Assembly: GCF_036227325.1 (NCBI RefSeq)
Contig: NZ_CP109467.1
Location: 7,192,001 to 7,256,000, forward strand
Direction: 5' to 3'
DNA from: Streptomyces sp. NBC_01465
GTDB taxonomy: Bacteria; Actinomycetota; Actinomycetes; Streptomycetales; Streptomycetaceae
Length of the DNA stretch: 64,000 nucleotides
Shown here: piece by piece, positions 1 through 64,000 of the stretch
Layout of the letters: each line of letters starts with the position of its first letter
Numbering within the stretch: the first letter of the stretch is position 1
Position numbers and translations under genes: made by a program
The notes under the pieces: model-generated
What the model was told of the DNA's origin: nothing
Databases searched by the model: none
What the model saw: the letters and a program-made list of their open reading frames with translations, nothing else

Positions 1-568
1 CCAGATAGCGCGACGCCGCCTGGTTGGTGATCGCCTGCTGGCCGCAGAAGAGGAAGACCGGGCGGGCCTCGGGTCCGGTGGTGAGGCGGGCGATCAGTAC
101 GTACGCGACCTTGCCGTTCTCCAGGCGGTAGCGCTCGCTGCCGATCTGGAGGGCGCCGCGGTCCGGGCCCGGCTCCATGTCCGTGTTGACCTGGATGCCC
201 GGGAGCAGGGACTGGAGGTGGGCCGTCATACGGCGGTTCGAGGCCGGTCCGCCGACGCAGAACTCGGTGCGCTCGCCGATGCCCTGCTGGGCGGTGTCGC
301 CCGTGATGATCTGGGCGTGCGCCCCGCAGTCCTTGATCAGGGCGGCGAGTTCGAGGAGGGCGAAGACGTCGAAGCGGTGGACGGCGCCGTCGCCGCCCGC
401 CTCGCGGTTGACGACCAGGACGCACTCGGAATTCCCGGGCAGCCCGAAGAAGGCCTGCTTGCGGCGGAGTTTCCGGCGCCAGAGGTAGGTACGGGCGAGC
501 CAGCCAACGGCGGCGCTGAGGCCGGCGGCTATGACGCCGAGCAGGATGTTGCGTACGTCGTCGTTCAT
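1..568 (-). CDS. Membrane-anchored conserved hypothetical protein (3' end cut by window)
   Basis: The gene reads leftward from an ATG at 568 and is still open at base 1, giving about 189 codons. The protein begins MNDDVRNILLGVIAAGLSAA, a single N-terminal membrane segment (about residues 7-28), followed at once by a basic stretch (RRKLRRK) that should stay in the cytoplasm. The soluble part that follows contains NSECVLVVNREAGGDGAVHRFDVFALLELAALI and later VFLFCGQQAITNQAASRYL, suggesting a Rossmann-like alpha/beta fold. I do not recognise a family and give no function. It is divergent from the gamma-glutamyltranspeptidase gene with about 90 bases between them. Confidence 0.7.
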   Translation of the reverse strand, partial: MNDDVRNILLGVIAAGLSAAVGWLARTYLWRRKLRRKQAFFGLPGNSECVLVVNREAGGDGAVHRFDVFALLELAALIKDCGAHAQIITGDTAQQGIGERTEFCVGGPASNRRMTAHLQSLLPGIQVNTDMEPGPDRGALQIGSERYRLENGKVAYVLIARLTTGPEARPVFLFCGQQAITNQAASRYL

Positions 569-658
569 GGTGCGGCATGGTACCGATAGGCGTGCTCATG
601 ACGAACGGTCGGTGCGAGGGCTACGCTGCGCGGACGTCCGTCGTATGGAGGTCACTTG

Positions 659-2461
659 ATGCGTCGCGCCACCGCACGGAAGCTCTCGGTCCTGGCAGTC
701 ACCGCCTCGGTGGTGTCCCTCTCCGCGGCCTCACCACCCTCGTCGGCCTCAAGTCCGCCGGTCAAGACGCCTGTTGCCGTCGGCTACGGGGGAGCGGTGT
801 CCAGCGTCGACGCGGACGCCTCGGCCGCGGGCATCGAGGTGCTGCGCAAGGGTGGCAACGCGGTGGACGCGGCGGTGGCCACGGCGGCCGCGCTCGGCGT
901 CACCGAGCCGTACTCGGCCGGGGTGGGCGGAGGCGGCTACTTCGTCTACTACGACGCCAAGTCCCGCAAGGTGCACACCATCGACGGCCGCGAGACCGCG
1001 CCGCTCTCCGCGGACAGCTCGCTGTTCCTGGAGAACGGCAAGCCCCTCGCCTTCGCCGACGCGGTGACCAGCGGGCTGAGCGTGGGCACCCCGGGCACGC
1101 CGGGGACCTGGGACACGGCGCTCGACACCTGGGGCAGCAAGTCGCTGAAATCGGTGCTGCAGCCCGCCGAGCGGATCGCCAGGAACGGGTTCACCGTCGA
1201 CGCCACGTTCCGTTCGCAGACCGAGGGGAACCAGGCGCGGTTCGCGGACTTCCCCGCGACGGCGAAGCTGTTCCTGCCCGGCGGACAGCTGCCGGTGGTG
1301 GGCTCCACCTTCAAGAACCCCGATCTGGCGCGCACCTACGAGGAGTTGGGGCGCAAGGGCATGGGCGCCATCTACCACGGCGACGTCGGCGAGGACATCG
1401 TCCGTACGGTACGGAAGCCGCCCGTGGCCGCGGGGTCGACGCGGGTCGTGCGCCCCGGCGACCTGACGGAGAAGGACCTGCGGGCGTACGAGGCGAAGAT
1501 CCAGGCCCCGACGCAGGTGAACTACCGGGGGCTCGACGTCTACGGCATGGCACCGTCCTCCTCGGGCGGGACCACCGTGGGCGAGGCCCTCAACATCCTT
1601 GAGCGGACCGACCTTTCGAAGGCGTCCCAGGTGCAGTATCTGCACCACTACATCGAGGCGAGCCGGATCGCCTTCGCCGACCGGGGGCGCTGGGTCGGCG
1701 ACCCGGCCTTCGAGTCCGTACCGACGAAGGGGCTCCTGTCGCAGCGGTTCGCGGACTCGCGGGCCTGCCTGATCAAGGACGACGCGGTACTGAAGAGCCC
1801 GCTCGCCCCTGGGGACCCCTCGAACCCGGCGGCGTGCGCGGCCGGTGGGACCGCCGCCCCGACGACGTACGAGGGCGAGAACACGACGCACCTCACCGTG
1901 GCCGACAAGTGGGGCAACGTCGTCGCCTACACCCTGACCATCGAGCAGACCGGCGGCAGCGGCATCACCGTGCCGGGGCGCGGCTTCCTGCTCAACAACG
2001 AGCTGACGGACTTCTCCTTCGCCCCGGCCAACCCGGCGGTCCACGACCCCAATCTGCCGGGTCCCGGCAAGCGGCCGCGCTCCTCGATCTCCCCGACGAT
2101 CGTGCTGCAGCACGGGAAGCCCGTGCTCGCGGTCGGCTCGCCGGGCGGCGCCACCATCATCACGACCGTGCTGCAGACGCTCCTCGGCCATCTGGACCGC
2201 GGGCTGCCGCTGGTCGACGCGATCGCGGCGCCCCGGGCCAGCCAGCGCAACGCGGCCAACACCGAGCTCGAACCCGCCCTGTACAACAGCCCGTTGAAGG
2301 CGCAGCTCGAGGCGCTCGGGCACACCTTCGTACTGAATCCGGAGATCGGTGCGGCCACCGGTGTGCAGCGGCTGCCGGACGGGCGGTGGCTCGCGGCGGC
2401 CGAGACGGTGCGCAGGGGCGGCGGCTCGGCGATGGTGGTGAGGCCGAGCGGGCGCGGCTGA
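659..2461 (+). CDS. ggt: Gamma-glutamyltranspeptidase, secreted
   Basis: Cleaves or transfers the gamma-glutamyl group of glutathione and related compounds outside the cell. The ATG at 659 is preferred because GGAGG (647-651) sits 7 bases upstream; a TTG three bases earlier is too close. An N-terminal signal peptide (about residues 1-32, RRATARK then a hydrophobic run) exports the 600-residue precursor. The family's autoprocessing site is visible as ENTTHL, making Thr409 the likely nucleophile and new N-terminus of the small subunit. The oxyanion/substrate motif SSISPTIV and the GSPGG loop follow at the expected spacing. Length is normal for the family. The stop abuts that of the convergent map gene with no base between them. 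Function is confident; the physiological substrate is not known. Confidence 0.93.
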   Translation: MRRATARKLSVLAVTASVVSLSAASPPSSASSPPVKTPVAVGYGGAVSSVDADASAAGIEVLRKGGNAVDAAVATAAALGVTEPYSAGVGGGGYFVYYDAKSRKVHTIDGRETAPLSADSSLFLENGKPLAFADAVTSGLSVGTPGTPGTWDTALDTWGSKSLKSVLQPAERIARNGFTVDATFRSQTEGNQARFADFPATAKLFLPGGQLPVVGSTFKNPDLARTYEELGRKGMGAIYHGDVGEDIVRTVRKPPVAAGSTRVVRPGDLTEKDLRAYEAKIQAPTQVNYRGLDVYGMAPSSSGGTTVGEALNILERTDLSKASQVQYLHHYIEASRIAFADRGRWVGDPAFESVPTKGLLSQRFADSRACLIKDDAVLKSPLAPGDPSNPAACAAGGTAAPTTYEGENTTHLTVADKWGNVVAYTLTIEQTGGSGITVPGRGFLLNNELTDFSFAPANPAVHDPNLPGPGKRPRSSISPTIVLQHGKPVLAVGSPGGATIITTVLQTLLGHLDRGLPLVDAIAAPRASQRNAANTELEPALYNSPLKAQLEALGHTFVLNPEIGAATGVQRLPDGRWLAAAETVRRGGGSAMVVRPSGRG

Positions 2462-3229
2462 TCAGATCGCGGTGAGGATGCGGGGGCCGTCCTCGGTGAC
2501 GGCCACCGTGTGCTCCGCGTGGGCGGCCCTGCTCCCGTCCGAGGTGCACAGGGTCCAGCCGTCCTCGGCCTCGTAGTACGCGTCCTTGCCGCTCGCGATC
2601 AGCATCGGCTCGATCGCGATGACCATGCCGGGGCGCAGCTGCATCCCGCGGCCGGGGCGGCCCTCGTTCGGTACGGCGGGGTCCTCGTGCATGGCGCGGC
2701 CGATGCCGTGCCCGCCGAATCCGGCCGGGATGCCGTACCCGGCGCCGCGGCAGACCCGGCCGATGGCGTGGGCGATGTCGCCGATGCGGTTGCCGGGGAC
2801 GGCTGCGGCGATGCCCGCGTCCAGGGCCGCGTAGGCGGTGTCGATGAGCCGGGTGTCGGCGGGGCGGGCCTTGCCGACGGTGAAGCTGATGGCCGCGTCG
2901 CCCGCCCAGCCGTTCAGCACCGCCCCGAAGTCGGCGCTCAGCAGATCGCCGTCGCGCAGCCGGTAGTCGGTCGGGATGCCGTGCACGATCGCGTCGTTGA
3001 CCGAGGTGCAGAGGACGGCGGGGAACGGGGTGGCGGCGAAGGCCGGGCGGTAGTTGAGGAAGGGTGACGAGGCGCCTGCCGCACGCAGGACGTCGTGGGC
3101 GATCACGTCGAGTGCGCGCAGGGAGACCCCGACCGCGGCGGCTTCCCGTACGGCGACGTGGGCCTGCGCGACGACGCGGCCCGCCTCGCGCATGGCGTCG
3201 ATGTGCGGAGCTGTCTTCAGATGAACCAT
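2462..3229 (-). CDS. map: Type I methionine aminopeptidase
   Basis: Removes the initiator methionine from nascent proteins in the cytoplasm. The 255-residue protein carries all five metal ligands of the family: Asp in SADFG, Asp in GWAGDAA, His in GGHGIGRAMHEDP, Glu in AIEPM and Glu in AEHTV. It has no N-terminal zinc-finger extension. Streptomyces normally has another map gene near the ribosomal protein operon, so this is probably an accessory copy (established for the genus; not visible here). It is divergent from a small XRE regulator across only 41 bases. There is no Shine-Dalgarno sequence; the minus-strand TATAGT at 3242-3237 lies 7 bases before the ATG, which suggests a leaderless mRNA. 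Confidence 0.93.
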   Translation of the reverse strand: MVHLKTAPHIDAMREAGRVVAQAHVAVREAAAVGVSLRALDVIAHDVLRAAGASSPFLNYRPAFAATPFPAVLCTSVNDAIVHGIPTDYRLRDGDLLSADFGAVLNGWAGDAAISFTVGKARPADTRLIDTAYAALDAGIAAAVPGNRIGDIAHAIGRVCRGAGYGIPAGFGGHGIGRAMHEDPAVPNEGRPGRGMQLRPGMVIAIEPMLIASGKDAYYEAEDGWTLCTSDGSRAAHAEHTVAVTEDGPRILTAI

Positions 3230-3236
3230 GCCAATT

Positions 3237-3264
3237 ACTATACCGGTCCGACAGGTATTAGAAT
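3237..3264. promoter_or_regulatory. Overlapping divergent promoters with inverted repeat, map / XRE regulator
   Basis: The 41-base gap between map and the XRE gene holds the inverted repeat ATACC (3240-3244), 9 bases, GGTAT (3254-3258). Its left arm overlaps the minus-strand -10 candidate TATAGT (3242-3237) for map, and its right arm overlaps the plus-strand -10 candidate TAGAAT (3259-3264) for the XRE gene. Each -10 ends 6-7 bases before its start codon and neither gene has a ribosome binding site, as expected for leaderless transcripts. Binding of the XRE protein here would block both promoters. The repeat is seen; the regulation is inferred. Confidence 0.5.
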
Positions 3265-3270
3265 AACGGC

Positions 3271-3528
3271 ATGGTCCGTACCCCGCTCACCCCCGAAGAA
3301 CGCGAACGCGGCGTCCGCCTCGGACAGCTCCTCCGTGAGGCGCGCGGTGCGCGCTCCATGGTCGAGGTGGCCGCGATCGCCGGAATCTCCGACGAGACGC
3401 TCCGCAAGATCGAGACCGGGCGCGCCCCGACGCCCGCGTTCTTCACGGTCTTCGCGCTGGCCGGCGCGCTCGGCCTGTCGATGGACGAGATCGCGACCCG
3501 CTGCGCGCCGGTGCCTGTGCCCGTCTGA
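3271..3528 (+). CDS. Small XRE-family helix-turn-helix regulator
   Basis: An 85-residue DNA-binding protein that is almost entirely one XRE/Cro-type HTH domain. Residues about 17-65 contain LGQLLREARGARSMVEVAAIAGISDETLRKIETGR, in which AGISDETLRKIE is the turn and recognition helix. A short tail ends APVPVPV and no effector domain is present, so it most likely acts as a simple repressor. It is divergent from map with a palindrome between the starts, so autoregulation together with control of the aminopeptidase is likely. The ATG is preceded by a -10-like TAGAAT but no Shine-Dalgarno sequence. Confidence 0.85.
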   Translation: MVRTPLTPEERERGVRLGQLLREARGARSMVEVAAIAGISDETLRKIETGRAPTPAFFTVFALAGALGLSMDEIATRCAPVPVPV

Positions 3529-3532
3529 CCGG

Positions 3533-4174
3533 TCAGTCCGCGACCGCCAGCTGAATGCGGTGGTGGCGCGGGGTGTCGATCTCGTCGAGCAGCGCGATCG
3601 CCAGGTCCGGGTGCGAGATGTGCCCCGTACCGTCCAGGACCGTGCCCTCGGCCGTGCGGTAGCCGCCGGTCCTCGGGCCCTGCGGGTCGAGGTTCATCGG
3701 CGGGACCACCATCAGCCAGTCCAGACCGGGACCGGCCGCGGTGAGGGTCTCGAACTCGGCGACATGCCCCTGCGAGAAGATGCGGTGCTCCTCGGGGAAC
3801 GACGGGTCGTCCATGATCCGCACGCCCGGAGCCGTCTCCAGCGTGGTCGCGATGCCCAGGACGAGGAGGCGTTGCACACCTGCTTTGCCGAGGCCCGCGA
3901 TCATGGCCTCGGCCGCCGCGACGAAGAAGTCCCGGGACGGGACGTCGAGCCGTGCGGAGGCGTTGACCGCCGCGTCGTGGCCCGCCGCGGCCGCGGCCAC
4001 CGCATCGGCATCGGTCGCGTCTCCCCGTACGACCGTGATGCCCGGACCCGCCAGGTCTGCGTACGTGCGCGGATCACGGACGACCGCGGTGACCGTGTGC
4101 CCGCGGCGGACGGCCTCGGCGAGCACGGCCCGGCCGACGCGGCCGCCCGCTCCGAAGACGACGATGCTGCTCAT
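3533..4174 (-). CDS. NAD(P)H-binding (NmrA/YwnB-like) short-chain oxidoreductase
   Basis: Atypical short-chain dehydrogenase of 213 residues. The protein opens MSSIVVFGAGGRVGRAVLAE, a Rossmann nucleotide-binding motif (GAGGRVG, residues 8-14), followed by GHTVTAVVRDPRT, where the Arg suggests NADP preference. Internal features are DATDADAV and WLMVVPPMN. The classical YxxxK pair is absent, as in NmrA-like or NAD(P)H-binding sensor proteins and some quinone reductases. The ATG at 4174 has the purine-rich GGGGG upstream; a longer reading frame exists but its extension looks non-coding. It is divergent from an HxlR regulator, a common arrangement for redox- or quinone-responsive pairs. Substrate unknown. 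Confidence 0.8.
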   Translation of the reverse strand: MSSIVVFGAGGRVGRAVLAEAVRRGHTVTAVVRDPRTYADLAGPGITVVRGDATDADAVAAAAAGHDAAVNASARLDVPSRDFFVAAAEAMIAGLGKAGVQRLLVLGIATTLETAPGVRIMDDPSFPEEHRIFSQGHVAEFETLTAAGPGLDWLMVVPPMNLDPQGPRTGGYRTAEGTVLDGTGHISHPDLAIALLDEIDTPRHHRIQLAVAD

Positions 4175-4230
4175 GGGAACCCCCTGCTTTCGGATGTCCT
4201 GCTGATGCCATGGACCGTAGATCGGGGGGT

Positions 4231-4254
4231 GCCGGTATCTGCAAAGGTACTGGC
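4231..4254. promoter_or_regulatory. Inverted repeat, probable HxlR operator
   Basis: GCCGGTA (4231-4237), 10 bases, TACTGGC (4248-4254): a 7-base inverted repeat with one mismatch in the divergent gap between the NAD(P)-binding protein and the HxlR gene. A -10-like TAATCT (4269-4274) stands 7 bases before the HxlR ATG, so the repeat lies just upstream, where a dimeric regulator could cover the promoter. The HxlR mRNA may be leaderless. Binding is inferred. Confidence 0.45.
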
Positions 4255-4281
4255 GCCTGCCCACCGCCTAATCTGGGGTGC

Positions 4282-4647
4282 ATGAGCGAGCCGCTGAGCG
4301 CAGAGATGTTCCCCGGCCCCGACTGCGCGGACCGGCCCACGCCCTTCCGCGTCGGGGACAAGTGGACCGGCTGGGTGCTCCGCTGTCTGGACGGCGGGCC
4401 GCGGCGCTTCACCGAACTCCGGGTCCCGCTGCACTGGATCACTCCCAAGGTGCTCACGGAGACGCTGCGGGCGATGGAGCGCGACGGATTCCTCACGCGG
4501 ACGGCCTACGACGAGAACCCGCCGCGCGTCGAGTACGCGCTCACCGCGCTCGGCCGTTCCCTCATCGGACCGCTGGACGGGGCCTGCGACTGGGCGCGCG
4601 AGCACGCTCCGGAGATCGCGGAGGCGCGCGGAGCGTACCGTTCCTGA
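4282..4647 (+). CDS. HxlR-family winged-helix transcriptional regulator
   Basis: A 121-residue dimeric regulator. The HxlR signature is clear: VGDKWTGWVLRCLDGGPRRFTELR, then WITPKVLTETLRAMERDGFLTR and the wing PPRVEYALTALGRSL. A cysteine near the N-terminus (PDCADRP) matches the position of the redox- or electrophile-sensing cysteine in HypR/QorR-type members, so oxidant or quinone sensing is possible. The ATG at 4282 begins the conserved MSEPLS; an upstream in-frame ATG at 4210 would add 24 unlikely residues. It should control itself and the divergent NAD(P)-binding protein. Confidence 0.88.
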   Translation: MSEPLSAEMFPGPDCADRPTPFRVGDKWTGWVLRCLDGGPRRFTELRVPLHWITPKVLTETLRAMERDGFLTRTAYDENPPRVEYALTALGRSLIGPLDGACDWAREHAPEIAEARGAYRS

Positions 4648-4694
4648 AAACGACGCGTAGCGCGGGCGTAACACAACTGCGCTCGAATACGGCA

Positions 4695-6050
4695 ATGGCA
4701 GTGGGTCAACTCCCGGCTGAGACTGGGACGTTCGCACGGTATCTGCGGGAGCTCGCGGCGTTGCTCGACCGCGGCAGCGGTTGGTACGCGGTGTTCTGGC
4801 AGCGGGATCCCGAGGGCATGCGGGCCTGTTTCGAGGGGCGTGAGGTGCCGCCCTGGGACGTGGTCGCCTCCCTCCTCCAGGACCTCGCCGGGGTGCGCGG
4901 GTCCGGCTTCGCCGAGAGCGAGGAGGTGCGGGCCAGGTCGCTGCACGGTGCGTCGGCGGCGGCGTACGACCGGCGGGCCGGCGGGCGCGAGGCGCTGGCG
5001 GAGCGGCTGGAGATGATGCTCGCCGAGCGGAGGTACGCGGCCGGGCGCGAACAGGAACTCGCGCACGGGCTGCGTACGGCGGCCGGCGGGGGAGAGGCGC
5101 AGCGGCTCGGTGACGAGCTGGCCTGGGTGCGCGACGACGGCCGGCGGGCGTCAGCCCGCTGCGACGAGCTGCGCGCGCGGCTGGTGGCGGTGGACAGGGA
5201 GGCGGAGCCCCAACTCGCTGTTCCACCAGGGTGGTTCAGGCCTGATGTGACCGGTCCGGTGCCCCGGCAGCGCGGGGAGTCCGAGGTGCCCGAGCCGGTC
5301 GTACGGGCCGAGGCGGAAGCCCCCGCGGCGCCCCCGGCCAAGCGGCGGCGGCCCCGTGGCGCCCGGTTCGCCGGGATCGAGGACGACGCGGACGTGATGC
5401 CCGCACCCGCCCTGCCTGTGCCGCCCGCCGCCCCGGCCGCGGTGCCGCGCGGGGCGCGGTTCGGGGGAGCGGTGCACGAGGAGCGGCCGGAGCCCGAGGT
5501 GGTGCGGCCGCAGGGGGGTGCGGCGGCGCGGCGGGCCGCCGTGGAGAGCGTCGGTCTTCTGCTGCGACTGCGCGCCGAGGGGCGCAGCGGTGAGGCGCAC
5601 GGGGTCCTCTGCGAGGCCGCGGCCCGGGACGCCGGGCAGTTGCCCGTACTGGCCGAGGAGCTGCACCGGGCCGGACTTGCCGCCGACTGGGCGACCCTGC
5701 TGTGGGAGGTCGCGTCGCTGCCGCCCGAGCAACTCGCCGCCGCAGCAAGCGCATTGGCAGCAGCCGGCCGCACACAGGACTGCGGTCAGCTGCTGCGCCA
5801 GGGGGTGTCCAGGCCCGCCGAGGAGATCGCGGACGCCGTCCTCGCGCTCGACGACGCGGGGCGCGGGCGCGAGGCGGACGCGCTGCTGGATGCCTTCGTG
5901 CGCGTACGGACGCCGGAGGACTCGGCCAAGATCGCCGAGGGGGATCCGATCGCGCTCGTACCGAAGCTGCTGTCCGCCGCGGCCGCCGTGTCGGAGGCCA
6001 GGGAGCGCGACGTCCTGCACGCCTTGCGGGTCGCCGGTTTCGCCAACTGA
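4695..6050 (+). CDS. Conserved actinobacterial protein with HTH-like N-terminus and helical-repeat C-terminus
   Basis: A 451-residue cytoplasmic protein of unknown function. Residues 1-60 (ETGTFARYLRELAALLD... then RACFEGREVPPWDVVASLLQDLA) resemble the second half of the XRE HTH of many Streptomyces regulators (xxGxRVPPWxxVxxLL). This is followed by a helical, charged region (about 80-165, AERLEMMLAERRYAAGREQEL, probably coiled coil). A Pro/Ala-rich disordered linker with two copies of RGARF comes next (about 200-270). The C-terminal 170 residues are consecutive alpha-helical hairpins such as ADWATLLWEVASLPPEQLAAAASALAAAGRTQD, like TPR or PPR repeats. Similar proteins are often mis-annotated as large tegument proteins. 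The start was chosen at MAVGQLPAETG, after the HxlR stop; no ribosome binding site is obvious. Confidence 0.7.
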   Translation: MAVGQLPAETGTFARYLRELAALLDRGSGWYAVFWQRDPEGMRACFEGREVPPWDVVASLLQDLAGVRGSGFAESEEVRARSLHGASAAAYDRRAGGREALAERLEMMLAERRYAAGREQELAHGLRTAAGGGEAQRLGDELAWVRDDGRRASARCDELRARLVAVDREAEPQLAVPPGWFRPDVTGPVPRQRGESEVPEPVVRAEAEAPAAPPAKRRRPRGARFAGIEDDADVMPAPALPVPPAAPAAVPRGARFGGAVHEERPEPEVVRPQGGAAARRAAVESVGLLLRLRAEGRSGEAHGVLCEAAARDAGQLPVLAEELHRAGLAADWATLLWEVASLPPEQLAAAASALAAAGRTQDCGQLLRQGVSRPAEEIADAVLALDDAGRGREADALLDAFVRVRTPEDSAKIAEGDPIALVPKLLSAAAAVSEARERDVLHALRVAGFAN

Positions 6051-6193
6051 TCGAATCGATGCGAAACATGATCGACTCGGCCTGTTGACGGCGATGGTCT
6101 TGCCCTGCCCGGTACGGGGGCTTACGTTCTCCTGCAACGCCCGGGAGTCTACGGGCGTAGAAGGTCTCTGACGTCCTGTGTAAGGAGCAAGTC

Positions 6194-7036
6194 ATGGCCA
6201 AGGTCGTACGGGCCGCACTCGTCCAGGCAACCTGGACGGGCGACACGGAATCCATGATCGCCAAGCATGAGGAGCACGCCCGCGAGGCGGCCCGGCAGGG
6301 TGCGCAGATCATCGGCTTCCAGGAAGTCTTCAACGCCCCCTACTTCTGCCAGGTGCAGGAGGCCGAGCACTACCGCTGGGCGGAGGCGGTCCCCGACGGG
6401 CCGACCGTCGTCAGGATGCAGGAGCTCGCCCGCGAGACCGGCATGGTGATCGTCGTCCCGGTCTTCGAGCTGGAGCAGTCCGGCTTCTACTACAACACCG
6501 CGGCCGTGATCGACGCCGACGGCACCTACCTCGGCAAGTACCGCAAGCACCACATCCCCCAGGTCAAGGGCTTCTGGGAGAAGTACTACTTCAAGCCGGG
6601 CAACGCGGGCTGGCCCGTCTTCGACACCGCCGTCGGCAAGGTCGGCGTCTACATCTGCTACGACCGCCACTTCCCCGAGGGCTGGCGCCAACTCGGCCTG
6701 AACGGCGCCCAGATCGTCTACAACCCCTCCGCCACCTCGCGCGGCCTCTCCGCCTACCTCTGGCAGCTGGAACAGCCCGCGGCCGCCGTCGCCAACGAGT
6801 ACTACATCGCGGCGATCAACCGGGTCGGCCAGGAGGAGTACGGCGACAACGACTTCTACGGCACCAGCTACTTCGTCAACCCGCGCGGCCAGTTCGTCGG
6901 CGACGTCGCCTCCGACAAGGAGGAAGAACTTCTTGTCAGGGACCTCGACCTGGACCTGATCGAGGAAGTACGCCAGCAGTGGGCGTTCTACCGGGACCGC
7001 CGACCCGACGCGTACGAGGGGCTGGTGCAGCCGTGA
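6194..7036 (+). CDS. Beta-ureidopropionase (carbon-nitrogen hydrolase family)
   Basis: Probably hydrolyses N-carbamoyl-beta-alanine to beta-alanine, CO2 and ammonia, the third step of reductive pyrimidine breakdown. The 280-residue nitrilase-superfamily protein has the Glu-Lys-Cys triad: Glu44 (GFQEVFNAPYF), Lys118 (KYRKHHIPQ) and Cys155 (YICYDRHFPEGWR). The stretch NPSATSRGLSAYLWQLEQPAAAVANEYY is typical of the beta-ureidopropionase and N-carbamoylputrescine amidase branch. AAGGAG lies just ahead of the ATG. It is the first gene of the catabolic operon, and its stop overlaps the next start (GTGA). The family also contains putrescine-pathway enzymes; the neighbouring dihydropyrimidinase favours the pyrimidine role. 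Confidence 0.85.
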   Translation: MAKVVRAALVQATWTGDTESMIAKHEEHAREAARQGAQIIGFQEVFNAPYFCQVQEAEHYRWAEAVPDGPTVVRMQELARETGMVIVVPVFELEQSGFYYNTAAVIDADGTYLGKYRKHHIPQVKGFWEKYYFKPGNAGWPVFDTAVGKVGVYICYDRHFPEGWRQLGLNGAQIVYNPSATSRGLSAYLWQLEQPAAAVANEYYIAAINRVGQEEYGDNDFYGTSYFVNPRGQFVGDVASDKEEELLVRDLDLDLIEEVRQQWAFYRDRRPDAYEGLVQP

Positions 7037-8319
7037 CCGATCAACTCCACGACCGCCACAAGGTAGTTCTGCCCGAGTGGCTCGCGCTGTACTACGACCG
7101 TCCGATCGAGATCACCCACGGCGAGGGCCGCCACGTCTGGGACGCCGACGGCAAGCAGTACCTCGACTTCTTCGGCGGCATCCTGACCACGATGACCGCC
7201 CACGCGCTCCCCGAGGTCACCAAGGCGGTGGCCGAGCAGGCCGGCCGCATCATCCACTCCTCGACCCTCTACCTCAACCGCCCGATGGTCGAACTGGCCG
7301 AGCGCGTCGCCGCGTTGTCCGGAATCCCGGACGCCCGCGTCTTCTTCACCACCTCGGGCACGGAGGCCAACGACACCGCGCTGCTCCTGGCGACCGCGTA
7401 CCGCAGCTCGAACCAGATCCTCGCGATGCGCAACAGCTACCACGGCCGCTCCTTCACGGCCGTCGGCATCACCGGCAACAAGGGCTGGTCGCCCACCAGC
7501 CTCAGCCCGCTGCAGACGCTGTACGTCCACGGCGGGGTCCGCAGCCGCGGGCCGTACGCGCACCTGACCGACGCCGAGTTCATCGCGGCCTGCGTCGCCG
7601 ACCTCGAGGACCTCCTCGGTCACACCCGCGACGTCGCCGCCCTCATCGCCGAGCCGATCCAGGGCGTCGGCGGCTTCACGGCCCCGCCCGACGGTCTCTA
7701 TGCCGCCTTCCGCGAGGTCCTCGACCGGCACGGCATCCTCTGGATCGCCGACGAGGTGCAGACCGGCTGGGGCCGCACCGGCGACCACTTCTGGGGCTGG
7801 CAGGCGCACGGCCAGAGCGGTCCGCCGGACATGCTCACCTTCGCCAAGGGCATCGGCAACGGCATGTCGATCGGCGGGGTCGTCGCGCGCGCCGAGGTCA
7901 TGAACTGCCTTGACGCCAACAGTATTTCGACCTTCGGCGGCTCCCCGGTCACCATGGCGGCGGGCCTCGCGAACCTCACGTACCTCCTCGAACACGACCT
8001 CCAGGGCAACGCCCGTCGCGTCGGCGGTCTGCTCACCGAGCGGCTGCGGGCGATCTCCGCGCAGTCCCCGTTCGTACGGGAAGTACGCGGCCGCGGCCTG
8101 ATGATCGGCATCGAGCTGATCAAGCCGGGCACCGACGAGGCCAACCCGGCGGCGGCATCGGCCGTCCTGGAAGCAGCCCGCGAAGGCGGCCTCCTCCTCG
8201 GCAAGGGAGGCGGCCACAACACCAGCGTGCTGCGGATCGCACCCCCGCTCACCCTGACCGTCGCCGAGGCCGAGGAAGGCGCCGCGATCCTCGAACAGGC
8301 GCTGCGCACGCTCTGTTGA
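7033..8319 (+). CDS. Class III aminotransferase (probable beta-alanine/3-aminoisobutyrate aminotransferase)
   Basis: PLP enzyme of 428 residues that should move the amino group of beta-alanine to a keto acid, giving malonate semialdehyde. It starts at a GTG that overlaps the previous stop by four bases, implying translational coupling. Visible family marks: TTSGTEANDTALLLA (phosphate binding), SYHGRSF, IAEPIQGVGGF, WIADEVQTGWGRTG with the cofactor Asp, and the Schiff-base lysine Lys272 in LTFAKGIGNGM. Length matches the omega-amino acid aminotransferase and alanine-glyoxylate aminotransferase 2 group. The position between beta-ureidopropionase and dihydropyrimidinase supports beta-alanine as substrate. 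Confidence 0.87.
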   Translation: MTDQLHDRHKVVLPEWLALYYDRPIEITHGEGRHVWDADGKQYLDFFGGILTTMTAHALPEVTKAVAEQAGRIIHSSTLYLNRPMVELAERVAALSGIPDARVFFTTSGTEANDTALLLATAYRSSNQILAMRNSYHGRSFTAVGITGNKGWSPTSLSPLQTLYVHGGVRSRGPYAHLTDAEFIAACVADLEDLLGHTRDVAALIAEPIQGVGGFTAPPDGLYAAFREVLDRHGILWIADEVQTGWGRTGDHFWGWQAHGQSGPPDMLTFAKGIGNGMSIGGVVARAEVMNCLDANSISTFGGSPVTMAAGLANLTYLLEHDLQGNARRVGGLLTERLRAISAQSPFVREVRGRGLMIGIELIKPGTDEANPAAASAVLEAAREGGLLLGKGGGHNTSVLRIAPPLTLTVAEAEEGAAILEQALRTLC

Positions 8320-8353
8320 CACGCCAATCGCGCCCACGGAAGGAGAGGAAGCA

Positions 8354-9754
8354 ATGAGCCGTACTGTCATCCGGGGCGGTCTGGTCATCACCGCCGCCGA
8401 CGAGATCCACGCCGACGTCCTGATCGAGGACGGCACCATCGCCGCCCTCGCCACGAGCGGCACCGAAGCCGCCGCGGCCTGGACCGCCGACCGCACCATC
8501 GACGCGACGGGGAAGTACGTGATCCCCGGCGGAGTCGACGCGCACACCCATATGGAGATGCCGTTCGGCGGCACGTACGCGGCCGACACCTTCGAGACCG
8601 GGACCCGCGCGGCGGCCTGGGGCGGCACCACCACCATCGTCGACTTCGCGATCCAGTCCAAGGGCCGCTCGCTGCGCGAGGGCCTCGACGCCTGGCACGC
8701 GAAGGCGGCGTCGAACTGCGCCGTCGACTACGGCTTCCACATGATCGTCTCCGACGTCAACGAGGACACCCTGAAGGAGATGGACCTCCTCGTCGACGAG
8801 GGCGTCACCTCCTTCAAGCAGTTCATGGCCTATCCCGGCGTCTTCTACAGCGACGACGGCCAGATCCTGCGCGCCATGCAGCGTGCCGCCGACAACGGCG
8901 GGCTGATCATGATGCACGCCGAGAACGGCATCGCGATCGACGTCCTTGTCGAACAGGCCCTCGCACGCGGCGAGACCGACCCCCGCTACCACGGCGAGGT
9001 CCGCAAGGCGCTCCTGGAGTCCGAGGCCACCCACCGCGCCATCAAGCTGGCGCAGGTCGCGGGCGCACCGCTGTACGTCGTCCACGTATCGGCGCAGGAA
9101 GCGGTCGCCGAGCTGGCGCGCGCCCGCGACGAAGGCCTCAACGTCTTCGGGGAGACCTGCCCCCAGTACCTCTTCCTCTCCACCGACAACCTCGCCGAGC
9201 CGGACTTCGAGGGCGCGAAGTACGTCTGCAGTACGCCACTTCGCCCCAAGGAGCACCAAGCCGCCCTCTGGCGCGGACTGCGCACCAACGACCTCCAGGT
9301 GGTCTCCACCGACCACTGCCCCTTCTGCTTCAGCGGACAGAAGGAGATGGGCCGCGGCGACTTCTCCAAGATCCCCAACGGGATGCCGGGCGTCGAGAAC
9401 CGCATGGACCTCCTCCACCAGGGCGTCGTCGACGGCCACATCAGCCGCCGCCGCTGGATCGAGATCGCGTGCGCCACACCGGCCAGGATGTTCGGCCTCT
9501 ACCCGAAGAAGGGAACCATCGCACCGGGCGCCGACGCCGACATCGTCCTCTACGACCCGCAGGCGGAGCAGGTCATCTCCGCCGACACCCACCACATGAA
9601 CGTCGACTACTCGGCCTACGAGGGCAAGCGCCTCACCGGCCGCGTGGACACGGTCCTCTCCCGCGGTGAACTCGTCATCACCGACCGGGAGTTCACCGGG
9701 CGTGCAGGACACGGGGTCTACACCCCGCGCTCCACCTGTCAGTACCTCATCTAG
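8354..9754 (+). CDS. hydA: Dihydropyrimidinase
   Basis: Opens the ring of dihydrouracil or dihydrothymine to the N-carbamoyl-beta-amino acid. The 466-residue amidohydrolase shows the metal motif DAHTHMEM, the lysine carboxylated to bridge the two zinc ions (Lys155 in VTSFKQFMAYPG), His in MMHAENG and VVHVSAQ, and STDHCPF with the catalytic Asp. GGAAGGAGAGGAAG gives a strong ribosome binding site. D-hydantoinase and allantoinase are the near relatives; the neighbouring ureidopropionase and aminotransferase make the pyrimidine role most likely. Third gene of the operon, 34 bases after the aminotransferase. Confidence 0.92.
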   Translation: MSRTVIRGGLVITAADEIHADVLIEDGTIAALATSGTEAAAAWTADRTIDATGKYVIPGGVDAHTHMEMPFGGTYAADTFETGTRAAAWGGTTTIVDFAIQSKGRSLREGLDAWHAKAASNCAVDYGFHMIVSDVNEDTLKEMDLLVDEGVTSFKQFMAYPGVFYSDDGQILRAMQRAADNGGLIMMHAENGIAIDVLVEQALARGETDPRYHGEVRKALLESEATHRAIKLAQVAGAPLYVVHVSAQEAVAELARARDEGLNVFGETCPQYLFLSTDNLAEPDFEGAKYVCSTPLRPKEHQAALWRGLRTNDLQVVSTDHCPFCFSGQKEMGRGDFSKIPNGMPGVENRMDLLHQGVVDGHISRRRWIEIACATPARMFGLYPKKGTIAPGADADIVLYDPQAEQVISADTHHMNVDYSAYEGKRLTGRVDTVLSRGELVITDREFTGRAGHGVYTPRSTCQYLI

Positions 9755-9765
9755 GAGTGGTGCCC

Positions 9766-10782
9766 ATGGACTTCGGACTCGTCCTGCAGACCGACCCGCC
9801 GGCCGCCAAGGTCGTCGAGCTGATGCAGCGTGCCGAGCGCAACGGCTTCAGCCACGGCTGGACCTTCGACTCGGCGGTGCTCTGGCAGGAGCCCTTCGTC
9901 ATCTACAGCAGGATCCTCGCCACCACCGACCACCTGATCGTCGGCCCGATGGTCACCAACCCGAGCACACGCACGCCCGAAGTCACTGCCTCCACCTTCG
10001 CGACGCTCAACGAGATGTACGGCAACCGCACCATCTGCGGCATCGGCCGCGGCGACTCCGCCATGCGCGTCGCCGGCCGCACCCCCAACACCCTCGCCCG
10101 GATCAGCGACGCGATGCGCATCATCAGGGCGCTGGGCTCGGGCGGGGAGGCGGACCTCGGGGGCACGACCGTACGGTTCCCGTGGGCGAAGGAAGGGACC
10201 GAGGTCCCGGTGTGGATGGCGGCGTACGGGCCGAAGGCGCTGAAGATGACGGGGGAGGAGGCCGACGGCTTCATCCTCCAGCTGGCGGACCCGTATCTGA
10301 CCGAGTGGATGGTCAAGGCGGTACGGGACGCGGCGGCGGGGGCGGGCCGCGACCCGGCCGACGTCAAGATCTGCGTGGCGGCCCCGGCGTACGTCACCGA
10401 GGACGACTCGCCCGAGGCGCTCGCGCACGCCCGCGACCAGTGCCGCTGGTTCGGCGGGATGGTCGGCAACCATGTCGCCGACCTGGTCACCAAGTACGGC
10501 GCGCACTCCGCGCTCGTCCCCGAGGAACTCACGGACTACATCAAGTCCCGTGAGGGGTACGACTATTCGCACCACGGCCGGACCGGAAACCCCGACACGG
10601 CCTTCGTTCCCGACGAGATCGTCGACCGCTTCTGCCTGATCGGCACGGCGGAGGCGCACATCGAGAAGCTGAAGGCCCTGCGCGACCTGGGCGTCGACCA
10701 GTTCGCCCTGTACAACATGCAGGACGAGAAGGAGTCGGTCATCGACACCTACGGCGCACGGATCATCCCCGCGCTCGCCTGA
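9766..10782 (+). CDS. LLM-class flavin/F420-dependent oxidoreductase
   Basis: Luciferase-like oxidoreductase of 338 residues. It begins MDFGLVLQTDPPAAKVVELM and contains FDSAVLWQEPFVIYSRILATT and GIGRGDSAM, all typical of the F420- or FMN-binding barrel. The ATG at 9766 has AGGAG 8 bases before it, partly over the hydA stop. The tight coupling to hydA suggests a job in pyrimidine handling. The cluster lacks a dihydropyrimidine dehydrogenase, so this protein is a candidate for the reduction of uracil or a related redox step; that is inference. Cofactor choice (F420 or FMN) cannot be read with certainty. Confidence 0.82.
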   Translation: MDFGLVLQTDPPAAKVVELMQRAERNGFSHGWTFDSAVLWQEPFVIYSRILATTDHLIVGPMVTNPSTRTPEVTASTFATLNEMYGNRTICGIGRGDSAMRVAGRTPNTLARISDAMRIIRALGSGGEADLGGTTVRFPWAKEGTEVPVWMAAYGPKALKMTGEEADGFILQLADPYLTEWMVKAVRDAAAGAGRDPADVKICVAAPAYVTEDDSPEALAHARDQCRWFGGMVGNHVADLVTKYGAHSALVPEELTDYIKSREGYDYSHHGRTGNPDTAFVPDEIVDRFCLIGTAEAHIEKLKALRDLGVDQFALYNMQDEKESVIDTYGARIIPALA

Positions 10783-10824
10783 AGCTCGTAACGGACCAAC
10801 TCCCGCACCCGCACCCGCGATTGT

Positions 10825-10850
10825 CCCCTCCCCGCCGTCCCGGGGAGGGG
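10825..10850 (+). terminator. GC-rich hairpin after the pyrimidine operon
   Basis: CCCCTCCCCG (10825-10834), loop of 6, CGGGGAGGGG (10841-10850): a perfect 10-base stem without a following T run, the usual form in Streptomyces. It lies between the oxidoreductase stop and the permease start and probably reduces or ends read-through. Confidence 0.6.
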
Positions 10851-10891
10851 GCTCCTTCCTCCCGTCCCCGAACGAAGGCCGGTGCCCCTCC

Positions 10892-12406
<1,515 letters not shown>

Positions 12407-12414
12407 ACCGGTCT

Positions 12415-12443
12415 CCAACTGCGGTGAAGATCCCCAGAGTTGG
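12415..12443. repeat. Inverted repeat ahead of regulator gene
   Basis: CCAACT (12415-12420), 17 bases, AGTTGG (12438-12443), in the short gap between the permease and the regulator gene. It could be an operator, a weak hairpin, or chance. Nothing else in the gap suggests a promoter apart from the strong ribosome binding site GGAGGAGG (12457-12464). Confidence 0.25.
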
Positions 12444-12468
12444 CGAAGGTCACGTCTGGAGGAGGCAT

Positions 12469-13479
12469 ATGAAGGGGGCGGGCGGCTGGGATGCGCTCGG
12501 GGTCTCGGATGTGGACCGGGGCGTCTATCTGCAGGCCCTGCGCCAGCCGGGGGCCGGGCCTGCGGGGTGGGCCGAGGCGCTCGGTCTGCCCTCGGAGGTG
12601 ATCCAGCAGGCGGTGCACCGGCTGCGGGGTCAGGGGCTGCTGCGTACGACGTCCCGTGCGGGATCCGGGCTCGAGGCGGTGGAGCCGCAGGTCGCCGCGC
12701 GCGCCGCGATTCGCCAACGCCTCGCCGACGTCGACCGGTTCGCGGCCACCGTCGGAGCACTCGCCGAGGAGCTGACCCCCGAGTACGAGCGGGGGAGGCT
12801 GCGGGAGAGGCCCGGCTCGATCCTGGAGGTCGTGGAGGGAGCGGAAGCCGCTGCGGCGCGGGTGGGTGAGCTCATCGCGGGGACCGAGCGCGAGGCCTGC
12901 GGAATCGACGTACCGCCGTACATCTCGGGCCGCGGCCAGGTGATCGGTGCGCAGCGGCAACTCCTGCGGCGCAAGGCCCGGTTCCGTGCCCTGTACGCGA
13001 CCGAGGCGCTCGAAGCCCCGCAGAAGCTCGCCGAGATCATGTCGTCGGTGGCGGACGGCGAGGAGGCCAGGGTGCTCGCTCAGGCGCCGGTGAAGCTGCT
13101 GATCATCGACGGGCGTACGGCCCTGCTGCCGCTCACCGTCAGCGAGGACGAGCGGCAGTACCAGTCGGTGATCGTGAACGGTTCGGCGCTGGTGGACGCC
13201 CTGCAGACGCTGTTCGAGGCGTTGTGGAGGCAGGCGGCGCCGTTGCGCGGGCGGGGGCAGATCCCCGATCTGTCACTGCTGCGGGAGGAGGGCCTGCTGG
13301 CGGCCGACCAGGAGTTGATCGAGCTGCTGGGCGCAGGGATGACGGACGAGGCGATCGCCCGGCACTACGGCGTCAGCGTCCGCACGCTGCGCCGCCGTGT
13401 CCGTGAGATCCAGGACCGGCTCGGCAGTGTGGGCCGTTTCCAGGCGGGGGTGCGGGCGGCGCAGCGCGGGTGGTTGTAG
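12469..13479 (+). CDS. Two-HTH regulator (TrmB-like N-terminus, LuxR-like C-terminus)
   Basis: A 336-residue regulator. The N-terminal winged helix is visible at about residues 15-55 (WAEALGLPSEVIQQAVHRLRGQGLLR). The middle (about 85-235) looks like a phospholipase D-like or TrmB-type sensing region, with RALYATEALEAPQKLAEIM and VKLLIIDGRTALLPL. The C-terminus (about 265-320) is a GerE/LuxR-type HTH: ELIELLGAGMTDEAIARHYGVSVRTLRRRVREIQDRLG. This architecture is frequent in Streptomyces and ligands are mostly unknown. Position at the end of the pyrimidine cluster suggests control of that cluster. ATG chosen because GGAGGAGG lies 4 bases upstream. Confidence 0.82.
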   Translation: MKGAGGWDALGVSDVDRGVYLQALRQPGAGPAGWAEALGLPSEVIQQAVHRLRGQGLLRTTSRAGSGLEAVEPQVAARAAIRQRLADVDRFAATVGALAEELTPEYERGRLRERPGSILEVVEGAEAAAARVGELIAGTEREACGIDVPPYISGRGQVIGAQRQLLRRKARFRALYATEALEAPQKLAEIMSSVADGEEARVLAQAPVKLLIIDGRTALLPLTVSEDERQYQSVIVNGSALVDALQTLFEALWRQAAPLRGRGQIPDLSLLREEGLLAADQELIELLGAGMTDEAIARHYGVSVRTLRRRVREIQDRLGSVGRFQAGVRAAQRGWL

Positions 13480-13484
13480 ACGCG

Positions 13485-13524
13485 GCGCGGGCCCCGCGGG
13501 ACGGCTGTCCCGCGGGGCCCGCGC
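13485..13524. terminator. Bidirectional terminator between convergent genes
   Basis: A perfect 18-base inverted repeat (GCGCGGGCCCCGCGGGAC at 13485-13502 against 13507-13524) with a 4-base loop, placed between the ends of the regulator and the convergent S53 peptidase gene. It should stop transcription from both sides. Confidence 0.85.
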
Positions 13525-13541
13525 TCTGTAGCGGTGGAACC

Positions 13542-16500
13542 TCAGCCGCAGCTCTTGTCCGGCTTCAGCGTGAAGTTCTGGGTGACGGTGGAGAGTTTGA
13601 CGAGCTTGGCGGTACGGGCCTGGGGGGCCCAGCCGTCCTTTGCGGCGATGAGTTGGAGCGGGTTGTTGCGCACGTCCAGCCACATGCCGTACTGGCCGTT
13701 CGCGTCGGTCTTCAGGGTGAAGCTCTGCGCCCAGCTGTCGATCTGCAGGGTCGCGCCCTTCAGGCCGGCCGTCGCGCCGGTGCACGGCGCCCCGCTGACC
13801 GTCCCGGCGAGCTTGCCCCAGGTGGACGGCGGGTTGACCGTCATGGTCACGTCGATGGGGGCGTACGCGTACGGCGTGTCCTCACCGACCGCCAGCAGTG
13901 CGGAGTAGGCGCCCGGCTGGGCGATCTCGCTGCCCGAGGCGTCCGTCGTGACGTTGACGACCGCGGAGGCGCCCGGAGCGAGCGTCACCTCGGTCCGGTC
14001 CTCCGACAGCCAGCTGACGTCCGAACCGCTGGAGCAGTCGCCGTAGCCGGGCAGCAGCTCGGCGGTGTCGACGGGGTTGAAGCCGCCGATCGAGCCGCCG
14101 ACCCGGTAGAAGCCGCAGGCGCTGCCGCCGCGGTAGACGGTGTTGTTGGAGTTGGGCAGGGCCGTCCAGGTGCCCGCGGCCGGGTCGTAGGAGATGCCCG
14201 CGTTGGTCAGGGTCGAGGTGCCGTTGGTGACGCCGCCGGAGAGCAGCAGCCGGCCGTTGGCCCCGGTGGCTCCCATGGCCCACAGGTCCATGGGCATGTC
14301 GGCGACCGGCGTCCAGCTGTCGGCGGAGGCGTCGTAGGAGTAGGCGTGCTTGGTGGTGGCGGTGCCGTTGGTGCCGCCGGCGCAGTAGAGGGTGCCGTTG
14401 ACGCCGCCGCAGCCGAGCCATGCGGTGATCTCGGGGTAGTCGGCGCCGGCGCTCCAGGAGTTGGTGGCCGAGTCGTAGATCTGCACGTTCTTGACCCCGC
14501 AGGCCGTGGTGCAGCCGCCCACGACGTACCACTTGCCGTCGACGACCGCCGAGCCCGCGCCCGCGAATCCCTTGGGGATGCTCGCGCCGGTGGACCAGGA
14601 GTTGGACGACGGGTCGTAGATCTGCGTGGTGGTGACATTGGCACCGGACTCGGCCCAGCCGCCGGTCAGATACAGCTTGCCGCCGAAGAACGCCGAGACG
14701 GGTGCCTCGCGCGGGGTGCCGTTGTCGGCGATCGCCGACCAGGAGGTGGTCTCCGGGTTGTAGACGTAGCCGCTGGAGCTGAACGTGGTGCCCGAGACGC
14801 CGTCGACGGAGTAGACCTTGCCGTCGTCGCCGGTGGCGACCGCGTTGTCCATCAGGGCCGCGGGCAGGTTGGCGATCGAGGTCCACGGCGGGGCCGCGGG
14901 CGTGACCGGCGGGGTCACCGCGGTCCTGCCCTTGGCCGGGTCGATGAACCCGGGATCGTAGTCGCCCTTGATCTCCGTCAGTTCGGCGCCGGCGCCACGT
15001 GCCTTGATGACGAAGCCCTTGTCCTGTTCGGACAGCTTGACCTTGGCGGTGGCGGTGCCGGTGTTCTTGACGGTGACGGCCTTGGTCTTGGCGCCCTGCC
15101 AGGCCACCGTGTTGCCGACGGTCGTCGGCGAGATCGACAGCCGTCCGGCGGCCAGCTTGATGTCGGCGGTGGTCGCCGCGTTCGACGCGATACGGACCGA
15201 CTTGCTCGCGGCGGTGTAGTTGCCCGCCGTGTATCCGAGCGGGTGGCTGCCGGTCAGGGTCGAGTAGAACCAGTAGAAGCCGTCACCCAGGGCCGCGTCG
15301 TCGGGTGTGGCGATGGTGGTGGCGCCCTCGGCCGGCTTGTCGGTGCTGACGACCTGCGCACCGGCGATACCGCTCTTGGTGTTCTTGTCGGTCACCTGGC
15401 CGAGGACCAGGCCGCCGGGCGTCGGGTCGCAGGAGCGGTCGCCGACGAAAACGTTGTCGACCTCCCACCAGTACGCGAAGTGCCCGTTGTAGTGGAAGCG
15501 GATCTGGACGGCGCTCTTGCCCGCCGCGGCCGACAGGTCCACCAGCTCGGTCCGCGGGCCGAGGCGGCTCACGGTCGTCCAGTGGCTGGCGGTGGTCCAG
15601 GTGGTGCCGCCGTCGGTGGTGTAGTCGACGTCGGCGTAGCCGTTGGAGTAACCCTTGTAGTCGCTGGCGAACTGCACGATCGGACCGGTCGTGTTGCTGA
15701 AGTCCAGGACGGGGCTGACCAGGGACGTGTCCTCGGTGTAGGCGCTGCCGGCGAGGTCGCTGTCGGCGATGGCGAAGGCGCCGGAGCCGCCGGTGTGGTT
15801 GGTGCGCGGCTTGGCGTCGGTGAAGGTCCACGCCTTGCCCTGGCCGGGGGTGTCGACGATGGTCCAGCCGGCGGGCGGCGTCGTGCCGGTGGCCGAGGAG
15901 AAGTCCTCCGTCGTACCGCCCTTGAAGTTGTACTGGTATCCGGCCGCGCTGCAGGTGGAGGCGTCGACCTTGACGCCGAAGTCCTGGGAGACGGACGTGT
16001 CGGCGACAGCGATGTCCTGGCTCGCCGGCGTGTAGCCCGGGTAGGAGGAGAGGGCCTCGACGGTGTACGTGTCGTCCACCGGGACGCTCAGCGTGTAGGC
16101 GCCGGTGGCCGGATCGGTGTGGACGGCGCTGGTCGGCTCGCCCTTGATCTGTACGGTGGCGTAGAGCGGCCAGCCGTGCCCGGAGCCGTCCTTGACGCTG
16201 CCGGTGATCTCGACCCGGTCCTTGGCGGTGAGCGCCGCGTCCTCGGTGACGCTCTGGCCGTCGGCCAGTGTCACACCGGCGACGGTCTTGACGGCGTAAC
16301 CGAACTTGCTGAACTTCACGTCGTAGGTGCCCGGTTCGACCGACAGCGTGTAGGCGCCGGTGGCGTCCGTGGTGGCGCCGGAATCACCCGCCGTCACCTT
16401 CACCCCGGCGAGGGGTGTGCCGCCGGAGGAGTCCGTGACGGTGCCCTTGACGAGGGCGTGCGGCCCGGACGAGAAGGCCGTGATGCCGGCGGGGGTGCCG

Positions 16501-17768
16501 AGACCCGTCGGACCGTCGTAGCCGGTGGTCCCGGTGCACAGGTAACTGCCGCCGCAGGAACCGTTGGTGCCCGAGGTGACGTCGTTGAGCGCCGCCGGCT
16601 TGGCGTACGGGTACGTCATCGGCTGGGAGCCGGAAGCCGGGGTGCCGGCGAGCGCGTACACGGAGGCGATGATCGGCGCCGAGACGCTGGTGCCGCCGTA
16701 GACGTGCCAGGCGCCCGCGTTGTAGACGGCGACCCCGGTGGAGGGATTGGCGACCGCGGAGACGTCGGCGACGGTGCGCTTGTCACAGCCGCTGTCGGAC
16801 TGCACGGCGGGCTTGGGCTCGTAGGCGGAGCAGCCGCTGCCCGCGCCCGACCAGACCGTCTCGGACCAGCCGCGCGTCGAGGCGTCCTTGACCAGCGAGG
16901 TGCCGCCGACCGAGGTGACGTACGGGGAGGCCGCCGGATAGCTGACGCCGTAGCCGTCGTCGCCGCTGCTCGCGGTGACGGCGACGCCCGGGTGGTTGAA
17001 GTAGGCGCTGTCGTACGTCGACTCGTCGGAGCCCTCGCCGCCTCCGTAGCTGTTGGAGACGAACTTGGCGCCCTGGGCGACGGCCTGGTTCACGGCCGCG
17101 CCCAGGTTCTCCATGTAGTTGTCGTCCGCCTCCACGAGCAGGATGTGGCAGTTGGGGCAGGTGGCCGACACCATCTGGATGTCGAGCGCGATCTCCGCGC
17201 CCCATCCGGCGTCGGCGACGGGGTAGTCGGTGCCGCCGCGCTGGTCGATCTTCTTGAAGCAGCCGTTGGCGGTGGTGCAGGCGGAGAGCCCGTACTGGGT
17301 GCGGTACGTGGCCAGTTCGGCCTCGGCATCGGGGTTGTCGAAGGCGTCGACGATGGCGACGGTCTGGCCGCCGCCGTTGGTCGAGGACGGCAGGCTGTAC
17401 GCGCTCTGCAGGGACGACGGGCCGAAGCCGGCCGGGTCGGCCGACGGGTCGGCCTCCTGCGCCGCCTTCAGCTGCGCCTTCGTCTGCTTGACGTCATCGC
17501 GGATCTGGGTGAGACAGCCTGCGGTCCCGGCCTTCTGCGCGACGGCGCAGGCGCGGTGCGAGGGGTGGTCGCCGACGTCCTTGGCGCTGGTCGCATTGGT
17601 GGTGGTCGGGTCGGGGGTCTTGCTCGCCGAGGCTGCGGCGGCGGGTGTGGCGGCGGTGGCCGCCTGCGCGGGGTACTGAAGGGACAGTACGGCCAGTGCC
17701 GCCACGGCGCCGGACGCGATGAAGCGTGCTGCCACGCCGGGGGATCTCTTGCGTCTCATGGATCTCAA
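13542..17768 (-). CDS. Giant secreted S53 (sedolisin-type) peptidase with regulatory-like and Kelch domains
   Basis: Secreted serine-carboxyl peptidase of 1408 residues. A signal peptide (MRRKRSPGVAARFIASGAVAALAVL) is followed by a short linker and the S53 catalytic domain, about residues 110-430. Catalytic residues are Glu192 and Asp196 (WGAEIALDIQMV), Ser361 (YGGTSVSAP) and an oxyanion Asp in SSGDDG. No full-length (about 180-residue) sedolisin propeptide is present. Next come carboxypeptidase-regulatory-like beta modules (from about 435), a choice-of-anchor/MAM-like module (about 623-780), another regulatory-like module, a Kelch beta-propeller (about 961-1250; repeats such as GKLYLTGGWAESGA and GKWYVVGGC), and a final regulatory-like module. 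A TTG at 17768 is chosen because AAGGAG sits 8 bases upstream; ATG 17759 is the alternative. Gap 17769-17941 shows no convincing promoter. Confidence 0.85.
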   Translation of the reverse strand: MRSMRRKRSPGVAARFIASGAVAALAVLSLQYPAQAATAATPAAAASASKTPDPTTTNATSAKDVGDHPSHRACAVAQKAGTAGCLTQIRDDVKQTKAQLKAAQEADPSADPAGFGPSSLQSAYSLPSSTNGGGQTVAIVDAFDNPDAEAELATYRTQYGLSACTTANGCFKKIDQRGGTDYPVADAGWGAEIALDIQMVSATCPNCHILLVEADDNYMENLGAAVNQAVAQGAKFVSNSYGGGEGSDESTYDSAYFNHPGVAVTASSGDDGYGVSYPAASPYVTSVGGTSLVKDASTRGWSETVWSGAGSGCSAYEPKPAVQSDSGCDKRTVADVSAVANPSTGVAVYNAGAWHVYGGTSVSAPIIASVYALAGTPASGSQPMTYPYAKPAALNDVTSGTNGSCGGSYLCTGTTGYDGPTGLGTPAGITAFSSGPHALVKGTVTDSSGGTPLAGVKVTAGDSGATTDATGAYTLSVEPGTYDVKFSKFGYAVKTVAGVTLADGQSVTEDAALTAKDRVEITGSVKDGSGHGWPLYATVQIKGEPTSAVHTDPATGAYTLSVPVDDTYTVEALSSYPGYTPASQDIAVADTSVSQDFGVKVDASTCSAAGYQYNFKGGTTEDFSSATGTTPPAGWTIVDTPGQGKAWTFTDAKPRTNHTGGSGAFAIADSDLAGSAYTEDTSLVSPVLDFSNTTGPIVQFASDYKGYSNGYADVDYTTDGGTTWTTASHWTTVSRLGPRTELVDLSAAAGKSAVQIRFHYNGHFAYWWEVDNVFVGDRSCDPTPGGLVLGQVTDKNTKSGIAGAQVVSTDKPAEGATTIATPDDAALGDGFYWFYSTLTGSHPLGYTAGNYTAASKSVRIASNAATTADIKLAAGRLSISPTTVGNTVAWQGAKTKAVTVKNTGTATAKVKLSEQDKGFVIKARGAGAELTEIKGDYDPGFIDPAKGRTAVTPPVTPAAPPWTSIANLPAALMDNAVATGDDGKVYSVDGVSGTTFSSSGYVYNPETTSWSAIADNGTPREAPVSAFFGGKLYLTGGWAESGANVTTTQIYDPSSNSWSTGASIPKGFAGAGSAVVDGKWYVVGGCTTACGVKNVQIYDSATNSWSAGADYPEITAWLGCGGVNGTLYCAGGTNGTATTKHAYSYDASADSWTPVADMPMDLWAMGATGANGRLLLSGGVTNGTSTLTNAGISYDPAAGTWTALPNSNNTVYRGGSACGFYRVGGSIGGFNPVDTAELLPGYGDCSSGSDVSWLSEDRTEVTLAPGASAVVNVTTDASGSEIAQPGAYSALLAVGEDTPYAYAPIDVTMTVNPPSTWGKLAGTVSGAPCTGATAGLKGATLQIDSWAQSFTLKTDANGQYGMWLDVRNNPLQLIAAKDGWAPQARTAKLVKLSTVTQNFTLKPDKSCG

Positions 17769-17941
17769 CAGCCGTTCTCCTTGTGGGAGTTGAATGGATG
17801 GTGAGGTTGGTTCCGACTCGCCCCAAAGGTCCCGGGCGCACGGGGTGCGTACAGAAGTGGAGACTGCGTGCCCGGTACATGTGACGGGTGTGGAGATCCT
17901 TGCATCGAGAGAGGTGTGTGTGGCGGTGATGTTTGACAGGT

Positions 17942-19678
17942 TCAGGACATGCGCCCGATCCGGACACGGGCGGTGTGGGCCTCCGCGAGCAGGAGGTAGC
18001 TGCTGGCCGTCCAGGTGTACGCGCGGTCCCGCAGGCCCGTTCCGGTCAGGGCGTCGAAGTTCTCGGCGAAGCCGTGGGCCTCGCACAGGGCGCGGAAGCG
18101 GGCGCTGATCTCGTCCGCCAGGCGGTGGTGGCCCGCGCGGCGCAGGCCGTCCTCGACGAGGACCGTGGCGGGGGCCCAGATCGGGCCGCGCCAGTAGCCG
18201 TCGGCGGCGTAGTGCGGGGAGGCCGGCACCTCGGTGGCCAGGCCGTACGGGGTCAGGTGTGTCTCGATACGGTCGGCCAGTGCGCTGCTGATCTCCTCGG
18301 GCAGGTGCTCGCCCAGCGCGATGGGCATCAGATCGAGGAGGCTGTCGCTGTGCCAGGTGTTCCCGGTGGCGACCCCTCGGGCCACGAAGCGGTTGCCGCG
18401 CCAGAGCTCGTCGATCATCGCCGACTGGGTTTCCTCGGCGGACCGTGTCCATCGGGCGGCCTCGTCCGGCCTGTTCAACTGCACTGCCAGGTCTGCGAGT
18501 TCATGCATCTGCAGGGCGAGGAAGGCCGCCAGGTCCGCGGTGACGACCACCCGTTCGGGGTCGAAGGTGGTGGCGTTGTCCCAGCCGCTGTCGTTGCCGT
18601 GCTGGTAGTGGGGCAGTGCGGCGCCCGGGGCGCGCCGTGCGGTGAGCCAGAACTCCGTCCAGCGGGTCAGCCTGTCGTACGTCTCGGAGAGGGCCGCGTC
18701 GTCGAGGGGCGCGGGCAGGCGCCGGCGGAGGTGGCCCAGGGCCCAGCCGTGGATGGGGGGTTTGACGAAGTTGTGGAGGATCTCGGAGTGGGTGACCGAG
18801 TCGGGGAGTGCTCCGGCCTCGTCCTGGTGATCGAAGGGCAGGTGGAACTGGTCCCACGCCAGGTCCGGGCAACCGGGCGCCAGGGCAAGGGCGTTGAAGC
18901 AGTGGTCCCAGCTCCAGACCTTGTCCATCCAGTGCTTGGACATCAGGACGGCGGGGCGCGTGACCAGGCCCTTCGGGCGTACGGTCGCCGACTGCACGAC
19001 GTAGGCGGCGAGCTCGGCCGCGGGGGTCGCGGAGGAGCGCCAGGGGGCCGCCGTGTCGGCGAAGTCCGCGAAGGTGTTCTGTGCGGTCTCGACGATCTTG
19101 GTGAAGGTCGTCGTGGTGGTGTACGCGGGGCGGGCCGTGTCCAGCTCCTCGATCGCCAACTCCCAGGTTCCATCGGTGGGTTCGGAGGCGTCGACGGTGA
19201 GGCTGCGCTCGTTTTCGCCCAGGGCCTGGGTGCCCCGGGTTTCCGTCACCGTGCCCGACAGCAGGGTGACGCGGTAGCGGCAGCCCGTCTCGTACGAGGT
19301 GAACACGTGCGCGCCGGCGGCCGCGTCGTGGAAGAAGTACGTGCCGCTGAAGGGGGTGAGCGTGCGGGCCGCCGCGCTGATGCGCAGGCTGCCCGTGCCG
19401 CGCAGCCGGATCGTGTCCGGTGACGCGTAGGCGAGGTCGATGCGGCCGGTCGGGGCGAACCAGGTCAGCAGGGCCGGTGTCGCCTCGATGCGGGTCTCGT
19501 CGGCCTGAGGGACGAGGCGCAGTACGCCGTGCATGCCGTTCTGGTGCGAGACGAGGTGGAGGTCCTCGGCCCGGGTCTTCTCCGCCACCACGGGGGAGAT
19601 GTTGAACCAGGAGCCATGGGTGCTGAACGGGATGTCATGGAGGGAGAAGGCCGGGCCGGAGTGGTCGGCGGTCGTCAA
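17942..19678 (-). CDS. Cytosolic GH63/MGH1-like glycoside hydrolase
   Basis: Intracellular glycosidase of 578 residues with no signal peptide. The N-terminal part (about 1-200) is beta-rich. The C-terminal part is an (alpha/alpha)6 barrel with MSKHWMDKVWSWDHCFNALAL, PDSVTHSEILHNFVKPPIHGWAL, and the late motif GYWRGPIWAPATVLVEDGLRR, all typical of the GH63 and mannosylglycerate-hydrolase-like (MGH1) group. It is the last gene of the LacI-controlled ABC operon, 35 bases after the permease, so it should degrade the imported oligosaccharide. Family members act on alpha-glucosides or alpha-mannosides; the exact sugar cannot be told. TTG start: no ATG or GTG upstream fits, and AGGA lies about 12 bases before it. 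Confidence 0.8.
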   Translation of the reverse strand: MTTADHSGPAFSLHDIPFSTHGSWFNISPVVAEKTRAEDLHLVSHQNGMHGVLRLVPQADETRIEATPALLTWFAPTGRIDLAYASPDTIRLRGTGSLRISAAARTLTPFSGTYFFHDAAAGAHVFTSYETGCRYRVTLLSGTVTETRGTQALGENERSLTVDASEPTDGTWELAIEELDTARPAYTTTTTFTKIVETAQNTFADFADTAAPWRSSATPAAELAAYVVQSATVRPKGLVTRPAVLMSKHWMDKVWSWDHCFNALALAPGCPDLAWDQFHLPFDHQDEAGALPDSVTHSEILHNFVKPPIHGWALGHLRRRLPAPLDDAALSETYDRLTRWTEFWLTARRAPGAALPHYQHGNDSGWDNATTFDPERVVVTADLAAFLALQMHELADLAVQLNRPDEAARWTRSAEETQSAMIDELWRGNRFVARGVATGNTWHSDSLLDLMPIALGEHLPEEISSALADRIETHLTPYGLATEVPASPHYAADGYWRGPIWAPATVLVEDGLRRAGHHRLADEISARFRALCEAHGFAENFDALTGTGLRDRAYTWTASSYLLLAEAHTARVRIGRMS

Positions 19679-19713
19679 GTGGCTCTCGTTTCCTGGGTGT
19701 TGAGGAGGGGTGG

Positions 19714-20538
19714 TCAGTCCTTGACCGCGCCGGCGGTCACGCCGGCGGCGACGTAGCGCTGGGCGAGGACGAGGATGACCGCGGCGGGGAGTGAGGCCAC
19801 GACCGCGGTGGCCATGATGGCGTTCCACTCCTGGTTGTTGTTGCCGATGTAGTGGTAGATGCCGAGCGTGATCGGCTCGTGCGCACCGCCGTTGACCAGC
19901 GTGCTGGCGAAGATGAAGTCGGACCAGGACCACAGGAAAGCGAAGAGCGAGACGGTGACGACCGCGTTGCGGCTGATCGGCATGACGATCGACCAGAAGG
20001 TGCGGAAGGGGCCCGCACCGTCCGTCTTCGCCGCCTGGAGCAGTTCGCCGGGGATCCCGGACATGAACGCGGTGAAGATCAGCACCGCGAACGGGACGGC
20101 CAGGGTGGAGTCCGCGACGATCAGGCCGGGCACGGACTGCAGCATGCCCAGGCTGAGGTAGATGGCGTAGAAGCCCATCGCCATGATGATGCCGGGGATC
20201 ATCTGCGCGGCCAGCAGAACGAAGCTGAGGACTCCACCGCCGCGCGGGCGGAGCTTGGCGAGCGCGAATCCCGCGGGTGCGGACAGGACCAGGGTCAGGG
20301 CGACGGTGCCCAGGCCGATGACGAAACTGGTGGAGAGGTAAGGGAGTTGCTCGTCGAGCACGGTCCGGTATCCGGTCAGGGTGCCGTGCAGAGGGAACAG
20401 GTCCGGTGGGCTCTTGCGCATGTCCTGGTCGCGGGTGAAGGAGACGTTCACCATCCAGTAGACGGGGAACAGCATGATCCCCGTCAGCAGGACACCGACC
20501 GCGGTCTTTCCCCAGTGACGCTTTCCGCTTCGAGTCAT
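19714..20538 (-). CDS. Sugar ABC transporter permease (MalG type)
   Basis: Inner-membrane permease of 274 residues with about six membrane helices. The EAA-loop equivalent that contacts the ATPase is LLQAAKTDGAGPFRTFWSIVMPI. The N-terminus (GVLLTGIMLFPVYWMVNVSFT) and the C-terminus are typical of carbohydrate uptake family 1. Its ATG overlaps the stop of the partner permease (ATGA), showing translational coupling. No ATPase is encoded in the locus; a shared MsiK-type ATPase encoded elsewhere normally serves such importers in Streptomyces (established knowledge). Confidence 0.93.
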   Translation of the reverse strand: MTRSGKRHWGKTAVGVLLTGIMLFPVYWMVNVSFTRDQDMRKSPPDLFPLHGTLTGYRTVLDEQLPYLSTSFVIGLGTVALTLVLSAPAGFALAKLRPRGGGVLSFVLLAAQMIPGIIMAMGFYAIYLSLGMLQSVPGLIVADSTLAVPFAVLIFTAFMSGIPGELLQAAKTDGAGPFRTFWSIVMPISRNAVVTVSLFAFLWSWSDFIFASTLVNGGAHEPITLGIYHYIGNNNQEWNAIMATAVVASLPAAVILVLAQRYVAAGVTAGAVKD

Positions 20539-21494
20539 GACAGCTCCTGCCTGCGCTGCACGCGGAGGTAGATCAGGCCGAAGACCAGCGCGGCGACGAC
20601 GAGGAGGTTGCCGACGGCCGCCCCCGGGCCGAAGGCGGGCAGCAGATTGCCGAAGCCGAGCTGGTACGACCAGGTGGCGAAGGTCGTGGACGATTCCGCG
20701 GGGCCGCCTTTCGTCATGATCCAGATGATGTCGAAGACCTTGAGCGTGTAGACGAGCCCGAGGAGCAGGGTGATCGCGGACACCGGGCGCAGGAGCGGGA
20801 AGGTGATGCTCCAGAAGCGGCGCCAGGGGCCCGCGCCGTCGAGGGAGGCCGCCTCGTACAGGACCGCCGGGATCGACTGCAGGCCGCTGTAGAGCACGAC
20901 CAGGTTGAACGGGACGCCGATCCAGATGTTCGCGATGATCACCGAGGTCAGCGACCAGGTGGGCGCCGTCAGCCAGTTGACCGGGTCGATGCCCGCCGCG
21001 TGCAGGGCCGCGTTGACGATGCCCGAGTCGCTGTTGAGCATCCACGACCAGGTGGAGGCCGACACGATCAACGGCAGCAGCCAGGGCACCAGGAACAGGG
21101 CCCGCAGGGTGGCGGAGAGCCGGAAGTGCTGGGTGAAGAAGACCGCGAGGGCCAGGCCGATGGCGTACTGGAAGATCAGGCAGACGGCGGTGAACACGAC
21201 GGTGTGGAGCAGCGCGGGGGCGAAGGTGGGGTCGTCGAAGACGGTCCGGTAGTTGGCCAGCCCGGTGAAGGGGGCGTTGCCCTGGACGAAGGAGCGGACG
21301 GTGTAGTTGCGCAGGCTCAGGTCGAGGTTGCGGTAGAGCGGATAGGCGTAGAAGAGGACGAGGTAGAGGGTGACGGGGGTGAGGAAGGCCCAGGCGGCCA
21401 GCTGCTGGGAGCCGGGGCGGCGGCGGGCGCGGGGCGGTGCGGCGGGTGGTGCACCGCTGCGGCGGGGCAGCGGTGCGTCCGTGGTGCGGCTCAT
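20535..21494 (-). CDS. Sugar ABC transporter permease (MalF type)
   Basis: Membrane permease of 319 residues, partner of the MalG-type protein. After a basic, Pro/Arg-rich N-terminal tail it has six membrane segments, beginning LAAWAFLTPVTLYLVLFYAYPLY. The EAA loop reads YEAASLDGAGPWRRFWSITFPLL. ATG at 21494 is chosen (MSRTTDA) with AGGG about 9 bases upstream; the longer reading frame overlaps the binding-protein gene and is rejected. Only 20 bases separate it from the binding-protein stop. Confidence 0.92.
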   Translation of the reverse strand: MSRTTDAPLPRRSGAPPAAPPRARRRPGSQQLAAWAFLTPVTLYLVLFYAYPLYRNLDLSLRNYTVRSFVQGNAPFTGLANYRTVFDDPTFAPALLHTVVFTAVCLIFQYAIGLALAVFFTQHFRLSATLRALFLVPWLLPLIVSASTWSWMLNSDSGIVNAALHAAGIDPVNWLTAPTWSLTSVIIANIWIGVPFNLVVLYSGLQSIPAVLYEAASLDGAGPWRRFWSITFPLLRPVSAITLLLGLVYTLKVFDIIWIMTKGGPAESSTTFATWSYQLGFGNLLPAFGPGAAVGNLLVVAALVFGLIYLRVQRRQELS

Positions 21495-21514
21495 CAACAG
21501 GCCCTGCCGTGCGG

Positions 21515-22771
21515 TCACTTGACCGCTGACTGGGCGGCGGAGAGGGCGTCCTTCGGGGACTTCGAGCCGCTGAGCGCGGACTGGACCGCCTTCCACAACT
21601 GCTCCGAGATCTTCGGGTACTTGGTGCCCAGGTCGTCACTGGTCCGGCCCTTGGCCGCCTTGACCGCCGCCACCCACGGCACGAGGTCCGGCGTGGCCGC
21701 CGACTGCTTCTGCTGCACCTCGGCGGTGGGGGCGACGTAGGAGAGCGTGGTGTCGGTGTCGTACAGGTTCTGCGTGCTCGTCAGGCAGGTCGCGAGCTTC
21801 TGCGTCGTCGCGTAGCGGGCGGTGCTGCTCTGGACGGGAAGCGTGACGAACTCGCCGCCGGTGGGGGCCGCGGCGCTGCCACCGGCGGCGCCGGGTATGG
21901 GCAGGACGCCGTAGTCGAATCCCGCCTTCTTCGCGTTGGCGAGCTGCCAGGTGCCGTTCTCGCTGAACGCGTAGCTGCCGGTCGCGAACTCCTGCCAGCT
22001 GGTGGTCTGGGTGTTGTTGAGTACGGAGTTGGGGGCGTAGCCCTTGGCCAGCCAGTCCTTCCACAGCGACAGCGCGGAGACGGCCGCGGGGGAGTCGACG
22101 GCGGTGAGCTTCGCGCCCGCGCCCCAGAACCACGGCAGGAACTGGAAGCTGCCCTCCTCCGTGCCGATCGCGGAGAAGGTGATGCCCTTCTTGCCCGCGC
22201 TCTTGACCTTCGCCAGCGCCGCGGTCAGCGACGGCCAGTCCTTGACCGTGGTGATGTCGACCCCGGCCGCCTTCAGGATCGTCTTGTTGTAGTAGAGGGC
22301 AAGGGTGTTGGCGCCGATCGGGGTGCCGTACGTCTTGCCGGCCGACTGTCCGGCTGCGAGGAGGTTGGGGTCCACGGCCGAGGTGTCGAGCTTGTTGTCG
22401 GCGGTCGTGGTGAGCACGCCCGCTTCGGCCAGGGTGGAGACCACCGGGTTGTCGACGATGAGGACGTCGGGGGAGTTGTCCTGCTGTGCGGCGAGAAGCG
22501 CCTTGCCCGCCAGGTCGCTGGTGTCGAAGCCGGTGCGCTTGATCTTCACGCCGGCCTTGGTGCCGCAGGCGTCGAGGAGCTTGGTCCAGGCCGAGCCCTT
22601 GGCGAACTGTGGGTAGGGGTCCCAGACCGTGTACGTACCGCTGTCCGACGCCTTCGACCCGGTGGATCCCGAGCCGGAGCCGCAGGCGGTGGCGGTGAGA
22701 GTGAGGGTGAGGGGCAGGGCCAGGGCGGTGAGGGCTGCGGTGCTGATCCGCCGTGAGGGGGAGCGTTTCAT
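21515..22771 (-). CDS. Sugar ABC transporter substrate-binding lipoprotein
   Basis: Extracytoplasmic binding protein of 418 residues. The N-terminus is a lipoprotein signal (KRSPSRRISTAALTALALPLTL, then TATACGSGSG, with the Cys as probable lipid anchor). The mature part is a family-1 carbohydrate binder: SPDVLIVDNPVVSTLAEAGVL, YGTPIGANTLALYYNKTIL, WQEFATGSYAFSENGTWQL. It captures the oligosaccharide for the two permeases downstream. AAAGGAA precedes the ATG. The ligand cannot be predicted; the nearby GH63-like enzyme and secreted glycosidase suggest fragments of a complex glycan. Confidence 0.92.
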   Translation of the reverse strand: MKRSPSRRISTAALTALALPLTLTLTATACGSGSGSTGSKASDSGTYTVWDPYPQFAKGSAWTKLLDACGTKAGVKIKRTGFDTSDLAGKALLAAQQDNSPDVLIVDNPVVSTLAEAGVLTTTADNKLDTSAVDPNLLAAGQSAGKTYGTPIGANTLALYYNKTILKAAGVDITTVKDWPSLTAALAKVKSAGKKGITFSAIGTEEGSFQFLPWFWGAGAKLTAVDSPAAVSALSLWKDWLAKGYAPNSVLNNTQTTSWQEFATGSYAFSENGTWQLANAKKAGFDYGVLPIPGAAGGSAAAPTGGEFVTLPVQSSTARYATTQKLATCLTSTQNLYDTDTTLSYVAPTAEVQQKQSAATPDLVPWVAAVKAAKGRTSDDLGTKYPKISEQLWKAVQSALSGSKSPKDALSAAQSAVK

Positions 22772-22836
22772 CGCGGGTTCCTTTGTTTTGGACATGCGGG
22801 TGCCGAGGCGATGGGTCGAGGGGCGGTGAGCGTGGT

Positions 22837-23847
22837 TCAGGACCCGGCGGGCCCCGTGCTGGACCGGAGCGAGATGGGCAGGACGAGCAGATGGTGGCGG
22901 GGCGGCGCCTCGGGGTCGGCGATCCGCTCGACGAGCAAGTCGACGGCGAGGCGGCCCAGTTCGGCCGCGGGTACGTCCGCCGCGGTGAGCGGCGGGGTCA
23001 CCGTCTCGGCCCAGCGGGAGGCCACGACCCCGGTGACGGAGAAGTCGCGCGGCACATGGCGGCCGGCCGCCGCCAGGCCCCGGTAGAGGCCGCCGAGCGC
23101 CGCTTCGTTCAGGGTGACCAGCGCGGTGGCGGCCGGGTCGGCGTGCAGGATCTGTTCCACACACCTCTGGCCGGAGGCGGCGTCGTCCCCGCAGCAGTAC
23201 GTACGGACGGTGAGCCCGCGCTCGGCCGCGGCCTTGGTGAAGCCGTCCAGGCCGCGGTGCGCGGATTCGTAGCCCGTGCGCAGCAGTTGCTCGGGCCGGT
23301 TGACGAAGGCGACCCGGCGGTGGCCGAGGTCTGCCAGGTGGTGGACGCACGCCTCCACCAGCGCGGTGTGGTCGAGCCCCACCCACCAGCCGCTCTCCGG
23401 GTCGGCGGTGCGGCCGATGGCGACGGAGGGGAAGCCCAGGGCGGTCAGATGGTCGACCCGGTCGTCCTCCAGGCGGATCTCCATCAGGATCGCGCCGTCG
23501 ACCCGCCGCTCGCCCAGCATCCGCTGGAAGGAGCGGTCGCTGTCGACGCCGCTGGGGGACAGCAGGACGTCGTAGTCGTAGGCGGCGGCGGCCTCCACCA
23601 CGCTGCCGATGAAGTCGAGCTGCATGCCGGTGTAGTGGTTCCCGGCGGGCGGGAAGACCAGGCCGAGCGTGCTGGTGCGCCCGTTGGCCAGGGCGCGGGC
23701 ACTGGCGCTGGGCCGGTACCCCAGCTCGTCGACGACCTGCTGGATCTTGCGGCGGGTGGCGTCCGAGACAGGGCGCTTGCCGCTCAGTGCGTACGAGACG
23801 GTGCTGCGCGAGACACCGGCCCGACGGGCGATCTCACCGATGTTCAC
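22837..23847 (-). CDS. LacI-family repressor of the sugar locus
   Basis: Regulator of 336 residues. The N-terminal LacI HTH is complete (MNIGEIARRAGVSRSTVSYALSGKRPVSDATRRKIQQVVDELGYRP), including the hinge helix with ARALANGRTSTLGLVF. The C-terminal part is a periplasmic-binding-protein-like effector domain. It starts at GTG with AAGGAG 5 bases upstream. It is first in the operon regulator, binding protein, two permeases, GH63-like enzyme. Its own promoter and that of the divergent secreted glycosidase are both overlapped by CGAACCGGTTCG palindromes, so it should repress both until the sugar arrives. The family's usual central CG pair within an even palindrome fits these sites. Confidence 0.93.
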   Translation of the reverse strand: MNIGEIARRAGVSRSTVSYALSGKRPVSDATRRKIQQVVDELGYRPSASARALANGRTSTLGLVFPPAGNHYTGMQLDFIGSVVEAAAAYDYDVLLSPSGVDSDRSFQRMLGERRVDGAILMEIRLEDDRVDHLTALGFPSVAIGRTADPESGWWVGLDHTALVEACVHHLADLGHRRVAFVNRPEQLLRTGYESAHRGLDGFTKAAAERGLTVRTYCCGDDAASGQRCVEQILHADPAATALVTLNEAALGGLYRGLAAAGRHVPRDFSVTGVVASRWAETVTPPLTAADVPAAELGRLAVDLLVERIADPEAPPRHHLLVLPISLRSSTGPAGS

Positions 23848-23868
23848 GGCGGCTCCTTGAGCGGGATA

Positions 23869-23880
23869 CGAACCGGTTCG
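23869..23880. promoter_or_regulatory. LacI operator copy 1 (CGAACCGGTTCG)
   Basis: Perfect 12-base palindrome in the leader of the LacI gene, 62 bases from copy 2. Together with copy 2 it could support looping or roadblock repression of the regulator-transporter operon. Recognition by the neighbouring LacI protein is inferred from position and symmetry. Confidence 0.8.
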
Positions 23881-23930
23881 GCGCCGGTTGCGGGGAAGTG
23901 AGGCGGTGCGGGAGGCGAGGGCTCGGTCGT

Positions 23931-23980
23931 CGAACCGGTTCGCGTGAAGTGACGGTAGGAAGAGGCCGATCGGCTGTCAA
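23931..23980 (-). promoter_or_regulatory. Promoter of the LacI-ABC operon with operator copy 2
   Basis: On the minus strand, -35 TTGACA (23980-23975), a 17-base spacer, -10 TACCGT (23957-23952), then the palindrome CGAACCGGTTCG (23942-23931) at the expected transcription start. This is the classic layout for steric repression. The 362-base gap 23848-24209 holds only this promoter, the opposing promoter and four operators. Confidence 0.75.
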
Positions 23981-24041
23981 CAGGCCGGGACGAACTTTCG
24001 AAACGTTGCGGCGGCTGACCGAACTCCCGTTGCGAGAGGGA

Positions 24042-24085
24042 TTGTTGGCCCGGTCTCGCGGTGCTAGCTTCCTCGAACCGGTTCG
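24042..24085 (+). promoter_or_regulatory. Promoter of the secreted glycosidase with operator copy 3
   Basis: Plus strand, -35 TTGTTG (24042-24047), 17-base spacer, -10 TAGCTT (24065-24070), then CGAACCGGTTCG (24074-24085) over the expected start point. This mirrors the opposing promoter and indicates joint control of the secreted enzyme and the importer. Confidence 0.7.
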
Positions 24086-24150
24086 ACGGAGCGATCCTTC
24101 CGCCGGTCGGCCCCTCCCTGTGCGCCCCTGGCCGCTGTGGCGCACTTGCG

Positions 24151-24162
24151 CGAACCGGTTCG
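24151..24162. promoter_or_regulatory. LacI operator copy 4 (CGAACCGGTTCG)
   Basis: Fourth perfect copy of the palindrome, 77 bases downstream of copy 3 and 47 bases before the glycosidase start codon, inside the mRNA leader. Confidence 0.8.
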
Positions 24163-24209
24163 ACTTGCGCCAACTCCCTGCCCCGACCACAGGATTGAGG
24201 ACGCAATCC

Positions 24210-27200
24210 ATGCCCCCCGCTGACAGATCGGCCCGCCGCCGGATCCCGGCCGCCGTGGCACTGACCCTCGGTGCGAGCCTGCTGGCCGCACCCTCCTCGC
24301 CCGCGCAGGCGGCCGACAGCCTGCAGCCCGCCGCCCGCTACACCTTCGATCAGGACGATCTCAACTCCGGTGAAATAACAGACAGCTCGGGAAACGGACT
24401 CACAGCGAGTCTGGTGAACGGCGCCAGTGCCCAGTCCGTCGCAGGCGCCGACGGAGGCAAGGCGCTCGCCCTGCCCGGCGGGGCGGCCACCTCGGACGGC
24501 GCTTATGTCCGGCTTCCGCGCGAAGTACTGGGCAGCGCAACGGACTTGACGCTCTCCGCTCGCGTGAAGTGGAGCGGTGACACCTCGCCCTGGCAACGGA
24601 TCTTCGACGTCGGCACCAACGCCACCAAGTACCTCTTCACGACCCCGTACAACGGCGACGGCCTGTTCCGCACCTCGGTGACGACTGGTGGCGGTGGTGC
24701 CGAGGCACAGATCAACGGCTATGCGAAGCTCCCCGCCGACCAGTGGCGGACCGTCACCGTCACCCTCGACACCTCAGTGGGCAGGATCACCACCTACCTC
24801 GACGGTGTGGCGGTCTCCTCCGCGGCCACCGGCATCAAGGCCGCCGATCTGCTGGAGAGTTCGGCCACGGCGGCCGGCTACATCGGCAAGTCCTTCTACG
24901 CGGACCCCCTGTTCAAGGGCGCGATCGACGACTTCACCGTGTGGCACGCGGCGCTCAGCGCCGACCAGGTGGCGAGCACGGTGGTGGCCCCGCCCACCCT
25001 GACCGCGCTCGCGCAGACGTCCTTCACGCTCCGTACGAGCACCGGGACCGCGCCCGCGCTTCCCGTCGCGGTCCGCTCGTCCTTCTCCGACGGCTACGAC
25101 CGCGACACCCCGGTCACCTGGGACACCGTGCCGCCCGAGAAGTACGCAACGCCGGGGACCTTCACGGTCGCCGGAACCGCGGCCGGACGGAAGGTGACGG
25201 CGACCGTGACCGTCGTACCGGAGGGCCGGCTCACCGTCGACCTCGCCTCCGACACCGGCGCTTTCCACGGCGGCGCGTCCGGCACCCTCTACGGCGTCTA
25301 CGGCCCTGACGTCCCGACGAACAACCTCATCGAGGGCATGGGCCTGCGCACCGTCTCCACCAAGGCGCAGGACGGCCCGCAGCACCCCGGCGCCGACGCC
25401 CTCGACGTGGTCAAGCCGCTCGCCGACTCGACCGACGGCGACGTGTACATCTACATGACCGACATCCACCGCGGCTTCCCGTACCAGTGGCCGGGCGACA
25501 CACCCGCAGAGAAGATCAAGCTCTACAAGGAGAAGATCGCGACCCAGGTCGACCAGGTCCTGAAGCTGCCGGAGCAGTACCGGGACAACATCGTCTTCGT
25601 GCCCTTCAACGAGCCCGAGGGCAATATGTTCGGCACCGGCGAGTGGAGCTACAACAAGGTCAGCTGGCTCACCGACCCCGACGACTACTTCGCCGCCTGG
25701 GACGACGCGTACCGCCTGATCAAGGGCAAAATGCCCAGCGCCCGCATCGCAGGCCCCAACACCAGCGTCCTCTACTCCCAGGTCAAGGGCTTCCTCACCC
25801 ACGCCGTCGCCGCCGGCACCCTCCCCGACGTCATCACCTGGCACGAGCTGAGCCACCCCGAGGCGGTGCGCGAGAGCGTCGCGACCTACCGGTCCTGGGA
25901 GAAGGACCTGTTCAAGGGCACGGACCGCGAAGGCACCCAACTCCCCGTCAACATCAACGAGTACGCCTTCAACTACCACACCTCCGTACCCGGCCAGATG
26001 ATCCAGTGGGTCTCCGCGATCGAGGAGTCCAAGGTGGACGCCGACATCGCGTACTGGAACATCGACGGCAATCTCTCCGACTCGGCGGTGCAGTCCAACC
26101 GCGGCAACGGCCAGTGGTGGCTGCTGAATTCGTACGCGTCGATGAGCGGACACACCCTGTCGGTGGCCCCACCGTTCCCCGGGACGAACTACACCATGCA
26201 GGGCGTCGCCACCCTCGACAAGGACAAGCGGCAGGCCCGGCTCCTCTTCGGCGGGTCCACCGGCAACGGCCACATCACCTTCGCGGACGTCCCCAAGGAC
26301 CTCTTCGGACAGACCGTCCACGCCTGGGTGCGGGAGATCGGCTGGAGCGGCCAGATCGGCGACTCGTCAGGACCGAAGCTGCTCGCCGAGAAGGACCTGA
26401 AGGTGGGTGACGACGGCTCGGTGGACGTCGACTTCGGCGACGGTACGCTGCCGAAACTGAAGGAGTCCTCGGCGTACGAGATCGTCCTCAGCCCGGCCGG
26501 CCACGCGAAGGCGACACAGGCCCCGACCGACACCTGGCAGGGGTCGTACGAGGCGGAGGACGCCGCCCATACCGGCACCGGCTACACCAAGAACGGCCCC
26601 GAGGGCTCGACCGCCGACGTGTCGAAGTTCTACACCTCCGGCGGTTACGACGTCGGCGGCCTGCGGACCGGCTCGGACGTCACGCTCGACTTCACCGTGG
26701 ACGTGCCCCAGGACGGCACGTACGACCTGAGCGTGTTCGCCAACTCCCTGAACACCTACGACAAGGTGAAGGACCAGGGCCCGACCAACGTCTTCCTGCG
26801 CGTGGACGGGGCAGCGAGCGGCGAGAAGGAACTGAACCTGCCGCTGGGCTACAAGTGGGTGGTCTGGGACCACACCGACACCAAGATCGCCCTGACGAAG
26901 GGCAGGCACACCCTCACACTCGCCGCGCGCAGCGCCGACGGCACGCGCGCCACCAAGGGTGACGCCATCGTCGACCGCCTCACCCTCACGCTCCCCGGAG
27001 CAACGGCGGGCACGCAGACGTACGAGGGCGAACTGGCCTGGCTCGGCGGCGGGGCACAACCCGTCTACACCCTGCCCGCCGCCCCGGCGAGCGGCTCGGG
27101 CGCGGTCCGGCTCCCGAAGGGCGGCACCGCCACCTTCTGGGTCTACTCGCCCGCCGACCGCGAAGCCACCCTCGACGTCGACACCCTCGGCAGCGCGAAC

Positions 27201-27863
27201 GCCCGCCTCGCGGTCAACGGACACGACGTCCTGCACCTGGCCGGGAAGCAGAACCGCGTGGCGGTCTCCCTCTCGGGCGGCCTCAACAAGGTGACCGTGA
27301 CCGGGAGTTCGGCCTCAACCCTCGTCGACCGCCTCAGAGTCACCCTGACCGAGGACAGGCTCCCGGCGCGTTCGTACGAGGCAGCCGACGCCCAGCTCGC
27401 AGGCACCGCGACGCTCACGCCGCTCTCCCTGGCCACCGCAGGAACGGCGATCACCGGTGTGGGCGGCGACCCCGGCAACACCAACACCGCGACCTTCACG
27501 GTCACAGCCGACAAGGCCGGCCTCTACGCCCTGCGCATCCGCTACTCCAACACCGAACAGGCCGAGGCCACCCACTACAACCCGGACCCGCTCGCCCGCC
27601 ACGCCGACATCTCCGTCAACGGCGGTGATCCGGCCCGCGTCGGCTTCCCGCACACCTTCCACCAGAACAACTTCTGGGAGCTGACGGTCCCCGTCCACCT
27701 CAAGAAGGGCCAGAACACGATCACCTTCCGCTCCGAGGAACTGCCCAACTTCGACGGCACCACCTACGCCTCGGACACCTTCCCCGGCGTACCGCTCCGC
27801 TCCCGCTACGCGCCGCTGATCGACCGGATCACGGTGGCGCCGTACGCACGCGAGGTGCGCTGA
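24210..27863 (+). CDS. Secreted multidomain glycoside hydrolase (LamG, Ig-like, clan GH-A barrel, two CBM-like modules)
   Basis: Secreted protein of 1217 residues. Order: signal peptide (about 1-34, ending AQAA); LamG/concanavalin-like module (about 40-255, ending ... GAIDDFTVWHAALSADQV); bacterial Ig-like module (about 265-345); a (beta/alpha)8 hydrolase domain (about 350-760); a CBM35-like module (about 775-935, YEAEDAAHTGTGYTKNG); a linker module; and a C-terminal CBM-like module (about 1050-1215). The hydrolase shows the clan GH-A pair: acid/base Glu468 in PFNEPEGN and candidate nucleophile Glu584 in NINEYAF. It looks closest to GH39-type enzymes, but substrate and family are unproven. 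ATG 24210 has GAGGA upstream. Controlled with the importer by the LacI palindromes. Confidence 0.75.
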   Translation: MPPADRSARRRIPAAVALTLGASLLAAPSSPAQAADSLQPAARYTFDQDDLNSGEITDSSGNGLTASLVNGASAQSVAGADGGKALALPGGAATSDGAYVRLPREVLGSATDLTLSARVKWSGDTSPWQRIFDVGTNATKYLFTTPYNGDGLFRTSVTTGGGGAEAQINGYAKLPADQWRTVTVTLDTSVGRITTYLDGVAVSSAATGIKAADLLESSATAAGYIGKSFYADPLFKGAIDDFTVWHAALSADQVASTVVAPPTLTALAQTSFTLRTSTGTAPALPVAVRSSFSDGYDRDTPVTWDTVPPEKYATPGTFTVAGTAAGRKVTATVTVVPEGRLTVDLASDTGAFHGGASGTLYGVYGPDVPTNNLIEGMGLRTVSTKAQDGPQHPGADALDVVKPLADSTDGDVYIYMTDIHRGFPYQWPGDTPAEKIKLYKEKIATQVDQVLKLPEQYRDNIVFVPFNEPEGNMFGTGEWSYNKVSWLTDPDDYFAAWDDAYRLIKGKMPSARIAGPNTSVLYSQVKGFLTHAVAAGTLPDVITWHELSHPEAVRESVATYRSWEKDLFKGTDREGTQLPVNINEYAFNYHTSVPGQMIQWVSAIEESKVDADIAYWNIDGNLSDSAVQSNRGNGQWWLLNSYASMSGHTLSVAPPFPGTNYTMQGVATLDKDKRQARLLFGGSTGNGHITFADVPKDLFGQTVHAWVREIGWSGQIGDSSGPKLLAEKDLKVGDDGSVDVDFGDGTLPKLKESSAYEIVLSPAGHAKATQAPTDTWQGSYEAEDAAHTGTGYTKNGPEGSTADVSKFYTSGGYDVGGLRTGSDVTLDFTVDVPQDGTYDLSVFANSLNTYDKVKDQGPTNVFLRVDGAASGEKELNLPLGYKWVVWDHTDTKIALTKGRHTLTLAARSADGTRATKGDAIVDRLTLTLPGATAGTQTYEGELAWLGGGAQPVYTLPAAPASGSGAVRLPKGGTATFWVYSPADREATLDVDTLGSANARLAVNGHDVLHLAGKQNRVAVSLSGGLNKVTVTGSSASTLVDRLRVTLTEDRLPARSYEAADAQLAGTATLTPLSLATAGTAITGVGGDPGNTNTATFTVTADKAGLYALRIRYSNTEQAEATHYNPDPLARHADISVNGGDPARVGFPHTFHQNNFWELTVPVHLKKGQNTITFRSEELPNFDGTTYASDTFPGVPLRSRYAPLIDRITVAPYAREVR

Positions 27864-27876
27864 CCCTGTGCCGATG

Positions 27877-27908
27877 TGCCTCCGCCGCGTATCAATGCGG
27901 CGGAGGCA
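27877..27908. terminator. Bidirectional terminator
   Basis: TGCCTCCGCCGC (27877-27888), loop of 8, GCGGCGGAGGCA (27897-27908): a perfect 12-base stem in the 53-base gap between the convergent glycosidase and PNGase A genes. Confidence 0.85.
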
Positions 27909-27916
27909 CCGGGCAG

Positions 27917-29485
27917 TCAGCAGCCGCGTACGTCCTTCGTCAGCACTCCCTGCTCCGTCGCCAGCGTGCGGTCGTAGCACGTGCCGGGAGCGCGCAGCCG
28001 GTAGTGCTCACCGGTCGTGGCCACCGCCTTCCGGTCCTCGCGGGCGACGTTGAGGGTGAAGGCGGCGTCACCGTTGTAGGTGTCGTCGATACGGGTGGCG
28101 CCGATCCGTGCGTGGTCGCCGATGGACATGATCACGCGCAGCCGGTCGGCGCTGTCGATGGTGAAGCGGCCGTCGAGCGTGTAGGTGCGATCGGTGCGGG
28201 AGACATGCCCGTTGGTGGTCACGGCCTGGCGGTCGGTCCACTTCCCGGTCTGGTTGTCGACGGTCTCGTCCGGCGTCCACTGGTGGTCGATCGCCGTGGT
28301 GAGGGCCCGCTCGACCGTCGTGGTGACCCGGCCGTGGGAGGTGTTGACGTAACCGCTGACCTTCAGACGGTCGGCGCCGTCGGTCGCCAGATGCCGCTGC
28401 GTGCCGTCGGTGAAGGTGTTGTGGACCGCAGGATCGGCCTTCTCGTACGAGGTCAGGGCCCCCGTCACCACCGACTTGTGCGCGTCCTGCCACACCAGGA
28501 TGTTCGTCGGCGCGCTCCACCCGGACTGCCCGGCCGGAACCCCGGCGACCGACACGTCGACCGAGTGCGCCTTGCCGTCGTTGAGCAGACCCGCGTACGG
28601 GGTGAGGTCGACGGTCAGCGGCCGCACGTCGAACGCGGTGGGCGAGGGAATCACCGACCACAGATACGGCGAACCGCCGCCCGTCCACACATTCGGGTAC
28701 GGCGAGGCGATCCCGGCGACCTTGCCGTCGACGCTCACCTGCACCTCGCGGTACGGGCCGCTGTCGCCGGCCTGGCAGGAGTACGAGGCGTCGGGGGTGG
28801 TCGCCGAGTACCAGAACTCCTCGCAGCCGCCGCCCGATCCGGTGGCGTACACCTCGGCGAGGATCCGCTCGGAGTTGCGCGGCGTGGTCAGCGAGGTGCC
28901 GAGCGGGATGACCTGGTCGGGGACGGAGGAGGCGGCGCGGGCGGAGCCGTGGGCGGCGTAGAAGGTGAGCGTCACCTTGACGTCGAAGATGCCCGTGTAG
29001 GTGTCGTTGACAACGTTACCTATGAGCATGCTGACGGGCTGGGGGCTGCTCAGGGTCTTCTCGTACTGGGTCACGTCCTTCTCGACCGACCAGTTGATCC
29101 CGTCCTGCGAGGGCTCGGGCGTGGACGTACGGAAGATGTGCACACCTCCGATGTCCAGATACCCGAGGCGGTCGTACTGCCGCCCCTTCACGTTCCCGTC
29201 CATCCGCAGAACCACCTTGGACCAGCGCCCGGGGGAGCCGCAGGCGGTGGGCGGGGTGTAGGTGCCGGTGTACGGGGTGAAGTCCTTGAACTGCGCCTCC
29301 GCGACCGTGACCGAGCACGACTTGGTGTGCGGCGTGGCGATGGGCGGGGCAGCGGTCACGGGGTCGTGGTAGTCGGTCCCGAACACCGGCGGAACGGTGA
29401 CCGCGGAGGCGGGGGTACCGCTCACGGCCAGTCCGAGAGCGGCGAGCAGGCTGGTCAGCAGCATCGTGGATCTCATGCGTCTCAT
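27917..29485 (-). CDS. Secreted peptide-N-glycosidase A-like amidase
   Basis: Secreted protein of 522 residues resembling peptide-N4-(N-acetyl-beta-glucosaminyl)asparagine amidase A, which releases whole N-glycans, including core alpha-1,3-fucosylated plant ones. After a signal peptide (MRRMRSTMLLTSLLAALGLAVSG...ASA) it shows the characteristic N-terminal run CSVTVAEAQFKDFTPYTGTYTPP and GRWSKVVLRMDGNVKGRQYDRLGYLDIGGVHIFRTSTPEP, and later FDVKVTLTFYAA. Length is near the plant and fungal enzymes. The start could be either of two closely spaced ATGs (29485 or 29476); no clear ribosome binding site is visible. It is convergent with the LacI-controlled glycosidase and 65 bases downstream of the ferredoxin reductase, with no CGAACCGGTTCG site. 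Confidence 0.82.
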   Translation of the reverse strand: MRRMRSTMLLTSLLAALGLAVSGTPASAVTVPPVFGTDYHDPVTAAPPIATPHTKSCSVTVAEAQFKDFTPYTGTYTPPTACGSPGRWSKVVLRMDGNVKGRQYDRLGYLDIGGVHIFRTSTPEPSQDGINWSVEKDVTQYEKTLSSPQPVSMLIGNVVNDTYTGIFDVKVTLTFYAAHGSARAASSVPDQVIPLGTSLTTPRNSERILAEVYATGSGGGCEEFWYSATTPDASYSCQAGDSGPYREVQVSVDGKVAGIASPYPNVWTGGGSPYLWSVIPSPTAFDVRPLTVDLTPYAGLLNDGKAHSVDVSVAGVPAGQSGWSAPTNILVWQDAHKSVVTGALTSYEKADPAVHNTFTDGTQRHLATDGADRLKVSGYVNTSHGRVTTTVERALTTAIDHQWTPDETVDNQTGKWTDRQAVTTNGHVSRTDRTYTLDGRFTIDSADRLRVIMSIGDHARIGATRIDDTYNGDAAFTLNVAREDRKAVATTGEHYRLRAPGTCYDRTLATEQGVLTKDVRGC

Positions 29486-29550
29486 ACGACGCAGTGAACA
29501 TGCGCGGACCAGCCTGCTACGGGGAGTTGGTCAACTTGTGATCGGAGCTT

Positions 29551-30915
29551 TCACGCGCCGCTCTCGCGGAGCATGTCCTCGCGCTCGACGAGCTTGACGC
29601 GCTCGCGGCCCTGCGGCTCGCCCAGTGCCTTCTCCGCGGCGTCCAGCTTGTACCAGCCCTCCCAGGTGGTGAAGCGGACCTCGCGCTCGGTGAGGAAGGC
29701 GTCGACGGCCTCGGGCGCCGGGGCGGCCGGGGCCCGGAGGCGGCCCTCCGAGTGGTCAGCCAGGAGGTTGGCGACGGTCTCGTTGGCGTCGCCCTTGGTG
29801 TGGCCGATCAGGCCGACCGGGCCGCGCCGGATCCACCCCGTCACGTACGTCGACGCGACGTGTGCGCCGGAGCCGTCGATCACCCGGCCGCCCTCGTCGG
29901 GGACGGTGCCCGAGGCGGCGTCCCAGGGGAGCTTCGGCAGTTCGTCGGAGAGGTAGCCGACCGCGCGGTAGACCGAGCCCAGGTCCCAGTCCTTGAAGAC
30001 GCCGGTGCCCTTTACGTTGCCGGTGCCGTCCAGCTCGGTGCGCTCGGTCCGCAGGCCGGTGACCTGGCCGTCCTCGCCGAGGATCTCCACCGGGGACTCG
30101 AAGAAGTGCAGGAACAGCTTGTGCGGGCGCGTGCCCACGTCGCGGATCGCCCAGTTCTCCAGCGTCTTGGCGACCATGTCGGCCTGCTTGTTGCCGCGCC
30201 GGGTGGTGATCGACCCCTCGTCGTAGTCGATGTCCTCGGGGTCGACGATGACCTCGATGGTCGGGGAGTGGTCCAGCTCGCGCAGCTCCATCGGGCTGAA
30301 CTTGGCCTGCGCCGGGCCGCGCCGGCCGAAGACGTGGATCTCGCGGGCGCGATTGGCCTTCAGGCCGTCGTACACGTTGGCCGGGATCTCGGTGGGCAGC
30401 AGCTCGTCGGCGGTCTTGGCGAGGATGCGGGCCACGTCGAGCGCCACGTTGCCGACGCCGAGTACGGCGACCTTCTCGGCGTCGAGGGGCCAGGTGCGCG
30501 GGACGTCGGGGTGGCCGTCGTACCAGGAGACGAAGTCGGCGGCGCCGTAGGAGCCGTCGAGGTCGATGCCGGGGATCGTCAGCGCGCGGTCGGCCGTGGC
30601 GCCCGTGGAGAAGATCACCGCGTCGTAGAACGAGCGCAGGTCGTCGAGGGAGATGTCGCTCGGGTAGTCGACATTGCCGAAGAGACGGACCTGCGGCTTG
30701 TCGAGCACCTGGTGCAGCGCGGCGACGATGCCCTTGATCCGCGGGTGGTCGGGTGCCACGCCGTAGCGGATCAGTCCGAACGGGGCGGGCATCCGCTCGA
30801 AGAGGTCGATGGAGACGCCGGGAGCGGCGGCGGTGTCCGACTTGAGCAGCGCGTCTGCGGCGTAGATCCCTGCGGGTCCGGCTCCGACGATCGCTACCCG
30901 CAGGGGGCGAGGCAT
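29551..30915 (-). CDS. fprA: Ferredoxin/adrenodoxin-NADP reductase (FprA type)
   Basis: FAD enzyme of 454 residues that passes electrons between NADPH and ferredoxins, for instance for cytochromes P450 or Fe-S assembly. The FAD motif is GAGPAG (residues 11-16), followed by IDLFERMPAPFGLIRYGVAPDHP, a signature of the adrenodoxin reductase group. The NADP motif is VLGVGNVALDVARIL. TGWIRRGPVGLIGHTKGDANETV near the C-terminus matches Mycobacterium FprA. GAAGGGAA precedes the ATG. An iron box lies about 65-85 bases upstream, suggesting induction when iron is scarce. Confidence 0.93.
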   Translation of the reverse strand: MPRPLRVAIVGAGPAGIYAADALLKSDTAAAPGVSIDLFERMPAPFGLIRYGVAPDHPRIKGIVAALHQVLDKPQVRLFGNVDYPSDISLDDLRSFYDAVIFSTGATADRALTIPGIDLDGSYGAADFVSWYDGHPDVPRTWPLDAEKVAVLGVGNVALDVARILAKTADELLPTEIPANVYDGLKANRAREIHVFGRRGPAQAKFSPMELRELDHSPTIEVIVDPEDIDYDEGSITTRRGNKQADMVAKTLENWAIRDVGTRPHKLFLHFFESPVEILGEDGQVTGLRTERTELDGTGNVKGTGVFKDWDLGSVYRAVGYLSDELPKLPWDAASGTVPDEGGRVIDGSGAHVASTYVTGWIRRGPVGLIGHTKGDANETVANLLADHSEGRLRAPAAPAPEAVDAFLTEREVRFTTWEGWYKLDAAEKALGEPQGRERVKLVEREDMLRESGA

Positions 30916-30979
30916 GTTCAGGTTCCCTTCGAGGGCGCTGGTGAGAGGTGGGTGTGGTGGGCCACCTGATGTCCGACTC

Positions 30980-30998
30980 TAAACTAAGGCAAGCCTAA
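30980..30998. promoter_or_regulatory. Iron box (DmdR/IdeR-type) upstream of fprA
   Basis: The 19-base element TAAACTAAGGCAAGCCTAA agrees with the actinobacterial iron-box consensus TWAGGTWAGSCTWACCTWA at about 16 positions and has the same dyad symmetry. On the minus strand the possible -35 TTGCCT and -10 TAGAGT fall inside or beside it, so an iron-loaded DmdR repressor would block fprA. The rest of 30916-31030 shows nothing else. Confidence 0.7.
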
Positions 30999-31121
30999 GT
31001 CGACAGGCGGGGTCGGTAAGGGGGGCCCGTTCGAGACTTCGTTCCATGGATGCGGGGGTTCTGCCGCCCGCCTTCAGGTCTTGGCGTCAGCACGGGGGAG
31101 AGGGTGTTCTGTCCAACCCTC

Positions 31122-31163
31122 TTGACAGGTTCACGGCCTTCCAACACTGTGGGAGCGCTCCCA
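31122..31163 (+). promoter_or_regulatory. Xylanase promoter with perfect CebR operator
   Basis: -35 TTGACA (31122-31127), 17-base spacer, -10 CACTGT (31145-31150), then TGGGAGCGCTCCCA (31150-31163), identical to the 14-base site of the cellobiose/cellotriose-responsive repressor CebR (established in Streptomyces). The site covers the expected transcription start. The remaining 120 bases to the xylanase ATG are a leader with no further element that I recognise. Confidence 0.85.
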
Positions 31164-31283
31164 AGGCTTCATGTTTCGCAGCACCCCCACCAGAGCCGCG
31201 TGGAGGGGCCGGCGGTCCCGAACCCGGGTCGGACCCGGATCAGGGGCCTCGGCGCTCACGCGTAACGGAGAGAGGATCCAGCG

Positions 31284-33122
31284 ATGACGCTGGCGCCAGC
31301 ACCCCCGTACAGAAGCCGGCACCGGAGCATTCGGCGTGGTCTGACCGCCGCGTTGATCACCGCTGCCACTGTGCTGCTCCCGGTCACTGCCGCCGGGGCG
31401 GCACCGACCGGGACCGCAGTCGCTGCCGCGTCCCCCACGCTGAACGAACTGGCCGCGGCCAAGGGCCGCTACTTCGCCTCGGCCACCGACAACCCCGAGC
31501 TGACCGACACCTCGTACACCGCCACCCTGGGCAGCGAGTTCGGGCAGATCACGCCCGGCAACTCGATGAAGTGGGACACCACGGAGCCGCAGCGCGGCCA
31601 GTTCAGCTTCGCCAAGGGCGACGCGGTCGTCAGCTTCGCGCAGGCGCACGGCCAGGACGTACGCGGCCACACCCTGGTCTGGCACAGCCAATTGCCCGGC
31701 TGGGTCTCCGCGCTTCCCGCGAGCGAGGTGCGCGCGGCCATGGAGAGCCACATCGCCGGTGAGGCCGGTCATTACAAGGGCCGGATCAAGGCCTGGGACG
31801 TGGTCAACGAGCCGTTCAACGACGACGGGACGTACCGGACCTCGCCGTTCTATAACGCGATGGGCAAGGACTACATCGCCTACGCGCTGCAGGCCGCCCA
31901 CGCCGCGGACCCGGGCGCGAAGCTCTACATCAACGACTACAACACCGACGGTCTCGGCGCGAAGAGCGACGCCATGTACAACCTGGTCAGGGACCTGAAG
32001 GCGCAGGGCGTGCCCATCGACGGCGTGGGCTTCCAGGCCCATCTGGCCGTCCAGTACGGCTTCCCTACGCAGATGCAGCAGAACCTCCAGCGCTTCGCCG
32101 ACCTCGGCGTGGACGTGGCCGTCACCGAGCTCGACGTACGGATGGTGCTGCCCGCCGACGCCACGAAGCTCGCGGCACAGTCCGACTACTACCGCCGGGT
32201 CACCGAGGCCTGCCTGGGCGTATCCCGCTGCGTCGGGATCACGATCTGGGACTACACGGACAAGTACTCGTGGGTCCCGGGCACCTTCTCCGGCCAGGGG
32301 CTGGCCTGCCTGTGGGACGCGAACCTCCAGCCGAAACCGGTGCTCGACGTGGTGCGTACGGCACTTGGTGCCACTGGAAGCGGTGATACGACAGCGCCGT
32401 CGGTGCCTGCGGGCCTGACGGTGACCGGCACGTCGTCGTCGTCGGTGTCGCTGTCGTGGACGGCTTCGACCGACAGCGTCGGGGTGACGGGCTACGACAT
32501 CTTCCGTGGTGGCACGCAGGTGGGTTCCTCGACGGGCACGTCGTTCACCAACTCGGGTCTGTCGGCGTCGACTTCGTACAGCTTTACCGTGCGGGCGAAG
32601 GATGCTGCGGGCAATGTGTCCGCTCAGTCGTCGCCGGTGACGGGGGCGACCACCGCCGGTTCAGGTGGTGGCGGCTCGCTCAAGGTGCAGTACAAGAACA
32701 ACGACTCCGCGGCCGGGGACAACCAGATCAAGCCCGGGTTGCAGCTGGTGAACACGGGCAGCGGCGCGGTCGCACTGTCTTCGGTGAAGATCCGTTACTG
32801 GTTCAGCGGTGAGGCGGGTTCCTCGAACTACTCGGCATGGTGCGACTACGCGGTCGTCGGCTGCGGGTCCCTGAGCCAGTCCGTCAGCTCCTCCGGCTCG
32901 TCCACGGCAGGTGCCGATCATTACCTCGAAGTCGGCTTCTCCTCCGGGTCGTTGGCGGCCGGGGCCTCCTCGGGCGAGATGCAGTTGCGGTTCGCCAAGA
33001 GCGACTGGTCGAACTTCAGCGAGGCCGACGACTACAGCCGGGGTACCAACACGTCCTTCGCGGACGCCCCGAAGATCGGCGTCTACGTGAACGGCACGCT
33101 CGTCTGGGGCGCCGCCCCCTAG
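31284..33122 (+). CDS. Secreted endo-1,4-beta-xylanase, GH10 + FnIII + CBM3
   Basis: Secreted xylanase of 612 residues. Signal peptide about 1-39; GH10 barrel about 48-355 with acid/base Glu176 (WDVVNEPF) and nucleophile Glu282 (VTELDVR), and the substrate motif GHTLVWHSQLPGW; FnIII module about 370-455; C-terminal CBM3 about 465-612 (KVQYKNNDSAAGDNQIKPGLQL ... DWSNFSEADDYS). CBM3 binds crystalline cellulose, keeping the xylanase on plant walls. GGAGAGAGGA lies near the ATG. It is directly controlled by a CebR box and is the first of four similar modular enzymes. The FnIII-CBM3 part is nearly identical in sequence to that of the GH6 gene. Confidence 0.93.
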   Translation: MTLAPAPPYRSRHRSIRRGLTAALITAATVLLPVTAAGAAPTGTAVAAASPTLNELAAAKGRYFASATDNPELTDTSYTATLGSEFGQITPGNSMKWDTTEPQRGQFSFAKGDAVVSFAQAHGQDVRGHTLVWHSQLPGWVSALPASEVRAAMESHIAGEAGHYKGRIKAWDVVNEPFNDDGTYRTSPFYNAMGKDYIAYALQAAHAADPGAKLYINDYNTDGLGAKSDAMYNLVRDLKAQGVPIDGVGFQAHLAVQYGFPTQMQQNLQRFADLGVDVAVTELDVRMVLPADATKLAAQSDYYRRVTEACLGVSRCVGITIWDYTDKYSWVPGTFSGQGLACLWDANLQPKPVLDVVRTALGATGSGDTTAPSVPAGLTVTGTSSSSVSLSWTASTDSVGVTGYDIFRGGTQVGSSTGTSFTNSGLSASTSYSFTVRAKDAAGNVSAQSSPVTGATTAGSGGGGSLKVQYKNNDSAAGDNQIKPGLQLVNTGSGAVALSSVKIRYWFSGEAGSSNYSAWCDYAVVGCGSLSQSVSSSGSSTAGADHYLEVGFSSGSLAAGASSGEMQLRFAKSDWSNFSEADDYSRGTNTSFADAPKIGVYVNGTLVWGAAP

Positions 33123-33131
33123 CCCCCGATC

Positions 33132-33176
33132 GTGCCGCCGCACCGGTGACCCGGAGCATCCCCGGTGCGGCGGCAC
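33132..33176 (+). terminator. Terminator after the xylanase gene
   Basis: GTGCCGCCGCACCGG (33132-33146), loop of 15, CCGGTGCGGCGGCAC (33162-33176): a perfect 15-base stem 10 bases after the xylanase stop. It implies that the next gene has its own promoter or depends on read-through. Confidence 0.8.
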
Positions 33177-33232
33177 CCCCCTTCCGAGCACGGACCCCTA
33201 CCCCCGCACGCCCTCATCCCCCTGGAGGACTT

Positions 33233-34810
33233 GTGCCACATCCCCGGATATCCCCCCGACCCCTCTCGCTCGCCGGACGGCTGCGCGGCGCACTCGCCGG
33301 CGCGACCGCCGCGCTGCTGCTCGCCGGAGCAGCGCTGATCGGCGGCGCGGCACCGGCCGCCGCGGCCACCGTGAGCGACTGCACCCCATGGGGCTTCACC
33401 TCACTGCAGAACGACACGTACGCCTACCAGCAGAACGAGTGGAACTCCACCGCCCAGCAGTGCGCGAGCATCGACACCACCACCGGCGCCTGGACCGTCA
33501 CCTCGGCCAACTTCAACCTCCCCACCAACGGCGCCCCGGCCACGTACCCGTCCACCTTCAAGGGCTGCCACTGGGGCACCTGCACCTCCGGCAGCGGACT
33601 GCCGATCAAGGTCTCGGACCTCGGCTCGGCCACCACCTCGTGGTCGACGACGCAGGTCGCGTCCGGTGTGTACGACGTGGCGATGGACATCTGGTTCAAC
33701 TCCACGCCCGTTGCCGCCGACCAGCCGGACGGCACCGAGGTGATGGTCTGGATGAACCGCCGCGGCGGCGTCCAGCCGATCGGCTCGCGCACGGCGACGG
33801 TGTCGCTCGGCGGTCTGACCTGGGACGTGTGGACGGGGCCCGGAGCCTCGGGCTGGAAGGTCGTCTCCTACGTCCTCCAGAACGGTGCCACCTCGTTCAC
33901 CGATCTGAACCTCAAGGCGCTCTTCGACGACTCGGTCGCCCGCGGTCAGATCAACCCCGCGCACTACCTCATCGACGCCGAAGCCGGATTCGAGATCTGG
34001 CAGGGAGGCCAGGGCCTGGCCTCCAACAGCTTCTCCTTCTCGGCGAGTTCGCGCTCCACCGGCGGCGACACCCAGGCCCCGACCGTGCCGGCCGGACTCA
34101 CGGTGACCGGCACGACGCCCTCCGGCGCCTCCCTCTCGTGGGCGGCCGCGACCGACAACACGGGTGTGACGGGCTACGACGTGTTCCGCGGCGGTACGCA
34201 GGTGGGCACGGTCTCCGGCACCACGTTCACGGACTCCGGGCTCACCGCCTCGACCGCGTACAGCTACACGGTGCGCGCACACGACGCCGCCGGGAACGTC
34301 TCCGCGCAGTCGTCCCCGGTCACGGCCACGACCCGGCCGGGCAGCACGGGCGGCGGCGGATCGCTGAAGGCGCAGTACAAGAACAACGACTCCTCCGCAG
34401 GCGACAGCCAGATCAAACCGGGCCTGCAACTCGTCAACACCAGTACGGCGGCGGTGGATCTCTCCCGCGTGACCGTCCGCTACTGGTTCACCGGTGAGAG
34501 CGGTTCGTCGTCGTACAGCACCTGGTGCGACTGGGCCGCCATCGGCTGCAACCGCCTGACGCAGAAGGTCACCGCGCTGTCCGGCGCCCGCCCCGGCGCC
34601 GACCGCTACCTGGAGGTCGGCTTCACCGCCGGCAGCAGCCTCGCGGCGGGCGCATCGACCGGCGAGGCGCAGCTCCGCCTCAACAAGAGCGACTGGTCGA
34701 ACTTCAGCGAGGCCGACGACTACAGCCGCTCCACCACCGCGTCCTTCGCGGACGCGCCCAAGATCACCGTCTATCTGGACGGTCAGCTCGCGTACGGCAT
34801 CGAACCCTGA
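33233..34810 (+). CDS. Secreted endo-1,4-beta-glucanase, GH12 + FnIII + CBM3
   Basis: Secreted cellulase of 525 residues. It starts at GTG, with GGAGGA just upstream. Signal peptide about 1-45 (LAGRLRGALAGATAALLLAGAAL ... AAAA). The GH12 jelly roll spans about 46-272, with the two catalytic glutamates Glu169 (GTEVMVWMN) and Glu254 (AGFEIWQGG). An FnIII module (about 278-365) and a CBM3 (about 378-525) follow. The enzyme cuts internal beta-1,4 bonds of amorphous cellulose. Only 29 bases separate it from the GH6 gene, so the two are probably co-transcribed. There is no CebR box in the gap before it. Confidence 0.93.
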   Translation: MPHPRISPRPLSLAGRLRGALAGATAALLLAGAALIGGAAPAAAATVSDCTPWGFTSLQNDTYAYQQNEWNSTAQQCASIDTTTGAWTVTSANFNLPTNGAPATYPSTFKGCHWGTCTSGSGLPIKVSDLGSATTSWSTTQVASGVYDVAMDIWFNSTPVAADQPDGTEVMVWMNRRGGVQPIGSRTATVSLGGLTWDVWTGPGASGWKVVSYVLQNGATSFTDLNLKALFDDSVARGQINPAHYLIDAEAGFEIWQGGQGLASNSFSFSASSRSTGGDTQAPTVPAGLTVTGTTPSGASLSWAAATDNTGVTGYDVFRGGTQVGTVSGTTFTDSGLTASTAYSYTVRAHDAAGNVSAQSSPVTATTRPGSTGGGGSLKAQYKNNDSSAGDSQIKPGLQLVNTSTAAVDLSRVTVRYWFTGESGSSSYSTWCDWAAIGCNRLTQKVTALSGARPGADRYLEVGFTAGSSLAAGASTGEAQLRLNKSDWSNFSEADDYSRSTTASFADAPKITVYLDGQLAYGIEP

Positions 34811-34839
34811 TATCCCCCGAAAGGAATACGAGAGCCGCG

Positions 34840-37248
34840 ATGAGGATACGAAGAAGCACAGGAAGAGGCAGTGGAGCAGGGCTCCGGCGCAAGCTGGCCG
34901 CCGTCCTCCCCGTCCTCGCGCTCGGCGCGACGCTGAGCGTCGCCCTGCCCGCGACGCACGCCGCAGCGGCGGCCCGCGTGGACAACCCGTACGTGGGCGC
35001 CACCGGATATGTGAACCCGGACTGGTCGGCGAAGGCCGCCGCCGAGCCCGGCGGTTCGGCCATCGCCAACACCCCCTCGTTCGTCTGGATGGACCGCATC
35101 GCGGCCATCACCGGCACCACCGCTGGTCGTGGACTGCGCGCCCACCTGGACACCGCGCTCGCCCAGGGAGCGACGCTGTTCCAGGTCGTCATCTACGACC
35201 TGCCCGGCCGCGACTGTTCGGCACTGGCCTCCAACGGAGAGCTCGGTCCGACGGATCTCGCCCGGTACAAGGCCGAGTACATCGACCCGATCGCGCAGAT
35301 CCTCGGCGACTCCAAGTACGCGAGCCTGCGCATCGCCGCCCTCATCGAGCCCGACTCGCTGCCGAACATCGTCACCAACGCCGACCAGCAGGCCGGTGCG
35401 ACCGACGCGTGCCGCGTCATGAAGGCCAACGGCAACTACGAGAAGGGTGTGGGCTACGCCCTGCACACCCTCGGCGCGATTCCCAATGTCTACAACTACA
35501 TCGACGCGGGCCACCACGGCTGGCTCGGCTGGGACACCAACCTCGCCCCGGCCGTCGACGAGTTCAAGAAGGCCGCGACGAGCGAGGGCGCGACCGTCGC
35601 CGACGTCACGGGCTTCATCGTGAACACGGCCAACTACACGGCCCTGAAGGAGACCAACTTCAAGGTCACCGACTCGGTGAACGGCACGACCGTACGCCAG
35701 TCGAAGTGGGTGGACTGGAACCAGTACGTGGACTCGCTGTCGTACGCCCAGGGGCTGCGCTCCCTGGCGATCAGCCGCGGCGGCTTCGACGCGAACATCG
35801 GGATGCTGATCGACACCGCCCGCAACGGGTGGGGCGGCGCCGCGAGGCCCACTGCCCCCGGCCCGCTGACGAGCGTCGACGACTATGTCAACGGTGGCCG
35901 CATCGACCGCCGTATCCATGCCGGCAACTGGTGCAACCAGGTCGGGGCGGGCGTCGGTGAACGCCCGAAGGCGGCTCCGGAAGCAGGGATCGACGCATAC
36001 GTCTGGGCCAAGCCCCCGGGCGAGTCGGACGGCAACAGTGAGCCCATCGCGAACGACGAGGGCAAGGGCTTCGACCGGATGTGCGACCCGACGTACACCG
36101 GCAACGCGCGCAACGGCAACAACCTGACCGGCGCCATGTCCGGGGCCCCGCTCGCCGGGCACTGGTTCTCCGCACAGTTCCAGCAGCTCCTGGCCAACGC
36201 CTACCCGCCGATCGGCGGAGGCAGCAGTGACACGACGGCGCCGTCGGTGCCGGCGGGTCTGACGGTGACCGGCACGACCTCGTCGTCCGTGTCGCTGTCG
36301 TGGACGGCTTCGACCGACAACGTGGGCGTGACGGGGTACGACATCTACCGCGGCGGCACGCTCGTCGGTTCGTCTACGGGCACGACGTTCACCAACACCG
36401 GTCTGTCGGCGTCGACCGCATACAGCTTCACGGTGCGGGCCAAGGACGCGGCCGGCAATGTGTCGGCGCAGACCTCGGCGGTGAGCGGGACGACCGCGGC
36501 CGGCACCGGTGACACGACAGCGCCTTCGGTGCCTGCGGGTCTGACGGTGACCGGCACGACCGCGTCGTCCGTCTCGCTGTCGTGGACGGCCTCGACGGAC
36601 AACGTGGGGGTGACGGGCTACGACATCTTCCGGGCAGGGACGCAGGTGGGTTCCTCGACGGGCACGACGTTCACCAACTCGGGTCTGTCGGCGTCCACTC
36701 CCTACAGCTTCACCGTGCGGGCGAAGGACGCGGCGGGCAATGTGTCCGCCCAGTCCTCGCCGGTGACCGGGACGACCACGGCCGGTTCGGGTGGTGGCGG
36801 ATCGCTCAAGGTGCAGTACAAGAACAACGACTCGGCGGCCGGCGACAACCAGATCAAGCCGGGCTTGCAACTGGTGAACACGGGCACCGGCGCGGTCGCG
36901 CTGTCGTCGGTGAAGATCCGCTACTGGTTCAGCGGCGAGGCCGGTTCCTCGACGTACTCCACGAACTGCGACTACGCGGTGATGGGCTGCGGTGCGCTGA
37001 GCCAGTCGGTCGGCACCTCGGGGTCGAGCACCACAGGCGCCGATCGCTACCTCGAAGTCGCCTTCTCCTCCGGGTCGTTGGCGGCGGGCGCCTCCTCGGG
37101 CGAGATGCAGCTGCGGTTCAACAAGAGCGACTGGTCGAACTTCAGCGAGGCCGACGACTACAGCCGGGGCACCGGCACATCCTTCTCGGACGCCCCGAAG
37201 ATCGGCGTCTATGTGAACGGCACGCTGGTCTGGGGCACCGCCCCGTGA
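34840..37248 (+). CDS. Secreted cellobiohydrolase, GH6 + two FnIII + CBM3
   Basis: Secreted exoglucanase of 802 residues. Signal peptide about 1-45. The GH6 catalytic domain spans about 48-455 with Asp125 (PGRDCSALAS) and general acid Asp172 (ALIEPDSLPN), plus WVKPPGESDG-like KPPGESDG near the end of the domain. The long exo-type loops are present, as in CbhA/Cel6B enzymes that release cellobiose from non-reducing ends. Two nearly identical FnIII modules (about 463-550 and 557-645) precede the CBM3 (about 656-802). Weak GAGAG upstream of the ATG; translation may be coupled to the GH12 gene. Confidence 0.92.
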   Translation: MRIRRSTGRGSGAGLRRKLAAVLPVLALGATLSVALPATHAAAAARVDNPYVGATGYVNPDWSAKAAAEPGGSAIANTPSFVWMDRIAAITGTTAGRGLRAHLDTALAQGATLFQVVIYDLPGRDCSALASNGELGPTDLARYKAEYIDPIAQILGDSKYASLRIAALIEPDSLPNIVTNADQQAGATDACRVMKANGNYEKGVGYALHTLGAIPNVYNYIDAGHHGWLGWDTNLAPAVDEFKKAATSEGATVADVTGFIVNTANYTALKETNFKVTDSVNGTTVRQSKWVDWNQYVDSLSYAQGLRSLAISRGGFDANIGMLIDTARNGWGGAARPTAPGPLTSVDDYVNGGRIDRRIHAGNWCNQVGAGVGERPKAAPEAGIDAYVWAKPPGESDGNSEPIANDEGKGFDRMCDPTYTGNARNGNNLTGAMSGAPLAGHWFSAQFQQLLANAYPPIGGGSSDTTAPSVPAGLTVTGTTSSSVSLSWTASTDNVGVTGYDIYRGGTLVGSSTGTTFTNTGLSASTAYSFTVRAKDAAGNVSAQTSAVSGTTAAGTGDTTAPSVPAGLTVTGTTASSVSLSWTASTDNVGVTGYDIFRAGTQVGSSTGTTFTNSGLSASTPYSFTVRAKDAAGNVSAQSSPVTGTTTAGSGGGGSLKVQYKNNDSAAGDNQIKPGLQLVNTGTGAVALSSVKIRYWFSGEAGSSTYSTNCDYAVMGCGALSQSVGTSGSSTTGADRYLEVAFSSGSLAAGASSGEMQLRFNKSDWSNFSEADDYSRGTGTSFSDAPKIGVYVNGTLVWGTAP
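36228..36785 (+). repeat. Tandem FnIII-encoding repeat in the GH6 gene
   Basis: Two direct copies of about 280 bases (36228-36505 and 36511-36785), each coding for one FnIII module that starts with SDTTAPSVPAGLTVTG or GDTTAPSVPAGLTVTG. They agree at nearly every base, including synonymous positions, and match the single copy in the xylanase gene at 32388-32660. This points to recent duplication or gene conversion. Confidence 0.85.
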
Positions 37249-37273
37249 GCTAGCACGCCCTGAAGCACCAACT

Positions 37274-37322
37274 GCCCCCGGTGCGGGGCCCATGCGGCGC
37301 GAGCCGCACCCGCACCGGGGGC
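37274..37322 (+). terminator. Terminator after the GH6 gene
   Basis: An outer perfect 14-base stem (GCCCCCGGTGCGGG at 37274-37287 with CCCGCACCGGGGGC at 37309-37322) encloses an inner 6-base stem TGCGGC/GCCGCA with a tetraloop. It ends the GH12-GH6 transcript. Confidence 0.85.
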
Positions 37323-37329
37323 TTCCTTC

Positions 37330-37370
37330 CGTACGTCATCGAAACGCTTCGACAAGGACTTCGTACGTCA
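37330..37370 (+). promoter_or_regulatory. Near-palindrome flanked by direct repeats before the GH74 gene
   Basis: TCGAAACGCTTCGA (37339-37352) has 5-base perfect arms around a 4-base core and resembles a LacI-type operator. It is flanked by two copies of CGTACGTCAT (37330-37339 and 37361-37370), the second ending in the start codon's A and T. It is not a CebR box, so a different regulator may act on this gene. Confidence 0.4.
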
Positions 37371-40300
37371 TGGACAGACGACGCTTCATCGGCCTCGCGA
37401 CGATCACCCTCGCGACCGTCACCACCCCGATCCTCACGCGTTCCCCGCGCGCCTACGCGGCGGACGCCCCCGGCGCGCTCGCCGCCGAAGCGGCCACCAC
37501 CTGGAAGAACGTCCAGATCTACGGCGGCGGCTTCATCCCCGGCATCATCTTCAGCCAGACCCGCCAGAACCTCCTCTACGCCCGCACCGACATCGGCGGC
37601 GCCTACCGCTGGGACACCGCGACCGGCTCCTGGATCCCGCTGCTCGACTGGGTCGGCAACGACCACTGGGGCTGGAACGGCGTCGTCAGCATGGCCATCG
37701 ACGAGTCCGCCCCCGACAAGGTCTACGCGGCCGCAGGGATGTACACCAACAGCTGGGACCCGGGCAACGGCGCCGTGCTGCGCTCCGCCGACCTCGGCGC
37801 CACCTGGCAGGCCACCCAGCTCCCCTTCAAGCTCGGCGGCAACATGCCGGGCCGCGGCATGGGCGAGCGCCTCGCCGTCGACCCCAACGACGGCCGCGTC
37901 CTCTACCTCGGAACGCCCAGCGGCAACGGCCTGTGGCGCTCCACCGACGCGGGCGTCACCTGGGCCAAGGTGACGGCCTTTCCCAACCCCGGTACGTACA
38001 GGGCCGATCCGAGCGACACCTCCGGCTACAACAACGACCTCCAGGGCGTCGTCTGGGTCACGTTCGACAAGACCACCGGCAGTGCGGGGGTCAAGAGCCG
38101 GCACATCTACGTGGGCGTGGCCGACAAGGACAACACCGTCTACCGCTCCACCGACGGCGGCACCACCTGGGCCGCCCTGGTCGGCGCCCCCACCGGATAC
38201 ATCGCCCACAAGGGCGTCCTCGACCACGTCAACGGCCGCCTGTACCTGGCCACTTCGGACACGGGCGGCCCGTACGACGGCGGCAAGGGCGACGTGTGGA
38301 AGTACGACATCGCGGCCACCACCTGGACCCGGATCAGCCCCGTCCCCTCCACCAGCGCCGACGCCTACTACGGCTACTCGGGCCTCTCCGTGGACCGCAA
38401 GAATCCCAACACGCTGATGGTCGTCACCCAGATGTCCTGGTGGCCCGACATCATCGTCTTCCGCTCGACCGACGCGGGCGCCACCTGGACCCGCATCTGG
38501 GACTTCGGCGGCTCGTCCCGTACGTTCCGCTACACCCAGGACATCAGCGAGGTCCCGTGGCTCACCTTCGGCTCCAACCCCGCGCCGCCGGAGGTCACTC
38601 CGAAGCTCGGCTGGATGACGGAGTCGCTGGAGATCGACCCGTTCGACTCGAACCGGGTGCTGTACGGCACCGGGGCGACGATCTACGCCTCCACCAACCT
38701 CACCAACTGGGACAAGGGAACGCAGTTCACCATCAAGCCCATGGTGAAGGGCCTGGAGGAGACGTCCGTCCTGGACCTCGTCAGCCCGCCCAGTGGCAGC
38801 GCGAGCCTGCTCTCGGCGCTCGGTGACATCGGCGGGTTCAGGCACACCGACCTGACCAAGGTCCCCGCGCTCATGTTCACCTCGCCCAACCTGTCCAGCA
38901 CCACCTCGATCGACTTCGCCGAGCTCACCCCCTCGGTCATGGCGCGCGTCGGCAACGTCGACAAGAGCAACAACCCCCAGGTCAACCGCGCCGGCTTCTC
39001 CAGCGACGGCGGCGCCACCTGGTGGCAGGCGAGCAGCGAACCGGCCGGTGTCACCGGCGGCGGCACGGTCGCCGTGGCGGCCGACGGTTCGGCAGTGCTG
39101 TGGAGCCCGCAGGGCGCGGCAGTGCAGCGTACGACGACAACCGGCAGCTCCTGGAGCGCCGTCGGCAGCCTCCCGCAGGGTGCGCTGGTGCGTGCGGACC
39201 GGGCGAAGGCGACGGTGTTCTACGCATGGTCGGCGGGCGCGTTCTACGCGTCCACGGACGGCGGGGCCACCTTCGCCAGGACCTCGGCGAGCGGACTGCC
39301 CTCGGACAAGGCCGGGTTCAAGCCCGTACCCGGAAAGCAGGGCGAGATCTGGCTGACGGGCACCGGCGGACTGTGGCACTCGACGGACGGCGGCGCGAGC
39401 TTCACGAAGCTCGCGGGCGTCACCTCGGGCGTGAACCTCGGTTACGGCAAGGCCGCCCCGGGCCGTACGAACGTGGCCGTCTACCTGGCCGGTACCGTCG
39501 GCGGCGTCTCCGGGGTCTTCGCCTCCGACGATGCGGCGGCCACCTGGCGCCGCGTCAACGACGACCTGCACCAGTGGGGAAACATGGGCGAGGCGGTCAC
39601 CGGCGATCCGCGTGTGTACGGCCGCGTCTACGTCGGCACGAACGGCCGCGGCATCGTCTACGCGGACTCCCCGGGCAGTACGTCACCGGGCGGCGACACC
39701 ACCGCCCCCTCAACCCCTGCAGGCCTTGCGGCGACCGCCCACACGGCCACCACCGTGGCTCTCGCCTGGACGGCTGCGACGGACGACGTCGGGGCCACCG
39801 GCTACGACGTCCTGCGCGACGGCACGGCGGTGGGTTCGACCGCCTCGACCGCGTACACGGACACCGCCCTGACCCCGTCGACCGCGTACGCCTACCGGGT
39901 GCGCGCCAAGGACGCCGCGGGCAACGTCTCCGCGCTGTCCGCCGCGGTGACGGTCACCACCGACGCGGGCGGCGGCGGCTCCACCGGCACGGTGAAGGCG
40001 CAGTACAAGAACAACGACAGCTCGGCGTCCGACAACGCGATCAGACCGGGCCTCCAGCTGGTCAACACCGGTACGGGCGCGCTCACTCTGGCGCAGACGG
40101 TGATCCGCTACTACTTCACCGGGGAGGCGGGAGCGGCCACGTACAGCACGTGGTGCGACTGGGCGCAGCTGGGCAGCGGGAACATCACGCACAAGGTCGT
40201 CGCCCTGGCGTCGCCGGTGTCCGGCGCCGACCACTACCTGGAGGTCGGGTTCGCGTCCGGCGCGGGAAGTCTGGCCGCGGGGGCTTCGACGGGTGAGATC

Positions 40301-40441
40301 CAGATGCGGCTCAACAAGACCGACTGGTCGAACTTCGGCGAGGCCGACGACTACAGCCGGGGCACCAACACGTCCTTCGCGGATGCCCCGAAGATCACCG
40401 TCCACGTCAACGGCACCGTGGCCTGGGGGACCGCACCGTAG
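37370..40441 (+). CDS. Secreted xyloglucanase, GH74 + FnIII + CBM3
   Basis: Secreted enzyme of 1023 residues. The N-terminus MDRRRFIGLATITLATVT carries a twin-arginine motif, so export is probably by the Tat pathway, unlike its three neighbours, which look Sec-dependent. The GH74 double seven-bladed propeller spans about 45-770, with BNR repeats such as STDAGVTW and STDGGTTW. The two catalytic aspartates are Asp74 (ARTDIGGAYRW) and Asp486 (LGDIGGFRHTD). FnIII about 773-865 and CBM3 about 874-1023 follow. It cleaves the beta-glucan backbone of xyloglucan. AAGGA lies about 12 bases before the ATG. Confidence 0.93.
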   Translation: MDRRRFIGLATITLATVTTPILTRSPRAYAADAPGALAAEAATTWKNVQIYGGGFIPGIIFSQTRQNLLYARTDIGGAYRWDTATGSWIPLLDWVGNDHWGWNGVVSMAIDESAPDKVYAAAGMYTNSWDPGNGAVLRSADLGATWQATQLPFKLGGNMPGRGMGERLAVDPNDGRVLYLGTPSGNGLWRSTDAGVTWAKVTAFPNPGTYRADPSDTSGYNNDLQGVVWVTFDKTTGSAGVKSRHIYVGVADKDNTVYRSTDGGTTWAALVGAPTGYIAHKGVLDHVNGRLYLATSDTGGPYDGGKGDVWKYDIAATTWTRISPVPSTSADAYYGYSGLSVDRKNPNTLMVVTQMSWWPDIIVFRSTDAGATWTRIWDFGGSSRTFRYTQDISEVPWLTFGSNPAPPEVTPKLGWMTESLEIDPFDSNRVLYGTGATIYASTNLTNWDKGTQFTIKPMVKGLEETSVLDLVSPPSGSASLLSALGDIGGFRHTDLTKVPALMFTSPNLSSTTSIDFAELTPSVMARVGNVDKSNNPQVNRAGFSSDGGATWWQASSEPAGVTGGGTVAVAADGSAVLWSPQGAAVQRTTTTGSSWSAVGSLPQGALVRADRAKATVFYAWSAGAFYASTDGGATFARTSASGLPSDKAGFKPVPGKQGEIWLTGTGGLWHSTDGGASFTKLAGVTSGVNLGYGKAAPGRTNVAVYLAGTVGGVSGVFASDDAAATWRRVNDDLHQWGNMGEAVTGDPRVYGRVYVGTNGRGIVYADSPGSTSPGGDTTAPSTPAGLAATAHTATTVALAWTAATDDVGATGYDVLRDGTAVGSTASTAYTDTALTPSTAYAYRVRAKDAAGNVSALSAAVTVTTDAGGGGSTGTVKAQYKNNDSSASDNAIRPGLQLVNTGTGALTLAQTVIRYYFTGEAGAATYSTWCDWAQLGSGNITHKVVALASPVSGADHYLEVGFASGAGSLAAGASTGEIQMRLNKTDWSNFGEADDYSRGTNTSFADAPKITVHVNGTVAWGTAP

Positions 40442-40507
40442 AAGCCGGGAACGCCGGACACCTGGGAGAACTTGGCCCTGAACGAGCTCGGCACCCGATG
40501 ACCCGCA

Positions 40508-41464
40508 CTAGCCGCCCTCGGTCAGCAGTTCGTCGAATCGGGCCCAGCCCTCCCAGGTCCAGACGTCGGTGTCCGGATCCGCGCGCAGCGGTACGAAGCG
40601 GCCGAGCTCGAAGTCGTCGGAGCCGGCGGACACGTCGAACCAGTGCTCGTCGGCTACTTCGGTCCCCAGGCCCACCGTCCGGGCAGTCAGCCTGACCAGT
40701 AATTTCACTCCGGTGGCCGCCGAGAGATCCTTGCCCTGAATGTGCGCGACGGGCAGGGCGTCGAGCGGGGCGTCGACGGGGATCCAGACGGTGAAGGGGG
40801 CGCCGCGCTCCACCGCGAGCCAGGACCGTTCATCCGCCCGCTCGCCCTTCTCGTCGAGGACCTTGAGCCACTTCTTGTAGATGACCTGGGTGTTGTCGTA
40901 CGGGGAGCTCTCCAAGTAGCGCAGATGGGCGCGGGCCCGCAGATCGACCACCGAAAGGTTGTCGAAGTGGTTGTAGAAGCGCACCGCGATCACCGCGTCC
41001 TCGGGGTCGTGCCCCTCCAGGACCGGGAAATCGGTCGTGCGTCCCGGTGAGATGCTGGCCCGCCGCCGCCACACGAACGGGCGCAGTGCGAACAACTTGA
41101 CCAGGACGATTCCCAGCAGCACCGCCGGCACCAGCGCCCCGGTCACCGAGGCGAACGTGGCGAGCAGTGCGTGAGAGAGGCTGCCGGGCTCGGGGCTGAG
41201 GCTGTCCGTGCCGACGCAGGCGCGCAGCGCCGCGAGGGTGATGTCGAGCAGGCCCACCGTGTCGCCGAACCGCCGGCCGAGTCCCTGGGGTGAGTCCTCG
41301 GTGAGTGTCCAGGCCACCGCGATGGCCACGGCCAGGACGAACAGCGACCCCAGAGCCATGAACATCAGGGCGTGCACCGACTGTCCGGCGATCCACCAGC
41401 GAACCGATGTCCGATAGCGCGGATGCGCCGAGGGGCGCCGCACGCGCCACGTCGAAGGTCTCAA
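40508..41464 (-). CDS. Two-TM protein resembling an inward-rectifier channel without a selectivity filter
   Basis: A 318-residue membrane protein. It has two hydrophobic segments: about residues 27-50 (ALMFMALGSLFVLAVAIAVAW) and about 95-120 (GALVPAVLLGIVLVKLFAL). The loop between them contains DTVGLLDITLAALRACVGTD, where K+ channels carry TxGYG; no filter is present. The rest (about 130-300) is beta-rich and reads like the cytoplasmic Kir/KirBac domain: VIAVRFYNHFDNLSVVDLRARAHLRYL, then W.L.V..GAPFTVWIPVDAPLDAL. TTG 41464 is chosen because AGGGGG lies 6 bases upstream. It may be a degenerate or non-conducting channel relative. Divergent from the next gene by 163 bases. Confidence 0.6.
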   Translation of the reverse strand: MRPSTWRVRRPSAHPRYRTSVRWWIAGQSVHALMFMALGSLFVLAVAIAVAWTLTEDSPQGLGRRFGDTVGLLDITLAALRACVGTDSLSPEPGSLSHALLATFASVTGALVPAVLLGIVLVKLFALRPFVWRRRASISPGRTTDFPVLEGHDPEDAVIAVRFYNHFDNLSVVDLRARAHLRYLESSPYDNTQVIYKKWLKVLDEKGERADERSWLAVERGAPFTVWIPVDAPLDALPVAHIQGKDLSAATGVKLLVRLTARTVGLGTEVADEHWFDVSAGSDDFELGRFVPLRADPDTDVWTWEGWARFDELLTEGG

Positions 41465-41627
41465 CTCCAGCCCCCTGAAAGCCCGTTCGCACGCAGGAGG
41501 GGGTTCTTTCCCTGCGATCGGTCCAGCCAATCTCCAAGGCGCTGACAGCTCCGCCGGCCAAATGGAGCGGGATCCGATGTGGAAGGCTGTGCCTACCGCA
41601 CGACCCCGATCCTGAAGGGTGTTGGCC

Positions 41628-42500
41628 GTGGAGGACCGAAGCCTCAAAGCGCTGGGCCTGGACGACGTTCCGGCCAAGCAGCCCCTCACGTACCCGGGCC
41701 GTCCGGCCGTGGAGCCCGCCCTGCTCTCCGGCGACGAGTTGCTGCCGCTCGAGGTGAGGCGGCAGCGGCTCGGCGACTGGCGCGTGTCCCGGGGCCGGCG
41801 CCTGGACGAGGCGCTGCGCGAGCTGGGCCAGGTGGGCGCGGGCCACCGGTACCCGGTGATCGCGGTGGGCTCCAACGCCTCTCCCGGCCAGGTCAGTTAC
41901 AAGCTGACCCGCCTCGGCATCCCGGCGACGGTCCCGATGGTTCCGGTCTGGGTCCAAGGGGTCGGGGTCGGCTGTTCGGGCCACATCAGCCCGGCCGGCT
42001 ATGTCGCGGGTACCCCGTACATCGACCGGTCCTCGCGCACCTCGCTGGTGGTGGCCTGGCTGGATGCCGCTCAGCTGAAGGCCGTGGACGACACCGAATT
42101 CCCCGACTACCGGCGGGCGATACTGCCGGGTGACGAGTTCGACATGGTCATGCCCTCCGGGGAGCGGCTCGGCGGGGCGTACATCTACTTCAGTGCGCAC
42201 GGAGTCCTCGCGGGCCCCGACGGGCGCCCCAGGCAGGGCGGCGGCGACCAGTCCGCGCTGCTTGCCGCGCTGCTCGCCGATTCGGCGGAACTGCGGGAGC
42301 TCCTCGGCCCCGATCCGGCCTCCTGGGTGTCGAAGGCGGGCGCTGACCGGGCGGTGCGCGAGCGTGGCACGGGGATCTTCGGCGCGACGGGCCGGGTCCT
42401 CCCGCAGAGCGACTTCCTGCCCTACGTGGACGACTCCGGAGACCTCCGGCTCTACGACGACCTGCCTCCGCTGGCCGGTTCCCTCCCGTCGATGACGTAG
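41628..42500 (+). CDS. Conserved hypothetical protein, weakly gamma-glutamylcyclotransferase-like
   Basis: A 290-residue soluble protein. GTG 41628 is preferred, with GAAGGG 8 bases upstream; another GTG lies at 41619. The stretch YPVIAVGSNASPGQVSYKL near residue 75 recalls the YGSN motif of gamma-glutamylcyclotransferase-like folds, and VAWLDAAQLKAVDDTEFPDYRRAIL recalls their later ASP/Glu region, but the match is loose and no function should be assumed. Its last 49 bases overlap, on the opposite strand, the end of the alpha/beta hydrolase gene. Confidence 0.6.
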   Translation: MEDRSLKALGLDDVPAKQPLTYPGRPAVEPALLSGDELLPLEVRRQRLGDWRVSRGRRLDEALRELGQVGAGHRYPVIAVGSNASPGQVSYKLTRLGIPATVPMVPVWVQGVGVGCSGHISPAGYVAGTPYIDRSSRTSLVVAWLDAAQLKAVDDTEFPDYRRAILPGDEFDMVMPSGERLGGAYIYFSAHGVLAGPDGRPRQGGGDQSALLAALLADSAELRELLGPDPASWVSKAGADRAVRERGTGIFGATGRVLPQSDFLPYVDDSGDLRLYDDLPPLAGSLPSMT

Positions 42501-43444
42501 GCCCGGGGCACCGCTCCCTGAGTACGGCCGGCGAGGAGATCGCCGCAGAAGGAGTGGATGGCGCGGTTGACGGTCTCGGGGCGCTCCCACGGCATGAAGT
42601 GCCCGGCGCCCCTGACCCAGAACGGGCCGACCGCTTCCGGGAGGGCGATCGCGCACCGCTCCTCGACGTGGTCGCCCAGGGTCACCTGGTCGGCGCCGAT
42701 CAGCACCAGGGCCCGCTGCCGGACCGGACGGTCGATCATCTCCGGGGCCGACAGCGGGCGGGTGCCCATGACGACCTCGTAGTCGGCGAAGGAGGCGCGC
42801 AGCCGGGCCGCGTCCGCGTACGGCTCGGTCAGGAAGGCGAGTTCGTCCTCGCCGAAGGCGTCGGGCGGGCACCACATGCGGTGCCCGTAGAACTCGCTTA
42901 CGTAGCGCCGCCGTTGCTCGGGCGTACGCAGCTCAGCGATGAGGGCGTCGGCGTGGTGCCCCTGGCGGCGCTGGTAGTCGTGGACAGCCGGCCGGGGTCG
43001 GGCCGCCGGGATGCCCGCGGCCGCGAACGCCTCGGGCAGGTCCGGCATGGAGTCGTCCAGGATCACCAGGCGGTCGACCCGTCCCGGGTGGCGGTTGGCC
43101 AGGTCGACGGCGATCATCGCGCCCAGATCGTGCCCGGCGACGACGGCGCGGTCCCAGCCGAGCGCGTCGAACAGGCCGGTCAGGTCGGTGTTGAAGGCGT
43201 TGAAGTCGTAGAAGCCGTCGGGCGCGAAATCCGAGTCGCCGTAGCCGCGCAGGTCCGGTGCGACGACGTCGAACCCCGCCTCGGCCAGCGGGAGAAGGTT
43301 GTGCGACCAGATGCGGCTCGTGCAGGGGAAGCCGTGGACCAGCAGCAGCGGAACGCCGCCCTCCCCACGGCGCCGTACCGCCAGGTGGTGCCCCTGGCGG
43401 ACTTCGATCCTTACGGGCGCGACGACTTCGGCGGGGAGAGCCAT
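42452..43444 (-). CDS. Alpha/beta hydrolase (epoxide hydrolase / haloacetate dehalogenase-like)
   Basis: Cytoplasmic hydrolase of 330 residues. The oxyanion motif is HGFP (residues 37-40). The nucleophile elbow is GHDLGA with Asp106 as nucleophile, which is the mark of epoxide hydrolases and haloalkanoate dehalogenases rather than esterases. GYGDSDFAPD and the catalytic histidine in GAGHFMPWERP complete the triad. A cap region (about 140-215) with QRRQGHHAD and RMWCPPDAF lies between. It is convergent with, and overlaps by 49 bases, the preceding plus-strand gene. The substrate is unknown. Confidence 0.85.
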   Translation of the reverse strand: MALPAEVVAPVRIEVRQGHHLAVRRRGEGGVPLLLVHGFPCTSRIWSHNLLPLAEAGFDVVAPDLRGYGDSDFAPDGFYDFNAFNTDLTGLFDALGWDRAVVAGHDLGAMIAVDLANRHPGRVDRLVILDDSMPDLPEAFAAAGIPAARPRPAVHDYQRRQGHHADALIAELRTPEQRRRYVSEFYGHRMWCPPDAFGEDELAFLTEPYADAARLRASFADYEVVMGTRPLSAPEMIDRPVRQRALVLIGADQVTLGDHVEERCAIALPEAVGPFWVRGAGHFMPWERPETVNRAIHSFCGDLLAGRTQGAVPRAYVIDGREPASGGRSS

Positions 43445-43631
43445 GCGCTTGTTCTAGTCCACGGGGATCACCGCGTACAGCAAGGAGTACGCGTACGCAA
43501 AAAGCGGATCTGTGGATGCAATTTGGCGACACTCTGACAAAAAAACCTTGCACGAGCCTGGTGGCGCGAGGCCCGGGGACTCTACTGTCACCTCACCCCC
43601 GCGCCTCCGCTCTGCGAGAAAAGAGCTGTCG

Positions 43632-45683
43632 ATGTCACGGAGTACCAGCACCAGAACCGCCAGATCGCTGTGGAGACCCTGTGCCGCCGTCGTCCTCGCG
43701 ACGGCGGCCGTCGCCGCCCTCGGGCTCGGCGGAAGCAGCGCCGCCCTCGCGGACACCGGCACGGCCCGCGCCCCGGCCGTCACGCGTGCCGCCCTCGACC
43801 CCTCGCTCGTCGCGGGTCGCGGCGCCGACCTCGGCCTCGACGAGCAGGAGGCGGAGAACGCGGCGACGAACGGCACCGTCATCGGGCCCGACCGCAGCGC
43901 GTACACGCTTCCCGCGGAAGCCTCCGGCCGCAAGGCGGTGAAGCTCACGCCGGGCCAGTACGTCGAGTTCACGCTTCCCCGCACCGCCAACGCCGTCACC
44001 GTGCGCTACAGCATCCCGGACGCCCCCGGCGGCGGAGGCATCACCGCCCCGCTCGACGTCACGGTGAACGGCAAGCGCAATGCCACCATGACGCTCACCT
44101 CGCAGTACGCCTGGCTCTACAACCAGTACCCGTTCAGCAACGACCCCGGCGCGGGTCTGCTGCACTCCGACTGGTGGATCACCGAGTGCTCCTGCGTACC
44201 CGACGCGACGACCCCAACTCCCGTGATCAGCAAGCCCTTCCGCCCGAATCACTTCTACGACGAGCAGCGCCTCCTCCTCGGCCGCACCTACCGCGCCGGT
44301 GACACGGTCCGCCTCACCGTCCCCGCCGGGAGCCGCGCCGCCTGGACCGTCATCGACGTCCTCGACTCGCAGCGCGTCGGACTGCCGCACATCGACCTCA
44401 GGGCGGCGAACGTCCTGGCCTTCGGCGCCGACCCGACCGGCCGCCGCGACTCGGCCGACGCGATCGACCGCGCCATCGCCTTCGCCCAGCGCAAGCACCT
44501 CAAGGTCTATGTCCCGCCCGGCACTTACCAGGTGAACCGCCACATCGTCGTCGACAACGTGACGATCGAGGGCGCCGGCAGCTGGTACACGATCTTCAAG
44601 GGCCGCCAGATCACCCTCTCCACCCCGGCGCCCGACGGATCCGTGCACACCGGTGTCGGCTTCTACGGCAAAGACGCCTCGGCCGGCGGCAGCCACAACG
44701 TCCACCTCTCCGGCTTCGCCATCGAGGGCGACGTGCGTGAACGCATCGACACCGACCAGGTCAACGGCGTCGGCGGCGCGATGAGCGACTCCACCGTCGA
44801 CGGGCTCTACATCCACCACACCAAGGTGGGGCTGTGGTTCGACGGGCCGATGACGAAGACGGCCGTCACGAACAACGTCATCGCCGACCAGATCGCAGAC
44901 GGCCTCAACTTCCACACCGGGGTCACCGATTCGACGGTCTCCAACAACTTCGTCCGCAACACCGGCGACGACGGACTCGCCATGTGGTCGGAGAAGAAGG
45001 AGAACGCCCGCAACACCTTCGCCCACAACACCGTCCAGTCCCCGGTCCTCGCCAACGGCATCGCGATCTACGGCGGCACCGACAACACCGTCACCGGCAA
45101 CCTGATTGCCGACCCCGTCCGCGAAGGCAGCGCCCTCCACGTCGGATCGCGCTTCGGCGCAGAGGCGTTCACCGGAAAGCTGTCGATCACCGACAACACC
45201 ACGGTCCGCTCCGGCACGTACGAACTGAACTGGAACATCGGCCTCGGCGCCATCTGGCTCTACGCGCTGGAGAAGAACATCGACGCCGACATCGAGGTGG
45301 CCGGCGACCACTTCCTCGACAACACCTACAACGCGATCGTGCTGGTCAGCGACTTCCCGGTGAAGGACCTCTACTCGATCAGAGGCGTCCACTTCAAGGA
45401 CATCAGGGTCGACGGCACCGGCACCTCCGTCGTCAGCGCGAGGTCGGCCGGATCCGCGTCGTTCGAGAACGTCGACGCCCGCAACGTGGGCGCCGTCGGC
45501 GTCAACAACTGCGGATCGTTCCACTTCACCCCGGCCGGCTCGGAGTTCGCCCTCACCGATCTCGGCGGCAACGACGGGGGCGGCACCACAGGCCCCTGGC
45601 TGGCGCCCTGGGAACTGCCGAACACCATCACCTGCGACGACCGCCCGCCGGTCGTCCCGCCGGCGCCGCCGTCCGCCTGGTGA
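43632..45683 (+). CDS. Secreted GH87-like alpha-1,3-glucanase (mycodextranase/mutanase type)
   Basis: Secreted protein of 683 residues. Signal peptide about 1-41. A CBM35-like beta module (about 65-245, EQEAENAATNGTVIG ... YVEFTLPRTANAVTVRY) is followed by a right-handed parallel beta-helix (about 255-650). The helix contains IADGLNFHTGVTDS (Asp423) and RNTGDDGLAMWSE (Asp446, Asp447), the aspartate cluster seen in GH87 enzymes that cut alpha-1,3-glucan or nigeran of fungal walls. The start follows a weak AAGAG. The upstream gap 43445-43631 has an unusually AT-rich patch (43499-43555) but no certain promoter. A general GH28-like pectinase is less likely. Confidence 0.72.
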   Translation: MSRSTSTRTARSLWRPCAAVVLATAAVAALGLGGSSAALADTGTARAPAVTRAALDPSLVAGRGADLGLDEQEAENAATNGTVIGPDRSAYTLPAEASGRKAVKLTPGQYVEFTLPRTANAVTVRYSIPDAPGGGGITAPLDVTVNGKRNATMTLTSQYAWLYNQYPFSNDPGAGLLHSDWWITECSCVPDATTPTPVISKPFRPNHFYDEQRLLLGRTYRAGDTVRLTVPAGSRAAWTVIDVLDSQRVGLPHIDLRAANVLAFGADPTGRRDSADAIDRAIAFAQRKHLKVYVPPGTYQVNRHIVVDNVTIEGAGSWYTIFKGRQITLSTPAPDGSVHTGVGFYGKDASAGGSHNVHLSGFAIEGDVRERIDTDQVNGVGGAMSDSTVDGLYIHHTKVGLWFDGPMTKTAVTNNVIADQIADGLNFHTGVTDSTVSNNFVRNTGDDGLAMWSEKKENARNTFAHNTVQSPVLANGIAIYGGTDNTVTGNLIADPVREGSALHVGSRFGAEAFTGKLSITDNTTVRSGTYELNWNIGLGAIWLYALEKNIDADIEVAGDHFLDNTYNAIVLVSDFPVKDLYSIRGVHFKDIRVDGTGTSVVSARSAGSASFENVDARNVGAVGVNNCGSFHFTPAGSEFALTDLGGNDGGGTTGPWLAPWELPNTITCDDRPPVVPPAPPSAW

Positions 45684-45687
45684 CCCC

Positions 45688-45720
45688 GGTGCGGAGCGGC
45701 CCTCAGGACCGCTCCGCACC
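45688..45720. terminator. Bidirectional terminator overlapping the methyltransferase 3' end
   Basis: GGTGCGGAGCGG (45688-45699), loop of 9, CCGCTCCGCACC (45709-45720). The stem runs into the last codons of the convergent methyltransferase gene, which stops at 45703. Confidence 0.75.
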
Positions 45721-46260
45721 GACCACCCACATCCCGGGGTCCGTGGGCAGGGGCGTCACGGAGACATTCCGGAAGCCGGTGTTCCACAGCGTTTCCCGTA
45801 CCAGGTCCAGGCCGGAGGGCGAGGCCGGGGCGGGCGGCCGCGGGCAGACGAAGGCGAGGCGGCCGCCCCGGCGCAGGCCGTGGGCGATGTTGCCGAAAGC
45901 CCTGGTCCGGTCGGCGAAGAGCGGCACTCCTCCGCAGCTGATCGCCACGTCGTAGAAGCCCTTGAGGAAGGGGTGGACCTCGGCGTCCCCCCATATGTAG
46001 AAGGTGTTCGTGAGACGGTCCCGGGTGCTGCGCAGGGTGGCCGAGCGCAGCAGCGCCTGCGAGTTGTCCAGACCGACGACCCGGCCCTGCGGGGCGCGCC
46101 GGGCGGCCTGGCGGGTGAGCAGCCCGGCGCCGCAGCCGAAGTCCAGGACGTGATCCGTCCCGGTGATCGAGGCCGCCGCGAACAGCGCCTCATAGAGGCC
46201 CTCGGGCCCGGCGGGGTACCGGCCGGCGGGTGCGGGCCGGAGCGCTGCGACGGTGTTCAT
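45703..46260 (-). CDS. Class I SAM-dependent methyltransferase
   Basis: A 185-residue methyltransferase. The SAM-binding motif I is VLDFGCGAGLLTRQAARR (about residues 38-55), motif II is VVGLDNSQALL, and motif IV is FYDVAISCGGVPLFAD. The acceptor cannot be predicted. Its ATG overlaps the stop of the AhpD-like gene (ATGA), so the two proteins are made together. No extra domain is present and the size is small for the family. Confidence 0.85.
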   Translation of the reverse strand: MNTVAALRPAPAGRYPAGPEGLYEALFAAASITGTDHVLDFGCGAGLLTRQAARRAPQGRVVGLDNSQALLRSATLRSTRDRLTNTFYIWGDAEVHPFLKGFYDVAISCGGVPLFADRTRAFGNIAHGLRRGGRLAFVCPRPPAPASPSGLDLVRETLWNTGFRNVSVTPLPTDPGMWVVGAERS

Positions 46261-47225
46261 ACGGACTGCCCCTCGATACGGGCGACGGCGGTGATCGCGC
46301 CGTACGCGACGAGATGGACCAGACAGTGGTCACGGTGCTCCGGACGGCGCCAGGCGGCGACGTCCTCGTCGGTGATGCGGTACGGAGCCAGCGCGGCCAG
46401 CAGCGCGAGCCGGGCCCCCGGGCGCTCGGCCCGGTCCGGAAGCCAGCCCCCGCTCAGCTCGGGGTGACTGCCGTCCCAGGCGGCGACCGTCTTGGTCACG
46501 AGCTCCTGGTCGTCGTCCGAGAGCAGGCCCGCACCGGCGCAGGCAGCCGTGAGCAGTGCCGCGTACGCCGTACCCACCGGGGTGCCGGCCGCCCACGAGG
46601 GCTCGGCGACCTGGACGTCGTCGAGCAGGGCGAGACTGTCACCGGGGCGCAGTTCACGGCGTACGGCACCCGCGACGGTGCGCCCCGCCAGGCTCCGTAC
46701 ACACCGGAACCGCTGCACATTGCCGGGCAGCATGTTCTCCGTCACCAGCGACGACACGATCCGGTTGATGAAGTGGAACGCGAGCGCGGTCCCGAGATAC
46801 GCGGGGGTGTGCTCCGGGGCGAAGGGCTTCGGCGCCCGTACGTTCTTGCCCCAGGCCAGCAGCCCCGCCTGGTAGGGGTCGGCGGGCACGTCGTCGCGGC
46901 CCACGGTCTCCGCGAGACGGTGGTCGCCGGTGGCGTGCAGCAGCACGGTGTGCGCGTCGATGCAGAACGGGCAGCGATTGGCTCGGGAGACCCCGGCGGC
47001 GACGAGCTCCTTCTCCGTACGACGCGCGGCACCCACCAGGAGCGACTCGCGCATCAGCGCCCACGCGGCGGTCAGGATCGTCGGGGCGTCGGACAGCACG
47101 ACGAACGTCGCCGGGTTGTCGATGCCGAAGTCGGAGCTCATCTGCGCGTAGGCCTCGGCGACGACGCCCGTCGCGGACTTGGGCGGGGCGGGCTTGGTGT
47201 AGCGGAACGGTCCGTTGGATGTCAT
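46257..47225 (-). CDS. Carboxymuconolactone decarboxylase / AhpD-like protein
   Basis: A 322-residue protein with an AhpD-type alkylhydroperoxidase core. The redox motif RCPFCIDAHTVLLHATG (Cys-Pro-Phe-Cys with a downstream His) lies at about residues 88-103 and is followed by a second helical half (about 170-320). The motif suggests a thiol peroxidase or reductase role, possibly in an antioxidant or small-molecule tailoring step. It is first of a two-gene unit with the methyltransferase and is divergent from a two-component system across 192 bases. Confidence 0.8.
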   Translation of the reverse strand: MTSNGPFRYTKPAPPKSATGVVAEAYAQMSSDFGIDNPATFVVLSDAPTILTAAWALMRESLLVGAARRTEKELVAAGVSRANRCPFCIDAHTVLLHATGDHRLAETVGRDDVPADPYQAGLLAWGKNVRAPKPFAPEHTPAYLGTALAFHFINRIVSSLVTENMLPGNVQRFRCVRSLAGRTVAGAVRRELRPGDSLALLDDVQVAEPSWAAGTPVGTAYAALLTAACAGAGLLSDDDQELVTKTVAAWDGSHPELSGGWLPDRAERPGARLALLAALAPYRITDEDVAAWRRPEHRDHCLVHLVAYGAITAVARIEGQSV

Positions 47226-47417
47226 GGCGACGATGGTGTCCGGGAGGGCGGGTCCGGGTCGTCGTACGGCCGGAGGCAGTTGGGGCTGCGCCCGGTGGGC
47301 GGGACGGCGCGCGGACTACTGCCGGGGGAGTAGTGCGGAAGCGGTCTGTCGGGATGAGGCGCGCGGGGCGGGGCGCGGTCTATCGTGCCGGTGACCGCCG
47401 GAACGAGGAGGGGTGCC

Positions 47418-48512
47418 GTGCAGGTGCGAACCGAGGCGAAGGAAGCGGCAGTTGCCGTCACCGTCGGCGCTGTCGTCCTGATCGCCGCGTACGTCGAGGA
47501 CGGCCCGGCTCCTGGTGTACTCGACTGGCTGCTGGTCGTGCTCGCGGTGTCCGCGCTCGCCGTGCACCGCCGCGCCGCTGCTGTCTCCCTCGCCGTCATC
47601 ACCGCCTGCATGCTCGGCTACGTCGTCCACGCTGACGCGGGCTCGCTCGCCGCCTTCCCCGTCCTGGCCGGTGTGCACGGGGTGGCCAGCGGCGGGCGGC
47701 GCACGGTCGCCGTCGCCGCGAGCCTGGTCTTCGTGGCGGGCTTCGCCGCGACCGGCCCCGGCACCGAGACCGTCGTGCTCCTGCTGGGCTGGTTCGTCTG
47801 TGCCGCGCTCACCGGGGTCGCGGGCAAGAACTGGCAGGCGTATCTGAAGCAGACCGAGGAGCGCGCCGCCGAGGCGGAGCGCACCCGGGAGGAGACCGCA
47901 CTGCGCAGGGCGGGGGAGGAGCGGCTGCGGATCGCACGCGAACTCCACGACTCGCTCACCCACTCCATCTCGATCGTCAAGCTGCAGGCGGGAGTTGCCG
48001 TCCACCTGGCCCGCAAGCGCGGCGAGGAGGTGCCGCCCGCGCTGCTCGCCATCCAGGAGGCGAGCGGTGAGGCGATGCGCGAGCTGCGCGCCACGCTGGA
48101 GGTGCTGCGCACGGACGTCGTACCGGACGACGCGGGCCTGGCCCGCCTCGACGACCTCCTCGAGCGCGCCCGCACGGCGGGGCTCGCGGCGGAGCTCACC
48201 GTCACGGGCGGCCCGGGGCGGCCGCTGCCCGCGGAGGTCGACCGGGCTGCGTACCGGATCATCCAGGAGGCGCTGACGAATGTGGCGCGGCACGCGGACC
48301 GGGCCGAGACCGGAGTCCAACTCACTTACGGCGATGGCGTGTTGACGGTATCCGTGGAGGACCAGGGGCCGCCGAGCGACGAGCCCGACCCGGGTACGGG
48401 ACTGACCGGGATGCGCGAGCGCGTCACTGCCCTCGGCGGCACACTGCACGCGGGCCCGCGTACGGGCGGCGGCTTTACCGTACGGGCCGAACTCCCTCTG
48501 GGTGCAGCATGA
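47418..48512 (+). CDS. Two-component sensor histidine kinase (NarL-partner type)
   Basis: Membrane histidine kinase of 364 residues. The N-terminal third is hydrophobic (about four to five membrane segments between residues 8 and 130). Next come a helical linker (about 140-165), the HisKA_3 dimerisation domain with phosphorylated His177 (IARELHDSLTHSISIV), and a HATPase domain (AAYRIIQEALTNVARHA, DPGTGLTGMRERVTALGG). GTG 47418 is chosen because AGGAGG lies 6 bases upstream. The stop overlaps the response regulator start. There is no extracellular sensing domain, so the signal may come from the membrane. Confidence 0.92.
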   Translation: MQVRTEAKEAAVAVTVGAVVLIAAYVEDGPAPGVLDWLLVVLAVSALAVHRRAAAVSLAVITACMLGYVVHADAGSLAAFPVLAGVHGVASGGRRTVAVAASLVFVAGFAATGPGTETVVLLLGWFVCAALTGVAGKNWQAYLKQTEERAAEAERTREETALRRAGEERLRIARELHDSLTHSISIVKLQAGVAVHLARKRGEEVPPALLAIQEASGEAMRELRATLEVLRTDVVPDDAGLARLDDLLERARTAGLAAELTVTGGPGRPLPAEVDRAAYRIIQEALTNVARHADRAETGVQLTYGDGVLTVSVEDQGPPSDEPDPGTGLTGMRERVTALGGTLHAGPRTGGGFTVRAELPLGAA

Positions 48513-49180
48513 TTCGGGTGGCGCTCGTCGACGACCAGGCCCTGATGCGCGCCGGATTCCGTGCGCTCCTCGACGCCGAGGACGGCATCGAGGTGGTGGG
48601 CGAGGCGCCGGACGGCCGGCAGGGAGTGGACCTCGTCCGTACGACGACTCCCGATGTCGCCCTCATCGACGTACAGATGCCGGTGATGACGGGCATCGAG
48701 GCGACCCGGGAGATCGCCGCCGACCCGGCTCTCGCCGGCGTCCATGTCGTGATCCTCACCAACTACGGCCTCGACGAGTACGTTTTCGAGGCCCTGCGCG
48801 CCGGAGCCGCGGGCTTCCTCCTCAAGGACACCGAGCCCGCAGAACTGCTCCGCGCCATCGAGGTCGCGTCCCGCGGCGACGCCCTGCTCTCCCCGGCGAT
48901 CACCCGCCGCCTCATCGGCGAGTTCGTCGCCCGCCCGCCGGACCGGGCGACCGCACCCGGCCTGGAGACCCTCACCCGCCGCGAGTGCGAGGTGACGGCG
49001 CTGGCTGCGAGGGGCCTGACCAACGAGGAGATCGCCGCCCACATGGTCATCAGCCCCTTCACCGCCAAGACCCACATCAGCCGGGCGATGACGAAGCTGG
49101 GCGCGCGGGACCGGGCCCAACTTGTCGTGTTCGCCTATGAGTCGGGGCTGGTCGTGGCGCAGGGCAACCCGTCGCTCTGA
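48509..49180 (+). CDS. Response regulator, NarL/FixJ family
   Basis: DNA-binding response regulator of 223 residues, partner of the kinase just upstream (ATGA overlap). Receiver domain about 1-120 with phosphoacceptor Asp54 (VALIDVQMPVMTG), acidic pair Asp9-Asp10 (VALVDDQA) and Lys in FLLKDTEP. LuxR-type HTH about 155-210 (LTRRECEVTALAARGLTNEEIAAHMVISPFTAKTHISR). Targets are unknown; the divergent AhpD-like/methyltransferase unit is a candidate. Confidence 0.94.
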   Translation: MIRVALVDDQALMRAGFRALLDAEDGIEVVGEAPDGRQGVDLVRTTTPDVALIDVQMPVMTGIEATREIAADPALAGVHVVILTNYGLDEYVFEALRAGAAGFLLKDTEPAELLRAIEVASRGDALLSPAITRRLIGEFVARPPDRATAPGLETLTRRECEVTALAARGLTNEEIAAHMVISPFTAKTHISRAMTKLGARDRAQLVVFAYESGLVVAQGNPSL

Positions 49181-49184
49181 CCCC

Positions 49185-50090
49185 TCAGCGGTCCGCGTCC
49201 GGGCTCCAGCCGGGGAAGTGATCCGCCGCCTCCCGCAGCCACGCCTCCGCACCGCCCGGCAGCGGCCAGGCACGGGTGAGGTCGGGGAAGGTGGCGATGG
49301 TGCTCAGGTCGTCGGCGAATCGGCGGCCCTCGCCCGCGATCCGGCCCGCTGAGAACAGATCGCCCTCCGCGCGCCGCTGCTCGAAGTGGGCGATCCGCTG
49401 CTCGTACTCGACCACGCGCGGACGCGCGATCCACTCCACCCAGGCGTCAGAGGGTGCACGGGTCAGGACCACCACCGACGGCCGCCCGCCCTCGGCGAGC
49501 GCCGCGACGAGACGGTCGTGACCGTCGAGCACCACAAGGGAGTTGAGCCCGCTCAGCCACCACAGCAGCACGGGCGGCAGCACGCCCTCGCGGTACTGGC
49601 GCCGGAACGCCTTCACGCGCGCGGAGTCCGGCGCGGACAGGGCGCGCAGGGGCAGGACGTCCCGGGCGTCCTCTTCGGGGTCGCCGTACCCGAACCAGGT
49701 GAGATGGCCGAGGTCGGGATCGTACGAGAGCATCTTCGGCCAGTGCCCGTCGACGGCCCACCCCGCCATCCCCGGCACAAGATGCCAATCTCCTTCGTGC
49801 AGCGGCCCGTTGATGCTCTCGCCGAGCTGGGTTGCGAAGTGGTGCGCCCACCGCGCGGACCAGTCGGCGTCGTCCGGGGTGGCCTCGCGGAAGGTGCGTG
49901 CGAGGTCGGCGCGCAGGTGCGGCAGGGGAGAGGTGTAGCTGTTGGTGCGGGCGTAGTGCACGCCGCGATGGGTGACGCGCTGGACCGCGAAGAGCACCGG
50001 GGCGCCGCCCTGGCGCAGCACCATCCGCCGCCCGTCCGCGGTCTCCATCCGCAGCGGAGGCACGGACGGCCCCGGCACGCTCAGCTTCAT
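49185..50090 (-). CDS. Conserved hypothetical protein with a ParB-like motif
   Basis: A soluble protein of 301 residues with no signal peptide and no family that I recognise. The central part reads LPPVLLWWLSGLNSLVVLDGHDRLVAALAEGG (about residues 175-207). LDGHDRLVAA resembles the core of ParB/sulfiredoxin-fold nucleases and regulators (DGxxRxxA). The N-terminal half is Trp- and His-rich (ADWSARWAHHFATQLGES). It ends four bases from the response regulator stop, in convergent orientation. Confidence 0.6.
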   Translation of the reverse strand: MKLSVPGPSVPPLRMETADGRRMVLRQGGAPVLFAVQRVTHRGVHYARTNSYTSPLPHLRADLARTFREATPDDADWSARWAHHFATQLGESINGPLHEGDWHLVPGMAGWAVDGHWPKMLSYDPDLGHLTWFGYGDPEEDARDVLPLRALSAPDSARVKAFRRQYREGVLPPVLLWWLSGLNSLVVLDGHDRLVAALAEGGRPSVVVLTRAPSDAWVEWIARPRVVEYEQRIAHFEQRRAEGDLFSAGRIAGEGRRFADDLSTIATFPDLTRAWPLPGGAEAWLREAADHFPGWSPDADR

Positions 50091-50116
50091 CTCGTACTGC
50101 CCCCCGTGTCACCCGC

Positions 50117-51166
50117 TTACGGCACGCGCGCGGTCCACTCGTCGTTCGCGAACTTCGTACGGACGAGGTCCTCCGCCCGCGCCAACTCCTCGGCGGTGAC
50201 CTTGCCTTCGGTGAGACCGTACCGGCTCCGGAAAGATTCGATCATCTTCTCGATCACGGCCTCGCGCGGGAGCCCGGTCTGGCGGCGCAGCGGATCCACC
50301 CGCTTCTTTGCGCTCTTCGTCCCCTTGTCGGAGAGCTTCTCCTTGCCGATGCGCAGCACCTCCATCATCTTGTCGGCGTCGATGTCGTACGCCATCGTCA
50401 CGTGGTGCAGCACACCCCCGCCCGCAATGCGCTTCTGCGCGGCGCCCGCGATCTTGCCCGCCTCCGTGGCGATGTCGTTGAGCGGCTGGTACCAGGCCTG
50501 GATCCCCATGTCGCCGAGTGCGCCGAGCACCCAGTCGTCCAGATAGGCGTAGCTGTCGGCGAAGGAGAGGCCGGAGACCAGGGATTCCGGTACGGAGAGG
50601 GAGTACGTGATGGTGTTGCCGGGCTCCATGAACATCGCGCCGCCCCCGCTGACCCTGCGCACCACCGTGATGCCGTGGCGGTCGGCGCCCTCGGGGTCGA
50701 CCTCGTTGCTCAGGGACTGGAAGGAGCCGATGACGACCGCCGGGACGTCCCACTCCCAGACGCGCAGGGTCGGCGGGCGGCGGCCCGCCGCCACCTCGGC
50801 GGTCAGGACCTCGTCGAGGGCGCAGTGGAGCGCGGGGGAGTGCGGCGGCTCGTGGATGAGCTGCCAGTCGTAGTCGGTCCAGTCGGTGGCCTGGGAGATC
50901 GCGCGGCGCACGGCGATTGCGATGCCCTCGGAGGTCAGTCCGTACATGGTCGTGCCGGTGGGGAGCGCCGCTTCGATGCGGGACGCGAGGCCGGGCGCGT
51001 CGGTGTCGGACGGGGCGCCCTCCAGGGCGCCGTTGATCGCGAGGATCGCCTCGTCGGGCTCCAGGAAGAAGTCCCCTGCCACCCGGACGTTCCGCAGGAC
51101 GCCGTCCTCGGTGTCGACGTCCACGACGACCAGCTTGCCGCCCGGGACCTTGTACTCGCCGTGCAT
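50117..51166 (-). CDS. Lipoate-protein ligase family protein with N-terminal accessory domain
   Basis: A 349-residue protein for attaching lipoate (or octanoate) to E2 or GcvH domains. The catalytic domain (about 95-300) shows PPTLRVWEWDVPAVVIGSFQ, the ligand motif VVRRVSGGGAMFMEPGN, and a lysine motif EAGKIAGAAQKR. The first 80 residues (GKLVVVDVDTEDGVLRNVRVAGDFFLEPDEAI) match the small accessory domain that sits at the C-terminus of bacterial LplA or as separate LplB in archaea; here it is at the N-terminus. GGAG lies 6 bases before the ATG. It is probably a ligase rather than an octanoyltransferase. Confidence 0.85.
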   Translation of the reverse strand: MHGEYKVPGGKLVVVDVDTEDGVLRNVRVAGDFFLEPDEAILAINGALEGAPSDTDAPGLASRIEAALPTGTTMYGLTSEGIAIAVRRAISQATDWTDYDWQLIHEPPHSPALHCALDEVLTAEVAAGRRPPTLRVWEWDVPAVVIGSFQSLSNEVDPEGADRHGITVVRRVSGGGAMFMEPGNTITYSLSVPESLVSGLSFADSYAYLDDWVLGALGDMGIQAWYQPLNDIATEAGKIAGAAQKRIAGGGVLHHVTMAYDIDADKMMEVLRIGKEKLSDKGTKSAKKRVDPLRRQTGLPREAVIEKMIESFRSRYGLTEGKVTAEELARAEDLVRTKFANDEWTARVP

Positions 51167-51253
51167 CGTCTTCTCCGCACCCGTAGGACCATCGCGACCC
51201 GGCCGCTGCCGGGACTCCGTCCCTACGGTAACCGAGTCGGATATTTCGCCCCA

Positions 51254-51296
51254 AAGGGCCGAGAGGCGGTTCTTTCGATTCCCCCTCTCGGCCCTT
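51254..51296 (-). terminator. metE terminator
   Basis: A perfect 13-base stem (AAGGGCCGAGAGG at 51254-51266 with CCTCTCGGCCCTT at 51284-51296) and 17-base loop begin 8 bases past the metE stop on the minus strand. Nothing else stands out in the 138-base gap before the lipoate ligase gene. Confidence 0.85.
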
Positions 51297-51304
51297 CGGT
51301 CACC

Positions 51305-53626
51305 TCAGGAGTTCGGCAGTTCCGCACGCACCGTGCGGGCGGCGGCGACCAGGTTCTCCAGGGATGCGCGGGTCTCGGGCCAGCCGCGGGTCTTCAGGCC
51401 GCAGTCGGGGTTGACCCAGAGCCGCTGCGCGGGGATGGCCTCAAGTCCCGTGCGGAGCAGGGCTGCCGCCTCCTCGGCGGAGGGCACGCGCGGGGAGTGG
51501 ATGTCGTAGATGCCGGGGCCCGCCTCGCGCGGGTATCCGTGCGCCGCCAGTTCGCGGGCCACCTGCATGTGGGAGCGGGCGGCCTCCAGGCTGATGACGT
51601 CGGCGTCGAGGTCGTCGATGGCCTGGACGATGTCGCCGAACTCGGCGTAGCACATGTGCGTGTGGATCTGGGTGGCCGGTCGTACGCCGCCGGTGGTGAG
51701 GCGGAAGGACTCGGTCGCCCAGTCCAGGTAGGCGGGGTGGCCGGCGGCGCGCAGCGGCAGGGTCTCGCGCAGGGCGGGCTCGTCGACCTGGATGACCGAA
51801 GTGCCCGCCGCCTCGAGGTCGTTGACCTCGTCGCGCAGGGCGAGCGCGACCTGGCGCGCGGTGTCGCCGAGCGGCTGGTCGTCGCGGACGAAGGACCAGG
51901 CGAGCATCGTCACCGGGCCGGTCAGCATGCCCTTCACCGGGCGGTCGGTGAGCGAGTTCGCGTACGAAGTCCAGCGCACCGTCATCGGCTCCGGCCGCGA
52001 GATGTCACCGGCCAGGACCGGCGGGCGTACGTACCGGGTGCCGTACGACTGGACCCAGCCGTGCTGCGTCGCGAGATACCCGGTCAGCTGCTCGGCGAAG
52101 TACTGCACCATGTCGTTGCGTTCGGGCTCGCCGTGGACCAGGACGTCGATTCCGGCCTTCTCCTGGAAGGCGAGGACCTCGCGGATCTCGGCCCCGATGC
52201 GCTCCTCGTAGCCGACCGTGTCGATGCGGCCCGCGCGCAGATCGGCGCGGGCGGTGCGCAGCTCGGCGGTCTGCGGGAAGGAGCCGATCGTGGTGGTCGG
52301 GAGCAGCGGCAGGCCGAGGTGGGCGCGCTGGGCTTCGGCGCGCCTCTCGTACGGTTCCGAGCGGCGGCCGTCCGCATCGGTGACCGCCGCTGCACGCGCC
52401 CGGACGGCCGGGTCCCGGGTGATGGGGGAGTGTGCACGTGAGGCCAAGTCGGCCCGGTTCGCGGCGAGTTCGGCGGTGATCGCGCCCGTGTCCCGGGAGA
52501 GGCCGCGGGCGAGCGTCACGATCTCGGCCGTCTTCTGGCGGGCGAAGGCGAGCCAGCGGAGGATCTGCGGGTCGATGTCCCGCTCGGCCGTCGCGTCGAT
52601 CGGCACGTGCAGCAGCGAGCAGGACGCCGCCACGTCCACCCGGTCGGCGAGGCCGAGCAGGGTGCCGAGGGTGGCCAGGGACTTCTCGAAGTCGTTGATC
52701 CAGATGTTGCGGCCGTTGACGACGCCCGCGACCAGACGCTTCCCGGGAAGACCGCCCGCGGCGGCCAGGTCCTGCAGATTGGCGGCGGCGGCCTCGGTGA
52801 AGTCGAGCGCGAGACCCTCCACCGGGGCCTTGGCGAGAACGGGCAGCGCGTCGCCGAGACGGTCGAAATAGGAGGCGACCAGGAGCTTCGGCCGGTCGGC
52901 GCGGGTGCCCAGGTCGCGGTACGTGCGGGCTGCGGCGTTCAGTTCGGCCGGAGTGCGGTCCTGGACCAGGGCCGGTTCGTCCAGCTGCACCCACTCGGCC
53001 CCGGCCGCGCGCAGATCGGAGAGGACCTCGGCGTACACGGGCAGCAGCCGGTCCAGGAGCGTGAGCGGCTCGAAGTCGGGTGCGACCCCGGGGGCGGGCT
53101 TCGCCAGCAGGAGGTACGTCACCGGACCCACCAGGACCGGGCGGGCCGCCGCCACGCCGAGCGCGAGGGCCTCCCTGAGCTCGGCGACCTGCTTCGTGGA
53201 GTCGGCGGTGAAGACGGTGTCGGGGCCCAACTCCGGTACGAGGTAGTGGTAGTTGGTGTCGAACCACTTGGTCATTTCGAGCGGGGCCACGTCCTGGGTG
53301 CCGCGCGCCATCGCGAAGTACCCGTCGAGCGGGTCGGCGGCGACGGCGTCGCGGTGGCGGGCGGGGACGGCGCCGACCATGACGCTGGTGTCCAGGACGT
53401 GGTCGTAGTACGAGAAGTCGCCGGTCGGGACTTCGTGGAGGCCGGCTTCGGCGAGCTGCCGCCAGGTGGAGGCGCGCAGGTCGGCGGCGGTCTGCCGGAG
53501 GGCGTCGGCGGTGACGCGGCCCTTCCAGTACCCCTCGACTGCCTTCTTCAGCTCACGGTGCTGTCCCTGGCGGGGGAAGCCGTACACGGTGGCCTGTGCT
53601 GCCGCGGCTGCGGGCTTGGTTGTCAC
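51305..53626 (-). CDS. metE: Cobalamin-independent methionine synthase
   Basis: Transfers the methyl group from 5-methyltetrahydropteroyl-triglutamate to homocysteine without B12. The protein has 773 residues, the usual length, with two homologous barrels. The zinc-site and substrate motifs of the C-terminal barrel are visible: TTIGSFPQT, VHGEPERNDMVQYFAEQL, IQVDEPALRE, HTHMCYAEFGDI and NPDCGLKTR. It starts at GTG, with AAGGAG 8 bases upstream. It lies downstream of a cobalamin riboswitch, so it should be off when B12 is available and the B12-dependent MetH can work. Confidence 0.96.
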   Translation of the reverse strand: MTTKPAAAAAQATVYGFPRQGQHRELKKAVEGYWKGRVTADALRQTAADLRASTWRQLAEAGLHEVPTGDFSYYDHVLDTSVMVGAVPARHRDAVAADPLDGYFAMARGTQDVAPLEMTKWFDTNYHYLVPELGPDTVFTADSTKQVAELREALALGVAAARPVLVGPVTYLLLAKPAPGVAPDFEPLTLLDRLLPVYAEVLSDLRAAGAEWVQLDEPALVQDRTPAELNAAARTYRDLGTRADRPKLLVASYFDRLGDALPVLAKAPVEGLALDFTEAAAANLQDLAAAGGLPGKRLVAGVVNGRNIWINDFEKSLATLGTLLGLADRVDVAASCSLLHVPIDATAERDIDPQILRWLAFARQKTAEIVTLARGLSRDTGAITAELAANRADLASRAHSPITRDPAVRARAAAVTDADGRRSEPYERRAEAQRAHLGLPLLPTTTIGSFPQTAELRTARADLRAGRIDTVGYEERIGAEIREVLAFQEKAGIDVLVHGEPERNDMVQYFAEQLTGYLATQHGWVQSYGTRYVRPPVLAGDISRPEPMTVRWTSYANSLTDRPVKGMLTGPVTMLAWSFVRDDQPLGDTARQVALALRDEVNDLEAAGTSVIQVDEPALRETLPLRAAGHPAYLDWATESFRLTTGGVRPATQIHTHMCYAEFGDIVQAIDDLDADVISLEAARSHMQVARELAAHGYPREAGPGIYDIHSPRVPSAEEAAALLRTGLEAIPAQRLWVNPDCGLKTRGWPETRASLENLVAAARTVRAELPNS

Positions 53627-53804
53627 GGGAAATCTCCTTCGCGAGATGACTCCTGAGCACCCCGGAGACGGGACGCGGACGCGAAGGGATGACGAACCGG
53701 GCGGACCGGACACGCGCCGAACGGCACGGTCCCCGCCTGGATGTACGCCGACCCGCCCACGAGGTCACCGGGATGTCCGCACGCAAGGGTTCACGTACGG
53801 GCAG

Positions 53805-53990
53805 CGGGCAGGTCTTCGGACTCGCGGGCACATCTGCCGGGGCAGATTCCTACTGGCCGTCGCTTCCCGGATCCGGGCGGATCCAGTGCGTATGACGGCG
53901 GTCGTTCCCACTCACCGCTGCGGGGCAGTCCCGGATTCCCACCGGGTTCCCTCTTACGACGCGTCTGTCCGGCTGACAGGGCGAACCAGC
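53805..53990 (-). promoter_or_regulatory. Cobalamin (B12) riboswitch upstream of metE
   Basis: Read on the minus strand, the leader has the conserved cobalamin aptamer: GGGAACCCGGTGGGAATCC, then GACTGCCCCGC, the core GCCAGTAGGAA, and near the 3' side the B12 box GAGTCCGAAGACCTGCC (ending at 53807). Binding of adenosylcobalamin should reduce metE expression. The following 180 bases (53627-53804) are the expression platform and leader and hold no gene. The 5' end is estimated. The aptamer begins only about 25 bases after the meaB stop, so the metE promoter must lie inside meaB or transcription reads through. Confidence 0.93.
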
Positions 53991-54015
53991 TGCACCGCCC
54001 AGCGTAGCCGACGGC

Positions 54016-55002
54016 TCAGACAGCGTCGTGACCGAAGGCCCGCAGGATGCTCTCCGCGGCGAGCGTGGCCGTCAACTCGCCGTCCCTGACCTGTTGTTCG
54101 AGGCCGGGTGCGAGAGTGCGTACGGACGGATCCGCGTGCAGCCGGCGCAGCAGCTCGTCGCGGACCATCGTCCACGTCCAGTCGACCTGCTGGTCGCGGC
54201 GCTTCGCGGCGAGCCTGCCGGTCGAATCCAGCAGGTCGCGATGTTGTTCGAGGCGCTCCCAGACGGTGTCCAGGCCGGTCGACTCGCGGGCGCTGCAGCT
54301 CAGTACGGGTGGAGTCCAGGCCGCGTCGGAGGGGTGCATCAGCCGCAGGGCGCCTGCCAGTTCGCGGCCCGCGGCACGCGCGTCGCGCTCGTGCGGACCG
54401 TCCGCCTTGTTGACGGCGATCACGTCCGCCAGCTCCAGGACGCCCTTCTTGATGCCCTGCAGCTGGTCCCCGGTGCGGGCCAGCGTCAGCAGCAGGAAGG
54501 AGTCGACCATGTTCGCGACCGCCGTCTCGGACTGGCCGACACCGACCGTCTCCACCAGGACGACGTCGTACCCCGCCGCCTCCATCACCACGATCGACTC
54601 GCGGGTGGCCTTGGCGACGCCGCCCAGGGTCCCCGCCGTCGGAGACGGACGTACGAACGCCGAAGGGTCGACAGCGAGTCGCTCCATCCGGGTCTTGTCA
54701 CCCAGGATCGACCCGCCCGTACGGCTCGACGACGGATCGACGGCCAGGACCGCGACCCGGTGGCCGAGCCCCGTGAGCATCGTGCCGAGCGCGTCGATGA
54801 ACGTCGACTTGCCGACGCCGGGCACCCCGCTGATGCCGATCCGCCGGGCCCGGCCGCTGTGCGGCAGCAGCCGCGTCAGCAACTCCTGGGCCAGCGCCCG
54901 GTGATCGGGCCTGGTGGACTCGACGAGCGTCACGGCGCGCGCGATCTGCGCACGCTTCCCGTCGAGCACACCCTTCACATAGGTGTCGAGGTCGATCGCC
55001 AT
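54016..55002 (-). CDS. meaB: Methylmalonyl-CoA mutase-associated GTPase MeaB
   Basis: G-protein chaperone of 328 residues that protects and reloads adenosylcobalamin in methylmalonyl-CoA mutase. The P-loop is GISGVPGVGKSTF (about 54-66), followed by the family signature AVDPSSSRTGGSILGDKTRM, the switch VETVGVGQSE, and the guanine motif NKADG. The C-terminal helices end TWTMVRDELLRRLHADP. The start is 5 bases after the mutB stop, so the three genes form an operon mutA-mutB-meaB. Confidence 0.95.
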   Translation of the reverse strand: MAIDLDTYVKGVLDGKRAQIARAVTLVESTRPDHRALAQELLTRLLPHSGRARRIGISGVPGVGKSTFIDALGTMLTGLGHRVAVLAVDPSSSRTGGSILGDKTRMERLAVDPSAFVRPSPTAGTLGGVAKATRESIVVMEAAGYDVVLVETVGVGQSETAVANMVDSFLLLTLARTGDQLQGIKKGVLELADVIAVNKADGPHERDARAAGRELAGALRLMHPSDAAWTPPVLSCSARESTGLDTVWERLEQHRDLLDSTGRLAAKRRDQQVDWTWTMVRDELLRRLHADPSVRTLAPGLEQQVRDGELTATLAAESILRAFGHDAV

Positions 55003-55007
55003 CGGGT

Positions 55008-57187
<2,180 letters not shown>

Positions 57188-57188
<1 letters not shown>

Positions 57189-58996
57189 CAGGACACGCCC
57201 ATTCGGTCGAGGGTGGCGGACAGTACGGCGACGGCGTCGCAGCCCGCGAAGAGATAGGAGTCGACGTCGCCGTACTGTCCGGGGCGGCCGGCGAGGAACA
57301 CCTCGCGGGCGCCGGACGACTTGAGGGTCGCGGCGGCGTCGGCCGCCTGCTCCTCGTACAGGGCGTCGCTGGAGCAGAGGCAGGCCGCGGAGGCGCCGCT
57401 CTCCTCGAACGTGCCGTCCGTGACCGGCTCGATGCCGCCGGCCTGGAAGAGGTTCGACGCGAAGGTGAGGCGGGCCGTGTGGGCGGCGGCCGGGCCGAGG
57501 GCGGCCAGGTAGACGCGCGGCCGGGTGCCGGTCGCCGCGAGGTGCGCGTCGGAGCGGGCGCGCAGCGCCTCGTACGCCTCGTCACGCCGTACGCGGGGGA
57601 GTCCGCCGGAGCGCGGCGCGGGTGCGGGCTCCCGCTCCACCGGGCGCTCGCCGAGGTCCGGGAACTCGCTGACCCCGGTGATCGGTTCACGCCGCTTGGC
57701 GAGCTTCGCGCTGCGCGCCGCCCACGTGTCCGCCAGCTCCTGGCCGATGCGGCCGGAGCGCAGGGCGGCGGCCATGCCGCCGGTGCGCTCGATCTCCTGG
57801 AAGAACTCCCAGCCCGCGTGGGCGAGTTCGTCGGTGAGCCGCTCCACGTACCAGGAGCCGCCCGCCGGGTCGATCACCCGGGACAGATGCGACTCCTCGA
57901 TCAGGATCGTCGAGGTGTTGCGGGCGATGCGGCGTGCGAACGCGTCGGGGAGGCCGAGGGCGTGGTCGAAGGGCAGCACGGTGACGGAGTCGGCGCCGCC
58001 GACCCCGGCGGCCAGGGTGGCGACCGTGGTGCGCAGCATGTTCACCCAGGGGTCCCGGCGCGACATCATCACCGGCGAGGTGACGGCGTGCTGCGGCGGA
58101 GCCGCCGCGCCCGCCGCCCCGGACACCTCGGCGACGCGCGCCCAGAGGCGGCGAGCGGCCCGCAGTTTGGCGATGGTCAGGAACTGGTCGGCGGTGGCGG
58201 AGTACCTGAACTCCAGCTGGGAGCAGGCCTGTTCGGCGCTCAGCCCGGCCGCGGTCAGCTCCCGCAGGTAGGCGACGCCCGTGGCGAGGGCGCACCCCAG
58301 CTCCTGGGCGGCGGAGCCACCGGCCTCGTGGTACGGCAGCGCGTCCACGGTCAGCGCCCGCAGCCCCGGGTAGGTCTGCGCGCACTCGGCGGCGAGAACC
58401 GCCACCGGCGCGAAGTCGAACGTCTCGCGCGTACGGGCCTCGTGGCCCAGCGGATCGGCGCCGAAGGTGCCCCGGGCGGCCTCGGGGGCGACGCCCCGCT
58501 CCTCGTACAGTCGCAGCAACTCCCGGGCGGCGGGCTCGACTTCGGCTCCCGCATCGAGCGCCACGCTCACCAGATCGAGGTAGACACCGTCCAGTGCCCG
58601 GCCGAGCGAATCGACGGGGAACCCGCCCTCGCCGAGGACCAGCCAGAGCGAGGTGACGCCGTTCTCCAGATCGGCCAGGACGGTGCCGTCCCCGATCGCC
58701 GCGTACCGCTGCCGTACGTCCCAGCCACCGACGGAGTTCGCCTCCGCGCGTCCGCCTCGGACGAAGGGGGCGAAGCCGGGATATCCGGGATCGGGTGCGG
58801 AGTCGCGCGCGGTGTAGAGGGGCCGGGTGGTGAGCCCGCCCTCCAGGGCGGTGGACAGAGCTTCCTCGGCGGCCGGCCCCGACACGTCCTTGCCCGACTT
58901 GTGCAGTACGCCCTCTACGAGGCGCTGCCACTGTTCATGGGCTGCGGCGGGGAACTCGGCGGCCAGGGAAAGATCGTCGTCAGGCAGGACCGTCAT
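57188..58996 (-). CDS. mutA: Methylmalonyl-CoA mutase, small subunit
   Basis: Non-catalytic partner of 602 residues. It aligns with the large subunit in the barrel ([33 protein letters not shown] and [30 protein letters not shown]) but lacks the His of the B12 motif in its C-terminal Rossmann-like domain, as is normal for MutA. On the minus strand TAGCAT (59009-59004) is 7 bases from the ATG and there is no properly spaced Shine-Dalgarno sequence, so the operon may start with a leaderless mRNA. First gene of mutA-mutB-meaB. Confidence 0.95.
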
Positions 58997-59091
58997 GCTC
59001 CGGATGCTAGGTCAGCGCGCTAAAGGGGCGGCAGAGTGAACGCCTGTGACCTTGTTCTCCTTGATTTGCGGCAGGATCTGCGCGTACGAGA

Positions 59092-59451
59092 TCAGCTCTC
59101 GTCGCGCGCGGCGGGCGATTTGCCCGCGGCGCCCTTGCGGGTGGTGCCGTCGACCGCTGTGCAGATGCCGAAGACACGGTCGTGACTCGTCCAGCCGTTG
59201 ACGTGCCCCCGGTTGTTGCTGATCTGCACCCTGCTCCGGGCCGGATCGACGGCCGACACCAGGTGCAGATACACGGTTCCCGCGACCCGGGCGAGCACGA
59301 TGTCGCCGACTTCCACCTTCGACGGGTCGACCGGAGCGACGGCCACCAGCTGACGGCTGCGTATCAGTGGAACCATCGAGGACCCGCTGGGACGGAACGT
59401 CACGGTGACTCCGGCCGCGACCCTGCCCGACACTGCATCCAATGCGCCCAT
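59092..59451 (-). CDS. Small S24/S26-like peptidase-fold protein
   Basis: A 119-residue protein with the core of signal-peptidase-like S26 folds: VTFRPSGSSMVPLIRSRQ (Ser in the GSSM motif), VEVGDIVLARV, and VYLHLVSAVDPARSRVQISNNRG. The lysine of bacterial type I signal peptidases is replaced by His (VYLHLV), as in the Ser-His type of ER or SipW-like enzymes. There is no membrane anchor, unlike true signal peptidases. An earlier in-frame ATG at 59469 would add six residues; neither start has a ribosome binding site. It lies downstream of nothing on the same strand and just before mutA. Role unknown. Confidence 0.65.
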   Translation of the reverse strand: MGALDAVSGRVAAGVTVTFRPSGSSMVPLIRSRQLVAVAPVDPSKVEVGDIVLARVAGTVYLHLVSAVDPARSRVQISNNRGHVNGWTSHDRVFGICTAVDGTTRKGAAGKSPAARDES

Positions 59452-59545
59452 ACGGCGAATGTGGCGCACGAGGCTCGGCCGGTGCCACCGAATTACGCGC
59501 GATATCCGTTTCCGGGCACGCGCGGTGCGCCGTTAACGTGCGGAG

Positions 59546-59992
59546 ATGGCTGACTCCTTCGTACCCGACGACTTCGTCGTGCCGCTCGCGCTCGACGCCG
59601 ACGGCTTCCGGCTCGTGCCGCTGGGCCCCGAGCACAACGACCGCGACCTCGCCGCCTGGACCTCCAGCATCGCGCACATCCGCGCCACTCCCGGGTTCAC
59701 CCGGCGCTGGCCACCCGCCGACGGCATGAGCACCGAGCAGAACCTCGCCGATGTCGTGCAGCACGCAGAAGACTTCGCCGCGCGCCGCGGATTCACCTTC
59801 ACCGTGCTCGACGGTGACGACGTGATCGGCTGCGTGTACATCTACCCCGACTGGGACGACCCCTCCGTCACCACGGTCCGTTCCTGGGCGCGAGCCGACC
59901 GTGCCGCCCTCGACCAGCCCCTTCACCACGCGGTCCGCACCTGGCTCGCGACTGACTGGCCGTTCAGGAATGTGGTGTTCGACGCACGCTGA
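59546..59992 (+). CDS. GNAT-like acetyltransferase-family protein
   Basis: A 148-residue protein resembling the GNAT fold: FRLVPLGPEHNDRDLAAW at the N-terminus, AEDFAARRGFTFTVLDGDDVIGCVYIYP (beta4-beta5) in the centre, and a C-terminal WLATDWPFRNVVFDAR. The acetyl-CoA loop (QxxGxG/A) is not recognisable, so it may be a degenerate or small specialised member. The ATG at 59546 is in a divergent gap with the S26-like gene. Substrate unknown. Confidence 0.6.
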   Translation: MADSFVPDDFVVPLALDADGFRLVPLGPEHNDRDLAAWTSSIAHIRATPGFTRRWPPADGMSTEQNLADVVQHAEDFAARRGFTFTVLDGDDVIGCVYIYPDWDDPSVTTVRSWARADRAALDQPLHHAVRTWLATDWPFRNVVFDAR

Positions 59993-60152
59993 CGAGGCAT
60001 TTCGGTGCTGCATGCACCTTTTGCCGCACCCCGTTACGCGATCTTCACCGCGGAGGTGTCCGGCATGTGGTCAAGGCACTTGTTCTGTGGACTGTATGCG
60101 AAATACGGTCTGCGGTATTCCTTGATCAATCCCTGGCGGGAGGTAGTTCCTC

Positions 60153-61760
60153 GTGCGCCGAAACGCGGTTGCCCCGGTGGCAGTTGCCTTGGTGTCCCTC
60201 ATGTCCGGATGTACGTCACTTCAGTCCTCGGCGACCCAGGTCGGCGGAGAACGGATGACGGACACCCGGCCCGTACGCGACGGCGGCACGCTCACCGTCG
60301 CGCTCAATGCCGACCCCGACAAGCTCGACCCGAGCCTCGCGCAGACCCTCGTCGGGCGCACCGTCTTCTCCTCCATGTGCGAGAAGCTCTACGACATCGA
60401 CCAGCGCGGCACCGTCGTGCCCCAGCTCGCCTCCGCGCTCCCCGAGGTGTCGAAGGACGGGCTCACGGTCACCGTCCAGGTGCGCCCCGGGCTGAAGTTC
60501 AGCGACGGCACCCACCTCGACGCACCGGCCGTCGTCACCTCCCTGCTGCGCCACCGCGACCTCCCCGGCTCGGCGCGCGCCACCGAACTGGCCCCGCTGA
60601 AGAGCGTCGCGGCCACCGGTCCGTACACCGTGGAGCTGAAGCTCAAGCAGCCCTACACCCCGCTCACCGGCGTCCTCGCCGACCGCTCGGGGATGGTGAT
60701 GTCCCCCGCCGCGCTCAAGAAGTACGGGAAGAACTTCACCAACCACCCCTCCTGCGTGGGCCCCTTCAAGTTCGTCGAGCGCGTCGGCGGCGACCGCATC
60801 GTGCTCGAGAAGGACCCGGAGTACTACGACGCCGACCAGGTCCACCTCGACAAGGTCGTCTACAAGCCCATCCCCGACGGCAGCATCCGCCTCGCCAATC
60901 TCCGCTCCGGAGACATCCAGGTCGGCGACCAGATGGCCCCCGTCGACGTCCGCAGCTCGCTCACCGAGTCCAAGCTCCAGCTCTTCAACTCGCCCTCGCT
61001 GGGCTACCAGGGCATCGGGCTGAACGTGGGCAACGTCAACGGCACCGGCGAGAAGCCCGGCAAGATCGACAGCCCGCTCGCCCGAGACGTCCGCGTCCGT
61101 GAGGCCTTCGAGCTGTCGATCGACCGCGACCTCCTCAACAAGGTCGTCTTCCAGGGGATGTACGAGCCCGCCTGCGGCCCCATATCGCCCGAGTCCGCGA
61201 TCGCCCCCGGCGTCCCCGCCGCCCAGTGCCCCAAGCGCGATGTCGCCAAGGCCGAGCGGCTGTTGAAGGAGGCCGGGGTGAAGACCCCGGTGCGCATCGA
61301 GTTCAAGGTGTCGACGTCGCCCGAGTCCAGCCGCGTCGGACAGGTCGTCCAGGCCATGGCCAAGGAGGCCGGCTTCGACGTCGTCCTGCGGCCGATGGAG
61401 TACGCGACCCTCCTGGAGGAGACCGACGCCGGGCACTACGACGCCTTCACCAGCGGCTGGTCCGGGCGCCTCGACCCCGACGGCAACATCGCCAGCTTCC
61501 TCAAGACGCAGGGCGCAATGAACGCGTACGGACTCTCCGACCCGAAGATCGACCAGCTCATCGCGGACGGCCGCACCGCAGCCGACCCCGCCCAACGCAC
61601 CAAGATCTACGGTGAGTTGTCGCAGCGCGTGGCGGACGCGCACGCCCTCATCTACCTCTACCGGCAGAAGAACTACATCGTCGCCACCAAGTCCGTCTCG
61701 GGCATCAAGGTCTACGGCGACGGTCTGGTCCGAGTGAAGACTGCGGGGTACACCCGGTGA
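60153..61760 (+). CDS. Peptide/nickel-type ABC transporter substrate-binding lipoprotein
   Basis: Family 5 binding protein of 535 residues. It starts at GTG with GGGAGG 9 bases upstream. The lipobox is LMSGC (Cys20). The mature protein shows DGGTLTVALNADPDKLDPSLAQT, VQVRPGLKFSDGTHLDAPAVVTSL, and ALSIDR-like FELSIDRDLLNKVVFQGMYEPA, all family hallmarks. It probably binds peptides or similar small molecules. First gene of an import operon; its stop overlaps the next start. Gap 59993-60152 is unremarkable, with no clear promoter. Confidence 0.92.
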   Translation: MRRNAVAPVAVALVSLMSGCTSLQSSATQVGGERMTDTRPVRDGGTLTVALNADPDKLDPSLAQTLVGRTVFSSMCEKLYDIDQRGTVVPQLASALPEVSKDGLTVTVQVRPGLKFSDGTHLDAPAVVTSLLRHRDLPGSARATELAPLKSVAATGPYTVELKLKQPYTPLTGVLADRSGMVMSPAALKKYGKNFTNHPSCVGPFKFVERVGGDRIVLEKDPEYYDADQVHLDKVVYKPIPDGSIRLANLRSGDIQVGDQMAPVDVRSSLTESKLQLFNSPSLGYQGIGLNVGNVNGTGEKPGKIDSPLARDVRVREAFELSIDRDLLNKVVFQGMYEPACGPISPESAIAPGVPAAQCPKRDVAKAERLLKEAGVKTPVRIEFKVSTSPESSRVGQVVQAMAKEAGFDVVLRPMEYATLLEETDAGHYDAFTSGWSGRLDPDGNIASFLKTQGAMNAYGLSDPKIDQLIADGRTAADPAQRTKIYGELSQRVADAHALIYLYRQKNYIVATKSVSGIKVYGDGLVRVKTAGYTR

Positions 61761-62710
61761 CGAAGTACCTGCTGACGCGGTTGCGCCAGTCCCTCATCAC
61801 CCTCTTCCTGGTCAGCGTCGTCGTCTTCGCCGGCATCCGGGCCCTGCCCGGCGACCCGGCGCTCGCCCTCGCGGGCGAGGAGCGCAGCCCCGCCGCGCTC
61901 GCCGCGGTCCGCCAGAGCTACGGGCTCAACGACAACATCGTCGTCCAGTACGGGCGGTACATCGGGCACGCGCTCACCGGCGACCTCGGCACCTCCTCGC
62001 GTACGGGACTGCCCGTCGCGGACGCCATCTGCGCCGCCCTGCCCGTGACCCTCGAACTCTCCGCGCTCGCCCTCCTGCTGGCCGTCGTGGTCGGCATCGG
62101 CGCGGGCGTCGTCGCGGCCGTACGGCGCGGAAAGCCCGCCGAGTGGTTCGCCAACGCCATTGCCCTGCTGGGACTTTCGATCCCTACCTTCTGGCTCGGC
62201 ATGGTCCTGGTCCTCGGCTTCGCCATCGCCCTGCCCGTCTTCGCCGCCTCCGGCTACGTGTCCTTCGGCACCGACCCCCTCGACAACCTGCGGCGCATGG
62301 TGCTCCCCGCGATCGTCCTGGGCTCGGGCCTCGCGGCCGTCGTGATGCGCCAGACCCGGGCCGCGATGCTCGACTCGCTGTCCGCCGACTACGTCCGTAC
62401 GGCCCGCGCCAAGGGCCTCTCGCGGCGCGAGGTCATCGGCGGCCACGCCCTGCGCAACTCCCTGGTGACCGTCGTGACCGTCCTCGGTCTGCAGCTCGGA
62501 CACCTCATCTCCGGCGCCGTCGTCACCGAGCAGATCTTCGTCCTCCCGGGCTTCGGCAAGCTCACCATCGACGCCGTCTTCACCCGTGACTACGCGACGC
62601 TGCAAGGCGTGGTGCTCTGCACCTCCGCCGCGTACATCCTCATCAACCTGCTGGTCGACGTGCTGTATTCGGTGATCGACCCGCGCATCCGGCTCGGAGG
62701 CGCCAAGTGA
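61757..62710 (+). CDS. ABC transporter permease, DppB/OppB type
   Basis: Membrane permease of 317 residues, starting at a GTG that overlaps the previous stop (GTGA). It has about six membrane helices and the OppB signature GLNDNIVVQYGRYIGHALTGDLGTS. The EAA-like loop is YVRTARAKGLSRREVIGGHALRNSLV. It forms the channel with the DppC-type protein encoded next. Confidence 0.94.
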   Translation: MTKYLLTRLRQSLITLFLVSVVVFAGIRALPGDPALALAGEERSPAALAAVRQSYGLNDNIVVQYGRYIGHALTGDLGTSSRTGLPVADAICAALPVTLELSALALLLAVVVGIGAGVVAAVRRGKPAEWFANAIALLGLSIPTFWLGMVLVLGFAIALPVFAASGYVSFGTDPLDNLRRMVLPAIVLGSGLAAVVMRQTRAAMLDSLSADYVRTARAKGLSRREVIGGHALRNSLVTVVTVLGLQLGHLISGAVVTEQIFVLPGFGKLTIDAVFTRDYATLQGVVLCTSAAYILINLLVDVLYSVIDPRIRLGGAK

Positions 62711-63576
62711 CCACAGCCCTACGCATACCGCGCACCTCCGTGGGCGGCGCCCGACTCCGCGCCCTGCGCAGGAACCGGCTCGCCCTCACCGGCGGGATCA
62801 TCGCGGCGGTCTTCGTGCTCGTCGCGCTCTGCGCCCCGCTCATCGCGCCCTACGACCCGGCTCAGCCCGACTTCGGCAACGCGCTCGCCGGCCCCGGCTG
62901 GTCGCACTGGCTGGGCACCGACGACCTCGGGCGCGACCAGCTCTCCAGAGTCGTGTACGGGGCGAGGGCCTCCATGCAGGTCGGCGTCCTCGCCGTCCTG
63001 CTGGCCTTCCTCGTGGGCGTACCGCTGGGCCTGGCCGCCGGGTACTACGGCAAGCTCGCCGACAGCGCCGTCTCCCGGCTCACCGACACGATGCTCGCCT
63101 TCCCCTTCCTGGTCCTCGCGGTCGGACTCGCCGCGATCCTCGGCCCCTCCCTCACCAACGCGACCATTGCGATCGGCATCTCGCAGATCCCGGCGGTCAT
63201 CCGCATCACCCGGGCAGAGACGCTGCGCCTCAAGCACGCCGACTACGTGGCCGCCGCGGTCGCCAACGGCGGCGGCGACGGGACCGTGCTCTTCGGCCAC
63301 ATCCTCCCCAACGCCACCTCCGCACTGATCGTCCAGGCCACCGTCGGCGTCCCCGCCGCGATCATCGGCGAGGCGCTGCTCAGCTTCCTGGGCCTGGGCG
63401 TCCAGCCGCCGGACGCCTCGCTCGGCGTGATGCTCTCCAGCGCCCAGTCGTTCCTGGCGCCCGCGCCCTGGATGGCGGTCTTCCCCGGCCTCGCGATCGT
63501 GGCCGCGACGCTCGCCTTCAATCTGCTCGGCGACGGACTCCGTGACGTCCTCGACCCCCGTGGAGCCACCCGATGA
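62707..63576 (+). CDS. ABC transporter permease, DppC/OppC type
   Basis: Membrane permease of 289 residues with GTGA overlap to the preceding gene. N-terminal LRRNRLALTGGIIAAVFVLVALCAPLIAPYDP, then HWLGTDDLGRDQLSRVVYGARASMQVG, the OppC hallmark, and EAA loop YVAAAVANGGGDGTVLFGHILPNATS. Partner of the DppB-type permease. Confidence 0.94.
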   Translation: MTTALRIPRTSVGGARLRALRRNRLALTGGIIAAVFVLVALCAPLIAPYDPAQPDFGNALAGPGWSHWLGTDDLGRDQLSRVVYGARASMQVGVLAVLLAFLVGVPLGLAAGYYGKLADSAVSRLTDTMLAFPFLVLAVGLAAILGPSLTNATIAIGISQIPAVIRITRAETLRLKHADYVAAAVANGGGDGTVLFGHILPNATSALIVQATVGVPAAIIGEALLSFLGLGVQPPDASLGVMLSSAQSFLAPAPWMAVFPGLAIVAATLAFNLLGDGLRDVLDPRGATR

Positions 63577-64000
63577 GCCCAGACACCACGCCAGTACTGA
63601 GCGTCCGCGACCTCTCCGTCTCCTTCCGCTCGGGCGAGCGCACCGTGCACGCCGTCGACCACATCTCGTACGACCTGGGCCGCGGCGAAGTCCTCGCGGT
63701 GGTCGGCGAGTCGGGGTGCGGCAAGTCGGTGACCTCCATGGCGGTCATGGGGCTGCTGCCGCCCACCGCCACCATCACCGGGTCGGTGAAGCTCGGTGGC
63801 CGGGAGCTGGCCGGGGCCTCCGACAAGGAGCTCCAGAAGGTCCGCGGCAACGACATCGCGATGATCTTCCAGGAGCCGATGACCTCGCTCAATCCGGTGC
63901 TCACCATCGGGCGCCAGATCGGTGAAGTCCTGCGCAGGCACCAGGGGCTGAACCGCAAGGCCGCCAGGGAGAAGGCCGTCGAGCTGCTCGCGCTGGTCGG
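63573..64000 (+). CDS. ABC transporter ATP-binding protein, DppD type (cut by window end)
   Basis: The first 142 codons of the operon's ATPase. It starts ATG overlapping the permease stop (ATGA). Walker A is GESGCGKSVTS, the Q-loop region is IAMIFQEPMTSLNPVLTIGRQI, typical of DppD/OppD. The signature and Walker B motifs lie outside the window. Confidence 0.93.
   Translation, partial: MSPDTTPVLSVRDLSVSFRSGERTVHAVDHISYDLGRGEVLAVVGESGCGKSVTSMAVMGLLPPTATITGSVKLGGRELAGASDKELQKVRGNDIAMIFQEPMTSLNPVLTIGRQIGEVLRRHQGLNRKAAREKAVELLALV

Follow-up and report, generated by a model that had tools for sequence, protein, structure and literature searches.

The window analysed here, a stretch of 64,000 nucleotides from Streptomyces sp. 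NBC_01465, contains a locus in which the genes for a LacI/GalR-family regulator, an ABC sugar importer and a glycoside hydrolase are read in one direction, and that for a secreted multidomain enzyme in the other, with a gap of 362 bp between lacI and the gene for the secreted enzyme. The coordinates of genes, predicted promoters and predicted operators are given in Table 1. The regulator has an N-terminal LacI helix-turn-helix (PF00356, 61.1 bits against a cut-off of 27) followed by a periplasmic-binding-protein-like ligand domain (PF13377, 99.8 bits against a cut-off of 26.5), and 65 bp of sequence lie between its gene and that of the sugar-binding protein. The MGH1-like hydrolase is probably intracellular, as no signal peptide was seen by eye. 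Export of the secreted enzyme was also judged by eye, from its N-terminus, and both of its CBM matches are below the Pfam cut-off. In the surroundings of the locus, a gene for a PNGaseA-domain protein (27917-29485, minus strand; PF12222, 229 bits) is convergent to that of the secreted glycosidase and has no exact operator nearby, while the translation of a long open reading frame on the minus strand (13542-17804), inspected by eye, looks like that of a secreted protein that has repeats and, at its N-terminus, a peptidase-like part. Another open reading frame (31284-33122, plus strand) resembles, by eye, a gene for a secreted xylanase that also has fibronectin-type and carbohydrate-binding parts.

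Table 1. Genes, predicted promoters and predicted operators of the locus, in positions of the window.
Feature	Position	Strand	Description
MGH1-like glycoside hydrolase	17942..19678	-	578 aa, PF22422; start computed from protein length
ABC permease 2	19714..20538	-	PF00528; start codon picked by eye
ABC permease 1	20535..21494	-	PF00528; start codon picked by eye
Extracellular sugar-binding protein	21515..22771	-	PF13416; start codon picked by eye
lacI	22837..23847	-	LacI/GalR-family regulator, 336 aa, GTG start; PF00356 and PF13377
Predicted operator 1	23869..23880		exact copy; lacI leader, 62 bp downstream of operator 2
Predicted operator 2	23931..23942		exact copy; at predicted transcription start of the LacI-side promoter
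Predicted lacI/importer operon promoter	23952..23980	-	TTGACA (23975-23980), 17 bp, TACCGT (23952-23957); 9 bp before copy 2
Predicted secreted glycosidase promoter	24042..24070	+	TTGTTG (24042-24047), 17 bp, TAGCTT (24065-24070); 3 bp before copy 3
Predicted operator 3	24074..24085		exact copy; at predicted transcription start of the glycosidase promoter
Predicted operator 4	24151..24162		exact copy; glycosidase leader, 77 bp downstream of operator 3
Secreted multidomain enzyme	24210..27863	+	1217 aa; LamG, Big_4, GH39-like catalytic domain (~336-760), CBM-like C-terminal part

The gap holds four exact copies of the palindromic 12-mer CGAACCGGTTCG, at 23869, 23931, 24074 and 24151 as a previous sequence-only reading had claimed, and the second copy that it placed 62-77 bases into each leader is found at 62 bp in the LacI arm and at 77 bp in the glycosidase arm. 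The genome, a single contig of 9,138,776 bases, has no further exact copy, and the reversed pattern, used as a control, gave 0 matches there. Shuffled versions of the window contained a mean of 0.02 exact copies and none of 100 reached four, which together with the genome-wide count rules out a chance origin of the four sites. When one mismatch was allowed, the genome gave 84 matches, the exact four among them, against 19 for the reversed control; since such copies are frequent, weight was given to exact copies and clusters only, and no further targets were deduced from one-mismatch copies in the genome. At two mismatches there was no excess in the window, with 10 matches against 7.7 expected.

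The locus was compared with its relatives, defined as the best 80 of 179 confirmed loci, all of them from Streptomyces and with 86-92% LacI identity, making a set of 81 loci with the one described here. Conservation of the palindrome at orthologous loci, without which the first reading would be refuted, was found throughout this selection: the gap of every one of the best 80 of 179 loci contains one or more exact sites. Counting the 81 loci, 20 have four exact sites, 39 have three, 21 have two and one has a single site, while with one mismatch allowed there are four sites in 36 loci, three in 36 and two in nine. Exact copies make up 240 of these 270 sites, although their sameness is partly built in, because the sites were selected at a maximum of one mismatch; a weaker flanking T before the site and A after it, on the other hand, lie outside the selection criterion.

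In 53 of the 80 loci a relative of the secreted enzyme (at least 79%) is divergent to lacI, and the partner varies among the rest. No relative occupies that place in 16 loci, five have one at 58-60% and two (L072 and L094) fall just below 79%; in L049 and L086 the match covers a short piece only, and L075 and L081 stop at the contig edge. In L040, one of the 16, a GH31-family enzyme (PF01055, 6491-8863) occupies the divergent place, with the same operators and importer. Nine open frames in the divergent place of eight loci without a close secreted-enzyme relative were picked by eye and scanned for families, and the only matches were this GH31 enzyme, a pentapeptide-repeat frame in L077, probably unrelated, and a CBM in L102, which is the known 59% relative.

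The -10/-35 elements claimed upstream of copies 2 and 3, on opposite strands, have the sequences stated and are conserved among the loci. A generic sigma-70 scan detected neither promoter of the gap because each -10 element matches TATAAT at three of six positions, the threshold of the scan being four, and both are predicted here from their conservation. On the LacI side, the form TTGACA-17/18-TAnnnT is present 8-10 bp before a site in 80 of the 81 loci, L068 being the exception. On the glycosidase side, 67 of the 81 loci have TTGCTG and TAGCTT, with no more than one mismatch in either, followed by a site after 0-5 bp, and the top-scoring -10 element is 2-4 bp upstream of the operator in 73 of 81. 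The forms were taken from the very loci in which they were then counted, and the figures are therefore a measure of conservation rather than a blind test. The predicted start points fall within operators 2 and 3 or immediately upstream of them, a location suited to a repressor.

The spacing between the two operators of each arm was then examined in 121 upstream regions of 480 bp (116 of them distinct), comprising this locus, the 80 relatives and 40 of 68 further close copies or pieces, hand-chosen with a preference for the more divergent ones. Among the 116 regions, the promoter operator could be typed in 114 LacI arms and 88 glycosidase arms, 28 regions being without a typed glycosidase promoter. 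Allowing one mismatch, 84 of the 114 LacI arms and 56 of the 88 glycosidase arms have a leader operator; it is absent within 480 bp in the other 30 and 32, respectively, and is therefore not essential. Its distances to the promoter operator fall into classes of 28.4, 39.2, 50.2, 62, 76, 81.4 and 92.3 bp in the LacI arm and of 57, 66, 79.3, 86.7, 100, 111.4, 121.4, 129, 132 and 173 bp in the glycosidase arm. These classes differ between species in steps of about one helical turn (~10.6 bp), an observation that is new here.

Taking the classes as units, R at 10.5 bp is 0.65 for the LacI arm and 0.71 for the glycosidase arm. Under a null that keeps the classes apart, this corresponds to p values of 0.008-0.025, depending on class width, and 0.0005, respectively; the plain uniform null on single arms gives weaker values than the other nulls (p of 0.043 and 0.004). 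When both arms are considered jointly the best period is 10.6 bp (6-20 bp scanned), and none of 3000 null draws was as good, either at 10.5 bp or at the best period between 8 and 14 bp. The phasing is clear in the 80-locus set (R of 0.91 and 0.78) and weaker in the copies added from the genus sample (0.61 and 0.57). A shared history of the spacing classes remains a risk, which is partly met by mapping them on a tree of the LacI genes of the 80-locus set, with 59 and 46 loci having exactly one leader site: the 15 and 14 changes of spacing so obtained come close to whole turns (mean cosine 0.83 and 0.74; p of 0.002 in each arm). In the locus described here, sole member of class 62 of the LacI arm, both the 62-bp and the 77-bp spacing are at most 1.5 bp from the mean phase of their own arm at 10.5 bp per turn. 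This mean phase is ~8.3 bp in the LacI arm and ~4.8 bp in the glycosidase arm, the latter ~3 bp off the lac/gal optimum. No phasing at 10.5 bp was found for the spacing of promoter operators 2 and 3 (R of 0.15), whose best free period, 12.1 bp (R of 0.76), is left uninterpreted.

Where both are present, the two operators of a promoter keep a constant helical phase, as expected of looping of the gal/lac type, and the phased spacings of the same arm suggest looping or cooperative binding within it. Plain repression without looping, in which the promoter operators would block RNA polymerase while the leader copies would act as independent roadblocks or spare sites, seems to us rather unlikely. 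It would agree with the arms in which the leader copy is missing and with a regulator devoid of a tetramerisation tail: the alignment to 1lbg ends at residue 324 of 360 of the chain and residue 326 of 336 of the query, and the region beyond residue 324, which we take to be the C-terminal tetramerisation tail of E. coli lac-type LacI, has no counterpart in this protein. Independent roadblocks, however, need no helical phase, and the phases of the arms, including their comparison with lac and gal, make us prefer looping. Whether the tail-less LacI protein closes a separate short loop at each of the divergent promoters, and these loops have been changed mainly by whole turns under selection in many Streptomyces species, we would judge an even chance. 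If it does, the natural variation in spacing amounts to a phasing experiment like those constructed by hand for lac and gal.

The relation between the site and the regulator gene was evaluated in a sample of 295 genomes of the genus. A close LacI (at least 83% identity, some copies being cut by contig ends) is present in 54 of them; the next class, with 62-65% identity, is the sole one in three further genomes. Genomes with a close LacI have a mean of 4.6 exact sites and a minimum of two, compared with a mean of 1.6, and zero in 49 cases, for the 241 genomes without it. Pairs of sites separated by 125-155 bp were found in 42 of the 295 genomes (0 with the reversed control), corresponding to 39 of the 54 genomes with a close LacI, the other 15 having none, versus three of the 241 without it. 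In these three (G097, G139 and G281) all the pairs are within ~350 bp of a contig end, so that an adjoining lacI may be cut off. Both the number of exact sites and the spaced pairs therefore follow the LacI gene, so that the genome search proposed with the sequence-only reading comes out in its favour. Isolated copies are common in the genus, with at least one exact site in 246 of the 295 genomes, and in 25 of 30 loci (L005-L034) a LacI helix-turn-helix signature, defined by a word pattern of our own, is absent from the flanking sequence, which reaches at most 1.5 kb in either direction; single sites were consequently treated as background. Sites, promoters, conservation, co-occurrence and phasing are all sequence-based results.

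The idea of a self-contained regulon of one LacI protein holds in this genome, with its four exact sites and one close LacI, but not in 12 of the 54 genomes, which have two or three close copies. Where one strain contributed two loci (for example L041 with L067, or L060 with L113), each of them has sites, indicating that the site is common to the LacI copies, and it is present in 115 of 116 distinct 480-bp upstream regions of close copies. It is also shared by the 62-65% class: upstream of the lacI gene of this class, two of seven loci have an exact site and three a site with one mismatch, while of the other two loci one has a site with two mismatches and one has none. Within genome G107, no site with up to one mismatch exists in the 480 bp upstream of an 87% LacI copy (L176), which has perhaps lost its own control, and the locus of the other copy (L182) has three. 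This sharing of the site, in other species, among close copies and with the 62-65% class could suggest that the main binder is another LacI-family paralogue rather than the neighbouring LacI, and a first look at this genome gave 83 LacI candidates, seven of which were scored. We find this very unlikely, given that there is a single match at E 1e-120 in this genome and that all four exact sites adjoin that gene.

With respect to the secreted enzyme, its catalytic domain is related in fold and sequence to a GH39 structure. Two glutamates, E468 and E584, are conserved in 95 of 95 kept alignment rows; their catalytic roles were assigned from alignments and from the NEP and NEY motifs of the family. 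The Pfam GH39 profile does not match the enzyme at E 0.1 and matches two of 15 members of the alignment, with a best E of 0.037. The related structure 5u22 is titled N2152 from Neocallimastix frontalis, and on the basis of the name this would be the same protein as NF2152, described in passages of PMC10688797 as a GH39 alpha-L-(beta-1,2)-arabinofuranobiosidase of solved structure. According to the same passages, relatives of NF2152 in Bifidobacterium free disaccharides from arabinogalactan, and a residue at subsite -2 separates AAfase (Tyr) from GAfase (Asn). Tyr415 of the secreted enzyme aligns with this position, although the alignment was counted by hand and is a lead only. The relation to NF2152 and Tyr415 lead us to expect, with low confidence, an arabinose-containing disaccharide as substrate class. 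Caution is called for by the GH31 enzyme found as partner in L040 and by 8uwt, the title of which apparently refers to xylan utilisation. As for the MGH1-like hydrolase, its predicted model is poor (mean pLDDT of 48) and its best solved sequence match, 2z07, over 85 residues and titled uncharacterised protein, does not settle the substrate. Our search for a characterised close relative of the conserved secreted GH39-like enzyme found none, and the locus points to a likely substrate class for it.

From these data we infer binding, repression, looping, inducer and substrate as follows. The LacI-family protein would be a local, self-regulating repressor, binding as a dimer to CGAACCGGTTCG at the transcription start of both divergent promoters and blocking its own operon (lacI, the binding protein, the two permeases and the probably intracellular hydrolase) as well as the secreted GH39-like enzyme. 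As the leader operator keeps a constant phase relative to the promoter operator, two bound dimers could act together in each arm, most likely by looping the short stretch of DNA between them, in the manner of GalR at the gal operators. The secreted enzyme may free a small L-arabinose-containing sugar, probably a disaccharide, which would be taken in by the importer and split by the hydrolase, and the sugar or its product would release the repressor. It is most improbable that the regulator activates one of the two arms, since operators 2 and 3, placed over or just after the predicted start points, fit repression, even if the -35 element of the glycosidase promoter is weak and LacI-family members can activate, as does GalR at OE on gal P2 (PMC4693257, in part).

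Considered as a whole, the combination of repression of both arms, phased operator pairs and induction by an arabinose sugar is, in our view, a likely explanation. The locus is a real, conserved and well-bounded regulatory unit of a known kind, in which phase-keeping operator pairs in both arms were unexpected. For a Streptomyces LacI-family regulator there is now a site of high conservation together with promoters and a regulon of limited extent, hence two promoters ready for testing, and with natural spacings of 27-94 and 57-173 bp the phasing makes it possible to test, outside E. coli, whether a LacI without a tail forms loops.

In the text of 5.39 million papers, with subscription papers mostly outside this coverage, the 12-mer gave no match, the inner 10-mer gave eight, none of them titled on a bacterial sugar regulator, and no Streptomyces LacI with such a system was recognised among the matches listed. 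The E. coli lac system (LacI; O1, O2 and O3) is similar in having a promoter operator along with auxiliary operators. E. coli LacI is a tetramer, and its tail has no counterpart in the alignment with the regulator described here. The O1-O3 spacing of 92 bp, a repression peak according to the part of PMC1762422 concerned, is about in phase with the LacI arm. Bifidobacterium GH39 GAfase/AAfase clusters, as far as they are described in PMC10688797, likewise combine GH39, a LacI-type regulator, a solute-binding protein, ABC permeases and a second hydrolase, which is GH36 there and MGH1-like here, in a likeness to another genus that is drawn by description and not by sequence. Also by description and not by sequence, the bifidobacterial AbfR, AauR, BauR1 and others, predicted by comparative genomics to be local LacI-family repressors of arabino-oligosaccharide genes, resemble this regulator in being local and accompanied by ABC transporters (PMC5928203, in part). 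Unlike gal, the locus has four identical operators at two divergent promoters, with a pair within each arm, and looping is what we infer for it. It resembles E. coli gal (GalR; OE and OI) in that a LacI-family dimer is the form bound at each operator and the operators are paired; in the sections of PMC4693257 on this subject, gal repression varies with helical phase and is optimal at 103, 113, 123 and 133 bp, a phase close to that of the LacI arm of Streptomyces.
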